Assembly: GCA_021234155.1 (NCBI GenBank)
Contig: JAJEKV010000025.1
Location: 5,685,310-5,749,309, forward strand
DNA from: Isoetes taiwanensis
Lineage: Eukaryota; Streptophyta; Lycopodiopsida; Isoetales; Isoetaceae
DNA: 64,000 bases
Reading direction: 5' to 3'
The position numbers and the translations under genes were made by a program. The notes under the pieces are model-generated. The model ran no database searches and was not told where the DNA came from. It worked only from the letters and a program-made list of their open reading frames with translations. Shown piece by piece: positions 1 to 64,000 of the stretch. Position 1 is the first letter of the stretch, and each line of letters opens with the position of its first letter.

Positions 1-315
1 TGTCGGCGGGTTGGGCCCGACCCACTCCCAATTGCCCCTCCGATCCTGCGGGTTCGGTGGTCTGCCGATCCCTCTCCTCTGTTCAAGCTTCTCCCGTTCT
101 TCCCCGACTCTCCTCGGATCTTCTTGAACACGAGCAAAATGTTGGGCTTTAGCGCCCGGCGAAGAAGCTCGACTGAGGTACCATCAGGCCCATGAGACCC
201 ATATCGATCGTATGGTCGTCCGGATAATCTATCTTTGATATCGGGGATTTCCCCAAATAAAGCTGTGGTTATCCTCGTCCCAGCGGTATGGGGAACCTCA
301 ATTGCCACACGCCAT

Positions 316-729
316 CTATGGCGGCAAAGCCATCCCACGAGATCTGGGTACTCCCTTCCTCGGCGGCGTGTCGGCCGCTCTATTTCCCATGGTCATCCTC
401 CTGGCCAAGCCTCGACACCGGGCGGCCTCCGGCCCCGATGTCTTCCTCCTCGGTATGCCCTTCCTGTTAGGAGGATAGAATTTAATGAGCATCATGACCA
501 TGTCATGTTGCTTTCGACAATGGTATAGGAGAGGAGGTTCACCGGATCGAAAATGGCTCTGAGAAGTGATAGATAGGATAGGGATCCTATCGTTATTCTC
601 AAATCGGTTCACCAACTCATCTAAAATGATGTCGATGAAGGCGGATCGTAGCCATGTGTACCGGGCGATCATGGCATAAATCTCCACGATCTGAGGGTAG
701 AAGGGTCCGGGCTCTTTGGTATTGGCCAT
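316..729 (-). CDS. Unrecognised ORF-a of the chromovirus leader (copy A, partial)
   Basis: A reading frame opening with MANTK at 729 runs toward the window start and has a clear counterpart at 44918-45599. The shared segment (VEIYAM, then a stretch ending LVNRFENNDRIP, then QHDMVMMLIKFYPP) stays similar in protein despite frame breaks, which supports real coding. I recognise no family. It lies between the 5' LTR and the histone-like gene of the chromovirus, on the element's strand, about 0.8 kb from the LTR. After FYPP the frame here diverges from copy B, probably through indels. The continuation toward base 1 is in other frames. Confidence 0.45.
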   Translation of the reverse strand: MANTKEPGPFYPQIVEIYAMIARYTWLRSAFIDIILDELVNRFENNDRIPILSITSQSHFRSGEPPLLYHCRKQHDMVMMLIKFYPPNRKGIPRRKTSGPEAARCRGLARRMTMGNRAADTPPRKGVPRSRGMALPP

Positions 730-1515
730 AGCGGTAGCACTAAGGTCTGAAGTTGGCGGTGGCTGCTACTGTGGCGGAAAAAGGCAAAGGGAGGCGCTAG
801 GGTTCCCTAGACACAAGGGCGGCGAAACAACGTCAAGTCCGGTGGCGATGGCGGGCGCCGCTCAAGGCGGTCGAAAGTCTTTGAAGGCAAGGCAAACAAA
901 TAACAAGAAGAAATTTTAAACGGCCGGATAACTTTTGAAATTTTAAAATTTTCCTATTAACTTTTAAATTTTATTATTATAAAATAATTATCTGGCGGAG
1001 ATCTGCGAGGCATCTGGTCGAGCGTCGGCCGCATTATCGTGCTCCTCCTCGCGACTAGGGGTCGTCGAAAAAAAGCGGCGCTTAGGAGTTGACTGGCGGC
1101 CCGTTGACTCCCGCTGACGGTCGGGCGCCGGCGCATTTTCGGCTCTTCTCGTGGTATTTGCAAGGCGACAAAAAGCAAGCGGGCGCCCGAGTTGGTTTCG
1201 GGCCTGCCCTTGACCATTTTTCGCTGGAGGCGACCGTTCTAGGAGTAATTTGAGTATGTCCGGATCCAATGGGCGCCAACTTCTCCGTCATTTGAGCTAC
1301 CCACCGACATTTTATAGTTCTTCCAATTCTTGGGCCCTCGGTCGCCCTATCCTTCTTAAGGTTACAATTTCCTAGTTTAACCTAACACCTAACCAAGCAT
1401 CAAAGAGGACTAACAACACATTAACTTAGCCTCCTCCTAACTCACCGGTACTACGAGTTAGTGTTTGGCGGTGCTATGATTTGAGAACAAACTCAAATCA
1501 CGGCTCGATACCATC

Positions 1516-3086
1516 AGTGGCACTCCCCAAACATATCGACCCGGTGGTATACATGCGGGGACTTTCCCCTCCCATGGCGACCATCCATCCCGCCATTTCC
1601 AGGGGCCCTCCATCTAACCCGGGCCGTCTACATAGAGATGCTTCGGTGAAGGACCGCGGAGGGGTCATTCGCCCATACCTTACGCGATGGAAACCTATGT
1701 CATGAAGCATGAATACAAGGTTAGCATACAACATAAATCACATATAAATATCCACCACGAGGGGTAGCACATCCATCAAGTACCGAAGCGGCAAGAACAT
1801 GCATCTAAGCTAAGAAGACACCCAAAACCCGGGTTCTACCCCGCTCCCGGACTCTAGTGGGGAAGCGGCCGGTGGGTCTCGGGGAATTGGGTAATCAATT
1901 TTGGCATGGCATTGGGCGGCATAGAACATCGGCTAGGGTTGTCCACTCCATCCGCCCCTCCCATTGCACACTTTGCGGAGGGGTCGATTCACGCTATGGC
2001 TTAGCTATAGCCTTCCGGAGACGCAGACTCGGGGATCCCCTTTGAGTCTACTCGGTTAATGACACTGGTCCGATGAGGCGAGTCGGGAGGCGCCCCTTCC
2101 CGGGATCACAAAGGTGTCGTGGGTGAGCTAGAGAATACGCTGCGCGTAAATGACCCCGCATCCGTGCCGACTTACTCACCTAATTCTACTCAAAGTGCAT
2201 GGTGCCCCCATCACGGGTCACACCACTACACCAGTGTCGGACCCATACAGAGCCCTCCACGTGACCCTAGGCTTTCGGGCCTAGCCCCATCAGAGGAGTC
2301 TCAGGAGCCTTTTATGCTCGTGCAAGACCCCACCCCCTACTTCACCACTGTGTCCCTTGTCTGGTGCTAAGCCAGACCATAGCGTCTATGACCCGGTGGG
2401 CTCTTGCGCACAGGCCGAAACTACTAGGGTGTTAAAGGAAGCACTAGGAGCATTCTAAACTCAAGCTTAGAGGCCTCTACCCCCCTATTAATCCCTGTTT
2501 ACTGAAACTACTAACTGACCCATAGAGACATCGACCATCCCATAACAGAACATCATTCATAATTGAAAGTATTCCTAATTACCAGAGAAGGGTTAGTCTC
2601 ACCCAAAACCATCCAGAAAAGAATCCTAGAGAGTTATTCTACAATTTGCAAATTATCTACCACTAACCGGAGTTTCGGCTGGACCCGTTGTCAAGGGGTG
2701 CTTCCATGGCTGTACCGGGGTAACAGCAACAGCGAAAGGGTGTTTGGCGATCTGGGGACGAACAGCAACGGTTTCCTGAGCGCTCAGCTGCTCCTGGCTC
2801 CTTGCTGGGTCGAAATTGAGCTGATATGAGGATGGCGCCTCCCTTTGGTGGCCTAGTTTAGCAACCCTCATGCTGGCCACCCGGGTTATGCCAAATGGCG
2901 CCTTCCCACTATGAATTGACCTAATCACATGTCTTTAGATAATTATCCTTTATAATTTGGTTAACATAGCTAATTAAATCCATTGTGGCCAACCCCCTAG
3001 GTTATCATACCCTAGGTGGCGTACCTATACTAGGTGACGTGTCAATATATTTATATTATCACCGTATAAATACTTGGAACGTCCTG
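1516..3086 (-). repeat. Chromovirus LTR, copy A
   Basis: About 1.57 kb, one of three copies of this LTR (others 34908-36474 and 46383-47975). The stretch from about 2440 to 3080 is almost identical in all three. Short frames within it, for example 2563-2829, recur in all copies and are not considered genes. Confidence 0.85.
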
Positions 3087-3091
3087 CACAT

Positions 3092-4560
3092 GGTGACGAG
3101 AGGGACCACGTTGAGGACCTCAAGAGTTGTTGGGGAGAGGGGAGGGGAGATATGAGGAAAGGACTTTGGAACATCATTCCTAGACTATCCTAGTGATCCG
3201 GTGAACGGGAGCTCAATAAGGTCATGGCTTAGCAAGGTGGTCCCATGAATGGCATTCCTAGACTATGCTAGTGAATCGGGAGCTCAATTAGGGGTCTGGC
3301 TTAGCGGATAGTACCAGAATGGCGGACCAAATCCCATTTCACATTGCTCTTAACCGGATTCAACATGTTTGATCGACCTTGTGTCCATTCATGCAGTAGG
3401 AACATGAAACGAAGAGGGCTGAAGCAAGAATGGTCGACCAATGACCATGGCGTCTTGGCTACAACATTGAAAGCAACCCTTAAAAGGAACTTTCATATTG
3501 CTAGAAAATGACATGTGGATCGAGGCATACCAATAGAAGACTGCATGCATCATTTTAATTTTTATCTCTTAGACCCGCCAGAGATTTTTGTGGAGCAACA
3601 AACACTTGTCATTTCGTTCAGCTCACCGTTGTTATATCCCCACTCGAGTTAATGGTGTCGTGTGTTCGGCTCGGCTCATTGGCTCCCCACTTTCGACTTG
3701 GTGGCGTCGTGTATTTCTGCGCATTAATTGGCTCCCACCTGACTTGGTGATGTTCTGTGTTTGGCTCGGTTAGTTGGCTCCCCCACCGGACTTGGTGGCA
3801 TCGACATAGTAGGAAGCATGTATGAACGAGGGCTGAAGCAAGAATGCTCAACTAGTGACCATGGTATCTTGGCTACAACATTGGAAGCAACCCTTAAAAG
3901 AACTTCCATATTGCTAGAAAATGATATGTGGATCGAGGCATACCAATAGTAGACAGCGAGCACCATAGATTTTTTTTATCTCTTATCCCGCCGAGGGGGA
4001 TTTCATGGAGCAATAGACATCAATTTAGTTGGCTCCCCACCCGACTTGGTGGCGTCGGCTACATTAGTTGGCTCCCCACCCTCGACGATATATGAACCGT
4101 ATCCCATGGGGCCATACATAGGAGATAAATAATAACCAAAGGAAGGTCCAGCTCTTCAAAGAATTAAACAAGAAGCAACTAGTAAGCACATTAGACAAGG
4201 TTGACAGGGGAAGAATAAGAGCCATCAAAATCGAGGGACACAAAAGAGGAGAAATGGAGGGTAAAACGGAAAAAGTCGAAACACAGACATGAAATTAAAA
4301 GCTTTAAAACTTGCGGTTAGAACATAGAGAAACCATTCTTTATAAAAAGTATTAATTAAATTTTTGTTGGGTTCTGGAATCCCGGTTTCCACTGGTATGC
4401 TCTGCGCTGAAGCATCATCTGCTGCGAGGCAAAGATCGCTCTGCCGCTGCCGACCGCAGGGGCCTTCCTTTTCTTCTAGCACTTTTTTTTTTCGCCATTT
4501 TTTTTTTTCGTTCCATTTCTTCGTCTTGACAAGATGGCGGCCCCAAATCGCCGAAGGCTT
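3092..4560. repeat. Repeat-rich spacer between chromovirus LTR and TAG region (copy A)
   Basis: There is no convincing gene here. It contains local direct repeats. A module of about 80 bp beginning with CATTCCTAGACTAT occurs at about 3175 and 3251. A block of about 150 bp (ending GATCGAGGCATACCAATAG) occurs at about 3400-3545 and again at 3815-3950. Several copies of a TTGGCTCCCCAC..CGACTTGGTGGCGTCG motif lie between 3678 and 4090. The same arrangement is present at 47976-49440, so the repeats predate the A/B duplication. Confidence 0.7.
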
Positions 4561-5015
4561 CGGATCCTCTTTAACTCCGTCACGGCATTTTTCATCAGCA
4601 CAACCACCGGTAGGGCGCTAAACTTCAAATCCCCAGCTTGTTGATGTGGGTAGTCAATCTGCCCTTTTCCCCGTTCCTTTGACGATAAGAATGGCGGAGC
4701 TGGTTTGATCTGCTCTAATTTGGGGGATTGTGCGGTGGAAAAAAGCGAGTGTATCGAAAAACTTCCTTCATGTAACAAAAGCGAGGGGATCCCCATTTGT
4801 GGGTTTTCTCGTTTTTAAGCCCCTAATCTTCCGCGAAAAGACCTTCATCGGCTAGCGAGAGGGGCGCCCATTGTCGAGTTCTTCGTGTCGCCTTTTGATT
4901 TCTTCGTCTATGAGCTCAAACGCGAGAAATATCAACAAACAGGGATTCCTATTGGTGGGTTTTTCGTTTTTCACCTAATTTAGGCGATTCTTGGATATGC
5001 ATTTCCGTGCGGCAT
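4561..5015 (+). repeat. Left copy of a 450 bp duplication of the TAG upstream region
   Basis: This stretch repeats 9841-10290, which continues into the TAG gene, and also matches 49451-49897. It ends exactly where the copia LTR begins. Compared with the other two copies, nearly every CAG is altered to CG, CGG or CGAG, for example in the stretches around 4580, 4610, 4745, 4780, 4830 and 4855. It is far too long for a normal copia target duplication of 5 bp. Confidence 0.85.
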
Positions 5016-5281
5016 TGAAAGTAAATTGATCTCTCACGCTGCGATTCGATCGGCTGTAGCGGCTTCGAGCCTGCGACCAAGATGATATGCCAAATCAATC
5101 CGGTAGATCAAGCTGTACCAGCCTCGGGACTACTCCATATCCCGCTTACGTGCACTACCTTTATCCCCAAAAGCCTATCATCTTTGCATGCATCCGGCCG
5201 TTGAGGTTTCCCCCCGAGCGCTCGGTTCGACCCTCCATCCGGGCTGAGATATTGTGCCACGTGCAAGTTTGCCTTCCTACA
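5016..5281 (-). repeat. 3' LTR of the copia element
   Basis: Runs from TGAAAG to CTACA and is similar to 9569-9840 along its length. Shared landmarks are TGATATGCCAAATC, ATCTTTGCATGCAT and ATATTGTGCCACGTGCA. The short LTR is typical of copia. Confidence 0.85.
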
Positions 5282-5347
5282 ATCTCCCCTCACCGCACAA
5301 TTTAATACTCCCTACTTGTTGTTTAGCCAAGTTCAATTTGGGCTCGA

Positions 5348-5740
5348 TTAATGCCTTTGTAAGCATATGCCGCATTTGCATGTCATTGAATGTGCCTTAC
5401 TTGATTTCTCCTTCTCAACTTCATCTCTTACAAAGTGATGATGTATCTCTATGTGTTTCGCTCGAATGACGGGTGGGATTTTGCTCATGGCAACTCCACT
5501 TTTGTTATCGCAATAAAGTGCGGTTGCATTCTTACTGCACATCCTAATTCTTTTTCAAAGATTCTTCCACACAATTTCTCTTTGTCTTAATGACAATGCT
5601 ACATATTCCGCTTTCACGACTTGACTTAAGCTACACACTCTTGCTTTTTGCTCGCCCAAAGAAATGGTCAGATCCCCCGATTTTGCATATATATCCCAGG
5701 ATGTGGATTTTTCGTCATCTATGTTCCTCCCGGTCGGCAT
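5348..5740 (-). pseudogene. copia RNase H remnant
   Basis: Two frames together show the copia RNase H end. They are a segment with AEYVALS..REIVW (5555-5740) and one with ALYCDNKSGVAMSKIPPVIRAKHIEI followed by HHFVRDEV (5348-5542; residues split here only for length). In copia RNase H these correspond to the blocks carrying the catalytic acidic residues and the KHIDI-type motif. A frame change at about 5545 separates the two. Confidence 0.75.
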
Positions 5741-6900
5741 CGATATCCAACTAGTCCGCTACCCTTCGCGGTGAAGTGGATGCCATGATTCATTGTTCCC
5801 TTTAGATATCTCAAAGACTTCGCTTAGCTGCAACCCAATCTTTGTACTCACGGGTTATTGTTAAATGCGCTAAGCAAATTCACGTATAGGTGATATCCGC
5901 CTAGCCTAGTGCAATTTGCAGTGCAACAAAGCGCCAACTAATTCCACGATAGGGTTTTCGTTTCATTTCCTTTTCTTCTTACGCTGATTTAGGACACATG
6001 TTCTTTGCTAATTCTCGAGTCCCAGCGCCCATGGGAGTCTTTGGGGGTTACAATCCCGCATCCTAAACCTATTCAAATCTTTTTAATGTAATGTTCTTGA
6101 GTGAGGAATAGTTCCCCCTTCACTCTATCTCTTTCCTCGACCTCCATTCCCAATAATTTCTTGAGTTCTCCCAAATCGGTCATCCGAACCTACTTTTTTA
6201 GCAATGCCTTGCATTTATCAAGCCAAGATCTGTCATTGCTAACAATGACACAATCATCTACATATAATGCCATCAACAAGCATTTATTTTCCTCTTTCCA
6301 CATATACAAGTTCCCTTCTCGTTTTAAGTTTTATAAACCCAATGGACGTAAGAAATCTGTTCATACACAAGTACCCTTTGCCTTGAGGCTTGCCTCAAAC
6401 CATATATTGCCTTTTTCAATTTACAAACCATATTAATGCCCCTGTTCATATCCCTCCAGGCTGCCCATAAATATTTCCTCTTCCGATCTCCATTCGAGAA
6501 GGTTTTGACATCCATGTGTTCCATATCCATGTTCCTTTGCACCGCTAGGGCCATCAATGCTCTTATCTTTGGTTAACTTCACAATGGGTGAGAAAGTATC
6601 TTTAATCTACTCACGCCTCCTGATACCCCTTTTTGCAACCAAAACGTGCCTTTATATCTTTCAATGATCCATCTCGCATTTCTCTTAATTTTAAAAAGCC
6701 ACTTGCTACCAACAATATTTTTATTCTTTGGCTTTGTTACTAATTCATATGTACCGTCTTCTCAAAGGATTTGAGCTCACTTTTTATTGCTTCTTCCCCA
6801 CTTCTCGGCAAGATCTGGTCACCGCCATTGCTTGCTCAACCGCCTTTGGCTCCACAACACATGATATTACTCTTGGCTTTGGAACCCTCTTTTTCGACCA
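5741..6900 (-). pseudogene. copia reverse transcriptase remnant
   Basis: The best piece is 6324-6557, with HMDVKTF (copia HMDVKTAFLNG motif) and LKKAIYGLRQASR (copia L.KALYGLKQAPR motif). The rest of the RT is spread over several frames. Around 6240-6270 the complement of a YVDD-type block can be followed next to the sequence for a short 'ALYVDD'-like stretch. There are multiple stops and shifts, so no enzyme is expected. Confidence 0.65.
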
Positions 6901-7548
6901 TATTGTTCGATGTCAAAGGCGGTTCGATGTTAAGCGCTCTACTTCACTCGACGACCTGCGCGTTCTGGCACAGTGGAACTCTATCACCTTCGCAGTTTCT
7001 TGCTTTCGAGGGCCACGCAGCTATGTCGGGGCTGCGGCTTACGCATGTTCATCTTCGGTGCACTATCGGCTTCCCGCGGCCTCATGCACCTCTGATGCAC
7101 ATTTTCCGGTGTATGAGGTGCACTTCGGTCTCAAAGGCCTCATGCACTTCATCGACTCAAGGTCAATTATCTCATCATCAATTTATTTGTTGAGAGGTTT
7201 GCTCATTCATATCCTTCTCTTGATAAACATGGTCATCACCTTCAATGTAATCCAATGGCACCCATTCTTCCTTTTCGAACTTGCCAAGATCTCTCGTTCT
7301 TGTACAATACCCCCTCATCAAAATACTACATCCACCTTATGTATATCTTAGGAAGCGGAATCATCTGACTGTACCCATTGGTTTCCTCATCATATCCTAC
7401 TAAAAGCGTGCCAAGCTCACGTCGTCAAGTTTTCTCTGAAGCTCTTGGGGATTAGCATGTATGCAAGGCATCCATAGACTTTCAATCTCCTTCTGATGAT
7501 TTTTGACTTTGTCCATACTTCTTTCCGGCTCTCCATCAATCCCGGCGG

Positions 7549-7824
7549 TTAGGCGGTTTGTTTTGTATATAACAAGCGGTTACCAATCGCTTCCCCCCAA
7601 AATGATTCGGCAAACTCGCATGTTTCAACATGCATCTTGCCGCATTCATGATGGTTCTTTTTTTGTTCTGCGACCCCATTTTGTTGCGGCGTGTATCTAC
7701 ACGCGAAGCGCCTTTCGATCCCACGCATCGACAAAATTTGACAAACTCTCGACCTATATTCTCCTCCCAAGTCGTTTCTTAAACACTTTATTTGCAGGAT
7801 GTTCCCCCGCTCTCGCTTCGACAA
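7549..7824 (-). pseudogene. copia integrase core remnant
   Basis: The frame contains a degenerate version of the RSDNGGEY block (RNDLGGEY), GIERRFACRYTPQQNGVAEQ and the start of the following helix. In copia integrases these hold the second catalytic Asp and the catalytic Glu, and both are still readable here. The frame is closed on both sides by shifts. It lies between the pre-integrase segment (7899-8450) and the RT remnant, as expected. Confidence 0.7.
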
Positions 7825-7898
7825 AAAAGCTTAAAAGCACTAAACACTTAGGCCTTGGACACGAAAAATAGCATTTAGTACGTCGAGAAAAATCATCG

Positions 7899-8450
7899 TC
7901 AAAACGTGGCAAAGTAATGTTTGCCACCTAGGCTTTTGCACCCCTGTAGGCCCACAAACGTCGAGTGTACTAACTCTAACAATTTTTCTGACGCCTCCCC
8001 TTGTGTTTTGAAGGGTAACCTACTCGCTTGCCAAGCATACACGCCAGATATTCCATGATTCTCATTTCCAAAATTCAAATCATTCAATAAATTGTGCCTT
8101 TTTGCAATCTTGATGCTATTGTAATTGACATGTGCTAATCTTAGATGCCAAATGCATATATCATTCAACAAAGACACCTTATTAATGGTCTGCAAGTCTA
8201 ATTGAAATAAATTCCCATTCCTCTGTGCTTCAAATACTTTCACACCATTTTTGAAAAAACTACATCCACGCTTATGAAATAGTAACTCAATATCACTATC
8301 AACAATGTTTGCAACCGATACCAAATTAAAGAGCATCCCGGGGGTGTACAATGCATCCGGTACGCTGAGAACAGATTGATCCTTAAGCATTAACTCTAGT
8401 TCTCCTTGTCCATAAATCTTCTGCTCAGTTCCATTTCCCATCTGCACCAC
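7899..8450 (-). pseudogene. copia protease C-part and GAG-pre-integrase segment
   Basis: A 183-residue frame with the conserved LSVPDALYTPGMLFNLVSV block (copia VLYVPGL..NLLSV) followed by IWHLRLAHVNYNSIK. The latter is the first histidine part of the integrase HHCC finger. The cysteine half (expected C..C.AGK) is damaged to GVYAWQAS. The segment continues into the start of the integrase core (ELVHSTFVGL). The protease active-site region would lie near 8450-8540 in another frame. Confidence 0.75.
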
Positions 8451-8742
8451 CCGTGATGCCTTGCTAGATTCAACATTTTTAGCAATCCGGAGGTATTTAC
8501 TACGGAGACCTCAGACTCCCGAATCTAAAGTCAATGTATTAGTTCCACCAAATTTGGATTTACAAGCATTTACCAAAGTACGCGTTTGAGCTTAAACTTA
8601 AAATCGATTCACTTACTTCTTGATCGATAAGGGCCCCAACAACCGATACCTCATCCTCCTTTTTCTCGGTTTCACCGCTTACACTTGCCACTATCGAAGA
8701 TCGACCCTACCTCGCCATCCACGACCTCTGGACCATTTTCCT

Positions 8743-8795
8743 CGGTTTGGACATTCAGCTTTTATGTGACCATATTCCTCACACCGTAACATTGA
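8743..8795 (-). pseudogene. copia gag zinc knuckle, frame-broken
   Basis: The minus strand reads a CCHC knuckle (C-Y-G-C-E-E-Y-G-H then C-P) if one missing base is allowed. As given, a single-base loss breaks it. It lies between gag (9073-9525) and protease, the normal place. Confidence 0.5.
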
Positions 8796-9072
8796 AGGCT
8801 CCCCTTCCTCGGCCTCTTCCACGGCCCGTCCACGATCACGCCGTTCACCTTTGTATATAACGCCACCGACGATCCTCTTCTTGCTCCTTCACTGCGAGTC
8901 TTTGAACTTCTTCTCAAGCTTCTCTTGTTCTTCGGTTCGATAGCCTCTATGGCTTCATCAAAGCGTCTTTGCGGTCCGTACTAATCTAGCGATATCCTTA
9001 GAAAAACTTTGAAAAGCTTCGAGCAACGGTATTTACCTTACTGTTCGAATATGCCGCTCGGCACCTTCAAGA

Positions 9073-9525
9073 TCATGGAAAAGAATCGAAATTTTGAAAC
9101 AATTCTTGTACCTTATCTCCTTTCCGGTACTGCAGGGTTCGCAATCTCATCTCCAGCACGTCAATTTGCGAAGAGGTTTGCTCCTGGAATCTTGCCAACA
9201 AATAGCTCCACATATCTGCTGCTGTCTTGCCTTGGATCTCCAGCATTATATCTCCACTGAGTTTTGCCATAATAATAGCCCGGGCTCTTTCTTCTTTCTC
9301 CTCATCTGTAACTTCATCCTTGTCTTCCCCTTTGGTGGTCTCCCCTTTCTCTGATTTCACCTTGACAGCAGCCTTGCCCTTTCCTCTCCCGCTGGGATCA
9401 ACCACATCCCAAAGTTTGTCAATCTTCAAGGCTTCAGTGATCTTGACCTTCCAGACTTGAAATCCAATCTCACCATCAAACACTTCTGCGCTGTTTATAT
9501 AGGTGAGTGCAAGTCTGCTCACCAT
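9073..9525 (-). pseudogene. copia gag remnant
   Basis: A 150-residue frame starting near the primer site. It has the N-terminal FDGEIGFQVWKVKITEAL block, then MAKLSGDIMLEIQGKTAADM and ARFQEQTSSQIDVLEMRLR, matching copia gag (UBN2-type: WK..M...L......W......A...I...L.......I....TA...W..L...Y). A Lys/Glu-rich insert sits between the two halves. It ends by frameshift near 9073, before the zinc knuckle. Confidence 0.75.
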
Positions 9526-9555
9526 TCTTCCAGTTCCAGTAATCGGCTTTTGCTA

Positions 9556-9567
9556 GCTCTGATACCA
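9556..9567 (-). other. Primer binding site of the copia element
   Basis: GCTCTGATACCA is the complement of TGGTATCAGAGC, the usual initiator-tRNA-Met primer site of plant LTR elements. It lies one base inside the LTR start at 9569 and fixes the element on the minus strand. Confidence 0.85.
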
Positions 9568-9568
9568 C

Positions 9569-9840
9569 TGAAAGTAAATTGATCTCCGCTGCCAGCGATC
9601 TCCGACAGCCCAAGCAGCTTCGAGAGCCCAAGCGACCAGTATGATATGCCAAATCACAGGCCGATCAACTGGCTTCTGTACCTCCGGACTACTCCATATC
9701 CCGCTTGCAGGCACTACCTTTATCCCCAAAAGCCTATCATCTTTGCATGCATCTGGCCGTTGAGGTTTCCCCCTGAACGGTTCAGTTCTGACCCTCCATC
9801 TGGGCCTGAGATATTGTGCCACGTGCAGGCTGCCTTCCTG
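9569..9840 (-). repeat. 5' LTR of the copia element
   Basis: Partner of 5016-5281. Its outer end (CTTCCTG) joins directly to AGATCCTC of the TAG upstream region. It lacks the clean CA terminus of the left copy by one or two bases. Confidence 0.85.
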
Positions 9841-10443
9841 AGATCCTCTTTAACTCCGTCAGCATTTTCATCAGCACAACCACCAGTAGGGCGCTAAACT
9901 TCAGAAATCCCCTGCTTGTTGATGTGGGTAGTCAATCTGCCCTTTTCCCCCGTTCCTTTGACGCATAAGAATGGCGGAGCTGGTTTGATCTGCTCTAATT
10001 TGGGGATTGTGCGGTGGAAAAAAGCAGAGTGTATCGAAAAACTTCCTTCATGTAACAAAACAGGGATCCCCATTTGTGGGTTTTCTCGTTTTTTCGCCCA
10101 ATCTTCACAGAAAGACCTTCATCGGCTAGCAGAGGACGCCCATTGTCGAGTTCTTCGTGTCAGCCTTTGATTTCTTCGTCTATGAGCTCAAACGTGAGAA
10201 ATATCAACAAACAGGGGATTCCTATTGGTGGGTTTTTCGTTTTTCACCTAATTTAGGCGATTCTTGGATATGCATTTCCGACAACGGCATTTCTGCATTT
10301 TGTAAACAGTATTAATAGTACAGATAAGAAAGGAAACAGGCATTGCATCAGAGTAGGATTTGGATTGTGCTTGAAAAAGGAAATACAAGGGAGCAAAAGC
10401 CAGGGGGCCTCCTAACCGAAGAGCCCGAAGTGAGAGTTCATCC
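9841..10443 (+). promoter_or_regulatory. TAG upstream / 5' leader region, copy A
   Basis: Matches 49451-50053 almost base for base, with CAG triplets intact, in contrast to the left duplicate at 4561-5015. It presumably holds the 5' UTR and proximal promoter of TAG, now only about 600 bp from a copia LTR. No single promoter element could be assigned with confidence. Confidence 0.45.
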
Positions 10444-12529
10444 ATGTCTGCAGATCTAAAGCAGCAGTTCATCGCCAAGGTAACAGAAGCATCTGCCGTG
10501 CTTAGAGAACCCGAAACAGGGAGGCCAGTGCTGAGGGAAGACACAACCTAAGGTAAATCCTCCTAAAAGCTCAGAATAAAACTCCAGTAAAGCAGCCCCT
10601 CCGATTCTGAAGAAGGTATCAAGCTTTGATCGTCCAGAGCGCCAGAATGACAGCATTTACTCTGTCAGCGGTCTGCATTTCGATGATGGCATGCTTTCAT
10701 ATACTTATAACCCAGCTCAGGATGAAATAGTGAAGGAGGACTCCGTGCCCTCTAGTCCTCATCTGTTCAGTTTCTTTGATAGAGTTCATGGCAGAAATGG
10801 CTGGTTCCCTGGTATCAGTAGTCCTGAGGATGAATCTAGTAGCAGTTGTAGCAGTAGCCTCGAGGCCGCCTCACCGCCTCCCAGGATTGCCAATGCAGCT
10901 GCTCCACAGAAGAAAAAAGAGTCACCTTTTGCTGTTCCTGAAGTTATGCCAGAGCCTGTTAGGAAGGCCACCTTATCCTCCTCGCAAAATCAAGCTTCCT
11001 GTCTGTTCCCCGCAAGCAGGCTCCTAAGCCTGGCAGGTCGCCCCGAAGGCATAGAACAGGCTTCGCCCGATTCTGTTAAGAAACGCTGTGGCTGGATCAC
11101 TGCACAGAGTGGTGAGAAATTGTTGCCCTTTCTCTGATTTCTTGTTATATCTGTTGCTGGTTCTTGCTAAATTTAAAGAGACTTGGTCTTCTCTTGCTGC
11201 TAGTCAGTTTATGTAGTTAGCTTCTCTTGATCCTTTTCTAAGAACAATAGACAATATTTTCTTAGATAGGTAGACATGCATTCTAGTATTTCTAGCTAAC
11301 CTTCATAATCATCATTCACTTTTATGTCATTATTATAATAGACATTGTAAATTGTGATATTAAACTTCTATGTGGCTCTGATTTCCTTCAGTTGCAAGAG
11401 CAAAACTTTCATGGCAGATTTTCTCTTCACTATTGAATCATTACTAACAAACATTCTCAAATGCAGATCCAACATATATTTGCGTATCATGATGAGGAAT
11501 GGGGTGTTCCTGTTCATGAAGACAAGTACGTTCCCTTCACATTCCCAATTTTTATGTTTACTAACTGGGAAGAGAATGTATTGTCCCTCAAACCTGGTTG
11601 TAACTTTTACTTAAACTTGTACAACACTTCCCAGAAAATTGAAAATAGTGTTCTTATGAACCTCTGCAGTTTCATAGTCCAAACCATCCTATTCCATGAT
11701 CAGTAAACGAAGCATTGTAGTACAATTCTCATTGTGTCCTTATATATCTATGGTAATTTTAAACACTGTTTTCTTATGGATTTGAAACTCTGTTTTCTTA
11801 TTCATTGCAGGTTGTTATTTGAGTTGCTAACCCTAGCAGCAGGCTAAAGCTGAGCTCAGTTGGTCTGCATTATTGAATAAACGAACGCATTATAGGTACA
11901 TCTATTGGAGTCAAGCACTTTGGATAAAAAGAAACCCGACCTTTTCAAGACATTAATAGTGCATAGTTACCTTTATTCACAGGGAGGCTTTTGCTGGATT
12001 TGATCCAGCCAAGGTGGCAAAGTTTGATGAGGAAAAGATTCATTTATTAGCAAACGATGCTGAAATCTTGCAACATGATGGGAAGATCCGAGGTATTGTG
12101 GAAAATGCCAAGTGCATTTTAGATGTAAGTTACTTTCAGAATTTCCTTCTTTCGTTTTATTAACATAAACAATGACCAAATGAATGACATTTTCATTTTG
12201 CAGATAACCCAAAATTTGGATCATTTGACAAATTTATATGGCAATTTGTCAACCACAAGCCCATCTGCAACAAATACCGAACATCGCTTCAAGTGCCTGT
12301 GAAAACTCCTAAATCAGAGTACATGAGCAAGGATCTTATCAGGCGTGGTTTCCGATCTGTTGGACCCACAATCATGTACTCTTTTATGCAGGCTGCCGGT
12401 ATGACGAATGATCATATCATACAGTGTTTTAGATATCACCAAGTGCAAAATTCAAATATAGAACAAAGAGATAGTAGTGACCATCTTCAAAATCATAAAG
12501 AGGAAACAGATGAGATGTGCAATCTGTAG
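10444..12529 (+). pseudogene. DNA-3-methyladenine glycosylase I (TAG family), copy A, frame-broken
   Basis: Same gene and exon layout as 50054-52137. Exons are 10444-11111, 11467-11525, 11811-11895, 11983-12124 and 12204-12529, with GT/AG introns in the same places. Relative to copy B it has many one-base indels. These include an extra G after GCTGAGG near 10540, an extra A in TCCTAAA near 10566, a missing C near 10600, extra A and T near 10915-10930, and an extra base in exon 2 (ATATT for ATGTT). Exon 3 is altered at GCAGCAGGCTAAAGC, and exon 5 lacks a G near 12212. Exon 4 is intact. As written it cannot encode the full enzyme. Introns and flanks are nearly identical to copy B and most changes fall in homopolymers. 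Consensus error is therefore a serious alternative to true pseudogenisation. Confidence 0.85.
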
Positions 12530-15500
12530 TCATTAGGAGGGAAAGTGTGTGCTGAGAAGCCTTACCTGGGTGACTGTTGCGGCTCAATTTTAATTTTCCC
12601 CTTTCTTTAAGATTTTAACACCCTGTAATCTAATTTCCATGTATTATAAAAAGAATCTGTTTGCAACTTATTGTGGAGCAAGGCTCCAACAAACCCAATT
12701 GTAATCTGCTATAAGATGATAACCTGCGTTATTTATTTTCCAAATGGAACAGGTTACAATTTTCTATCTTGAAAATGAAAAACTTCCATTTATATAGAAG
12801 TTTGTGCCACATATCTATATTCCATAACGGTTTATAGAAATCAACTTGCACATGTATAGATGTAAATATAATCTGAATAACGAAATTGAAGAAAAGCTAC
12901 CTACTACTGTGCAGCTTTTTAGGATAATTATTGGTCCGGTTAAAGGGCAGAATAATGATGTTGCATCATAGGTATTCTTTTTTCACAGCTCATGATGATA
13001 GGAGATGCTGTTATGGATTGGCACGAGATGCAAAATAACAATCCTTTGCTTCCGTTTTTTCTAAAGGTTTGGAAGAAAGAAGATGACAAAGAGGACATGT
13101 ATGGAGGAAGCAATGGAGCATTTATTTAACTAAGAGTTTCATTACCTCCACTTGTGCCGGCTAGGCTGGTAGCAGCAACTTGTTAAATTATCCACGGCGA
13201 AAGGACGCCATAGCCTGACAAGCGAGCTCAAAAGGGAGCCGCGTCTCCTTTTCTCAACACTTAATTTAATGGACGCTTGCTGTTGAAGAGTTGGTAGGAG
13301 CACATTCTGCCCTAATCTGATGCACAGGTTGTGGCCTTGCTGTTGTTGTCAACAGGAAACTAGGGCGCCTATACATTTGACCTAACCGCGTTGCATTATT
13401 TGGGCCCATATATATCCCACAAGCATATGGCTTCTTGTCGCCCTGTCGTAACCTCTCAAACAGAAGCACTTTTGACCTAATCTCCTTTAACCGCGTTCCA
13501 TTATTTGGGCCCATATATATCCCACAAGAATATGGCTTCTTGTCGTCCTGTCGTTAGCCTCTCAAAGGGAGCACATTCTGCCCTAATGTTGTACAGCCTT
13601 GTAACACTCCACTAATCATGTTCCATTATGGATTGCTAACATTTGGGCCCCATATATCCCACAAGCATGACTTCTTTTGTCTCTCTGTCCTAACTCTTGA
13701 ACTTAGGAAATTGGCTCTTAAACTTAGGAATAGTATTGGGCAAATTTTTAAACCCTATCCCAAAAAAATCTAATGTTTTGTCAAAATAGTCGAATATTTT
13801 TCAGTTTCATGTAAATTATGTATTACCTTTATACAAAGATGCATAAAAAATCCACCGAAATTTTCCTACAATGCGCTAGCTTAACCAAAAATTCCTAATT
13901 TCAATCGGAACAAAGCTTCTCTACCCCATAATTTGCCCAATAGTGCTTAGGAACTGGATAAATTGCACCGCCTTCCACTTCTCACTTTTCAGGACTCAGG
14001 AACTTGGACAAACTACACACCATTTTCATTTTTCACTTTTATCGTGTCATCTCATCTGACCACATTCCCTTTTCTCCTCCTCCTCCTTCTCCAAAGGATG
14101 ATGATGCACATCAAAGTCTAACTTCAATCTCTAAATCTGAATAGGAATCAACTGTCGAATATTGTATTGTATCATGGATGTGATAGCCTAATTCTACCTG
14201 CAAATGTAGAAAGCTAACTTCTTGTTACCCAACCCACCATCAACCTTGGAACCTAGGATCTTTCTATGAATAGCTCTAACTTATTGTAATCTAACCCTAA
14301 CTCCAACCTTGGAACATAGGGATCTTCCTATGCGGAGACCAAATTGGCCATGGGGCCCAAACAACAAATGGGGCATGGAAGCCCAAAAAGTACAATGAAA
14401 AGATAATGCTAATGATGCTAGTGCTAATGGTAATTTTTGCTACTTAAATTATCTAGACATAAATAATCCAAGGATTGGGAAGGCCATTGATCTAGAATGA
14501 TCGATGCCTCCCGTAAACTGCCCATTTCTTTTACAAAATTTTGCCCTCACCTTTTGACGGGAGATCCTCCTTACAATTCACATAATTGAAGAGGAGAGAA
14601 ATCCTACTAACGAGAAACTAGTCCCTCTTACGATGGTTCCCTACCTAAGAACATGTGGCGGTTAATGAGCATCTTGAAACTGAATCCAAAAAGATGTCGA
14701 GGGCGGTCGTGTCTTGTTGTTCAGCACTCTAGTAGCAGAGACAACTCCACCAACATTTACATGCAAACAACCTCTTATGCAAGGGGGGAAAAGAGCTATA
14801 TTGGGCATTAAATATTGTCATTTCATGATGCCAAAACTTTATAGCATCATAGGTCATAAAAGGCCATATCAGACCCAATTAGTTGTTTGTGCTATTTTAC
14901 AAGGAACATATGATAACTAAGATCAGGGAGCTTCAAACCAATAGTTGTAGGCTCAAGTGAGATCTTAGCCTAGTTGATCCATCTTATTGGATTTCCTTTA
15001 CCATTTTTTAGTTATTTAGTTGAACGAATGGCCTTTGATAAAGGTCAAATGCTAATACAAAGAATAAGGCATTTATTCCTTAGAGATAAGAATAGCATGT
15101 TTTGACAAAAATTTAGTAGATATAGGGAAGGGAAAGAATTGTTATCTTCCATTAGAGATCAATTGGCTTAAACGCATATATACCATTCACTTTTTATTAC
15201 GTATCATCTCATTGAAAACTCAAACTGAGATCATGTGTAGCACTCAATCGATCGAATGTTGGAGGTCAATTGGTTTTATGAACCACGTATTATTCACATT
15301 AAATTATCTCTCATGTAAATCTCAAACTCAATATCCTATAGCACTAGGGCTCGAAAATAGCGATGCCCTAACCATCTAGAAATGCCACCTTATTTTTTCA
15401 AAGCCGGAAAAATATTTGAAAGTGTAGTTTTTGGTGTATTTTAATGGAATTTATGCCCACCAAGAGAATTCCTAACTTCCAACCATTGCTTGGACCAAGG

Positions 15501-15662
15501 CAAAAAAAAAAAAAAAAAAAAGAGATCTAACTAACCTCTATATTTGACCCCACCATTACCAAAAAAACCTCGGATAATCTCGGCAACCTTATTCTATTTT
15601 TTATTTCTCCTTAACTCCGAGCTACTTGGTTTTGAGAATTTGAGCAAAGGCATATGATATAA
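12530..15662. other. TAG 3' flank, copy A, no gene seen
   Basis: Matches 52138-55260. It carries the 3' UTR, AT-rich sequence, a short tandem repeat block (13375-13690) and a poly-A run (about 15503-15521) in front of the LTR element. A 25 bp stretch near 12685-12710 is absent from copy B, and copy B has about 10 extra bases near 52440. These are larger differences that consensus error does not easily explain. Small frames such as 14714-14920 are not supported. Confidence 0.6.
13375..13690. repeat. Three imperfect tandem units downstream of TAG, copy A
   Basis: The motif TTTGGGCCCATATATATCCC, then ACAAGCATATGGCTTCTTGTCG and a CTGTCGTAACCTCTCAAA tail, appears about three times (starting near 13396, 13507 and 13640). 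The third unit is more diverged. Repeats are also present in copy B at 52990-53290. Confidence 0.75.
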
Positions 15663-17224
15663 TGTGACGTTCGGATAACATTCTGGATGAATCATTATAT
15701 TATCTTGACACGTCACTAGTACACGTCACTCAGACTAACATGTACACAAATGATCAAATAAAGGGTAGTACCCACAAAGACGACCTTGTAGAACCATTAT
15801 ATTGCACATGTTAAAGCAACATGAATATAATCCCTTTTGCCACAGTGGCAATGACCCATTGACCCGAAAAGGAGCCAGCCCTAAATCGCGTGGAGATAAA
15901 GGGCATAAACCCTAAAGGAAACCCTTTGGTTCTCGGCCTAGAGTCTTGGTTGGAGCAAAGAAAAGATGCATTTTACGAACTAAGTAGAGAAGTCGATTTC
16001 CTAGGTTGCAGCTTCGATCCAAGATCGGCCGACGAGATGATCGACATGGGCGACGCTGGGGGAAGGAACCGGCCAAGATCTTGCGTGAGCAGCTTGATTC
16101 CATAGGTAGATCCGGAAGTTATCGGCCTCTTCAAGTGGGTTTAGCATTCATTCTAGCTATAGGCTTACCCCTGACCTAAGAGTGATGGACACTAACAAAG
16201 GAACCTAACCATGTATGATTAGGTAGATTAGAATAGATGTATTCTATTATTTTCAGTTTTGTTGTGATGATGTTTTGACATTCTATGCGCCACTCTTGTG
16301 TATTGGGAAGGGGGTAGAGATCCGCAGAGCCCAAGTAGTTGTGGATCATAGTTTTAGCCCATTAATTCCCACAAATGCGGCTCAGGTATGGGCCGCCCAC
16401 CTGTGGGTGGGTGCGGGCGGGTTGTGACAAGGAGACAAGGAAGGGGTTTAACCGACGTACGCGCCGAACCTCTCATATGATGCAGCTTACGTGGGAACAT
16501 TGGTGGGCTAGGCCTAATACTCCGGCACGCGGAGGCAGTGGTGTAAGGGCTCGGATACACCTCTCGGGTGATGCGCCATCTTCAGGGGGTTCGTCGTGAT
16601 ACGAGCAAAGGGCTAGCTCGCCGGCGGATTGGTATTTCGAACTTCGGTGATCTCCTCGCGGCTCTCATCTAGAGTCGGGAGATGCAACCCGCAGGCCCCT
16701 TTTGGCTATGAACCCGCGAAGCTACTTCGCCAAAGCTCCAATACTTTCAAAATTTTGACCGCAAAGTATGCAATGAGGGGCATGGAGTGACTACCCAATC
16801 TTAATTACAATTTTACGCCAGCCGCATCCATTTGCTGGCGAATTCCCCGGTTCGCGATTGTTATTCGAGACCCAAGCCGGCCGCCTTCCCCAAGAGTCTG
16901 AGCGGGTAGATCTCCCCATGTTATGTTGATGTACCGATGTGTTGTTGCAAAATTTCGTGATATGGTGGACCACCCTTCGAGTGGAATGTTATCATGGATT
17001 GATGTCATGTGCTCATGTGTGTTTACGCCTCGCAAATAGATCGATCAGGGAGGCGGGATGAATGACACGTCCATTCTTTCCGTCGGGTTCTTGGCCACCA
17101 TCAAGGAAGGCGGATGTTAGGTGGGCGGCCTCACGCCGGGCCGCGGGAGCGATGTCGGTTTGAAGGGATGATCTCGGTTGGTATACGACGGGCATCGTGA
17201 TTATGAGAGTACAGGGCCGCTCTA
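15663..17224 (+). repeat. 5' LTR of LARD-like element, copy A
   Basis: Begins TGTGACGTTC and ends just before ATGGTATCGAGC. The same sequence recurs from 23438 to 23903 and in copy B at 55261-56811 and 63094-64000. Confidence 0.8.
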
Positions 17225-17480
17225 ATGGTATCGAGCTTTGATCTTGGCGGAATCAGGATCGAAAGCATTGACCGTAATCCTATAGAACTAACTAATCTAG
17301 ACATTGATTTTGGAGATAAAAGCCCAGCACGAACCTTATCAAGTAGTGGGGAAAATTTTTTCTTTCCCGGTAGTTATTAGTAATTACAGAATTAGGATAA
17401 TTAGAGAACATATTTAAGATGAAATAGATGGAAGAAAAGCCTCTAAGAAAACCTAGTAAATTTTAAGTCGCTTTTGTCCG

Positions 17481-18183
17481 ACACCTCAAGGATGCCAGGA
17501 GCATGTTAGGGTCTAGACCTAACTGGCTCCAGCAAGACGCAGCTTAGAGGGATCATCCCATATGAACCCTAGAACTCGCCTTAGGAGCCCCTGCATTGTA
17601 AAAAGAAAAGATAAAATCCCCATTTAAAAGCTTCGAATTAGCTAGGTTTGTAGGCGATTAAAACACGAGAAAAACATTAAGTAAAAGTCATTTTGGAGCA
17701 ACACCTCTAAGGGTGCCGGGGATAATGGTCATGACCTAACACCCTTCTCAGCACTCTTGGGGGGTTACCTAAAAAGTGACCTCGAATTTTGATCAAACTT
17801 TTACTCAAATTGTAAAAGTAATGATAGAATCTTGTTTAAAATGCTTAAATTAGTGGGAAACGCATGTTAATTTGTGTAAATTGGATAAGTTTAGAGCAAA
17901 AAGGGATAACACCTCTAAAGTGCGCCAGGGGAACACGATTGGGTCTCACGACCTAACACCTCCCGCACCTTAGAGGTTCGACAACCCAGGCCCTAGATCG
18001 ACCCAATATGGAGGAAATGATCAAATAAGCAAAAAAACTTGCAGTTAAGAGGGAAATAAGTAGGAATTCTCATTGAACTTGTTCTTGGCATCCATTAGGC
18101 ATAGATAGACCAACACCTCCAAGGCTGCGCGGAGACGGATAGGTCCCAACCTAACACCCTCCTAACCGCGCACTCTTAGAGTG
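17481..18183 (+). repeat. Four hairpin-bearing repeats in the LARD leader, copy A
   Basis: Units begin with ACACCTC at 17481, 17701, 17909 and 18113, at 220, 208 and 204 base spacing. Each has arms related to CCTCTAAGGGTGCGC and GCGCACTCTTAGAGG around an inner GGTC..GACCTAA palindrome. The arms are better preserved in copy B (57067-57779). Confidence 0.75.
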
Positions 18184-18899
18184 TCCGACCTTTCAAGGTC
18201 CATAAGGATATCTGTGAGTTGCTCCAAATCGCGTGGAAAATTTAGTGCAATTAGGACCGTTAAACAGCCCAGCTCAAAATGACTAAAATTGCTCAAACCA
18301 TAGTCAAAATGACCAAAAATTATCAAACCCTTGAATTGTTTTTCCAAAGCGTGGTTTGTTTGTAAATAAAGCATATCCCATTAGTACCTCACAAGTATTG
18401 CTCCTCGGCTCAAGCTTTGCCTTACTCCTAGATAGAAGTGCCTCAAAAACACCCCGGAGTTATAGTCATCTAGACCTCGACATAGCAACCCAAGTCCAAG
18501 CGTTGGTACATCACCTCTGCTCATGCCAAAGGCATAAACCTTATTTTTAATTTTGTGTCCTAATAGAGTTTGACCTATCTGACCCGCCACATTGACACTC
18601 CCCTATTGCCGGGATACCTAGAAAGGAGCTAAGTCTAGAAGCTGCCCCAAGTCACTCCATGTGTAAAGATTGGACTCCCCAAACCAACTTTGCTAGGACC
18701 TTAGGTATGCCTCAAACATCATGGAGGTTTTGCAAAACAACCCTCATTTCATGCCATACCACCGTCCTAATGTCCATAAACTTGGAGATTATAGATATGT
18801 CTCGATTAATCTTTGCGAGCCATCTTGCTTGCTTATAGAGCCCAAAATGTTGTGGAGAGCCCTTCAAGTGGACCCTTAGACTCTAGAATATCTGGCGTT

Positions 18900-20140
18900 G
18901 CTTTAAAGTCTGGGGGCGGAGCCACGGAGAAGGCTAGAGGCGCAACTCCTTGAAGACATCAAGGTCCCCAGCCGTGTCTGGGACGGATAAGGAGAGGAGA
19001 CCAAAAAGGACCCAAGAGAGGAAGCACAATGACAAACACCTCAAAACACGACAAGCAGGTAGAGCAAGGGACACCACCAGCCCCTCATCAATCTTCATCA
19101 AATGGGAAGAATATTTGGTAACGGCATCAAGAATTTTCTAGATGTCAACCTCAAGCTACCGTCCACGAGGTCACATCGAAAAGGATCTCGACGCCTTCAC
19201 CAACTCGGCCTTTGTGGTTTCAAATGGAAGAATGCAAAGCGACAAAATAGGTGCGGGAAGACGTTAGACATCGATGCCACGTTGGCATCACGAGCTAGGG
19301 CGGAGGGCATAATCTTGAGTCGAGGAGAAGTCATGGCGACACGGGGAAACGTATAGAAGGAGGAAGACCCGCCACCTTGCAGCCCCGCAGCTCAAGCGAA
19401 TGTCATGCAACGTCACCAAAGGAGCAACAAACTAAGCAACCACAAAGCACCCTGGATGACCGGGGACCAGCTCCCTTACTGTATAGGGGAGAACTTTCCT
19501 CGGTTCCAAAAGTAGGAGAACATGAGGGGAAGAGGCATATCGGGGAAGGAACATCTCGACTTGGCCTATATCGGCATTAGGGGCAAGATCATGGAGGAGA
19601 AATATTAAAGCTCGAACAAAATTTCGGACGAAACACCTAGAAACCAAAGGAGGGGCGGCCTTATTAACGTCGAAAGGGTGCGAGACTCGAATGGATGGGA
19701 CCCAAGGGGCGGAGGAGGCGACCTGGCAGCGGTACAAATCATGCAAAGCGACCAGGAAGGACTGGGTAGGTGCAATGGAGATGACCACACTTCCAAGCAC
19801 GGGGAGGCACCTCCGAGATGAAGCAAAGCCCAATCAGCGAGGCGCACTCAAGAATTCAACCTCTGCGGTGACATGCACGCCTACCCGACCCGCGATCTCC
19901 GAGCTTCCAAGACATTCAAGAGCGGCTCATTGCAATAGCCGGGCGATCAACGATCAATGGCACCGCATCAGCAACCTTGCAGTGACACTTGCATATAGGG
20001 GACGTTGGCGGTCACCGCATTCCTTACAGCGGACATACACATTAAGGAGGGCATCTTTTCAAAGGATCACAAAGCCGAACACTCTTCGCAACTTGGGGTG
20101 CGAGGCTGGGATTAGACATGAAGCTCAACAATAGTAGCGG
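18900..20140 (+). other. Possible degenerate ORF region of LARD internal sequence, copy A
   Basis: Short plus-strand frames here share stretches with copy B at 58600-59640, for example SSIFIKWEEYLVT. I recognise no gag, protease, RT or integrase motif. It may be a decayed gag-like ORF or non-coding. Confidence 0.25.
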
Positions 20141-23100
20141 CATCTCAAAGGAATCCGAGTCAACTAGAACGAAGAAGATGCGACAAAAGCCCCAGAAGGA
20201 TCAAAATGGATGGGAGGGAGAAACCCTAAAGGGAGTATAAACATTTAAGTAGATCTTCGTGGTTGTTTTGAAAAAATTGGATGAATTAAAATCCCAATGT
20301 AAATAGCATTATATGTCTATTGTATATCTTGGGTGCTCCGCAGATATAGTGGAGAAACATGAGTTTAAAGTCATGTTTCTGATTTAAGCTTAGATCGAGG
20401 AAGCTCCTTCGCCGACTGCCAAATGAGGAAGCAAGGAAGCACGTATAGCCCAAGATCAAAAATGGAAGAGCAGAAATGCGAGGAGAAGCGACCGGAGCCC
20501 AAGCAAACCTTCGACTCAAACGCCGGTACCCTCAAATGAAGACGGCTTTCGTCCGCAATGTGAGAATAAGAGGGCAACCTTGGAGGTCATGTCCCAGATC
20601 ATCGGCCCTATACGCAAGGGACATGATGCGGCGCACCACTGCCTTAGCGGCGACGCCAGCGAACTTATGACCGCGAGTGGCCTCAACAATAATAGGAGGA
20701 GGAGCGACCCGACATCAGCGAGAGCCAACTAAGAGGCACATCTCGACAACCATAATTCCCCACCTGCGTGGTAATATAGGGTGATGGCGGCTATGACCGT
20801 GTGTGGAGTAGAGATGCACTACGAGAGCCGCTGCGGCGAGGAGATATGCCTTCAACAACGCTGGTGATAGCTTAAAATTAATTACTTCCTACGGTAATTA
20901 GAAAGAGAAAGCCCGATCATATCTCCAAGCCAGGTAGCGTCAAGCGTCCAAAGGTAAAGCTTGGTAAGCACATGAGCAAGGGATAGCGGCTGAAGCACGC
21001 CAAAAGAGAGTTCAAAGATAGCCGGGCTATTCAGCGACAGCAGTATATCTAAAGCGGTACTTTGCTAAACAAGGGGTCAAAGGCTGGCGCGATTATAAGG
21101 ATCCATCAATCGACAATACTTAGCCAGCGAGGAAGAGCCATGAAGCTTTACTTGGCCAGAGGCGGGCGCGCGGGGACAAAAGGTCGAGGCGAAATTTGGA
21201 GAAGTGCTGGCAACCGACTTCTTCCTGGCGACCTAGAGGTCAAAAGCGTGGGCACAATCAAACCACGGAGGTACCTCGAACAAGAAGGCGGCATAGCGAG
21301 GTATTAATGTCCAAGCGGTGTGGGGGATCAAACAGGGAGATTGGGCTTCGATGGAAAGCAATTAGGTAAGGCGGGCGGCCGATAACCTGCTGGACTTGCA
21401 TGCAACAGGTGAACCCAAGGATGGACGATTCAAGAACAATGCGAAGAACAACTCAGGAGGAGTATAGCCAAAGGAAGCGCCTGACCTCAAGAGGCGCCTC
21501 AAATAGCTTCAAGTATCATGAAGGAGACAATTACATGCGAGCAACGGGATCGAGGCGGACTGAAATCTCAAGCATCATGACCAGCACACCTTTGGTTAGA
21601 ATGGGATGCAAGCGTTTGTGCCATAGCGGAAACAAACATCGGAGGACCCAAGTATATCAACGAGTTACCCCAGGTCTGAGCTGACGTACAAATAGGAGGA
21701 TATGAATCGTCAACACCATTGCAGGAGGAAACACCGTGACATTACCAAGGAGTAGGTGTGCAACTCGAAGGGGAGGCACAAGGGGGACTTAATAGCTCTA
21801 GTAGTAATTGTAATTATGTAAGCTATATGCTTTGCATATATAGTTCCCTTGTTATTTCTTCCCTCCCATAGCGTAACAAATCAAAGGAAGAGATAGATGT
21901 CGAAAATCAATTTGCGGCCAACATGATAACGACAACGAGGACTGGCGCCGATGGTGAAGCAATCAACATCCTCAACACCTCTTTTGAGGCAACAAGAGGC
22001 CAAGCCACCAAAATGAGAGGCTTCCTAACGAACAAATCAGTCTCTACATCAAAGGGCCACCGTCAAGGAGCTGCCCCATGTCGAAGTCACTTCGGAAGGC
22101 ATTATATTGCTACTTCAAGCGATAACATAGTGGATGAGCTTCCATAGATGGACAGCTCAGGATCTAAGGCCATGGGGCCTAGTAGGTTAAATGTACGGAC
22201 GGCAACATCCATATTGGGATTAGAAGGCATTTTTGGATTTTCATTGAAAGGATTGCCTCAATATTGAGCTAAGCATCAAGGATTGGGAAGGAAATGCATA
22301 GGAGTTCACTAAAATTATACATGATTATTAGCGTCATCCAACGTATTGAAACCACTTGGTGGTTGATCTCCTCGCTAAGTGGAATCATTACTAGGATAAT
22401 TGTTGACCATGTATAAATATAGCATCTCCAAAAAAATAATCCAACCAAAAGAAAAGATCGTAATCTAACAAGTCCGGCCAACATTACGATGGCATCAATT
22501 CGATTGGTAGGAATATTCAAGAGTTTAAATAACTAAGAAAATGGGAATCTCTAGAATATAAAGAATAATACATGTAAGGTACATCTAAAATAAAAAATAT
22601 AGTAATCAAATAGTCTTTTTGAGACAAAAATTGTCGTCATAATAAAACCTTGTGGTTTAGAATAAATTCTAACCAAGTAGATAACCCATAACTATATTGA
22701 AATAAATGATAACATAATATGTGCATCCATCTTAGAGTAAATATATTTGTACTATGTCCGGAGTAATGTCCGATACTATGATAATGTAAATTCATAAATA
22801 TTACCTTAGGGTAATTATGTTGTCGCATGCATTAAAAGAGCGTGAGAAATCATGCGACTTTCAAGTTAATCTCGCATGCGACCTATGCTAGGTATGGGTT
22901 AAGACTCCGCGACCCGCAGCGGAAGAAGCATCCACTCTTCCTACGCGGGAGATTAGTCATCCATCCATTTAATTATTAGATGGGTGGGTAGCTTATAACC
23001 ATAATTTTGTTAATAATTAAAATGGTATTAATGTAGTGTCGACTGCGGGCCAATAGGCGCTCTAGGAGGGCAAGGACGTCATTCTACAAAGACTTGCAAC

Positions 23101-23437
23101 ACAGGTTTTTGTTGGAATGTGTTGCAAGGAATGAAGAGTACCTCGAAAAGGATAATTGTATATGAAATTATTAAAATCTTGATAAACTTAAATGTCATTA
23201 TTAAGTAAGCCTAATAAATTGCCACTGCTTTAATAGAGTTATGAATTGATAAGTTATTGGGGATAATGCAAATGTCCTAGTAATGTTTAAAAAAATTACC
23301 TTAGAGTAATTCTAATAATTGTGTAAGTATAATAGTAATAAATTGTATGCATCAAGTTGGTTACTTGAGGATAGGAAGATCCCAAGGTGGGAGACTCCAC
23401 GATGTAGCGGGCGACTATCAATTCAAGGTGGGGAGAA
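20141..23437. other. Internal region of LARD copy A, no gene seen
   Basis: Matches 59800-63093. It contains Ala/Arg- and Glu-rich short frames in several phases and AT-rich sequence toward the 3' LTR, ending with the polypurine tract. No recognisable domain. Confidence 0.5.
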
Positions 23438-23903
23438 TGTGGCGTTCGGCATAACATACGGTATGAATCATTATATTATCTTGACCGTCCACTAGTACAT
23501 GTCGACTTCGAGGCGTGTACCGCAGCGGCGTAAAGAGGTAGTACACAAATTGGGTACTTGTGAACCATTATATTGCACATGTTAAAGCAACATGTAGATA
23601 TAATCCCTTTTGTGGCAATGACCCGTGACCAAAAAGGGACCAGCCTAAATCGCGTGGAGATAAAGGGGCATAAACCCTAAAAAGGAAACCCTTTGAGTTC
23701 GACCCGGAGTCTCCGAGATTGGAGGCGGCCCGAGGATGCGTTTCGGGCGGCGGTCGGTTTTCCTGGGTTGCAGCCGATTGTCAGCCGGGCGAGATCGGCG
23801 GCATGGGCGGCTTTCGGGGGTGGGGCGGCCAAGATCGCGGGTGGCGATTGATTCGATGGTAGATCGGTTATCCGGGCCTCTTTGGTGAGTTTAGCATTCA
23901 TTC
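23438..23903 (+). repeat. Truncated 3' LTR of LARD copy A
   Basis: First 466 bases of the LTR, ending in TTTAGCATTCATTC. In copy B the same LTR continues (63579-63592 and onward). Confidence 0.8.
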
Positions 23904-23935
23904 AGCATACGTAGCGTTTCTCCTCCTGCATTGTA

Positions 23936-24256
23936 TCATTGAACCTTAAGTGCACTTCTAAGCAATATAAATTTGCTTTCTGGCAGGGCCTTTGTGAACA
24001 CATCTGCTACTTGTTCTGATGTGTTCACATATACTAATTTGATGCAATTTCTTGAAACTAAATCCCTAACAAAATGCATATTTAGCTCAATATGTTTCGT
24101 CCTCTCATGATCAATGGGATTTTTTGCAATTGCTATACAACTTTGTGAGTCAGTGAATATTTCTGTAGGTGCTACCTGTTTGTAATCCAATTCTTCTAGT
24201 AATCTTCTCAGCCATGCAATTTCCCTTGCCACCAAAGAAGATGTCGTGATATTCAA
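23936..24256 (-). pseudogene. copia RNase H C-terminal part
   Basis: A 106-residue frame with EIAWLRRLLEELDYK, IFTDSQSCIAIAKNP, RTKHIELNMHFVRDLV and NTSEQVADVFTKALP. These are the classic end blocks of copia RNase H, including the DSQSC acidic position and the KHIEL motif. It is separated from the RT frame (24329-25960) by a frame change in 24256-24330, where the SDADWGGD..TSRKST block is followed by a broken SGYVF..G..I.W stretch. The stop at 23936 looks like the true end of pol. Confidence 0.85.
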
Positions 24257-24328
24257 ACCTCACCGAGGACATTGCTATTGCACTGCTTTTTTTACATTTC
24301 CAATTTATGGCTCCTCCCGCAAGAAATA

Positions 24329-25960
24329 CTACAAATCGGTGGATTTTCTTGATGTCAGATCTCCACCCCAATCTGCATCACTATAGGCATAAATATTGAG
24401 ATCCTTAGAATCATATACTATTCCTTGATCCCTAGTACCTTTGAGATATTTTAACACTCTTTTCCCTGCCAACCAGTGTTCTCTTGCTGGATTGTTACAC
24501 TTTCTGCTCAAGATGTTAACTATGTAAGATATATCTGGCCTGCTATTGTTAGCTAGATATAGTAAACATCCAACTAACTCCCTGTAAGGTGTTTTTTCCA
24601 TCTCTTTGATTTCTTTGTCAGTCATTTCCTTTTCTGCTGTCAGCATATGCCCTGGAACCACTGGTGTTTTAACAATATGAGCATCTCCCATATTGAATCT
24701 GTTCAACATATTATCAATATGCTTGCCTTGAGTCAGTTTTAGCCAATTTCTTTCTCTATTTCTTGTAACCTCAATTCCTAAAAAGTGTTTCAACTCTCCC
24801 AAGTCTAATATCTTAAATCTGGCCTTCAATATATTTTTGCATACTTCTAGTGTTTTTGTATCATTAGCTATCATGATACAATCGTCTACATGCAAGGCAA
24901 TAATGCAATACTTATTTCCCACTTTGTCTCTGTATATATTACCATCATTTTGTAGTTTTTCAAAACCTTTGCACAAATACCATTCCCTAGGAGCTTGTTT
25001 GAGTCCATAAACTGCCCGATTCAATCTCCAAACTTTATTGTTGTCTTTTTCATATCCTGGGGCCTGCTTCATGTAAACTTTTTCGTCCAATCTTGCATTA
25101 AGAAAGGCTGTCTTCACATCCATGTGATGCAACTCAAGATTTAAAGCATTTGCTAATCCCAAAAGCACCCTTATGCTTGTAAGTTTCACAATAGGAGAAT
25201 AGGTCTCCTCAAAGTCTCTCCCTTTCCTTTGTGTGAATCCTTGAGCAACAAGACGAGCTTTGTATTTTTTTGTACCATCCACTCCTTCCTTAATTTTGAA
25301 GATCCATTTATTTCCAATTATATCATGATCAGCTGGGCAGTCAACAAGTTCATATGTTTCTATTTCTTCAAATGAGGAAAGCTCATCATCCATTGCTTCT
25401 TTCCACTTGTCCTTGTCTGGACAAGTTAATGCATCATTAATTGTTCTTGGAATGTATTCATCTGCTACTAATGCCATAATTTGATCATAATCATGACCGA
25501 AAGCTTCAAGTCTCTTGCTCCTCCCTGTGCCATTTCTTCCATACGTTTCTTTGTCAATATTAGCTTCCTCCAACAACCTTCCAGTCTGTGATTTTCTTTT
25601 GGCTTTGACACTTGGCACTTCAGTGTTATTCTCTTGCATGTCCTTTTCTGACCCTGCTATATCCTTTGGATGTTCTTCTTGACCTACTTCATCATCATCA
25701 GCATCTAATATGGTATCCATTGGTTTTCTGCAGATTTGTTCAGTGGTGTCCCTATTTTGTTCAGATTTTGTCTTAAGCTGTCTATCTTTATAAACCACAT
25801 TCTCATCAAATAACACATCCCTGCTGACCACCACTGACCTCGAGCTTGGGATAAAGATTCTATACCCCTTACTTTCTTCATCATAACCTACCAAAAAACC
25901 TACTTCTGCTTTGCTGTCCAATTTCTTTCTCAATCCAGAGGGTATGTGAGTATATGCCAA
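24329..25960 (-). pseudogene. copia pol: integrase C-terminus, reverse transcriptase, start of RNase H
   Basis: A 543-residue open frame. The first 60 residues are the copia integrase tail (KLDSKAEVGFLVGYDEESKGYRIF). RT follows from about residue 190: NKWIFKIKEGVDGTKKYKAR, LVAQGFTQRKG, DFEETYSPIVK, HHMDVKTAFLNARLDEKVYM, AVYGLKQAPREWY, the catalytic block ALHVDDCIM and ELKHFLGIEV. The usual YVDD is HVDD here, but both aspartates are kept. The frame ends at the RNase H start (YSDADWGGDLTSRKS). Joined to the upstream frame by a shift at 25930-25960. RT copies the element's RNA into cDNA. Confidence 0.9.
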
Positions 25961-27315
25961 ACAACATATACTTTAAACATGTCATAATCCAAACAATTTT
26001 TGTTACTTGACCAAACAAGTTCTGGAATCTTACCTTGCAGACTTGAAGATGGCAGCCTATTTTGTATAGTTACAGCAGTCTTCAATGCTTCCTCCCATAG
26101 GTAATTAGGTAGACCACTAGCTTTAATCATGGATCTAACAACATCCATCAAAGTCCTGTTTCTCCTTTTTGCAACACCATTTTGTTGAGGGGTATACCTG
26201 CAAGTCAACTGCCTTCTTATCCCATTAGCAATGCAAAAGAGTCTAAATTTTGTGGACAAATATTCTCCTCCCCTATCAGATCGAATACACTTTACCTTTT
26301 TCCCTGTTTGTCTTTCCATTTCAGTGACATAATGCTTGAAAGCATTCAATGCTTGTGATTTTCTTTCCAAACAATAGCATTTGCATTTTCTAGAATGATC
26401 ATCTATGAAAGAAATAAAATACCTTTTGTTTGTTTTCCCTTTCACATTGAGTGGTCCACATAAATCAGTGTGTACAAGTTCCAATATTTCTCCTGCTCTA
26501 TTTTTGCTTCTCTTAAAAGGTAGCCTGTTTAGTTTTCCTAATGCACAACCTTCACAAACTAATTTTCCTGAGTCTGCACTATGGCATTCAATCCAACCTT
26601 TCTTGGTCAATCCCTTAGTGTTATTAAAATGGGTATGAGCTAACATGTTATGCCAAAGTTTGAAGTCTGGAATGCACACAGCATTAACTTCATTATAAAC
26701 TGAATTTTCCAACTGAAAAAGATTTCCCACACGTTTGGCAATAAACTTCCTTTCATTTCCCAAAAAGATATTACATCCATGAGAGTCAAAGTTGACTCTA
26801 TAACCAAGATCTACTAACTGACTAACAGAAATCAAGTTTTTAATTATGCTAGGCACGCATAAAACATTTTCAATATCAACTACATTCCCTTCTAAATCTG
26901 TCAACTGCAATAATCCTCTTGCTTCAATGGGTTGTAAAGCTCCATTTCCCACTTGTACACTCCTTGTGTGATTTTTGGAAACCCTCTTAAGTAGATCAGT
27001 AGTCTGCACTACTGATCTTTCAGCTCCACTATCAACTACAAGAGAATGAGAATTTTTGTTAGCAACTCTTTCATCAAGCACAGCAAATTCATTAGTTACC
27101 TCATCCTCATCTTCAGTGCACTCTTTATCTTCATCTCCATGTTCTTTAGCTATAAAAGTTCCAGCATGTTTTCTTCCCCCTTTTCCCCTTGCATCTCCCT
27201 TTTTACCCTTGCCTTTGTAATCCTTTGGTGTTGGGCATTTGGCTGCCAAATGCCCCCTGCCACCACAATTGTAGCAGTTAAAATTCCTTTTCAGTTTTGG
27301 GCAGTTATTCTTCAT
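25930..27315 (-). pseudogene. copia pol: zinc knuckle, protease, pre-integrase, integrase core
   Basis: A 461-residue frame. It starts in the first CCHC knuckle, and the second (CYNCGGRGHLAAKC) is at about residues 14-27. The protease active site VVDSGAERSVV is near residue 95. The pre-integrase block LWHNMLAHTHFNN..CEGCALGK supplies the HHCC zinc finger. The integrase core has the first Asp in HTDLCGP and the second in RSDRGGEY. At the third catalytic position the block reads PQQNGVAKRRNRT, with Lys (codon 26167-26169) where copia integrases have Glu. That substitution alone should abolish strand transfer. The frame shifts into the next pol frame near 25940. Confidence 0.9.
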
Positions 27316-28090
27316 ATGCCCTTCCTCATTGCAATTATAGCAGATTATTTTCTTGACTGAGCTTTTCCCTTTTTTCCAGCAAATAGGATCTCGGTTCTCT
27401 CATCATCATTGTTTCTAGCAACCTTCCTTTGCTCCACTTCAGTTCTCAGAATGTTTTCTGCCTCATCCCTATTCTTGGCAACATTCCTTGTAAACAAACC
27501 CAACTGCTCATTTTCAATCACTGCCCTAGCTATGGCTAGAACTTGAAATCTTTCAGACAAGTCTACTCCAGCAGCAGCCAAATCAGCCACAATATTGTCA
27601 AATTTGTTGAAAAATCTGACAAATCATCTTCATCATGCAACTTCAAATTTCTGAGCTCCTTATCAAGCAGATCTATTTGAGAAGATGTCTTCTCTTCAAA
27701 ATGCTTGATCAAATATATCCACATTTCCCTTGGACTCTTGTTTCTCAGCTTTAGTCTTATAGTAGGGCTGACTTTGGAAGAAATGATTCCTTGTGCCTCT
27801 TTCAGCCTTGCATACTCAGATTTAGCTCCTTTTATTCCTTCAACTGGTTCTGATGAGTTTACTTCTCCTGAGCTCTCTGATTCATTAGCTCCTCCTCCAG
27901 ATCTTGCAACAACACTTGCAGTAGACCTTATGGCAGTATTAGGTGAGCCTTCTCCTAAAGGATTGACTAGGTCCCAAAGGTCCTCCACCTCCAGAATGTG
28001 TATTATTGAGTCCTTCCACACTTGGAAACCTGGACCTCCCTTATACACATCAACAGCACTCAAAAGGCTTGCTCCAAATCTACTCGACAT
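27316..28090 (-). pseudogene. copia gag
   Basis: Starts with MSSRFGASLL at 28090, 31 bases inside the primer site. Blocks in order are GGPGFQVWKDSIIHILEVEDLWDLV, a Ser/Glu-rich spacer, KVSPTIRLKLRNKSPREMWI, HFEEKTSSQIDLLDKELRNL, then in another frame ADLAAAGVDLSERFQVLAIA and NRDEAENILRTEVEQR (each block is separate). The first zinc knuckle (CYNCNEEGH then C) begins near 27350 in a third frame. Two shifts, near 27590 and 27360, break an otherwise standard copia gag. Gag forms the particle shell. Confidence 0.85.
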
Positions 28091-28120
28091 TTTTGGATAA
28101 CTTCCCTTAACACTGAACCT

Positions 28121-28132
28121 GCTCTGATACCA
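28121..28132 (-). other. Primer binding site of second copia
   Basis: GCTCTGATACCA, the complement of the tRNA-iMet primer site TGGTATCAGAGC. It is separated by GA from the LTR start TGTGAAAA at 28135. Confidence 0.85.
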
Positions 28133-29311
28133 GATGTGAAAATTAGAGCACAATTCTTAGATCACAATTCAATTGCTTAGATTGACACTATTATAGAACA
28201 AAGCTACAACCTTGTGAGATCAAAGCAATTATTCTACAATGCAATCTCACATCACCAATTAACCATTAATCATATTTGTGAAACAAAATTCACTTAAGGC
28301 AATTTTACTGTAGCAAGTAATGGTCAGTCAATAATGAGTTCATACTGTTCAACCCTTTATCGAACAATGCTCTCCCTTGATGCCGGAATCCACTGTTTTA
28401 TCCATCCCCTTCCGTTCTCTCTACTTGTCTTTATTCTTATCAGCTTCGACGGTTTAGGAGAAGGTTCTGCAGATCGGTTCGGGGTTTCTATATTCAATTT
28501 TTGTTTGCCTCCAAAACTTCTTCGATCATATCCATATGACAATATTACAACCCAATGGTTCAATGCTTTAATGAATATAATGTCTTAAGGTTGGCCTTTC
28601 AACCATACGACCTTTAGGTTAAAAGCAAACCCCTTAGTTGAACCTTAGGTTATAACCTTCTGCAATTCAAGGTAAGCTTGCACTCATAGTGCACCAATGA
28701 GCATGCTGAGCATTTGATTCTTTTCCCAGCTGTGGCATTCTGCCTAAGAAGATTATGCAATAACATATTTTTAACAATGCACAGATTACTAAAGCTACTA
28801 GAGATCTTCTGCGAAAGAACAGGGTTAATGGTAAACCTTGCAAAAACCAAAATAGTCATTTTCGGTCACAGGAACAGACACAGACCTTTCAGATATATGG
28901 GCATCAACAGAATACAGGTATCTGGGATATGACGCACACAGCATGGGGAAATGGGCTAAAGATGCGGATGCAAGGTTTCAATCAACCATTGGGAGCTACT
29001 TCGGTATGAAAAAATTCTGTAATAAAAGCAGAATAATCGACTGGGAAATCAAGTGCTACTCGTTCAGTGCAGTGGTCGCGACGACACAATTATATGGGGC
29101 TGAGGCATGGGACCGGGTCTAACAGATAAGAAATGGGACAAACAGGAGGGGATCCTCAGACAGTGGCATAAACAGGAATTTAGGGTGCGGGCAAACACAT
29201 CCCTAATAGTCATGATATACGAGACAAGTCAGAAACCAATGTGAGTCAGCAAAATCACACATCATCATAAGCAGTGGATGGTTTAAGGATGTAGCGATAT
29301 GGACCAGAGAA

Positions 29312-29809
29312 ATGGGGATGAACCTGAGTGATCTAGTAAACGAGGAGAAATGGAATGAAGACTGGGCAGACAAGGCTACAAGAGCATGGTTGCAAAAACA
29401 CACCGGACCCAAGACACTTTGGCTCATGACAGTCTTCAATCTAGAACAGCAGATAGGGCAACAGATGTACCGAGACAATCTGCTAGGGAAGGCCAGGCGA
29501 GACGTCCTAGCGAGATTTAGGATGGGGAGCCACGATCTAAGAATTGAAAAAGACAGATGGAGGAAAACAGAAAAGGACAACCGGATATGTAGAATCTGTG
29601 ACACTGAAAAAGTAGAGGACGAGAACCACCTACTCAACGAGTGCCCAATGTACGGAGACGTCAGAAACAAGTACAGAGGCATAAGATGCAGACAGCCAGT
29701 ACACACCCTGATGATAAGGGCAGACACAATGAAAGATCTGGCAGATGCAATCCAGGAGATGACGACCAAGCATCGAGAGGCACACAAAGAAAGAGGGCTT
29801 ATAATATGA
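29312..29809 (+). pseudogene. LINE ORF2 C-terminus with CCHC-like finger
   Basis: A 165-residue frame ending GLII. It contains WNEDWADKATRAWLQKH, DNLLGKARRDVLARFRMGSH and then C-R-I-C at about residues 91-94 followed by H..NEC (RICRICDTEKVEDENHLL then NECPMY). This is the zinc-finger-like motif found at the end of LINE reverse transcriptases (zf-RVT type). The preceding RT segment is in other frames with stops (29110-29300), so the element is dead. The true stop at 29807-29809 is followed by the 3' UTR. Confidence 0.75.
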
Positions 29810-30046
29810 ATCGCCCAAAGAGGCGAGACATAGATGCCCACAAAACGCTCAGCTAAAAGCTGATTGATAACGACGCATCACCGCACGGCCATGATGCCGA
29901 TTAAAAGCGGGGTGCCGGTACTAATAGAAACTAAGGAAGCCTTCAGAAAAGGCTACAGTATACCAGCGTGATGTGCTAGTAGCGCCCTCTAGGGAGCTTG
30001 CCCATGCTACATCATTCCAGGGGCCTTAGGGCACAATGGGACAATA

Positions 30047-30084
30047 ATTCTATTCTATTCTATTCTATTCTATTCTATTCTATT
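30047..30084 (+). repeat. TTCTA pentanucleotide microsatellite (LINE tail)
   Basis: About seven perfect TTCTA units directly after the LINE 3' UTR. The position fits a LINE 3' tail. Confidence 0.9.
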
Positions 30085-30089
30085 TAAGC

Positions 30090-30509
30090 AACATCGTTGA
30101 TCGAAGTCACTTATGTGGCATGCCACGTGTCCCCGCAGTGTGACACTGCCACTAGGCATTACGTGGCATGCGGATAGTTGCACTGGAATGCGTGTGGCAC
30201 GGACGATGCTAGCCGCACTGGCATAACTGTTGCCACATGACTGACGTCGTTAAACGACGTTCGCTGCGTGGCGCTGCACTGGCATCGGTAGATGCCGGCC
30301 GCAATGGCATAGCCATCGTCATGTATACATAAAGTCGTTTAACGATGCTACGACTCGTTAAACAACGTCGCAATTGCGACGAGTATTTCGACGTCTACAC
30401 ATCTCATTGAAGGACGTCCAGACGTCCTTAAATGACGTCATGACGTCTTTCATCGACGTACGTCCAGACATCGATATAGACGTCAATATATTGATTTATT
30501 TTTGTAGTA
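30090..30509. mobile_element. Possible CACTA transposon end with ACGTC palindromic subterminal repeats
   Basis: A dense cluster of ACGTC/GACGT motifs, about ten within 30240-30490, many in palindromes such as TGACGTCATGACGTC and GTCGCAATTGCGAC. A perfect GTGGCATGCCAC lies near 30115. The block ends in TTTATTTTTGTAGTA, close to the ...TTTTTGTAGTG end of plant CACTA (En/Spm) elements, whose subterminal regions carry such repeats. No transposase and no opposite end were seen, so this is a remnant or another palindromic repeat family. Confidence 0.4.
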
Positions 30510-32430
30510 TATGATGGACTTCTTACCATAGAGCAAAGTTCTCATTTCAAAGTTCATTTGAAGGCTCCTTAATTAGGAAGATAACTCTCGTAGTTTGTGC
30601 CTTCTTAACAATTTCTTGATCATTGTATCCCGCTAGGCAAGAAGACAATCAAACTAGTTTTGCCTTGGGCATTATTTTATCCTCTGTAACATTTCATTTT
30701 CTATGTGGATATTGGCAGCGTGAGATGCATGCAAACATCTTTTTTGGCCATGTCCTTCTACCCATGCCTTACTAGTGATCTTCCATTGTGGTGGGAACCA
30801 TTGATGCTGGACCTCTCATCTCCTCCGCTTGTTGCATCAGTTAATCCCTCTTATACAGCGACAACGGATCCCTAGTTGTCTATATTCAAGCATGGTATGA
30901 AGGCATTGCCTATTGTCTTGACTGGACTTTCAAGCAAAATTTCTACTTTCTCGTGGGAAAATGTCTATATGGGAGAAGGTCGAGAGGCTTTGCCTCTTAT
31001 GGTGGAAGTTGATGTCACAAAAATAATACTTCGGGGTTGGCATGAGAATATTCATAAACGCAAGCACTTTGTCAGCTCCATATATTGCCTCCTCTTAGCT
31101 CCATTGCCCCTCCTATTGTCGAATGGGTGGCACCTGCAAGTTCCAAAATCCAATTGGGTTCATTCATAGCATTGGCTTTGGGATAAGTTGCCCTATCCTA
31201 AAGTGTCTATGTCTCTTTGCTTATCGAGAAGTTCAACTGGAATTGTCCTGTATAAGGTTTATTTAACAGTGCACTGGATTGCCAATGCATCCTTTTGGTT
31301 TCCTATCCTGATGCATGGCCCCAGCTAGGTAGCGGGCATTCCATCTTGGTTCTGGTTGGCTCCTCTAGTCAATATAAAAGCATCACAGACTTCACATTTT
31401 TCATGGCATTTACTCATCTGCTTGTGGTATTGTTGCGGCCCAAGCTAAGAAACTAATGCGTTATGAGTGTTTCTCCTGTCAGAAGCAAAGAATCATATTT
31501 GGATTCAGTGCCTTCAAACTGATTCTTATCATTAGTCTCCTATTCTAGAGTAAGTACGTCTCCTATTCTAGAGTAAGTACATTTGCTTCAGGCTTGTGTT
31601 CCTATGGCATTTTCTTGTGCTTATATAGTTAAATGAGACAATCTATTCTATGATTTTTATATTGCTGTCATCCTTTACTTTTTTTTTTTTTTTTTTGAAA
31701 ATACCTCAGTTAACTTTTAACTGCCAAATTATGACGACTGGTCATTATGCGACATTACAACATCGTCTTCACCTACTATGGGAAAATTGACCCATTAGCT
31801 CTAATTGGGCCATGTTTTACCATTAAGTAGGGGAACACTAAATAAACTAATGGCTTGGAGTTACTCAAAGACCCAAGGAAAAAATGCATCAATGTCATTT
31901 CAATTTAAGAATAGAATATGTTCTTATCGCCACGGAGAGACCAACCGCCTATGGGACCCAAACAAAGAGAGAGCAACAAGTAACAACATGCAAGAAGTAT
32001 CATGATTGTTTATTGTAGTGTGAATATGATAATTGGCATTTGCTATGGCCTGTTGTTATCCTTCCTATGTAAAACAATTTTCTTTGTCGTTCTTTTATTT
32101 CATTTTCTTCTTGTACAACAATTTAAAATGGCATGCATTGGTGGTTCGTGCCTTCGGACAGATATAAGCTTGACATGTGTGAAAAAAAAGACAAAGAAAA
32201 AAAGGATTTTAGGGCAATGATTACACCTGTATTTGGGTCAGATTCTAGGATGTGTGCATTTGTCTCCTCCAAAGGTTGCTTATAGCGCTGCATCACCCAT
32301 CTTAGAGATGGATATCATATTAACTTCAAGGTAATGTACTGTTCAAATGAGCATCTCCTGAAGGGAGATACATGATTATTGTACCTACCCCTTGTACACT
32401 AGCAATCCCCTTCTAATTCTTACCTTCCTA
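30510..32430. other. Non-genic stretch, no recognisable feature
   Basis: AT-rich sequence with a poly-T run (31680-31696) and a duplicated 24 bp motif TCTCCTATTCTAGAGTAAGTAC (starting near 31547 and 31569). Frames at 30876-31169, 31805-32005 and 32002-32220 show no domain and no conservation evidence. Confidence 0.5.
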
Positions 32431-32439
32431 TTTCCTGGG

Positions 32440-34000
32440 ATTGGTATCATATTTTGGAACAATTCCTTCTTGTTGATCATATGATCAGTGGCTCCGAAAT
32501 CCAAATACGCCCCTATCCAAGTTATGCTACAAAGCCCTTTGATTCAGCTTCACTCTCCTCCTGTTCTGCTAGAACATGTAACGAATCAAGTAATTGAATC
32601 ACATAGCTCCACACACCAATAATTGCTCTTAGTCCCATTTGCATCAGAGTGCTCCATCTATTATGTTTCGGCTTACTTTGTGAGTGTTAAAAAGAATAAG
32701 TCACTGCTGCCTGATTCTGACTTACTAACCTGAGAGGCTATATGAGCATGAAATTTCTTTTTCTTGCCATCATGTTTCTCATTATTTCTTTGTCTCCCCA
32801 AGGTCAAAGTTCCCCAGACTGTGTCAGACTGGTGACCAATCACCTTGTTGTCCTCAGTGTATAAAATCTTTGCCAAAGCTTTTGCTTGGAGCACGTAAAG
32901 AACATTTTGGATGTTTCTATTTCTATAACTCAATCAAAATTTCTTCCGAGGAGATGCATTTTCAATAACATCGTTTCTTGTTTTTCCACTTTCTTGTTTG
33001 CCCACAAATGCTTGTCCATTTTTGTTGGTACATTTATTTCCTCTTGCCTTATTAAATTTTTCCATAAGAATCTGCTGACATGGGCATTTAAGTTGTACAT
33101 GCTCAGCTGACCCAATCAAATTCTTTATATTGTTGTATGATGTGGGTAATCCTAACAGAAGCGCTTCGATTTATCAAGTCATTGTCAAGTCCCTTTTCCA
33201 TTCCTTTGAGTGGCGGGTTCGCTGCTTTAACTATGAGATATACTCTTAAGCAATATTACACTCCTTCAGCTTTGTCGTAAACATGATTGTATACATATTA
33301 ACCTAATGTGAGAAATGCCTCTTCCTATAAATCAAGGACAGTTGCTCCCAAGCCTCTTTAGCAATATCAACTGCCTCAACCTGAGCAATCATTGTATCAT
33401 CAAGATACCTCATTAGCCTATTATTGGCTTCCCAATCACATTGCACCCATTTCAAAAGTTCATGTCTCTCTGTCTCACTTGCCTTTGCAATCATTTTAGC
33501 ATCTACTATTCAATTTTTCCTTCAAAGGTAATGTGCTTGGCAACAATATATGGTGTAGTCAATGCTTGAGCTTTCCTTGTAGTTATCAATGGCTTTAGTT
33601 CTTCCACTAATACAATAGTCCACAGTCTTTTCTCAACAAGCTTACCTCTAGTCTTAATAAACCAGTAGAAGATATTACTTTGAGATAACCTCCCAATTCT
33701 ACCCTTCTCTTTTTTTTTTTTCTTTTTTTTAACCTTTTCTTCAATCCTGCCCTCAGTAGTCGAACTTTACTTCAATCCTCACTCACCGTCGTCGAACTGC
33801 TCTGATACCATAATGTAAAATAAAACAAGGATGCTTGAAAGTGTTGGTTTTTTTTAGATTGCTTCTCTACATATATCCCTAGTTGGTGATTCCCAACATA
33901 GGAAAGACCACAACCACTTGCATGCATGCAATCTTTCTTTAACCTAAAGAACAATGTTGATAACTTTTTAATTTAAGATAACACTACTGGACATCAGCTT
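32440..34000 (-). mobile_element. Third Ty1/copia, highly degenerate
   Basis: Minus strand. The primer-site complement GCTCTGATACCA lies at 33799-33810 and an LTR start TGTAAAATAAAAC at 33814 (outer limit unknown). Gag-like sequence with WEANNRLMRYL and AKEAWEQLSLIY lies at 33303-33494. Knuckle-region and pre-integrase-like fragments (IQNVLYVLQ then VIGHQSD) are at 32673-33119, and a protease-like YLDFGATDHMI is near 32480-32520. RT and the other LTR are not seen. Confidence 0.65.
33303..33494 (-). pseudogene. copia gag fragment
   Basis: A 63-residue frame with WVQCDWEANNRLMRYLDDTM and VDIAKEAWEQLSLIY. This corresponds to the copia gag (UBN2) core, where a W..ND...L..I...L block is followed by TAKEAW..L...Y. 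It lies 300 bases inside the primer site, the right place for gag. Both ends are closed by stops, so it is a fragment. Confidence 0.65.
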
Positions 34001-34907
34001 TGTCAACAATAACAAGGTTCTTCCTATCAACAAACAATGACATATTCAGTCTTATCTCTTCAACTCTGATTTCCATCAATTTGGATTCCATTGATCCGTC
34101 TATCTGAGTGCCTTTGATGTTAGTTGTGGCGACTCTTTTAATGGGATGCTCATATTTTGGAGTGGATGATCATGGAGAGATATCATATGGTGAGTGCTTT
34201 TGATGTTAGTTGTGGCAACTTCGTTAATAGGATGCTTAGAATTTGAAGTGGTCTTTGAACTGACTTCATCACCATTTACCTCTCACACGAGTTTTGAACC
34301 GACACCAATCTGTACTACACATATTTCAATCTGAAAATGTTGGTAGAGAAATGTCTGTGGCGGCCTTGGCCGCCGTGCTAACTTCCTTGTATGATATTTG
34401 GGCACAAGAACATGTTCTAAACATGAAAAAAAAAAAAAAAAACAAGTGAGGAATGGGATGAAAAAGAGATTGAAGATGACTTATTTGTGCATTAGAATTG
34501 TATGCGTTATTATAATATATAGTAGTTGAACATTCTTCACAAATATCTCTTCTTTGCATCTTGTAACTCTACTTTAAAGAACAAAGACCAATTGTTTCTT
34601 AAATAGTTGCTCGCTTTCATATTATCTAGGTCCAACCTTCTTATGAGAAATAAGGGCCCCATACTTCATGGCTAGAATGTAAGCCGTGTAATCATGTAGT
34701 AAGGTCCTAAGAATTAAAAAAAAATAAAATAAAAAATAAAAAAAAATCATCAGAACGTATTAAAGATTGAAGAAAGAAAACATTAAAGGAACTAGCATAT
34801 GACGAGGAGGCATTCTATGATTTATGTGGTTAATTATTATGAATTATGAGAAGATGAAAGGCTTGTGCTCAGGAAACATACAATACGATAAGATGGGCAA
34901 TGCACAT
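34001..34907. other. AT-rich stretch, no gene seen
   Basis: Contains a poly-A run (34427-34442), an A/T simple-sequence stretch (34710-34748) and no recognisable frame. It ends in CACAT (34903-34907), the left target duplication of the chromovirus. Confidence 0.5.
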
Positions 34908-36474
34908 TGTGACGCTCCCCGAACATATACGACCCCCGGCCGTATACATACAGGGACTTTCCCCTCCCATGGCGACCATCCCGCCACGAGCAGGGCCCTC
35001 CATCTAACCCGGGCCGTCTACATAGAGACGCTCAGGTGAAGGACACGGAGGGGTCATTCGGCCCACGCCTTCGATGGGCGCCTACGTCGCGGAAGCATGA
35101 ATACAAGGTTAGCATACAACATAAATCACATATAAATATCCACCACGAGGGGTGGCACATCCATCCAAGTACCGACGGCAAGAACATGCATCTAAGCTAA
35201 GAAGACACCCAAAACCCAGGTTCTACCCCGGCTCAGACTCTAGTGGGGAAGCGACTGACGGCTGGGTCTCAGGGAATTGGCAGACCGAATCTTGGCATGG
35301 CGTTGGCTGGCATAGAACATCGGCTAGGGTTGTCCACTCCATCCGCCCCTCCTGTGCACACTTTGCAGAGGGGTCGATTCACGCTATGGCTTCGCTATAG
35401 CCTTCCGGAGACGCAGACTCCAGGGATCACCCTTTGAGTCTACTGCAGGTTCATGACACCTGGTCCGATGAGGCAGGTCGGGGACCAGGATCACAGTGGT
35501 GTCGTGGGTGAGCTAGAGAATACGTGCCGCATCAGCGATCCCCGCATCCGTACCCGACTTACTCACCCTAATTCTACTCAAAGTGCATGGTGCCCCATAC
35601 GGGTCACACCACTACACCCAGGGAGTGTCAGACCCATACCCGGCCCTCCACGTGATCGGCTATCAGGCCTAGCCCACTGTAGGAGTCTCAGGAGCCTTTT
35701 ATGCTCGTGCAAGACCCCACCCCCTACTTCACCACTGTGTCCCTTGTCTGGTGCTAAGCCAGACCATAGCGTCTATGACCCGGTGGGCTCTTGCGCACAG
35801 GCCGAAACTACTAGGGTGTTAAAGGAAGCACTAGGAGCATTCTAAACTCAAGCTTAGAGGCCTCTACCCCCCTATTAAAACCCTGTTTACTGAAACTACT
35901 AACTGACACATAGAGACATCGACCATCCCATAACAGAACATCATTCATAATTGAAAGTATTCCTAATTACCAGAGAAGGGTTAGTCTCACCCAAAACCAT
36001 CCAGAAAAGAATCCTAGAGAGTTATTCTACAATTTGCAAATTATATACCACTAACTGGAGTTTCGGCTGGACCCGTTGTCAAGGGGTGCTTCCATGGCTG
36101 TACCGGGGTAACAGCAACAGCGAAAGGGTGTTTGGCGATCTGGGGACGAACAGCAACGGTTTCCTGAGCGCTCAGCTGCTCCTGGCTCCTTGCTGGGTCG
36201 AAATTGAGCTGATATGAGGATGGCGCCTCCCTTTGGTGGCCTAGTTTAGCAACCCTCATGCTGGCCACCCGGGTTATGCCAAATGGCGCCTTCCCACTAT
36301 GAATTGACCTAATCACATGTCTTTAGATAATTATCCTTTATAATTTGGTTAACATAGCTAATTAAATCCATTGTGGCCAACCCCCTAGGTTATCATACCC
36401 TAGGTGGCGTACCTATACTAGGTGACGTGTCAATATATTTATACGTATACCGTATAAATACTTGGAACGTCACA
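34908..36474 (-). repeat. 3' LTR of the chromovirus
   Basis: 1567 bp with 7-base inverted ends TGTGACG and CGTCACA. Near-identical to 46383-47975 and 1516-3086, except where CAG/CTG positions vary. The high similarity of the two LTRs of one element suggests a fairly recent insertion, though consensus error blocks dating. Confidence 0.9.
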
Positions 36475-36487
36475 TTCTCCCCTCCTT
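36475..36487 (-). other. Polypurine tract of the chromovirus
   Basis: Read on the minus strand this is AAGGAGGGGAGAA directly before TGTGACG. The LARD-like element has AAGGTGGGGAGAA before its own TGTGACG, an almost identical plus-strand primer. Confidence 0.85.
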
Positions 36488-37069
36488 AGAATTAATGCTG
36501 TCCTCAGCATTGGGGTTAGTTACAGATATACTAATAAGGAAAATACATTTTAAAGGACCAGGTAATTCCTTATTTCCAAAGGTAATATATATTAAAACTT
36601 TTGAAGTTCAAAACAGTTTAAGCACTAAAGTGCATTTCAGATGATTTATCATAATCAAAAAGTTCAAGGACCAAGGTCCAATGTCAACATTAGAGCAACA
36701 GCAAAACAAGACGTATAGAGAAAATAAAACTTGAAGAGTTCGGGTCATCAGCAACCCTCTAACATTTGCAGGTCACGTACTGCTCACTGGCCTGCACATG
36801 TCAGTATGTCAGTATATATATATTTAGATTGTGGTTGAAGGGACCACCCCCTTATAGTAACGAAATAACTCTATCTACCAGGGGACCTATCATGTCTATG
36901 GTTTGCAGTTCATTGCAGCATAGGGAATGGTGAAGTTCCCATTGTAGCCGAGATGAACGCAGCCTATGATCTATATGCTCTCGTAGCAAGTCGTGGTCAG
37001 CTTATGACCATGTCCTAGAGAACACAAAGGTGATCTCATCATCGGTAACGATTTTTACTTGCGATGCAT
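36488..37069. other. 3' untranslated part of the chromovirus
   Basis: AT-rich sequence between the polypurine tract and the integrase stop. The frame 36462-36644 overlaps the tract and is not supported. Confidence 0.5.
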
Positions 37070-38563
37070 CTACCCCTCTAGGGCGCTACTCTTGGGAATA
37101 AAGCTTCCAAGCTTACCGCCGGGTGCGGGGTTGATAGCATCGTTGATGGTGCGGCCTTGAGATTCCCGCATGAAGTCCGGATAGTGCTTGTCAAGGTCTA
37201 TCTTCATCACCCAAGTAGCATCCTCAACTGGCAAGTGCTTCCACTTAACCAAGTATTGCAACATTTGAGTCCTTCTGGTTTGTTTATAAGCTCGATCAAG
37301 GAGAGTCTCAGGCACTATTTCCAGTTGCTCCTCAGTCATTTCTAGGAGGGTTGGGGTATCCAAAACCTCCTCGGGATCAGGGGTGTGTTGTTTCAAAAGA
37401 CTCACGTGAAAGACCTTGTGGATCTTCAAGCGGGGCGGCAAATCCAAGCGATATGCCTGCTCTCCAACACGCTCAATAATTTTGAACGGTCCAGCCCATC
37501 TGGGTACCAACTTCTTGCAGTTGCCAATCTTTAGCTTGGCTTGTTTTACCTTAATCTTCATCCAAACGGATTCGCCCACCTGAAAAACGCGTGGGGTTCT
37601 GTGCTTATCGGCTATACTCTTCTGACGACTGCGTGCAGCTAATAAGTACCCACGAACTTCCTCGACCAGAGCTTGCATTTCTAATAGAAGTTGTTGAGAA
37701 ACCTCCACTTTAGAAACGGGGTTATGCCATGTGTCGGGAGTAAGGCATTGATAACCATAATTTATCATGAAGGGAGACATTCTGGAAGATTCCTGTTTCA
37801 TGCTGTTGTAGGCAAACTCGACCAGATAAATATAGTCAGCCCATTGTGATTGCTTACTCCACACATAACTTCTTAGCATATCCTCTATGATGCGATTTGT
37901 AAGCTCCGTCTGACCATCGGTTTGAGGATGGTATGCCGTACTCATAGCAAGCTTAGTCTGAATAGTAGCAAAGAAATCTTTCCAGAAAGCACTTACAAAT
38001 TTGGGATCTCTGTCTGACACAATCACTCGTGGCATCCCGTGTAATCTGAAGATCTCTTTGGCAAAAAGCAGAGCAGTATCAAAGGCTGTATCTGTGGTAC
38101 GACACGGCAAGAAATGAGCCATTTTCGACAATTTGTCGACGACTACCATTAAGGCATCATACCCCCGGAGAGTTCGTGGAAGGCCGACAATGAAATCCAT
38201 GGTTATCACCTCCCATTTGGCGTTAGGCACATCCAAAGGTTGCAGCTCGCCTGGAATTCTTAACTGCTCAGCTTTGGTTTGCTGACACACCTGACACTGC
38301 TTAATGTACCTGGCAATGGCCTTTTTCATGGAAGGCTAGAAATAGCTGGATCGGATCTTAAAGTAGGTCTTCATAAACCCGGCGTGTCCAGCTATAGGGC
38401 TATTGTGTGTCTCATGAAGAATAAGCTTCCGTACTCCTGAAGTCTGCGGCACACACAACTTATCCTTGTGATATAACAAGTTGCCCTCTTTCTTATAGGC
38501 ACGAAAAGCCTCGGCGCTCCAGATCGGTCGAAGCTTCCTTAGCCAAACTATTCCAAATGTCAC
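37070..38563 (-). pseudogene. Chromovirus integrase with C-terminal chromodomain
   Basis: Inserts the cDNA into the chromosome. The N-terminal HHCC finger spans the frame ending at 38336 (H..H in LHETHNSPIAGHAGF) and the next one (CQVCQQTK). A TAG stop at 38336-38338 replaces the Trp expected in the SFYWPGM-type motif. The 419-residue frame then has the core Asp in ITMDFIVGLP, Asp in VSDRDPKF and Glu in HPQTDGQTE, so the catalytic triad is complete. The GPY/F-like module reads VPRWAGPFKIIERVGEQAYR then IHKVFHVSLLK. A chromodomain follows at residues 336-386 (QYLVKWKHLPVEDATWV). The first aromatic-cage position seems not to be aromatic. The last 33 residues match no domain. Confidence 0.9.
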
Positions 38564-39250
38564 AGAACTCTGGATCCGTGGCCAAGGTCTGCTCTATCTG
38601 TTTCCCAAACTCACTAGTGAGCGTAGAAATAGCATTACAATGGGTTCGGGTCACCAAGGGATGGCGTGATAAAGCATCCGCAACCACATTGTGCTTGCCA
38701 GGCTTATACATAATCTCAAAATCATACTCCTCGAGAAATTCCATCCATCTTCTCTCGACCGGAGGTTGAGGTTGGCTGGTGGATAAATAACGGAGACTTT
38801 GATGATCCGTATCCAATTGGAATCTTCTACCAAGAAGGTAGTGTCTCCATATCCGCAGAGCACGGACAACGGCTAACAATTCCTGATCATGGGTAGGATA
38901 TCGCTGCTCTGTTTCGTTCATTTTCTTTGAGTCATAGGCAATAACTCTCCCCTCCTCGCATTAGGACCCCTCGGTGGCAATCTTGCGGCATCCGCCGCCA
39001 CCGGTTTATCCCGGTCGATCGGGCAATGTGAGAACCGGTGCTGATGTTAAGGCATCCTTAAGTCGCCGGAAACTTTCCCGAACTTTTGTCTTCCGCTGGT
39101 CCATCCAATCTTTCACCTTCTCATGCTTTGTGAGATTTGTAAGAGGAGCTGCGATCTTCGCAAAATCCTTCACAAATTTTCGATAGTAGCCTGCTAGTCC
39201 CAAGAAACTCCGGACTTCGGAAACATTCGCGGGAATAGGCCATTCTCTTA
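38493..39250 (-). pseudogene. Chromovirus RNase H and RT-RNase H connection
   Basis: The connection block [20 protein letters not shown] then TNLTK lies at 39006-39203. RNase H at 38493-38921 contains NETEQRYPTHDQELLAVVRA, WRHYLLGRRFQLDTDHQSLRY and KPGKHNVVADALSRHP, the standard gypsy blocks with the catalytic Glu (ELLAV) and Asp (DTDHQ, ADALSR). The first RNase H Asp block (before NETEQ) is blurred by altered bases around 38940-39010. RNase H removes template RNA during cDNA synthesis. Frame breaks lie near 38930 and 39200. Confidence 0.85.
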
Positions 39251-39256
39251 TGGCCT

Positions 39257-40014
39257 CTATCTTTGCCGGGTCTGTAGCAATTCCCTCCTCTTAAAAATGA
39301 TATGGCCCAAATAATCGACCTTTGGAGTGGCAAACTTGCACTTAGAGAACTTGGCATAGAGCTGATGACGCCTTAGCTTTTGTAGGGCTAATCTAAGATG
39401 CTTCTCATGCTCCTCGAGGGTCTTACTATAGATGAGAATGTCATCGAAGAAAATAACAACAAAATCATCCAGATATTGCCGAAAGACATCATTCATTAGT
39501 CGCATGAAAGTTGCTGGGGCATTAGTTAGTCCAAAAGGCATAACTGTAAATTCATAATGCCCATATCTAGTGCGAAAAGCAGATTTATGGATGTCCTCCT
39601 CTTTAATCCTTATCTGATGGTATCCGGAGCGTAGATCAATCTTTGAGAAATACTTAGCCCCTTGTAACTGATCCATTAGGTCATCTGCCCTAGGCAAAGC
39701 ATAGCGATTCTTGATGGTATGCTTGTTATGTTGCCGGTAATCAATACACATCCTCGCCGAAAGCCGCCATTTTTCTTAACGAAGAGAATAGGGGCGCCAA
39801 AAGGCGAAACACTAGGTCGGATGAAACCTAGGTTTAGTAGCTCCTGAAGTTGCTTCTTAAGTTCTGCCAATTCCCGAGGACTCATACGGTACGGGGCCTT
39901 GCTAGTAGGCTTGGTACCCGGCTCTAAAGCTATTTCACATTCCACCCTCCTCGAAGGAGGAAGCTTCAATCTCATCTGGGAAAAGGTCACCAAATTCCCG
40001 GAGAAGATGAGCAA
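39257..40014 (-). pseudogene. Chromovirus reverse transcriptase
   Basis: Two frames overlap at 39676-39751. The first carries [20 protein letters not shown] then [19 protein letters not shown]. The second carries [48 protein letters not shown] and the catalytic block [12 protein letters not shown] with its Asp pair. DYLGHII closes the domain near 39300. A small indel at about 39755 separates the frames, and the end drifts out of frame near 39290. Order and spacing are typical of chromovirus RT. Confidence 0.9.
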
Positions 40015-40035
40015 TCCCTTCTGGCAAGGTATCGA

Positions 40036-40470
40036 TTACTTGCTTCTGTTTAGCATCTGACTTCTGATGGGCATAGACTGCATGATAGGGTTGAAGGGTT
40101 CACCTTTAATAGTCACGCGGGCTCCATTAGCTGCGTTGAAGGTAACTTCCCTCTTCTCGCAGTCTATGTTGGCTTTTGCGGATGCCAAGAATTCCATACC
40201 AACAATGAGGTCATATTTACCAATGTCCATCAACTATGCTAGTGGGCACCCAAAGCCACCGGTGCACTGGGCAACATATTTCTATTGATCTTAAGATTGA
40301 TGCGACGACCATGAGTATCACAAGATGTGTCGACCTTTTGATACCATCGGCTAGAGTGACAAGTGCCTTGGTCGAGACCTTAATGTTTCAAGTCTGAAGA
40401 CCCGAGCTATTCTAGGGGAAGCAAAATTATGTGTACTTCCCGTGATCCATAAGAATTACAAAAGGCTTAA
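40036..40470 (-). pseudogene. Chromovirus aspartic protease
   Basis: The C-terminal block YDLIVGMEFLASAKANIDCE is in frame at 40036-40233. About 190 bases upstream the minus strand at 40435-40470 reads FVILMDHGKYT. Here the D-S/T-G active site is altered to DHG, with a stop shortly after. The local bases (GATCACGGG) look like a corrupted GAT-TCA-GGA, one of the CAG-associated alterations seen elsewhere. The protease processes Gag-Pol. A frameshift separates the two parts. Confidence 0.7.
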
Positions 40471-40639
40471 TTGCCTACTTGACCTATGGTGGAAATGACA
40501 AATAGTCGACTTTTCGGCATTGCCGGTTTCTATAGCTGCAAGAATATGAGACGCACCATGAAATATACGGGAGCCTCGCCCTCGATGTGTAAGGTTGTCT
40601 CCAGCTCGTCCCAATCGAGGTCGGCCATGGCCACCGGCA

Positions 40640-41797
40640 AGGCGAACATAAGGACATTGTGCATAAAGTGCCCGTGTCGCATACACTGTAATATGCCTTA
40701 TCCCGCGGAGCTGTTTCGGCCTCCTTAGGAATAGATCAGAAGAGGTTTCATTACTTCCTTGCCGACATTGCTCGCTTTTGTCACCGTGGCCGAAAAGTAA
40801 CTTTCTTTTCCTGCCGGCTATACGAGTTCTGTTGAGAAGGGCCCGGACTTGGCGAACGGGGTTTGTATGGTGTGGCTGGCCGGGCCTGCCAATAAGGAGT
40901 AGGACGCGGGTACTGATTTCTTGGTGTGTCCTCCTCGAGGCTTAATGCCTTAGCCTCGGCCTCCGCAATTGATTTTGGGTCTATGGCCTTAACCATCCGT
41001 TTAATTGATGGGGCCAACCCTTCAATATAACCCTCTACGGCTCTCTTTTCATTCATTCCTGGAACATACAGCCTCAAGCGCATAAACTCATCAGTGTAAG
41101 CCTGGACCGACATACCCTTCTGCTCCAACCTATAGAAGGTTTGAATCTGCTGGCATTTGTGCGCACGAGGCACATAATTCGACTTGAACGCCTTTGGCGA
41201 ACTTCCGGTTGCATCCGCCCTCGCCCGGATGCTTGGCCCTCGCATAGCCCTTCCACCAAACACGGCAGCCTCGTGAAGGTTGGTGGTGGCAACCTTTCCC
41301 CGTATCCTTCTCTGTCATTCCATAAGACTTCCCAAACTCCTTCATCTCATCCAACCAGGATTCGCATTTAAGCCGCCTCGGATTTCCCATCAAACGGGCC
41401 AATTTCCTATTCTTCCATATACTAGTTATAGTCAGATCAACCGCCTTACGGTGCTCTTTTCTGGCGCTTTGCATGGTCACCACGATACCGATGAACCGTA
41501 AGACATCAAGTGGTTGATCGTGAGGAAGTGGCACTATCCTTAGAGGAACTTCGGTGACGCTTTAGCATGAGGCCTCCCGGTGCGTGTATGTGGCTAGCTC
41601 CGTGGGGAGATGGTTGCAGTGTGTGGACTCGATGGTAGCGGAGGTAACTCCGGTCCATCTTCCTGGGTTTGTTGCGGCGGGTTGGCATGCAATACATAGG
41701 CCTGTAATTCGCCTAACTGCCTTTTCATTAACATCGCCTCGCTCAGAGAGTCACCACCGGGCATTGGAGGGTGTCCGCCAAGCGGGCAAGCACGCAC
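40640..41797 (-). pseudogene. Chromovirus gag
   Basis: The N-terminal part (41594-41797) has EAMLMKRQLGELQAYVLHA. The middle (about 41300-41420) carries RLMGNPRRLKCESWLDEMKE. The retrotransposon-gag core (40781-41263) has VPRAHKCQQIQTFYRLEQKG, SVQAYTDEFMRLRLYV and YIEGLAPSIKRMV, typical of plant gypsy gag. A basic, Pro/Gln-rich tail follows. A CCHC knuckle is suggested near 40640-40690, where C, GH and C residues appear in two frames. Frame changes occur near 41260, 41530 and 41600. Gag forms the virus-like particle and binds the RNA. Confidence 0.8.
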
Positions 41798-41839
41798 CGC
41801 CTAAATCGAAAGCATGAAAAAGGTATAAGCATATTTATA

Positions 41840-42309
41840 ACAGATAAATTCTTACAAATTGTATCATGTCGAACAAAGGGGTAGAGAGAGAACACAAGGA
41901 AATTTATTATTATAAGAGGAAAAACTTTCCTATTACAGTTTCACACCAAAAGTTGGTACAGGATTATTATACAAAGATAACATGATACAACTGGAACTTA
42001 GAGTGAACTCACAGACAGTATAAAAAAAAACGAAACTAGAAAGATCCGCCTAGGGGTTCGCAAAAGGGGTAAGTAATTGAATAGCGGACACTCTCACGCA
42101 TGTACCATAACGAAGCTTAGAAGCGTGCCCGTGCTTGGACAATCACCGGGTTGGTATTCCCATGTTGGGCTAACAATGAGAAGATTGAAAAGCCTTCGCA
42201 AAGCATAGAAGAGTTGCCACAGGTGGTCATTGGCGACCTCGAAAGCCTCGTGCCTGCTCATACTCCAATAGTCCCAGGTATGGCACATGGTCGCCTTTCA
42301 GGTCCTCAA
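41840..42309. other. Spacer between extra ORFs and gag
   Basis: AT-rich sequence with a frame at 42094-42288 (minus) containing EAFEVANDHLWQLFYALRRL. Whether this is coding is unclear. It could be a further exon or frame continuation of ORF-c. Confidence 0.35.
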
Positions 42310-42525
42310 AAGCTCATCCCTAAGGATGTTAACTATCTCCAACCCTTTTCAAAGCATCATAGGGTTCTCCTGGTGGCGGGGGTTCCATCTCATAGCCTTC
42401 ATCCCATTCGGGATATTCGCCATATCTCTGGCCATAGTCCTGCTCTGGCGGCCTGGGATCATCCCTCCTTATCATGTCTGTAATCCTCTCCTCATATTCC
42501 CAAAGGGTCTCTTCTGCAAGAGAAT
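42310..42525 (-). CDS. Unrecognised ORF-c segment upstream of gag
   Basis: Reading the minus strand from about 42525 gives a continuous acidic, Pro/Tyr-rich stretch: EETLWEYEERITDMIRRDD, then GEYPEWDEGYEMEPPPPGEP, ending at a stop near 42325. It starts right after TCTCTTGCAG, which has the form of a splice acceptor, so it may be an exon of a spliced transcript from the preceding ORF-b. No family recognised. Composition suggests a disordered protein. Support is limited to open frame, composition and position on the element's coding strand. Confidence 0.35.
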
Positions 42526-42741
42526 TAAAATGAATATAGAGGGTTGGATAGTTTTGTTATAGACCAACTCGAATAACCAGCAAAACACATGGTAGAAGGA
42601 ATAGTTTTTAATTGTATTCATAAAGATAGTAATTTCAATCGATGAAAAGAAAGATGTATCATATTATAAAGTGGCTAAAAAAATTTGCCAACCCAAAATT
42701 CCACAATCATACGCAATACAAAAATGCGTAGTACAATTAGT

Positions 42742-44116
42742 TTAAGAGCTAGGTCCTCCCTCTTCATCCGTAGGCCTAGGAGGTGGTGGAGGCGGTCGGT
42801 GTCGCAGCAGAGTCACCCCGGGGTCTACTGTGGCAGCCGCAATAGAGGCAACCTCTGGTGGATAGGCAACGGCCAATGGGGCTGCCGTGAGGAGCTTCAT
42901 GCTCATCCAGGGCGCAATATCCTGACCTAAGGCCGTCAGGGCAAGATCTCGTCGCACGAGTACATAAGTAAACGTACGATAGGGGAGCTTCTTGTGCTCG
43001 GCCAGAGTAGAGAGAGCACGGAGGGCCCACCACGAAGCTTCAGCCTCCGGCCCTAAATCCCGGGCTATAAAAAGGACTTGGCCGTGTCGAAAGGCTGACA
43101 AAAAGAAACGGGTAAGGTGGTTGCCCGATACCTTCCCTTGCGGGGTCTCTGATGTGGCCACCTCCTTATCCAAATCCATGGAAACCTCCTCTTCCTTAAG
43201 TTCTTGCTGCTCCTCCTTCACATGAGCAGGGTTATGATATAAATCCTCTCCCTCGTCATCTGAACCCGAGGGAACCTCAACCATATTAATATTTGGGACG
43301 TGAGGTCCCATAGCCGTGAAGGCATCTGGTGAGGGCTGAGAGGCCGGCTCCTGCATCACGAAGTCCCGAAGACGTAGTAGAGTCTCAGCCGGCTCTATGG
43401 TCTCTTGGCGGAACCGAGAGCAGCCGCCGCACCTCCAGGAGGAAGCTCAATAGAAGTGAAGTCAATGAAGTCGCCCATGCAATACTCCGCAAGCTCATAA
43501 AGCACGCGGGTCTTTACGCTTATGCCTAAATCCAGCCACCATGTGATAAGTCCGCATAATATCATCCAGAGAAGATATTCTTGCCCTTGGAGATAGATAA
43601 TCGGAAGGGCATCCAGCCCCGACAAGCCTACTGCCTTGCTCCCCCGCAAGGTGGCAGCTCTTCCGCTAATCGCTCCTAACGGCGAAGTCGCCCATGCCTA
43701 TGTGTTCGCTCTTCCCCTCCTCTGAAGACTCGTGCGTTTGCCTTTCTACTGTGCAAGGTTTCATCTTCTCGACGTATTGGTCCATGAGGATAGCTAGGGC
43801 TTAAGGCGACCTCAAGGTATTGCCGCCCCGATGCCGCACAACGCGTGTGTTTGCCCCATCGGAGCTTTCCCTTCAGGACATCATATGTATGAGTGTCTCC
43901 CCCGAGCATCTCTCGGACTACCTCCCTCTCCAGATACAGCTGGGGAGGATCCCCAAGAGGAATACACAGAGGGAGCATCTCCTCCCTCAGAGAAATCCAA
44001 AAATCCGGCCAGACCGGGTGCCTCCGCATGTTGGCAAGGAGATCTAGGCGCCGGCATAGCAAAGGCCGCAAGCAGGTCGAAAGGGACTTATGGATCCCAT
44101 TGCTCTCCTCGGCCAT
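42742..44116 (-). CDS. Unrecognised ORF-b upstream of gag (frame-broken)
   Basis: Three consecutive minus-strand frames appear to be one protein of about 440-450 residues: 44116-43676 (starts MAEESNGIHKSL), 43649-43395 and 43359-42742. Features in order are a basic Leu-rich start, WPDFWISLREEMLPLCIPL, DVLKGKLRWGK, YELAEYCMGDFIDFTSIELP, and a strongly acidic segment (SGSDDEGEDLYHNPAH, KEEQQELKEEEVSMDLD). Next come a probably folded part (LTRFFLSAFRHGQVLFIARD, ASWWALRALSTLAEHKKLPY) and a Pro-rich tail. No known domain was recognised. It lies directly downstream of the H3-like gene and upstream of gag, all on the same strand. Confidence 0.45.
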
Positions 44117-44365
44117 GGTACCAGCGACATAAGGTCAAGCGCCATGGCTTTAAGGGAGGAGGAAGCAAGAAAATGGAAGAGAACAAGTTGGAGTTCCCAC
44201 TAAAAACCCTTTTTAACCCCTTTTTATTATTACGCTGATGTCAGCAAATTTCATATTTAAAATAAAATATAAAGTTCTCAATACAACTTCAACTTAAGAC
44301 AAAAAGAGTTTTTATTATTTATTCGGAAAAGAAAATATGTACAATGCGGAGGCCATCAAAATATG
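44117..44365 (-). other. Gap between H3-like gene and ORF-b
   Basis: AT-rich stretch (about 44200-44340) containing AATAAA-like sequences, compatible with a former 3' end of the H3-like transcript. No gene seen. Confidence 0.35.
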
Positions 44366-44741
44366 CTAAGGATGCTCCCCCCGAATCCTACGGGCGAGGG
44401 CTAAGTCCTTTGGCATAATGGTAACTCTCTTTGCGTGAATCGCGCAAAGGTTAGCGTCACCAAAAAGTGCCACCAAGTAGGCTTCAGCAGCCTCTTGGAG
44501 TGCCAAAATTGCAAAGGTCTGGAAACGGAGGTCGGTCTTGAATCGCCGCAGCGATCTCCGCACCTGCCTCTCGGAAGGGAAGCTTCCGTGATAGAAGCCG
44601 GGTGGACTTCTCGAACTTGGCGGATTTCCGAAGGCCACCTGCACCGGTCGATACCGATGGGGCTTCCTTTGTGGGGCGGGTTTTGTAGGCGCCCCTTCTG
44701 GGTGTGGCACCGCCTTTAGCGCCAACAAACGGCCGAGTCAT
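44366..44741 (-). CDS. Histone H3-like coding region inside the chromovirus
   Basis: The minus strand encodes most of a histone H3 fold in two overlapping frames. The frame from 44741 gives [12 protein letters not shown] then EIAA (H3 KSTELLIRKLPF..REIAQ). The frame ending at 44366 gives RKPHRYRP, then [20 protein letters not shown], then [20 protein letters not shown] and [18 protein letters not shown]. Compared with ordinary H3, the tail before KPHRYRP is shorter and lacks ARTKQTARKS. GDANLC replaces EDTNLC, KDLAL replaces KDIQL, and the end is GEHP rather than GERA. The loop-1 FKTDLRFQ is canonical, so it is not obviously CENH3. No intron is visible. Frame breaks at about 44560 and 44620-44660 coincide with CAG/CTG positions and may be artefacts. 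A histone made from a retroelement could enter nucleosomes, but expression is unknown. Confidence 0.8.
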
Positions 44742-44917
44742 TCACTCCGCTGCTCTCGGACCGAGTCGGTATTCTTGCCAAAAGTTCCGGCAGTCCTTAG
44801 TTTCTCCTTGTATTGATTCACGGGTCTTTCGGGCTAAACCCTTCCTCCTGCTTAATGGTTACATGTTCGCCGTGGTTGGCCCGACCCACTCCCCACTGCC
44901 CCCTCCGCCCCGCGGGT

Positions 44918-45599
44918 TCACTGGTCCCCGCCGATCCCTCTCTCTTCGTTCAAGCTTCTCCCGTTCTTCCCGGACTCTCCTCGGATCTTCTTGAACCCGA
45001 GCAAAATGTTGGGCTGCGGCGGCCGAAGAAGCTCACTTCGGTACTGGCTGCGGGTCTGAGACCCATATCGACCGTATGGTCGCCGATAATCTATGCTGAT
45101 ATCGGGGATTTCCCCCCAAATAAAACTGTGGTTATCCTCGTCCCAACGGTATGGGGGAACCTCAATTGCCCTGCCATCTATGACGGCAAAGCCATCCCCG
45201 AGATACCGGTACTCCCTTCCTCGAGCGGCCGTATCAGCCCGCTCTATTTCCCGGTGATCATCCTCCCCCGCCAAGCCTCGACACGGCCGGCCTCCGGCCC
45301 CGATGTCTTCCTCCTCAGTATGCCCTTCCCGCTCGGGAGGATAGAATTTAATGAGCATCATGACCATGTCATGTTGCTCGACAATGGTATAGGAGAGCTG
45401 GCGGAGGTTCAGCCGGATCAGAAATGGCTCTGAGAAGTGATAGATAGGATAGGGGATCCTATCGTTATTCTCAAACCGGTTCACCAACTCATCTAAAAGG
45501 ATGTCGATGAAGGCCGACCAGAGCCATGTACCCAAGCATCATGGCATAAATCTCCACGATACCGAGGGTAGAAGGGTCCGGGCTCTTGGTATTGGCCAT
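44918..45599 (-). CDS. Unrecognised ORF-a of the chromovirus leader
   Basis: Starts with ATG at 45599 (MANTKSPDPSTLGIVEIYAM) and continues after a one-base shift near 45535 as a 205-residue frame down to 44918. Segments: WSAFIDILLDELVNRFENND, then IYHFSEPFLIRLNLRQLSYT, QHDMVMMLIKFYPP, an acidic stretch, YLGDGFAVIDGRAIEVPPYR, WGEIPDISIDYRRPYGRYGS and a basic, Gly/Arg-rich end. Copy A (316-729) preserves the first part, so the ORF is older than the duplication. No known domain was recognised. It precedes the H3-like region by about 180 bases, and a stop (TGA) directly before the H3-like ATG argues that they are separate products as written. Confidence 0.5.
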
Positions 45600-46382
45600 A
45601 GCGGTAGCACTAAGGTTCACGGTTGAGCGGTGAGGGCCGGGTGGCGAAAAAAGCGGGTAAGGGAGGCGCTTAGGGTTCCCTAGACACAAGGGCTTAATGG
45701 CAACGCCAAGTCCTGCATGGGCGATGTATGGCGCTCGGGGCGGTCGGGTGCCAAGGCAAGGCAAACAAATAACAAGAAGAAATATTAAACGGCCAGATAA
45801 CTTTTGAAATTTTAAAAATTTCCTATTAACTTTTAAATTTTTATTATTATAAAATAATTATACGGCGGAGATACGCGAGGCATACGGTCGGGTGTCGGCT
45901 GCATTATACGTGTTCCCGCCCGACTAGGGTCGCCGAAAAGCAAGCGGCGCTACCGAAGTTGACTGGCGGCCCGTTGACTCCTCGGGCCGACCGGTCGGGC
46001 GCCGATCGCATTTTCGGCTCTTCTACCGCGGATCGCAAGACGACAAAAGCAAGCTACCGAAGTTGGTTTTCGGCCCGCCCTTGACCATTTTTCGCCTGGA
46101 GACGACTGTTCTAGGGTAATTTGAGTATGTCCGATCCAATGGACGCAACTTCTCTGTCATTTGAGCTACCCACTGACATTTATAGTTCTTCCAATTCTTG
46201 GGCCCTCCAGTCGCCCTATCCTTCTTAAGGTTACAATTTCCTAGTTTAACCTAACACCGAACCAAGCATCAAAGAGGACTAACAACACATTAACTTAGCC
46301 TCCTCCTAACTACCGTGCTACGAGTTAGTGTTTGGCCAGTGCTATGATTTCGAGCAACCGAAATCACGGCTCGATACCATCG
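45600..46382 (-). other. Chromovirus leader between 5' LTR and ORF-a
   Basis: About 780 bases with an AT-rich tract (45790-45865) and a GC-rich flank. Matches 730-1515 in copy A. The primer-site complement at about 46370-46381 reads GGCTCGATACCA, that is GCTCTGATACCA with the CTG position damaged. No gene. Confidence 0.6.
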
Positions 46383-47975
46383 TGGACGCCTCAACATATA
46401 CGACCCCCGGCCGTATACATACGGGGACTTTCCCCTCCCATGGCGACCATCCCGCCACGAGCAGGGCCCTCCATCTAACCCGGGCCGTCTACATAGAGAT
46501 GCTCAGGTGAAGGACACGGAGGGGTCATTCGGCCCACGCCTTCGATGGGCGCCTATGTCGCGGAAGCATGAATACAAGGTTAGCATACAACATAAATCAC
46601 ATATAAATATCCACCACGAGGGGTAGCACATCCATCCAAGTACCGACGGCAAGAACATGCATCTAAGCTAAGAAGACACCCAAAACCCAGGTTCTACCCC
46701 GGCTCAGACTCTAGTGGGGAAGCGACTGACGGCTGGGTCTCAGGGAATTGGCAGACCGAATCTTGGCATGGCGCTATCGGGCATAGAACATCGCCTAGGG
46801 TTGTCCACTCCATCCGCCCCTCCCGTGCACACTTTGCAGAGGGGTCGATTCACGCTTATGGCTTCGCTTATAGCCTTGGGGAGACGCAGCAGACTCGGGG
46901 ATCACTTTGAGTCTACTCCGTGTTCATGACACTGGTCCGATGAGGCAGTGCCTGGGAGGCGCCCCTTCCGTGATCACAAGTGGTGTCGTGGGTGAGCTAG
47001 AGAATACGCGCCGCATCACCACCCCCATCATCCGCACTCCCACTTACTCACCCTAATTCTACTCAAAGTGCATGGTGCCCCATACGGGTCACACCACTAC
47101 ACCCGTGGAGTGTCGGACCCATACAGGCCCCTCCACGTGACCAGGCCATCGTGCCTAGCCCATCTGTAGGAGTCTCAGAGCCTTTTATGCTCGCGTGCAA
47201 GACCCCACCCCTACTTCACCACCATCACAGTGTCCCTTGTCCGGTGCTAAGCCGCACCATAGCGCCTATGACCCGGTGTGGGCTCTTGCGAGACAGCCTA
47301 AACTACTAGGGTGTTAAAGGAAGCACTAGGAGCATTCTAAACTCAAGCTTAGAGGCCTCTACCCCCTATTAATCCCCTCAAGCATCAAAACTACTAACCC
47401 AACCCATAGAGACATCGACCATCCCATAACGTAACATCATTCATAATTGAAAGTATTCCTAATTACCGTGAGAAGGGTTAGTCTCACCCAAAACCATCCA
47501 TAAAAAGAATCCTAGAGAGTTATTCTACAATTTGCAAATTATCTACCACTAACCGGGAGTTTCTACCGGACCCGTTGTCAAGGGGTGCTTCCATGGTCGT
47601 GTCGGCAAACAAAGAACAAATGAAAGGGTGTTTGGCGACTGGGGATCTAACAACAACGGTTTCCTCGACCGCCACCGCCCCCCCGCTCCTTTGTCGGGTC
47701 GAAATTGAGCCGATATGAGGATGGCGCCTCCCTTTGGTGGCCTAGTTTAGCAACCCTCATGCTGGCCACCCGGGTTATGCCAAATGGCGCCTTCCCACTA
47801 TGAATTGACCTAATCACATGTCTTTAGATAATTATCCTTTATAATTTGGTTAACATAGCTAATTAAATCCATTGTGGCCAACCCCCTAGGTTATCATACC
47901 CTAGGTGGCGTACCTATACTAGGTGACGTGTCAATATATTTATACGTATACCGTATAAATACTTGGAACGTCACA
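46383..47975 (-). repeat. 5' LTR of the chromovirus
   Basis: Pairs with 34908-36474. The outer end CGTCACA at 47969-47975 is clean. The inner start near 46383 is blurred (CGTGGACGCC where TGTGACGCTC is expected). Confidence 0.9.
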
Positions 47976-49440
47976 CGCATGGTGACGTAGAGGGACCACG
48001 TTGAGGACCTCAAGAGTTGTTGGGGAGAGGGGAGGGGAGATATGAGGAAAGGACTTTGGAACATCATTCCTAGACTATCCTAGTGATCCGGTGAACGGGA
48101 GCTCAATAAGGTCATGGCTTAGCAAGGTGGTCCCATGAATGGCATTCCTAGACTATGCTAGTGAATCGGGAGCTCAATTAGGGGTCTGGCTTAGCAGATA
48201 GTACCAGTAATGGCAGACCAAATCCCATTTCACATTGCTCTTAACCGGATTCAACATGTTTGATCGACCTTGTGTCCATTCATGCAGTAGGAACATGAAA
48301 CGAAGAGGGCTGAAGCAAGAATGGTCGACCAATGACCATGGCGTCTTGGCTACAACATTGAAAGCAACCCTTAAAAAGGAACTTTCATATTGCTAGAAAA
48401 TGACATGTGGATCGAGGCATACCAATAGAAGACTGCATGCATCATTTTAATTTTTATCTCTTAGCCCCCGCCGAGGGGAGATTTTGTGGAGCAACAAACA
48501 CTTGTCATTTCGTTCAGCTCACCGTTGTTATATCCCCACTCGAGTTAATGGTGTCGTGTGTTCGGCTCGGCTCATTGGCTCCCCACTCGACTTGGTGGCG
48601 TCGTGTATTTCTGCATTAATTGGCTCCCCACCTGACTTGGTGATGTTCTGTGTTTGGCTCGGTTAGTTGGCTCCCCACTCGACATAGTAGGAAGCATGTA
48701 TGAACGAGGGCTGAAGCAAGAATGCTCAACTAGTGACCATGGCATCTTGGCTACAACATTGGAAGCAACCCTTAAAAGAACTTCCATATTGCTAGAAAAT
48801 GATATGTGGATCGAGGCATACCAATAGTAGACAGCGAGCACCATAGATTTTTTTTTATCTCTTATCCCTCGCCGAGGGGGGATTTCATGGAGCAATAGAC
48901 ATCAATTTGTTCAGCTCGACTAGTTGGCTCCCCACCCGACTTGGTGGCGTCGGCTACATTAGTTGGCTCCCCACCCTCGACGTATATGAACCGTATCCCA
49001 TGGGGCCATACATAGGAGATAAATAATAACCAAAGGAAGGTCCAGCTCTTCAGCAATTAAACAAGAAGCAACTAGTAAGCACATTAGACAAGGTTGACAG
49101 GGAAGAATAAGAGCCATCAAAATCAGAGGGACACAAGAGGAGAAATGGAGGGTAAAACGGAAAAGTCGAAACACAGACAGAAATTAAGCGCTTTAAAACT
49201 TGCAGTTAGAACATAGAGAAACCATTCTTTATAAAAAGTATTAATTAAATTTTTTGTTGGGTTCTGGAATCCCAGTTTCCCTGGTATGCTCTGCAGCAGC
49301 ATCATCTGCTGCGAGGCAGCACTGCTCTGCCGCTGCAGCACAGGGCCTTCCTTTTCTTCTAGCCTGCTTTTTTTTTCCGCTCGCCATTTTTTTTCGTTCC
49401 ATTTCTTCGTCTTCGGCACAGTAGCGGCCCCAAATCGCCG
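47976..49440. repeat. Repeat-rich spacer upstream of TAG, copy B
   Basis: Counterpart of 3092-4560, with the same local repeats: the 80 bp doublet near 48065 and 48145, the 150 bp block at 48292-48435 and 48688-48838, and the GGCTCCCCAC..GACTTGGTGGCGTCG motif several times. No gene seen. Confidence 0.7.
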
Positions 49441-50053
49441 AGCAGCTACAGATCCTCTTTAACTCCGTCAGCATTTTCATCAGCACAACCACCAGTAGGG
49501 CGCTAAACTTCAGAAATCCCCTGCTTGTTGATGTGGGTAGTCAATCTGCCCTTTTCCCCCGTTCCTTTGACGCATAAGAATGGCGGAGCTGGTTTGATCT
49601 GCTCTAATTTGGGGGATTGTGCGGTGGAAAAAGCAGAGTGTATCGAAAAACTTCCTTCATGTAACAAAACAGGGGATCCCCATTTGTGGGTTTTCTCGTT
49701 TTTTCGCCCAATCTTCACAGAAAGACCTTCATCGGCTAGCAGAGGACGCCCATTGTCGAGTTCTTCGTGTCAGCCTTTGATTTCTTCGTCTATGAGCTCA
49801 AACGTGAGAAATATCAACAAACAGGGGATTCCTATTGGTGGGTTTTTCGTTTTTCACCTAATTTAGGCGATTCTTGGATATGCATTTCCGACAACGGCAT
49901 TTCTGCATTTTGTAAACAGTATTAATAGTACAGATAAGAAAGGAAACAGGCATTGCATCAGAGTAGGATTTGGATTGTGCTTGAAAAAGGAAATACAAGG
50001 GAGCAAAAGCCAGGGGGCCTCCTAACCGAAGAGCCCGAAGTGAGAGTTCATCC
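49441..50053 (+). promoter_or_regulatory. TAG upstream / 5' leader region, copy B
   Basis: Conserved with 9841-10443 at nearly every base. It likely includes the 5' UTR, with no interrupting transposon in this copy. The frame 49525-49866 has no recognisable product and is not supported as a gene. Confidence 0.45.
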
Positions 50054-52137
50054 ATGTCTGCAGATCTAAAGCAGCAGTTCATCGCCAAGGTAACAGAAGC
50101 ATCTGCCGTGCTTAGAGAACCCGAAACAGGGAGGCCAGTGCTGAGGAAGACACAACCTAAGGTAAATCCTCCTAAAGCTCAGAATAAAACTCCAGTAAAG
50201 CAGCCCCCTCCGATTCTGAAGAAGGTATCAAGCTTTGATCGTCCAGAGCGCCAGAATGACAGCATTTACTCTGTCAGCGGTCTGCATTTCGATGATGGCA
50301 TGCTTTCATATACTTATAACCCAGCTCAGGATGAAATAGTGAAGGAGGACTCCGTGCCCTCTAGTCCTCATCTGTTCAGTTTCTTTGATAGAGTTCATGG
50401 CAGAAATGGCTGGTTCCCTGGTATCAGTAGTCCTGAGGATGAATCTAGTAGCAGTTGTAGCAGTAGCCTCGAGGCCGCCTCACCGCCTCCCAGGATTGCC
50501 AATGCAGCTGCTCCACAGAAGAAAAGAGTCACCTTTGCTGTTCCTGAAGTTATGCCAGAGCCTGTTAGGAAGGCCACACCTTATCCTCCTCGCAAAATCA
50601 AGCTTCCTGTCTGTTCCCGCAAGCAGGCTCCTAAGCCTGGCAGGGTCGCCCCCGAAGGCATAGAACAGGCTTCGCCCGATTCTGTTCGTAAACGCTGTGG
50701 CTGGATCACTGCACAGAGTGGTGAGAAATTGTTGCCCTTTCTCTGATTTCTTGTTATATCTGTTGCTGGTTCTTGCTAAATTTAAAGAGACTTGGTCTTC
50801 TCTTGCTGCTAGTCAGTTTATGTAGTTAGCTTCTCTTGATCCTTTTTCTAAGAACAATAGACAATATTTTCTTAGATAGGTAGACATGCATTCTAGTATT
50901 TCTAGCTAACCTTCATAATCATCATTCACTTTTATGTCATTATTATAGTAGACATTGTAAATTGTGATATTAAACTTCTATGTGGCTCTGATTTCCTTCA
51001 GTTGCAAGAGCAAAACTTTCATGGCAGATTTTCTCTTCACTATTGAATCATTACTAACAAACATTCTCAAATGCAGATCCAACATATGTTGCGTATCATG
51101 ATGAGGAATGGGGTGTTCCTGTTCATGAAGACAAGTACGTTCCCTTCACATTCCCAATTTTTATGTTTACTAACTGGGAAGAGAATGTATTGTCCCTCAA
51201 ACCTGGTTGTAACTTTTACTTAAACTTGTACAACACTTCCCCAGAAAATTGAAAATAGTGTTCTTATGAACCTCTGCAGTTTCATAGTCCAAACCATCCT
51301 ATTCCATGATCAGTAAACGAAGCATTGTAGTACAATTCTCATTGTGTCCTTATATATCTATGGTAATTTTAAACACTGTTTTCTTATGGATTTGAAACTC
51401 TGTTTTCTTATTCATTGCAGGTTGTTATTTGAGTTGCTAACCCTAGCAGGCGCGCAAGCTGAGCTCAGTTGGTCTGCATTATTGAATAAACGAACGCATT
51501 ATAGGTACATCTATTGGAGTCAAGCACTTTGGATAAAAGAAACCCGACCTTTTCAAGACATTAATAGTGCATAGTTACCTTTATTCACAGGGAGGCTTTT
51601 GCTGGATTTGATCCAGCCAAGGTGGCAAAGTTTGATGAGGAAAAGATTCATTTATTAGCAAACGATGCTGAAATCTTGCAACATGATGGGAAGATCCGAG
51701 GTATTGTGGAAAATGCCAAGTGCATTTTAGATGTAAGTTACTTTCAGAATTTCCTTCTTTCGTTTATTAACATAAACAATGACCAAATGAATGACATTTT
51801 CATTTTGCAGATAACCCAAGAATTTGGATCATTTGACAAATTTATATGGCAATTTGTCAACCACAAGCCCATCTGCAACAAATACCGAACATCGCTTCAA
51901 GTGCCTGTGAAAACTCCTAAATCAGAGTACATGAGCAAGGATCTTATCAGGCGTGGTTTCCGATCTGTTGGACCCACAATCATGTACTCTTTTATGCAGG
52001 CTGCCGGTATGACGAATGATCATATCATACAGTGTTTTAGATATCACCAAGTGCAAAATTCAAATATAGAACAAAGAGATAGTAGTGACCATCTTCAAAA
52101 TCATAAAGAGGAAACAGATGAGATGTGCAATCTGTAG
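50054..52137 (+). CDS. DNA-3-methyladenine glycosylase I (plant TAG family), intact copy
   Basis: A base-excision-repair glycosylase expected to remove 3-methyladenine from alkylated DNA in the nucleus. Exons are 50054-50720, 51077-51134, 51421-51504, 51591-51732 and 51811-52137. All introns are GT..AG and phases join to 1278 nt, giving 425 residues. Residues 1-213 are a long low-complexity tail (Ser-rich SSSSCSSSLEAASPPP, basic KTPVKQPPPILKK). The TAG domain runs from RCGW (Cys215) through YHDEEWGVPVHEDK, AELSWSALLNKRTHYR, FGSFDKFIWQFVNHKPI, RRGFRSVGPTIMYSFMQAAG and NDHIIQCF. The four zinc ligands of bacterial Tag are all present, as Cys215, His230, His388 and Cys392. The base-contacting Glu of E. 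coli Tag is Ala here (LAGAQAELSW), as I recall for plant members. The start is the first ATG of the frame. Confidence 0.95.
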
Positions 52138-55100
52138 TCATTAGGAGGGAAAGTGTGTGCTGAGAAGCCTTACCTGGGTGACTGTTGCGGCTCAATTTTA
52201 ATTTTCCCCTTTCTTTAAGATTTTAACACCCTGTAATCTAATTTCCATGTATTATAAAAAGAATCTGTTTGCAACTTATTGTGGAGCAAGGCTATAAGAT
52301 GATAACCTGCGTTATTTATTTTCCAAATGGAACAGGTTACAATTTTCTATCTTGTAAATGAAAAACTTCCATTTATATAGAAGTTTGTGCCACATATCTA
52401 TATTCCATAACGGTTTATAGAAATCAACTTGCACATGTATGCATGTTTATAGATGTAAATATAATCTGAATAACGAAATTGAAGAAAAGCTACCTACTAC
52501 TGTGCAGCTTTTTAGGATAATTATTGGTCCGGTTAAAGGGCAGAATAATGATGTTGCATCATAGGTATTCTTTTTTCACAGCTCATGATGATAGGAGATG
52601 CTGTTATGGATTGGCACGAGATGCAAAATAACAATCCTTTGCTTCCGTTTTTTCTAAAGGTTTGGAAGAAAGAAGATGACAAAGAGGACATGTATGGAGG
52701 AAGCAATGGAGCATTTATTTAACTAAGAGTTTCATTACCTCCACTTGTGCCGGCTAGGCTGGTAGCAGCAACTTGTTAAATTATCCACGGCGAAAGGACG
52801 CCATAGCCTGACAAGCGAGCTCAAAAGGGAGCCGCGTCTCCTTTTCTCAACACTTAATTTAATGGACGCTTGCTGTTGAAGAGTTGGTAGGGAGCACATT
52901 CTGCCCTAATCTGATGCACAGGTTGTGGCCTTGCTGTTGTTGTCAACAGGAAACTAGGCGCCTATACATTTGACCTAACCGCGTTGCATTATTTGGGCCC
53001 ATATATATCCCACAAGCATATGGCTTCTTGTCGCCCTGTCGTAACCTCTCAAACAGAAGCACTTTTGACCTAATCTCCTTTAACCGCGTTCCATTATTTG
53101 GGCCCATATATATCCCACAAGAATATGGCTTCTTGTCGTCCTGTCGTTAGCCTCTCAAAGGGAGCACATTCTGCCCTAATGTTGTACAGCCTTGTAACAC
53201 TCCACTAATCATGTTCCATTATGGATTGCTAACATTTGGGCCCCATATATCCCACAAGCATGACTTCTTTGTCTCTCTGTCCTAACTCTTGAACTTAGGA
53301 AATTGGCTCTTAAACTTAGGAATAGTATTGGGCAAATTTTTTAAACCCTATCCCAAAAAATTCTAATGTTTTGTCAAATAGTCGAATATTTTCAGTTTCG
53401 TAAATTATGTATTACCTTTTATACAAAGATGCATAAAAATCCACCGGAAATTTTCCTACAATGCGCTAGCTTAACCAAAAATTCCTAATTTCAATCGGAA
53501 CAAAGCTTCTCTACCCCATAATTTGCCCAATAGTGCTTAGGAACTGGATAAATTGCACTGCCTTCCACTTCTCACTTTTCAGGACTCAGGAACTTGGACA
53601 AACTACACTGCTTTTCATTTTTCACTTTTATCGTGTCATCTCATCTGACCACATTCCCTTTTCTCCTCCCACTCGCTTCTCCAAAGGATGATGCACATCA
53701 AAGTCTAACTTCAATCTCTAAATCTGAATAGGGAATCAACTGTCGAATATTGTATTGTATCATGGATGTGATGGCCTAATTCTACCTGCAAATGTAGAAA
53801 GCTAACTTCTTGTTACCCAACCCACCATCAACCTTGGAACCTAGGGATCTTTCTATGAATAGCTCTAACTTATTGTAATCTAACCTAACTCCAACCTTGG
53901 AACATAGGGATCTTCCTATGCGGAGACCAAATTGGCCATGGGGCCCAAACAACAAATGGGGCATGGAAGCCCAAAAAGTACAATGAAAAGATAATGCTAA
54001 TGATGCTAGTGCTAATGGTAATTTTTGCTACTTAAATTATCTAGACATAGCCAATCCAAGGATTGGAAGGCCATTGATCTAGAATGATCGATGCGCCTCC
54101 CCTGTAAACTGCCCATTTCTTTTACAGGTGAGCTGCCCTCACCTTACGGAGATCCTCCTTACAATTACATAATTGAAGAGGAGAGAAATCCTACTAGCTG
54201 AGAAACTAGTCCCTCTACGATGGTTTCCCTACTGAAGAACATGTAGGCGACTATGAGCATCTTGAAACTGAACTAAAAGATGTCGAGGACGATCAGGTCT
54301 TGTTGTCTGCACTCTAGTAGCAGAGACAACTCCACCAACATTTACATGCAAACAACCTCTTATGCAAGGGGGGAAAAGAGCTATATTGGGCATTAAATAT
54401 TGTCATTTCATGATGCCAAAACTTTATAGCATCATAGGTCATAAAAGGCCATATCAGACCCAATTAGTTGTTTGTGCTATTTTACAAGGAACATATGATA
54501 ACTAAGATCAGGGGAGCTTCAAACCAATAGTTGTAGGCTCAAGTGAGATCTTAGCCTAGTTGATCCATCTTATTGGATTTCCTTTACCATTTTTTAGTTA
54601 TTTAGTTGAACGAATGGCCTTTGATAAAGGTCAAATGCTAATACAAAGAATAAGGCATTTATTCCTTAGAGATAAGAATAGTATATTTGACAAAATTCTT
54701 AGTAGATATAGGGGAAGGGAAAGAATTGTTATCTTCCATTAGAGATCAATTGGCTTAAACGCATATACCATTCACTTTTTATTACGTATCATCTCGTGAA
54801 AACTCAAACTCGAGATCATGTAGCACTCAATCGACTGAATGTTGGAGGTCAATTGGCTTATGAACCACACGTATTATTCACATTAAATTACGTATCTCAT
54901 GTAAATCTCAAACTCAATATCCTATAGCACTAGGGCTCGAAAATAGCGATGCCCTTAACCAGTAGAAATGCCACCTTATTTTTCAGGCTTCTGGAAAAAA
55001 TATTTGAAAGTGTAGTTTTTGGTGTATTTTAATGGAATTTATGCCCACCAGGAATTCCTAACTTCCAACCATTGCTTGGACCAAGGCAAAAAAAAAAAAA

Positions 55101-55260
55101 AAAAAAAAAAAAGAGACTGCAACCCTAACCTCTATATTTCGGCCCACCATTACCAAAAACTTATGCCTCAGATAATCTAGCAACCTTATCTCTATTTTAT
55201 TTCTCCTTAACCTGAGCGTAACGGTTTTTGAGAGAATTTGAGCAAAGGCATATGATATAA
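52138..55260. other. TAG 3' flank, copy B, no gene seen
   Basis: Matches 12530-15662. It contains the 3' UTR, the tandem block at 52990-53290 and a poly-A run (about 55088-55112). Lacks the 25 bp segment present at 12685-12710 in copy A. Confidence 0.6.
52990..53290. repeat. Imperfect tandem units downstream of TAG, copy B
   Basis: The same three units as 13375-13690, each with TTTGGGCCCATATATATCCC and GGCTTCTTGTCG. Confidence 0.75.
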
Positions 55261-56811
55261 TGTGACGTTCCAGCATAACATACGGTATGAATACGTATAT
55301 TATACTGACACGTCACTAGTACACGTCGACTCAGACGACATGTACACAGCGACCGTAAAGGGTAGTACCCTAGGGTACGACCTTGTGAACCATTATATTG
55401 CACATGTTAAAGCAACATGTGAATATAATCCCTTTTTGCCACGTGGCAATGACCCATTGACCGAAAAGGAGCCAGCCCTAAATGCGTGGAGATAAAGGGG
55501 CATAAACCCTAAAAGGGAAACCCTTTCAGTTCTCAGCCTAGAGTCTCGGATTGGAGCAGCAGAAGATGCATTTCTGCCTGAACGGAAGTAGAGAAGTCAG
55601 ATTTCCTAGGTTGCAGCTCGATCCAAGATCAGTAGACCCGAGATCAGCAGCATGGACGCTTTCAGGAAAAGGGAACCGGCCAAGATGCGGGTGAGCAGTT
55701 GATTCCATAGGTAGATCCGAGTTATCAGGCCTCTTTCAGTAGGTTTAGCATTCATTCTTAGCTATAGGCGACCCCTACAGCCTAAGAGTGATGGACACTA
55801 ACAAAGGAACCTAACCATGTATGATTAGGTAGATTAGAATAGATGTATTCTATTATTTTCAGTTTTGTTGTGATGATGTTTTGACATTCTATGCGCCACT
55901 CTTGTGTATTGGGAAGGGGGGTAGAGATCCAGAGCCCAAGTAGTTGTATGATCATAGTTTTAGCCCATTAATTCCCAATTAATGCGGCCTGTGCATAAGA
56001 GCCCGCCTGGCTGTGGGTGGCGGGGCTAGACCGGCTGACAAGGAAGGGCTTGTCTGATCACAGTTGATCCCTCTGGTGCGTAGCGGCCACGGGGAACATT
56101 GTGGGCTAGGCCTAATACCACGGCAATCGCGTGAGTGCAGGGTATGGGCTCGACACCTCTTGGGTGATGCGTCATCTTCTAGGGGTTCAAGTCGTTATCT
56201 GACGGTGGCTCTCTAGCTCAGCGCTTGTGATTGGCATGAACCTTCGGTGATCTCCTCGTGCCTCATCGGGAGCGGGGAGATGCAACCCGATATGGTAGCC
56301 CCTTTGGCTATGAACCCGGAGCTACGGTCGCTCCAATACTTTTCACCCTATCCGCAAAGTATGCACGGGGAGGGCAGATGGAGTGGACTACCCAACGACC
56401 ATGTTCTATGCCGCCCAAATCCATTTGCTATGAATTTGCAATGCATTGTTATCCGGAGACCCAAGCCGTCAGTCTTTCCCCAAGAGTCCGAGCGTGGTAG
56501 GATCTCCCCATGTTATGTTGATGTACTGATGTGTTGTTGCAGCTACTGTGATATGGTGGACCACCCTTCGAGGTGGAATGTTATTGTTGATTGATGTCAT
56601 GTGCTCATGTGTGTTTACGCTTCCGCAGCTAGATCGATCCCGAGGGAGACGGGATGAATGACACGTCCATTCTTCCCCGTCGGGTTCTTGGCCACCATCA
56701 AGAGCCCGATGTTAGGTGGACGGCCTCACGTCAGCGAGCAGATGCTGGTTTGAGGGATGATCTCCAGTTGGTATACGATCGGGGCATCGTATATGAGCTG
56801 GGGCCGTCACA
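55261..56811 (+). repeat. 5' LTR of LARD-like element, copy B
   Basis: 1551 bp with 7-base inverted ends. The first 60 bases and last 40 bases align with the ends of the chromovirus LTR, read in the chromovirus's own orientation. Confidence 0.9.
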
Positions 56812-56812
56812 A

Positions 56813-56824
56813 TGGTATCAGAGC
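56813..56824 (+). other. Primer binding site of LARD copy B
   Basis: A perfect TGGTATCAGAGC, complementary to the 3' end of initiator tRNA-Met, one base after the LTR. Confidence 0.9.
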
Positions 56825-57066
56825 TTTGATCTTGGCAGACCAGGATCGAGCACTGACCGTAATCCTATAGGAACTAACTAATCTAGACATTCAGTTTGGA
56901 GATAAAAGCCCAAGCACGAACCTCAAGTAGTGGGAAATTTTTTCTTTCCCGGGGTAGAGTTAGTAATTATCTAGAATTAGGATAATTAGAGAACATATTT
57001 AAGATGAAATAGATGGAAGAAAAGCCTCCTAAGAAAACCTAGTAAATTTTAGTCACTTTTTGTCCG

Positions 57067-57779
57067 ACACCTCCAAGGATGCGCCAGGAGCATGTTAGGT
57101 CTAGATCTAACTGGGCTCTCGCGCACGCTTAGAGGGATCATCCCATATGAACCCTAGAACTCGGCCTTAGGAGCCCCAGATTGTAAAAGAAAAGATAAAA
57201 TCCCATTTAAAAAGCTCGAATTAGCTAGGTTTGTATGATTAAAACACAGAAAAACATTAAGTAAAAGTCATTTTGGAGCAACACCTCTAAGGGTGCGCCA
57301 GGGCATAGTTAGGTCATGACCTAACACCCTTCTCGCGCACTCTTAGAGGGGTCCCCTAAAAGTGACCTCGGAATTTGATCAAAACTTACTCAAATTGTAA
57401 AAGTAATGATAGAATCTTGCTTAAAATGCTTAAATTAGTGGGAAACGCATGTTAATTTGTGTAAATTGGATAAGTTTAGAGCAAAAAGAGGCCAACACCT
57501 CTAAGGGTGCGCCAGGGCACAGTTAGGTCTCGACCTAACACCCTCCCCGCGCACTCTTAGAGGGGTCCAGCCAACTGGGCCCTAGATCAGCCACTTACCT
57601 GCTCCAAATGAAGTAAATAAGCAAAGAAACTTGCAGTTAAGAGGGAAATAAGTAGGAATTCACGTCTTTGAACTTGTTCTTGGCATCCATTAGGCATAGA
57701 TAGACCAACACCTCCAAGGGTGCGCCAGAGGCCACTTAGGTCCCAACCTAACACCCTCCTCGCGCACTCTTAGAGGGGT
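57067..57779 (+). repeat. Four hairpin-bearing repeats at 214 bp period in LARD leader
   Basis: Units of about 72 bp begin at 57067, 57281, 57495 and 57708. Each has arms CCTCTAAGGGTGCGC and GCGCACTCTTAGAGG (one mismatch in the pairing) around an inner palindrome such as TTAGGTCATGACCTAA. The sequences between units are also related (ATTGTAAAAG, then TTAAAA..GCT..AATTAG), so the whole is a diverged 214 bp tandem repeat in which the hairpin part is best kept. Confidence 0.85.
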
Positions 57780-58599
57780 CCGACCTTTCAAGGTCCATAA
57801 CTTGAGCTACAGAGCTCCAAATCGCATGAAATTTGTTGCAATAGGACCGTTAGACAGCCCAGCTCAAAATGACTAAAATTGCTCAAACCCCAGCTCAAAA
57901 TGACCAAAATTGCTCAAACCCTTGAATTGTTTTTCCAAACTGTGGTTTGTTTGTAAATAGAAGCATATCCCATTAGTACCTCACAAGTATTGCTCTCGGC
58001 TCAAAGCTGATGCCTTACTCCTAGATAGAAGTGCCCAAGAACACCCCTTTGTTATAGTCATCTAGACCTCAGCATAGCAACCCAAGTCCAACTGTTGGTA
58101 CATCACCTCTGCTCATGCCAAAGGCATAAACCTTGACCTAATTTTGTGTCCTAATAGAGTTTGACCTATACAGCCGCCACATTGACACTCCCTATTGCCA
58201 GGATACCTAGAAAGGAGCTAGAGTCTAGAGCTGCCCAAGTCACTCCATGTGTAAAGATTGGACTCCCCCAAACCAACTTTGCTAGGACCTTAGAGTATGC
58301 CTCAAACATCATGGAGGTTTTGCAAAACAACCCTCATTTCATGCCATACCACACGTCCTAATGTCCATAAACTTGGAGATTATAGATATGTCTCGAAGAA
58401 TGCCGCCGAGCCATCTTGCTTGCTTATAGAGCCCAAAATGTTGTAGGAGAGCCCTTCAAGTGGACCCTTAGACTCTAGAATATACGAGCGTTGCTTTCGA
58501 AGTACAGGGCCAGAGCCACAGAAGAGCTAGAGGCGCAACTTCTTGAAGACATCAAGGTCCCAGCCGATGTACAGACAGATAAGGAGAGGAGACCAAAAA

Positions 58600-59640
58600 G
58601 GCAGACCCAAGAGAGGGAAGCACAATGACAAACACCTCAACTGACAAACGAGTAGAACAGGACACCACCGGCCTATCATCAATCTTCATCAAATGGGAAG
58701 AATATTTGGTAACCAACGGCATCAAGAATTTTCTAGATGTCAACCTCCCGGCTACCACGTCCACGAGGTCACATCAGAAAGAGGATCTCGACGCCTTCAC
58801 CAACTCGACGCACATGAGTTTCAAATGGAAGAATGCAAGGCAGCAAAATATAGGTGCAGGAAGACGTTAGACATCGATGCCACGTTGGCATCACGAGCTA
58901 AGTTCAGAGGGCATAATCTTCCGTCGAGGAGAGAAGTCATGGCGACACAGGAGCGTATAGAAACCGGAGGGAAGACCACCACGACCTTGCAGCCCAGCAG
59001 CTCAAGCGAATGTCATGCAACGTCACCAAAAGGAGCAACCAAGCTAGGCAACCACAAAGCACCTAAGGATGACCAGGACCAGCTCCCTTGCACCAGCAGG
59101 AGAACTTTCATCGGTTCCAAAAAGTAGGAGAACATGAGAGGGAAGAGACGCATATCAGGGAAGGAACATCTCCGACTTGAAGGCCTATATCAGCATTAGG
59201 GGCAAGATCATGGAGGAGAATATTCCGCTCGAACAAGAATTTCGGACCCAGAAACACCTAGAAACCAAAGGAGGGACGACCTTATTACGTCAGCCAAGGA
59301 GTGAGAGACTCGAATGGATAGGACCCAAGGGACGGAGGAGACGACCTAGCCAGCAGGTACAAATCATGCAAAGGCGACCAGAAGGAGCTAGGGTAGGTGC
59401 AATGGAGATGACCACACTTCCAAGCACAGGAGAGGCACCTCGGAATGAAGCAAAGCCCAATCAACAGGGGCGCACTCAGAAATTCAACCTACGGAGGAAT
59501 GACAATGCCTGCCTACTGACCACGATCTCAGAGCTTCGAAGACATTCAAGAACGCTCGACTGCAATAGCCAGGTGATCAACCGATCAATGGCACCGCACA
59601 TCGGCAACCTTGCAACGACACACTGCATATAGGGACGTTG
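58600..59640 (+). other. Possible degenerate ORF region in LARD copy B
   Basis: Open plus-strand frames (58625-58870, 58693-59127, 59177-59632) share peptide stretches with copy A but show no known motif. They may be the remains of gag or non-coding sequence. Confidence 0.25.
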
Positions 59641-62600
59641 AGCGGTCACCGCATTCCTTACAACGGACATACACATTAAGGAGGAGCATCTTTTTCAAGG
59701 GATCACATCGACGAACACTCTTCGCAACTTGGGGTGACGAGCTCGGATTAGACATGAAGCTCAACAATAGTAGCAACATCTCAAGGAATCCGAGTCAACC
59801 GTAACTAAGAAGATGCAAAAGAAAAACCAAGGATCAAATGCGATAGGAGGAGGGAAAACCCTAAAGGAGTATAAACATTTAAGTAGATCTTCGTAGTTGT
59901 TTTGAAAAAGTAGATGAATTAAAATCCCAATGTAAATGCGTATATGTCTATTGTATATCTTGGGTGCTCACAGATATAGTGGAGAAACATGAGTTTAAAG
60001 TCATGTTTTACGGATTTAGCGCTTAGATCAGGAAGCTCCTTCACTTCGACTACCAAATGAGGAAGCAAGGAAGCACAACTATAGCCCAAGATCAAAATGG
60101 AAGAGCAAGTACGAGGGAGAAACGACCAGAGCCCAAGCAAACCTTCGACTCCAAACACTTCGGGAAGTGCCCTCAAGTAGAAGACCGCTCGCCCACCCAA
60201 TGTCGAGAATAAGAGACAACACCGGTCATGTCAAGATCATCGCCATCGCACTGCGAGGACATCGCCGTATGCACCACTACCTCTTGTAGCAAATGACAAC
60301 ACTTGACGAACTTATGACACGAGTGGCCTCAACAATAGAAGGAGGAACGACCCGACATCAACGAGCCAACTAAGAAGGCACATCTCGACAACCATAATTC
60401 CACCTCGTGGTAATATAGGGTGATGCGCTATGACACGCGGTATTAGATGGAGATGCACTTACGAAAAGGCAATCGCGACGAGGAGATATGCCTTCAACAA
60501 CTAGGTGATGGCTTCACGGGTACTCCTACCAAGAATTAGAAGAGAAGAAGCCGATCATATCTCCGATGTGTGGCACGCCAAACGCCCAAGGTAGAAGCAT
60601 TCGACACCTTAACGACAAGGATAGCAACAAGCACCTTCTCAAAAAAGAGAGTTCAAGATAATAGCCGTGCTATTCAACGACAACAAGATATCTAAGGCGT
60701 GTACTTCTTCAACTCAAGGGTCAAGCCGCAGATATAAGGATCCATCATCCCGACAATATAGCCGCCAGGAAGAGAGCCATGAAGCTTTACTTGACAGAGA
60801 GACCGACATGCATAGAGGGACAAAGGTCAGGAACTGAAAGCTGGAGAAGTGCTAGCAACCGACTTCTTCCACGAGCTCCCTAGAGGCAACAGGAGGATCA
60901 AAACTGACGGGCACAATCAAAACCACCGGAGGGTACCTCAAGACAAGAAGACTCAAGATAGCACCGAGGAACGTGACAATGTCCAAGCCAGGTGACCGAG
61001 GGGATCAAACAAGGAAGATTGGAAGCTCGATGGAGAAGCAATTAGGTGAGGCGAGGCGAGCCGATAACTTGCACGCGGACTTGCATGCAACTTGGTGAAC
61101 CCAAGGATGGACGATTCAAAGAACAACTGCAGAAGAGAACAACTCCAGAGGAGTATAGCCAAAGGAAGCGCGCAAGACCTCAAGAGACGCCTCCAAATAG
61201 CTTCAAGTATCATGAAGGGGGAACAATTACCGCCGAGAACGGGGATCGGAAGGTGATCGAAATGTCGAAGCATCAACGACCAGCACACCTTTAGTTAGAA
61301 TGTGATGCAAAGCGTGTTGTGCCATAGCCGACAAACATCGGAGGACCCAAGTATATCAACGAGTTACCCCGGAGTACGAGCTGACGTACAAATAGGAGGA
61401 TATAGATCGTCAACACCATTGCACCGGGAGGAACACCGATGACATTACCAAGGAGTAGGTGTGCAACTCGAAGGGAGGCACAAGGGGGACTTAATAGCTC
61501 TAGTAGTAATTGTAATTATGTAAGCTATATGCTTTGCATATATAGTTCCCTTGTTATTTCTTCCCTCCCATAGCGTAACAAATCAAAGGAAGAGATGTCA
61601 GGCAATTTGCAGGGGTGAAGCAATCAACATCCTCAACACTCTTCAGGCAACAAGAGGCCAAGCCACCAGCAATGAGAGGCTTCTAACGAACAAAGTCAAC
61701 CTCTACATCAAAGGGGAGCCACCGTCAAGGAGACTGAAGTATCGAGCGACTCGGAAGAACGTACCTTGCTACTTCAAGCAGGCAACGAGTGGATGAGCTT
61801 CTAGCAAGCTCAGGGATCTAAGGCCATGGGGCCTAGTAGGTTAAATGTACGGACGGCAACATCCATATTGGGATTAGAAGGCATTGCTGGATATTCTCGC
61901 TGAAAGGATTGCCTCAATATTGAGCTAAGCATCAAGGATTGGGAAGGAAACGCATAGGAGTGACTAAAATTATACATGATTGTTAACAGTCATCCAACGT
62001 ATTGAAACCGCTTGGTGAGATTGATCTCCTCGCTAAGAAGGAATCATTACTAGGATAATTGTTGACCATGTATAAATATAGCACCTCCAAAAGAATAATC
62101 CAACCGAAAGAAAAGAGGTAATCTAACAAGTCCGGCCAACTTGTTACGATGGCATCAATTCGATTGGTAGGAATATTCCAAGAGTTTAAATAACTAAGAA
62201 AGGGGGAATCTCTAGAATATAAAAGAATAATACATGTAAGGTACATCTAAAATAAGAATTATAGTAATCAAATAGTCTTTTGAGACAAAAGGAATTGTCG
62301 TCATGACAAAACCTTGTGGTTTAGAATCGTTCTAACCAAGTAGATAACCCATAACTATATTGAAATAAATGATAACATAATATGTGCATCCATCTTAGAG
62401 TAAATATATTTGTACTATCGGAAGTAATGTATCCGATACTATGATAATGTAAATTCATAAATATTACCTTAGGGTAATTATGTTAATCGCATGCATTAAA
62501 AGAGCCAGCAGAAATCATGCAGCTTTCAAGTTAATCTACGCATGCAGCCTATGCTAGGTATGGGTTAAGACTCCACGGCCACGACGGAAGAAGCATCCTC

Positions 62601-63093
62601 TTCCTACGCCGGGAGATTAGTCATGCATCCATTTAGTTAATTAGATGGGTGGGTAGCTTATAACCATAATTTTGTTAATAATTAAAATGGTATTAATGTA
62701 GTGTCGACCTGCGGGCCAATAGAGCGCTCCGGAGGGCAAGGACGTCGAGCTACAAAGACTTGCAACACAAGTTTTGTTGGAATGTGTTGCAAGGAATGAA
62801 GAGTACCTCGAAGGATAATTGTATATGAAATTATTAAATCTTGATAAACTTAAATGTCGTATTAAGTAAGCCTAATAAGTACCCTGCTTTAATAGAGTTA
62901 TGAATTGATAAGTTATTGGGATAATGCAATGTCCTAGTAATGTTTTAAAAAAATATTACCTTAGAGTAATTCTAATAATTGTGTAAGTATAATAGTAATA
63001 AATTGTATGCATCAAGTTGGTTGCAGGACAGGAAGATCCCAAGGTGGGGAGACTCCTGATGCTGCGGACAGCATCAATTCAAGGTGGGGAGAA
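59641..63093. other. Internal 3' half of LARD copy B, no gene seen
   Basis: Short frames only, none with a recognisable domain. AT-rich from about 61960, ending in the polypurine tract. Confidence 0.5.
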
Positions 63094-64000
63094 TGTGACG
63101 TTCCAGCATAACATACGGTATGAATACGTATATTATACTGACACGTCACTAGTACATGTCGACTCAGACGACATGTACACAGCGACCGTAAAGGGTAGTA
63201 CCCTAGGGTACGACCTTGTGAACCATTATATTGCACATGTTAAAGCAACATGTGAATATAATCCCTTTTTGCCACGTGGCAATGACCCATTGACCAAAAA
63301 GGGACCAGCCCTAAATGCGTGGAGATAAAGGGGCATAAACCCTAAAAGGGAAACCCTTTCAGTTCTCAGCCCAGAGTCTCGGATTGGAGCAGCAGAGGAT
63401 GCATTTCCGCTGAGCGAAGGGGCGAGAAGTCGGATTTCCTAGGTTGCGGCTTCGATCCAAGATCGCCAGACCGAGATCGCAAAGCATGGACGCTTTCGGG
63501 GGAGTGGGAACCGCCAAGATGCGGGTGAGCGGTTGATTCGATAGGTAGATCCGAAGTTATCGGGCCTCTTTCAATAGGTTTAGCATTCATTCTTAGCTAT
63601 AGGCGACCCCTCTGACCTAAGAATGATAGACACTAACAAAGGAACCTAACCATGTATGATTAGGTAGATTAGAATAGATGTATTCTATTATTTTCAGTTC
63701 TGTTGTGATGATGTTTTGACATTCTATGCGCCACTCTTGTGTATTGGGAAGGGGGGTAGAGACCCAGAGCCCAAGTAGTTGTATGATCATAGTTTTAGCC
63801 CATTAATTCCCATTAACGCGGCTCAGTGCATAAGAGCCCTTTGGTCGTGGGTGGCGGGCTAGGACCGGCCGACAAGGAAGGGCTTGTCGATCACGATTGA
63901 TCCCCTCAGTGCGTGGCGACGGCCGGGAAACATTGTGGGCTAGGCCTAATACCCTGGCACTGCGTGAGGGCAGGGTATGGGTTCGACACCTCTTGGGTGA
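63094..64000 (+). repeat. 3' LTR of LARD copy B, partial
   Basis: First 907 bases of the LTR, nearly identical to 55261 onward. Continues beyond the window. Confidence 0.9.

Follow-up and report, generated by a model that had tools for sequence, protein, structure and literature searches.

A histone H3 core fused to an element-specific N-terminal region in a chromovirus family of Isoetes taiwanensis

The window, the whole stretch of 64,000 nucleotides of Isoetes taiwanensis DNA analyzed here, carries on its minus strand an LTR retrotransposon with a histone H3-like sequence between the 5′ LTR and gag. The open frame at 44366-44737 (minus strand) matched the Pfam Histone family with an E value of 1.7e-24 and canonical H3 chains with E values of about 1e-32, far beyond chance. 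It lies on the coding strand of the element, with gag on one side and the 5′ LTR on the other, which confirms the placement given in the first-pass annotation. The paired LTRs, polypurine tract, primer site, and probable target duplication described there around the H3 sequence were borne out by self-comparison and direct reading.

All genes of the element are encoded on the minus strand. The 5′ LTR (about 46380-47975, inner end approximate) begins with TGTGACG and is directly followed by a primer binding site region with the PBS-like sequence TGGTATCGAGCC (46350-46379). In 13 other copies, the primer binding site was TGGTATCAGAGCC, which we take to be of the initiator tRNA-Met type, and 16 of 20 copies, these 13 included, have TGGTATC immediately behind the LTR. 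Next comes the H3-fusion gene ORF1 (44366-45599), frame-shifted in the window copy and a single frame elsewhere, whose H3 core extends from KPHRYRP to RRIRGEHP and the stop codon (44366-44665), its middle being out of frame here. Two further ORFs, additional to the first-pass annotation, are located between H3 and gag: ORF2 (42742-44116, start approximate; about 466 codons elsewhere) and ORF3 (42051-42475; about 139 codons elsewhere), both broken in the window copy. The gag-pol region (37070-41815, start approximate), also broken, encodes capsid, protease, reverse transcriptase (RT), RNase H, and integrase, with a chromodomain at the integrase C terminus (37169-37315; Pfam Chromo E value of 6.3e-8); the protease domain was seen in a piece of one other copy, the other four in the window copy. 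The polypurine tract GGAGGGGAGAA (36475-36489) was read directly before the 3′ LTR (34908-36474), the boundaries of both LTRs being taken from self-comparison and reading. The element is flanked by ATGCG (47976-47980) on the 5′ side and ATGTG (34903-34907) on the 3′ side, both given on the minus strand and identical in four of five bases, a probable target-site duplication.

A gag capsid, RT, RNase H, and a chromodomain-bearing integrase between LTRs identify the element as a chromovirus, with the primer binding site, the polypurine tract, and the gag-pol domains in Gypsy order. By eye, the chromodomain has non-aromatic residues at the first and third positions of its cage, so that two of the three aromatic residues are missing and direct reading of H3K9me by this chromodomain is not expected. 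Gypsy gag-pol order and a chromodomain without the first and third aromatic residues are shared with the plant group II chromodomain chromoviruses, as characterized in the accessible part of PMC3350952; unlike them, the present element has three extra ORFs before gag, one of which has an H3 core.

A region of the window is doubled about 40 kb apart, 3-5007 corresponding to 44867-49890 and 9841-23903, in two pieces, to 49450-63592. In the duplicated halves, blocks of near-100% identity alternate with blocks down to 72%, transversions are about as frequent as transitions, and gaps are mostly of one base. Between the 5′ and 3′ LTRs, 100-base blocks were 96 to 100% identical at both ends and 74 to 94% identical mid-LTR. 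Patchy identity, parity of transitions and transversions, and single-base gaps look like unpolished long-read error. The I. taiwanensis assembly (1658.30 Mb, 204 scaffolds, and 909 contigs) is Nanopore-based, with racon and pilon used for polishing and with gaps filled, according to the part of PMC8566536 available. With noisy blocks in a Nanopore-based assembly, the frame shifts of the window copy are probably in part read errors, and they were left unmended. The doubled region may be genuinely duplicated or may have arisen in assembly. It includes a second, partial copy of the element (1-3083, minus strand), with an LTR at about 1517-3083 and the N-terminal part of ORF1 at 729-7, in which H3 would by alignment fall just beyond the window edge. 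The left copy of the doubled region contains an extra insertion (about 5007-9841) between 440-base repeats, with copia-like frames inside (by eye); copia-like gag-pol frames with zinc knuckle, integrase, and RT-like sequences were recognized by eye at 24329-28156 and 7899-9552 (minus strand). Exons resembling a DNA-3-methyladenine glycosylase I gene were likewise seen by eye at 51058-52137, in the doubled region; their second copy lies about 39.6 kb further left.

Pieces of the ORF1 protein were found in all three minus frames of the window copy from 45599 to 44369. The H3 core reported from KPHRYRP to RRIRG is real; the single frame quoted for it failed between RYRP, which ends at 44645, and FKTDL, which starts at 44542, and since the middle of H3 lies outside that frame, the frame does not give the real protein there. 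In other copies, intact ORF1 is one frame of about 414 to 420 codons, the first long ORF after the 5′ LTR and ahead of the other long ORFs, and encodes a unique N-terminal region that is joined to a complete H3 core by a helical, basic linker. In copy P0001 (414 residues), the Pfam Histone match reached an E value of 3.2e-40, and Pfam, alignment, and key residues agree on a complete H3 histone-fold core. The short tail suggested by the first-pass annotation was thus not upheld, about 310 in-frame residues preceding the H3 core in other copies; this element-specific region stands in place of the canonical N-terminal tail with its K4, K9, and K27 contexts, which is absent. Structure predictions were too poor for use (mean pLDDT of 47 for ORF1, its H3 core also poor, and 30 for ORF2), and a PDB fold search with the poor ORF1 model gave 66 matches at E values up to 10 and none at 0.001.

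ORF2 and ORF3 had no significant match in Pfam or PHROG. ORF3 was seen between ORF2 and gag in six copies and compared in 15; both ORFs are conserved and under purifying selection. Two similar stretches of the form PV-x-x-HQGxxYL were noticed by eye in ORF2. ARK(S/T)G, which resembles the H3K9/K27 context, occurs in the ORF1 linker of 15 of the 20 H3-picked copies (in L022 at 3187, for example); it was absent from both subgroup B linkers read, and the idea of histone mimicry was therefore set aside and is not relied on.

Recurrence of the arrangement was examined by searches of the own genome covering 1,658,258,908 bases in 1110 contigs. With the window H3 frame as query, 150 matches were scored of 7706 first-look candidates, a figure that is not a copy count. 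With P0001 as query, 102 matched stretches of 76 to 100% identity were obtained (101 candidates scored of 11302), 70 of which were free of stops and 32 contained stops by hand count. From the 150 H3 matches, 20 were taken with the 10-kb stretch around each, half of them selected for long frames. H3 is present in all 20 by construction; alongside it were found an LTR in 19, at least part of the ORF1 N-terminal region in 20, at least part of ORF2 in 20, gag in 18, and RT in 17 (one a short piece). The order 5′ LTR, ORF1-H3, ORF2, gag, RT, RNase H, integrase was kept in most of these copies, the exceptions being interrupted or rearranged, and in some copies, several of the four frames, or all of them, were open over the length read.

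A second sample was picked by RT and is therefore not tied to H3 by construction. The window RT query gave 150 scored matches of 26179 candidates, of which 20 were examined at the expected place of H3, 16 spread down the list and four (L057-L060) chosen for long gag-pol frames. On first reading, H3 was found in 13 of the 20, in L050 only at the edge of the stretch. Wider reading of the seven misses showed H3 in L065, the ORF1 N-terminal part in L063, and displaced ORF2 and/or ORF3 in L062 and L064, giving a final tally of 14 of 20 for H3 and 15 of 20 for ORF1. In L062, an H3-query match located on the RT strand, about 7.3 kb upstream of that RT, is probably the displaced H3. Three copies (L061, L066, and L067) had none of ORF1 to ORF3 in the stretch read. 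Copies lacking H3 with a clean insertion boundary had been named in the first-pass annotation as counterevidence; the three blanks are H3-less as far as read, and no clean ORF1-less junction, that is, no empty site, was found among the RT-picked copies. Five of the 14 RT-picked H3 stretches (L043, L055, L056, L059, and L060) were free of stops and frame breaks as read, eight were broken, and L050 was cut by the stretch. The H3-like ORF thus does recur at the same place, and because the same arrangement is repeated on many contigs, a single-copy accident or misassembly was rejected. Among viral contigs, 24 stretches matched an ORF1 pattern and none was confirmed.

Selection was estimated from 31 distinct H3-picked copies, L002, L004, and L005, which lie inside L031, L032, and L033, being counted once. 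For each part, only copies free of stops and with at least 85% of the part in one frame were counted, and 11 of the 31 loci did not extend as far as ORF3, gag, or RT. As the ratio of mean dN to mean dS, with the median of pairs in brackets, dN/dS was 0.037 (0.037) for the H3 core in 31 copies at a mean dS of 0.54, 0.104 (0.094) for the ORF1 N-terminal part in 18, 0.222 (0.219) for the linker in 21, 0.076 (0.076) for ORF2 in nine, 0.052 (0.056) for ORF3 in 15 after removal of three saturated pairs, 0.070 (0.073) for gag in seven, and 0.085 (0.033) for RT in 11 copies. The H3 core is therefore under strong purifying selection, at about the level of RT and tighter than the remainder of ORF1. A stronger constraint on H3 than on RT was suggested by the means and was dropped since the medians are alike; only comparable constraint is claimed.

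These copies had been found by similarity to H3, which biases them towards a conserved H3. In the RT-picked copies, the pooled pN/pS was 0.20 for 66 pairs of 12 copies, broken ones included and L050 and L052 left out. The three unbroken RT-picked pairs of subgroup B gave dN/dS values of 0.024, 0.049, and 0.062, two of the three copies concerned (L059 and L060) having been chosen for long gag-pol frames; L043 gave 0.041 and 0.052 against two subgroup A copies, and L065, in an alignment with six gaps, 0.15 to 0.21 against A copies. Across copies, the H3-like ORF is not in neutral decay, and a decayed pseudogene was rejected on dN/dS. Recurrence at the same place together with the low dN/dS supports the proposal that the family captured an H3 variant and has kept it, despite nine of the 14 RT-picked stretches being broken or cut. 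On the best explanation, ORF1 is a true gene that the chromovirus family maintains.

Two old subgroups of the family were distinguished. Relative to P0001, the H3 core of subgroup B (L056, L059, and L060) was 84 to 86% identical, and the ORF1 N-terminal part of L059 and L060 was 32 to 35% identical. Between A and B, pS of H3 was 0.72 to 0.90, near saturation, with pN of 0.10 to 0.11, whereas dS of RT (L030, with 25 codons, left out) was only 0.43 to 0.73. With synonymous divergence so much greater in H3 than in RT, ORF1 and gag-pol seem to have partly separate histories. The simplest reading would be that element backbones have exchanged their ORF1; alternatively, synonymous sites may have changed more slowly in RT.

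The origin of the core was approached by comparison with host and reference histones. An H3.1 query against the genome gave 15 full-length matches at 96 to 98% identity, then a gap, then 135 matches at 71 to 86% (150 scored); from this distribution, the 15 are taken to be host H3 genes, separate from the element. Against manually entered comparison sequences, the element core was 85% identical to H3.1 over 98 columns, 81% identical to H3.3 over 110 columns, and 43% identical to Arabidopsis CENH3, with no extra loop residues. L90, presumably the state found in plant H3.3, and A107 were present in 31 of 31 H3-picked and 13 of 13 RT-picked copies. The changes of the element core's own are A107 and L124, both in 31 of 31 H3-picked copies and in 13 of 13 and 12 of 12 RT-picked copies, respectively. 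L055 reads RFQTHAIL, near plant H3.3. In a small H3 tree, run as the first-pass annotation had proposed, the 14 transposon rows fell on one side (support of 87/50, weak), apart from CENH3, and did not join it. On identity, the absence of a longer loop 1, and the tree, capture of a CENH3 was rejected. Judged by sequence, the core is nearest plant H3.3 and not CENH3, and the donor was probably a host gene of the H3.3 type, captured once. The element core shares L90 with plant H3.3 and differs from it in having no canonical tail and an N-terminal extension of about 310 residues.

Conserved residues bear on what such a protein could do. All 31 copies retain C110, H113, R116, D123, and I130, and 29 of them L126, positions that we take to be H3-H3′ contacts; R83, K115, and T118, presumably H3 contacts to DNA, were kept in 31 of 31. 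Residues of this kind would permit the core to pair with host H4, and histone chaperones may take it up, placing the ORF1 protein in or on host chromatin. The resulting nucleosome would carry no canonical K4/K9/K27 tail and would display the N-terminal module of the element instead. An H3 of the element's own might further mark or bias the chromatin entered, as the first-pass annotation proposed. Silencing of plant retrotransposons runs largely via H3-tail marks. The likeliest benefit would be local, protection of the element's chromatin from silencing and/or a chromatin-bound partner for its gag, integrase, or ORF2/ORF3 products; the sequence data would fit anti-silencing and tethering alike, and the two cannot be told apart on them. 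As a whole, the account of a maintained ORF1, a chromatin-seated H3 with replaced tail, a local benefit, and one H3.3-type capture is our best explanation, to which we would give an even chance. A fuller version, in which the lineage's own tail-replaced H3 would sit in nucleosomes at element copies or integration sites, resist H3K9/K27 silencing, and offer a docking module, with divergence into old subgroups and transfer of H3 genes among backbones, is put forward tentatively and with somewhat more doubt than belief.

The same conservation can be read without nucleosomes. The H3 core might be a docking surface for chaperones or, with host H4, compact cDNA in particles in a nucleocapsid-like or decoy role. 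The presumably chaperone-facing residues L126, R129, I130, and R131 are kept in 29 to 31 of 31 copies, as this would lead one to expect, and nucleic-acid binding or assembly would be in keeping with the basic linker and the helical region predicted. A pure decoy would have no need for the DNA contacts R83, K115, and T118, yet these are invariant, a point that leaves the cDNA-packing form unaffected; this group of non-nucleosomal roles is unlikely, if worth taking seriously. The core might also be mostly a tag for nuclear retention and DNA binding, with the N-terminal region of ORF1 doing the real work. That region is itself constrained (dN/dS of 0.104) and is recognizable in subgroup B at 32 to 35% identity, but in each comparison made, the H3 core was more conserved than the N-terminal part, and we regard such a tag as improbable.

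Far less probable is that the H3 is a passenger, a pseudogene captured and then copied along with the element in the way described, in the consulted portion of PMC6710886, for Pseudocercospora fijiensis. Many copies are broken, the window copy included, and 32 of 102 matched stretches have stops; against this stand the dN/dS of 0.037 at a mean dS of 0.54, the values of 0.024 to 0.062 in subgroup B and of 0.041 and 0.052 for L043, and the 70 of 102 stretches without stops. An artifact, a misassembly, or an H3 pseudogene that landed by chance in a single element would accord with a noisy and partly duplicated window, but the arrangement is repeated on many contigs, and the probability of such an origin is close to nil.

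The nearest precedent is found in fungal hAT transposons with a captured H3. In Pyrenophora tritici-repentis, an H3-like (H3L) gene resides in a hAT DNA transposon, with 26 nearly identical H3L genes and ESTs reported in the part of PMC3538342 seen. There, as here, an H3-like ORF is carried and amplified by a transposable element, next to an ORF whose function is unknown; the Pyrenophora element is described in the same portion as a fungal DNA transposon with terminal inverted repeats and H3L as its own ORF, whereas the I. taiwanensis element is an LTR retrotransposon without the hAT transposase and terminal inverted repeats, has far more diverged copies, and has H3 fused behind about 310 residues. 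The hAT-captured H3 of Pseudocercospora fijiensis was likewise amplified to many copies; according to the excerpted text of PMC6710886, all copies save the original were inactivated by RIP, in contrast to the purifying selection observed here. An extra ORF that encodes a host-type domain is also fixed in a Gypsy family of Phalaenopsis, with a different domain, a 2-ODD/m6A demethylase, and 15 extra domains were recorded in 121 angiosperm genomes, with no histone domain among those discussed in the accessible sections of that paper (PMC9289625). The word "histone" does not occur in a text on additional ORFs in plant LTR elements (PMC7264820), in a 2026 review of gene capture in plants (PMC13317346), or in the main texts, as far as accessible, of two Isoetes genome papers (including PMC8566536), and a literature search of titles and abstract openings found no H3-encoding LTR retrotransposon.

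The chromovirus H3 is an LTR counterpart of the fungal hAT-H3 cases. For annotators, it carries a warning that well over a hundred H3-like matches in this genome (135 of the 150 scored) are not host H3 genes. If the proposed reading is true, a selfish element would supply a chromatin component, its own H3 without the canonical tail, under a constraint comparable with that on RT. This makes a concrete question testable, namely, whether a transposon-coded H3 enters nucleosomes, where it does so, and with what effect on the marking of the element.
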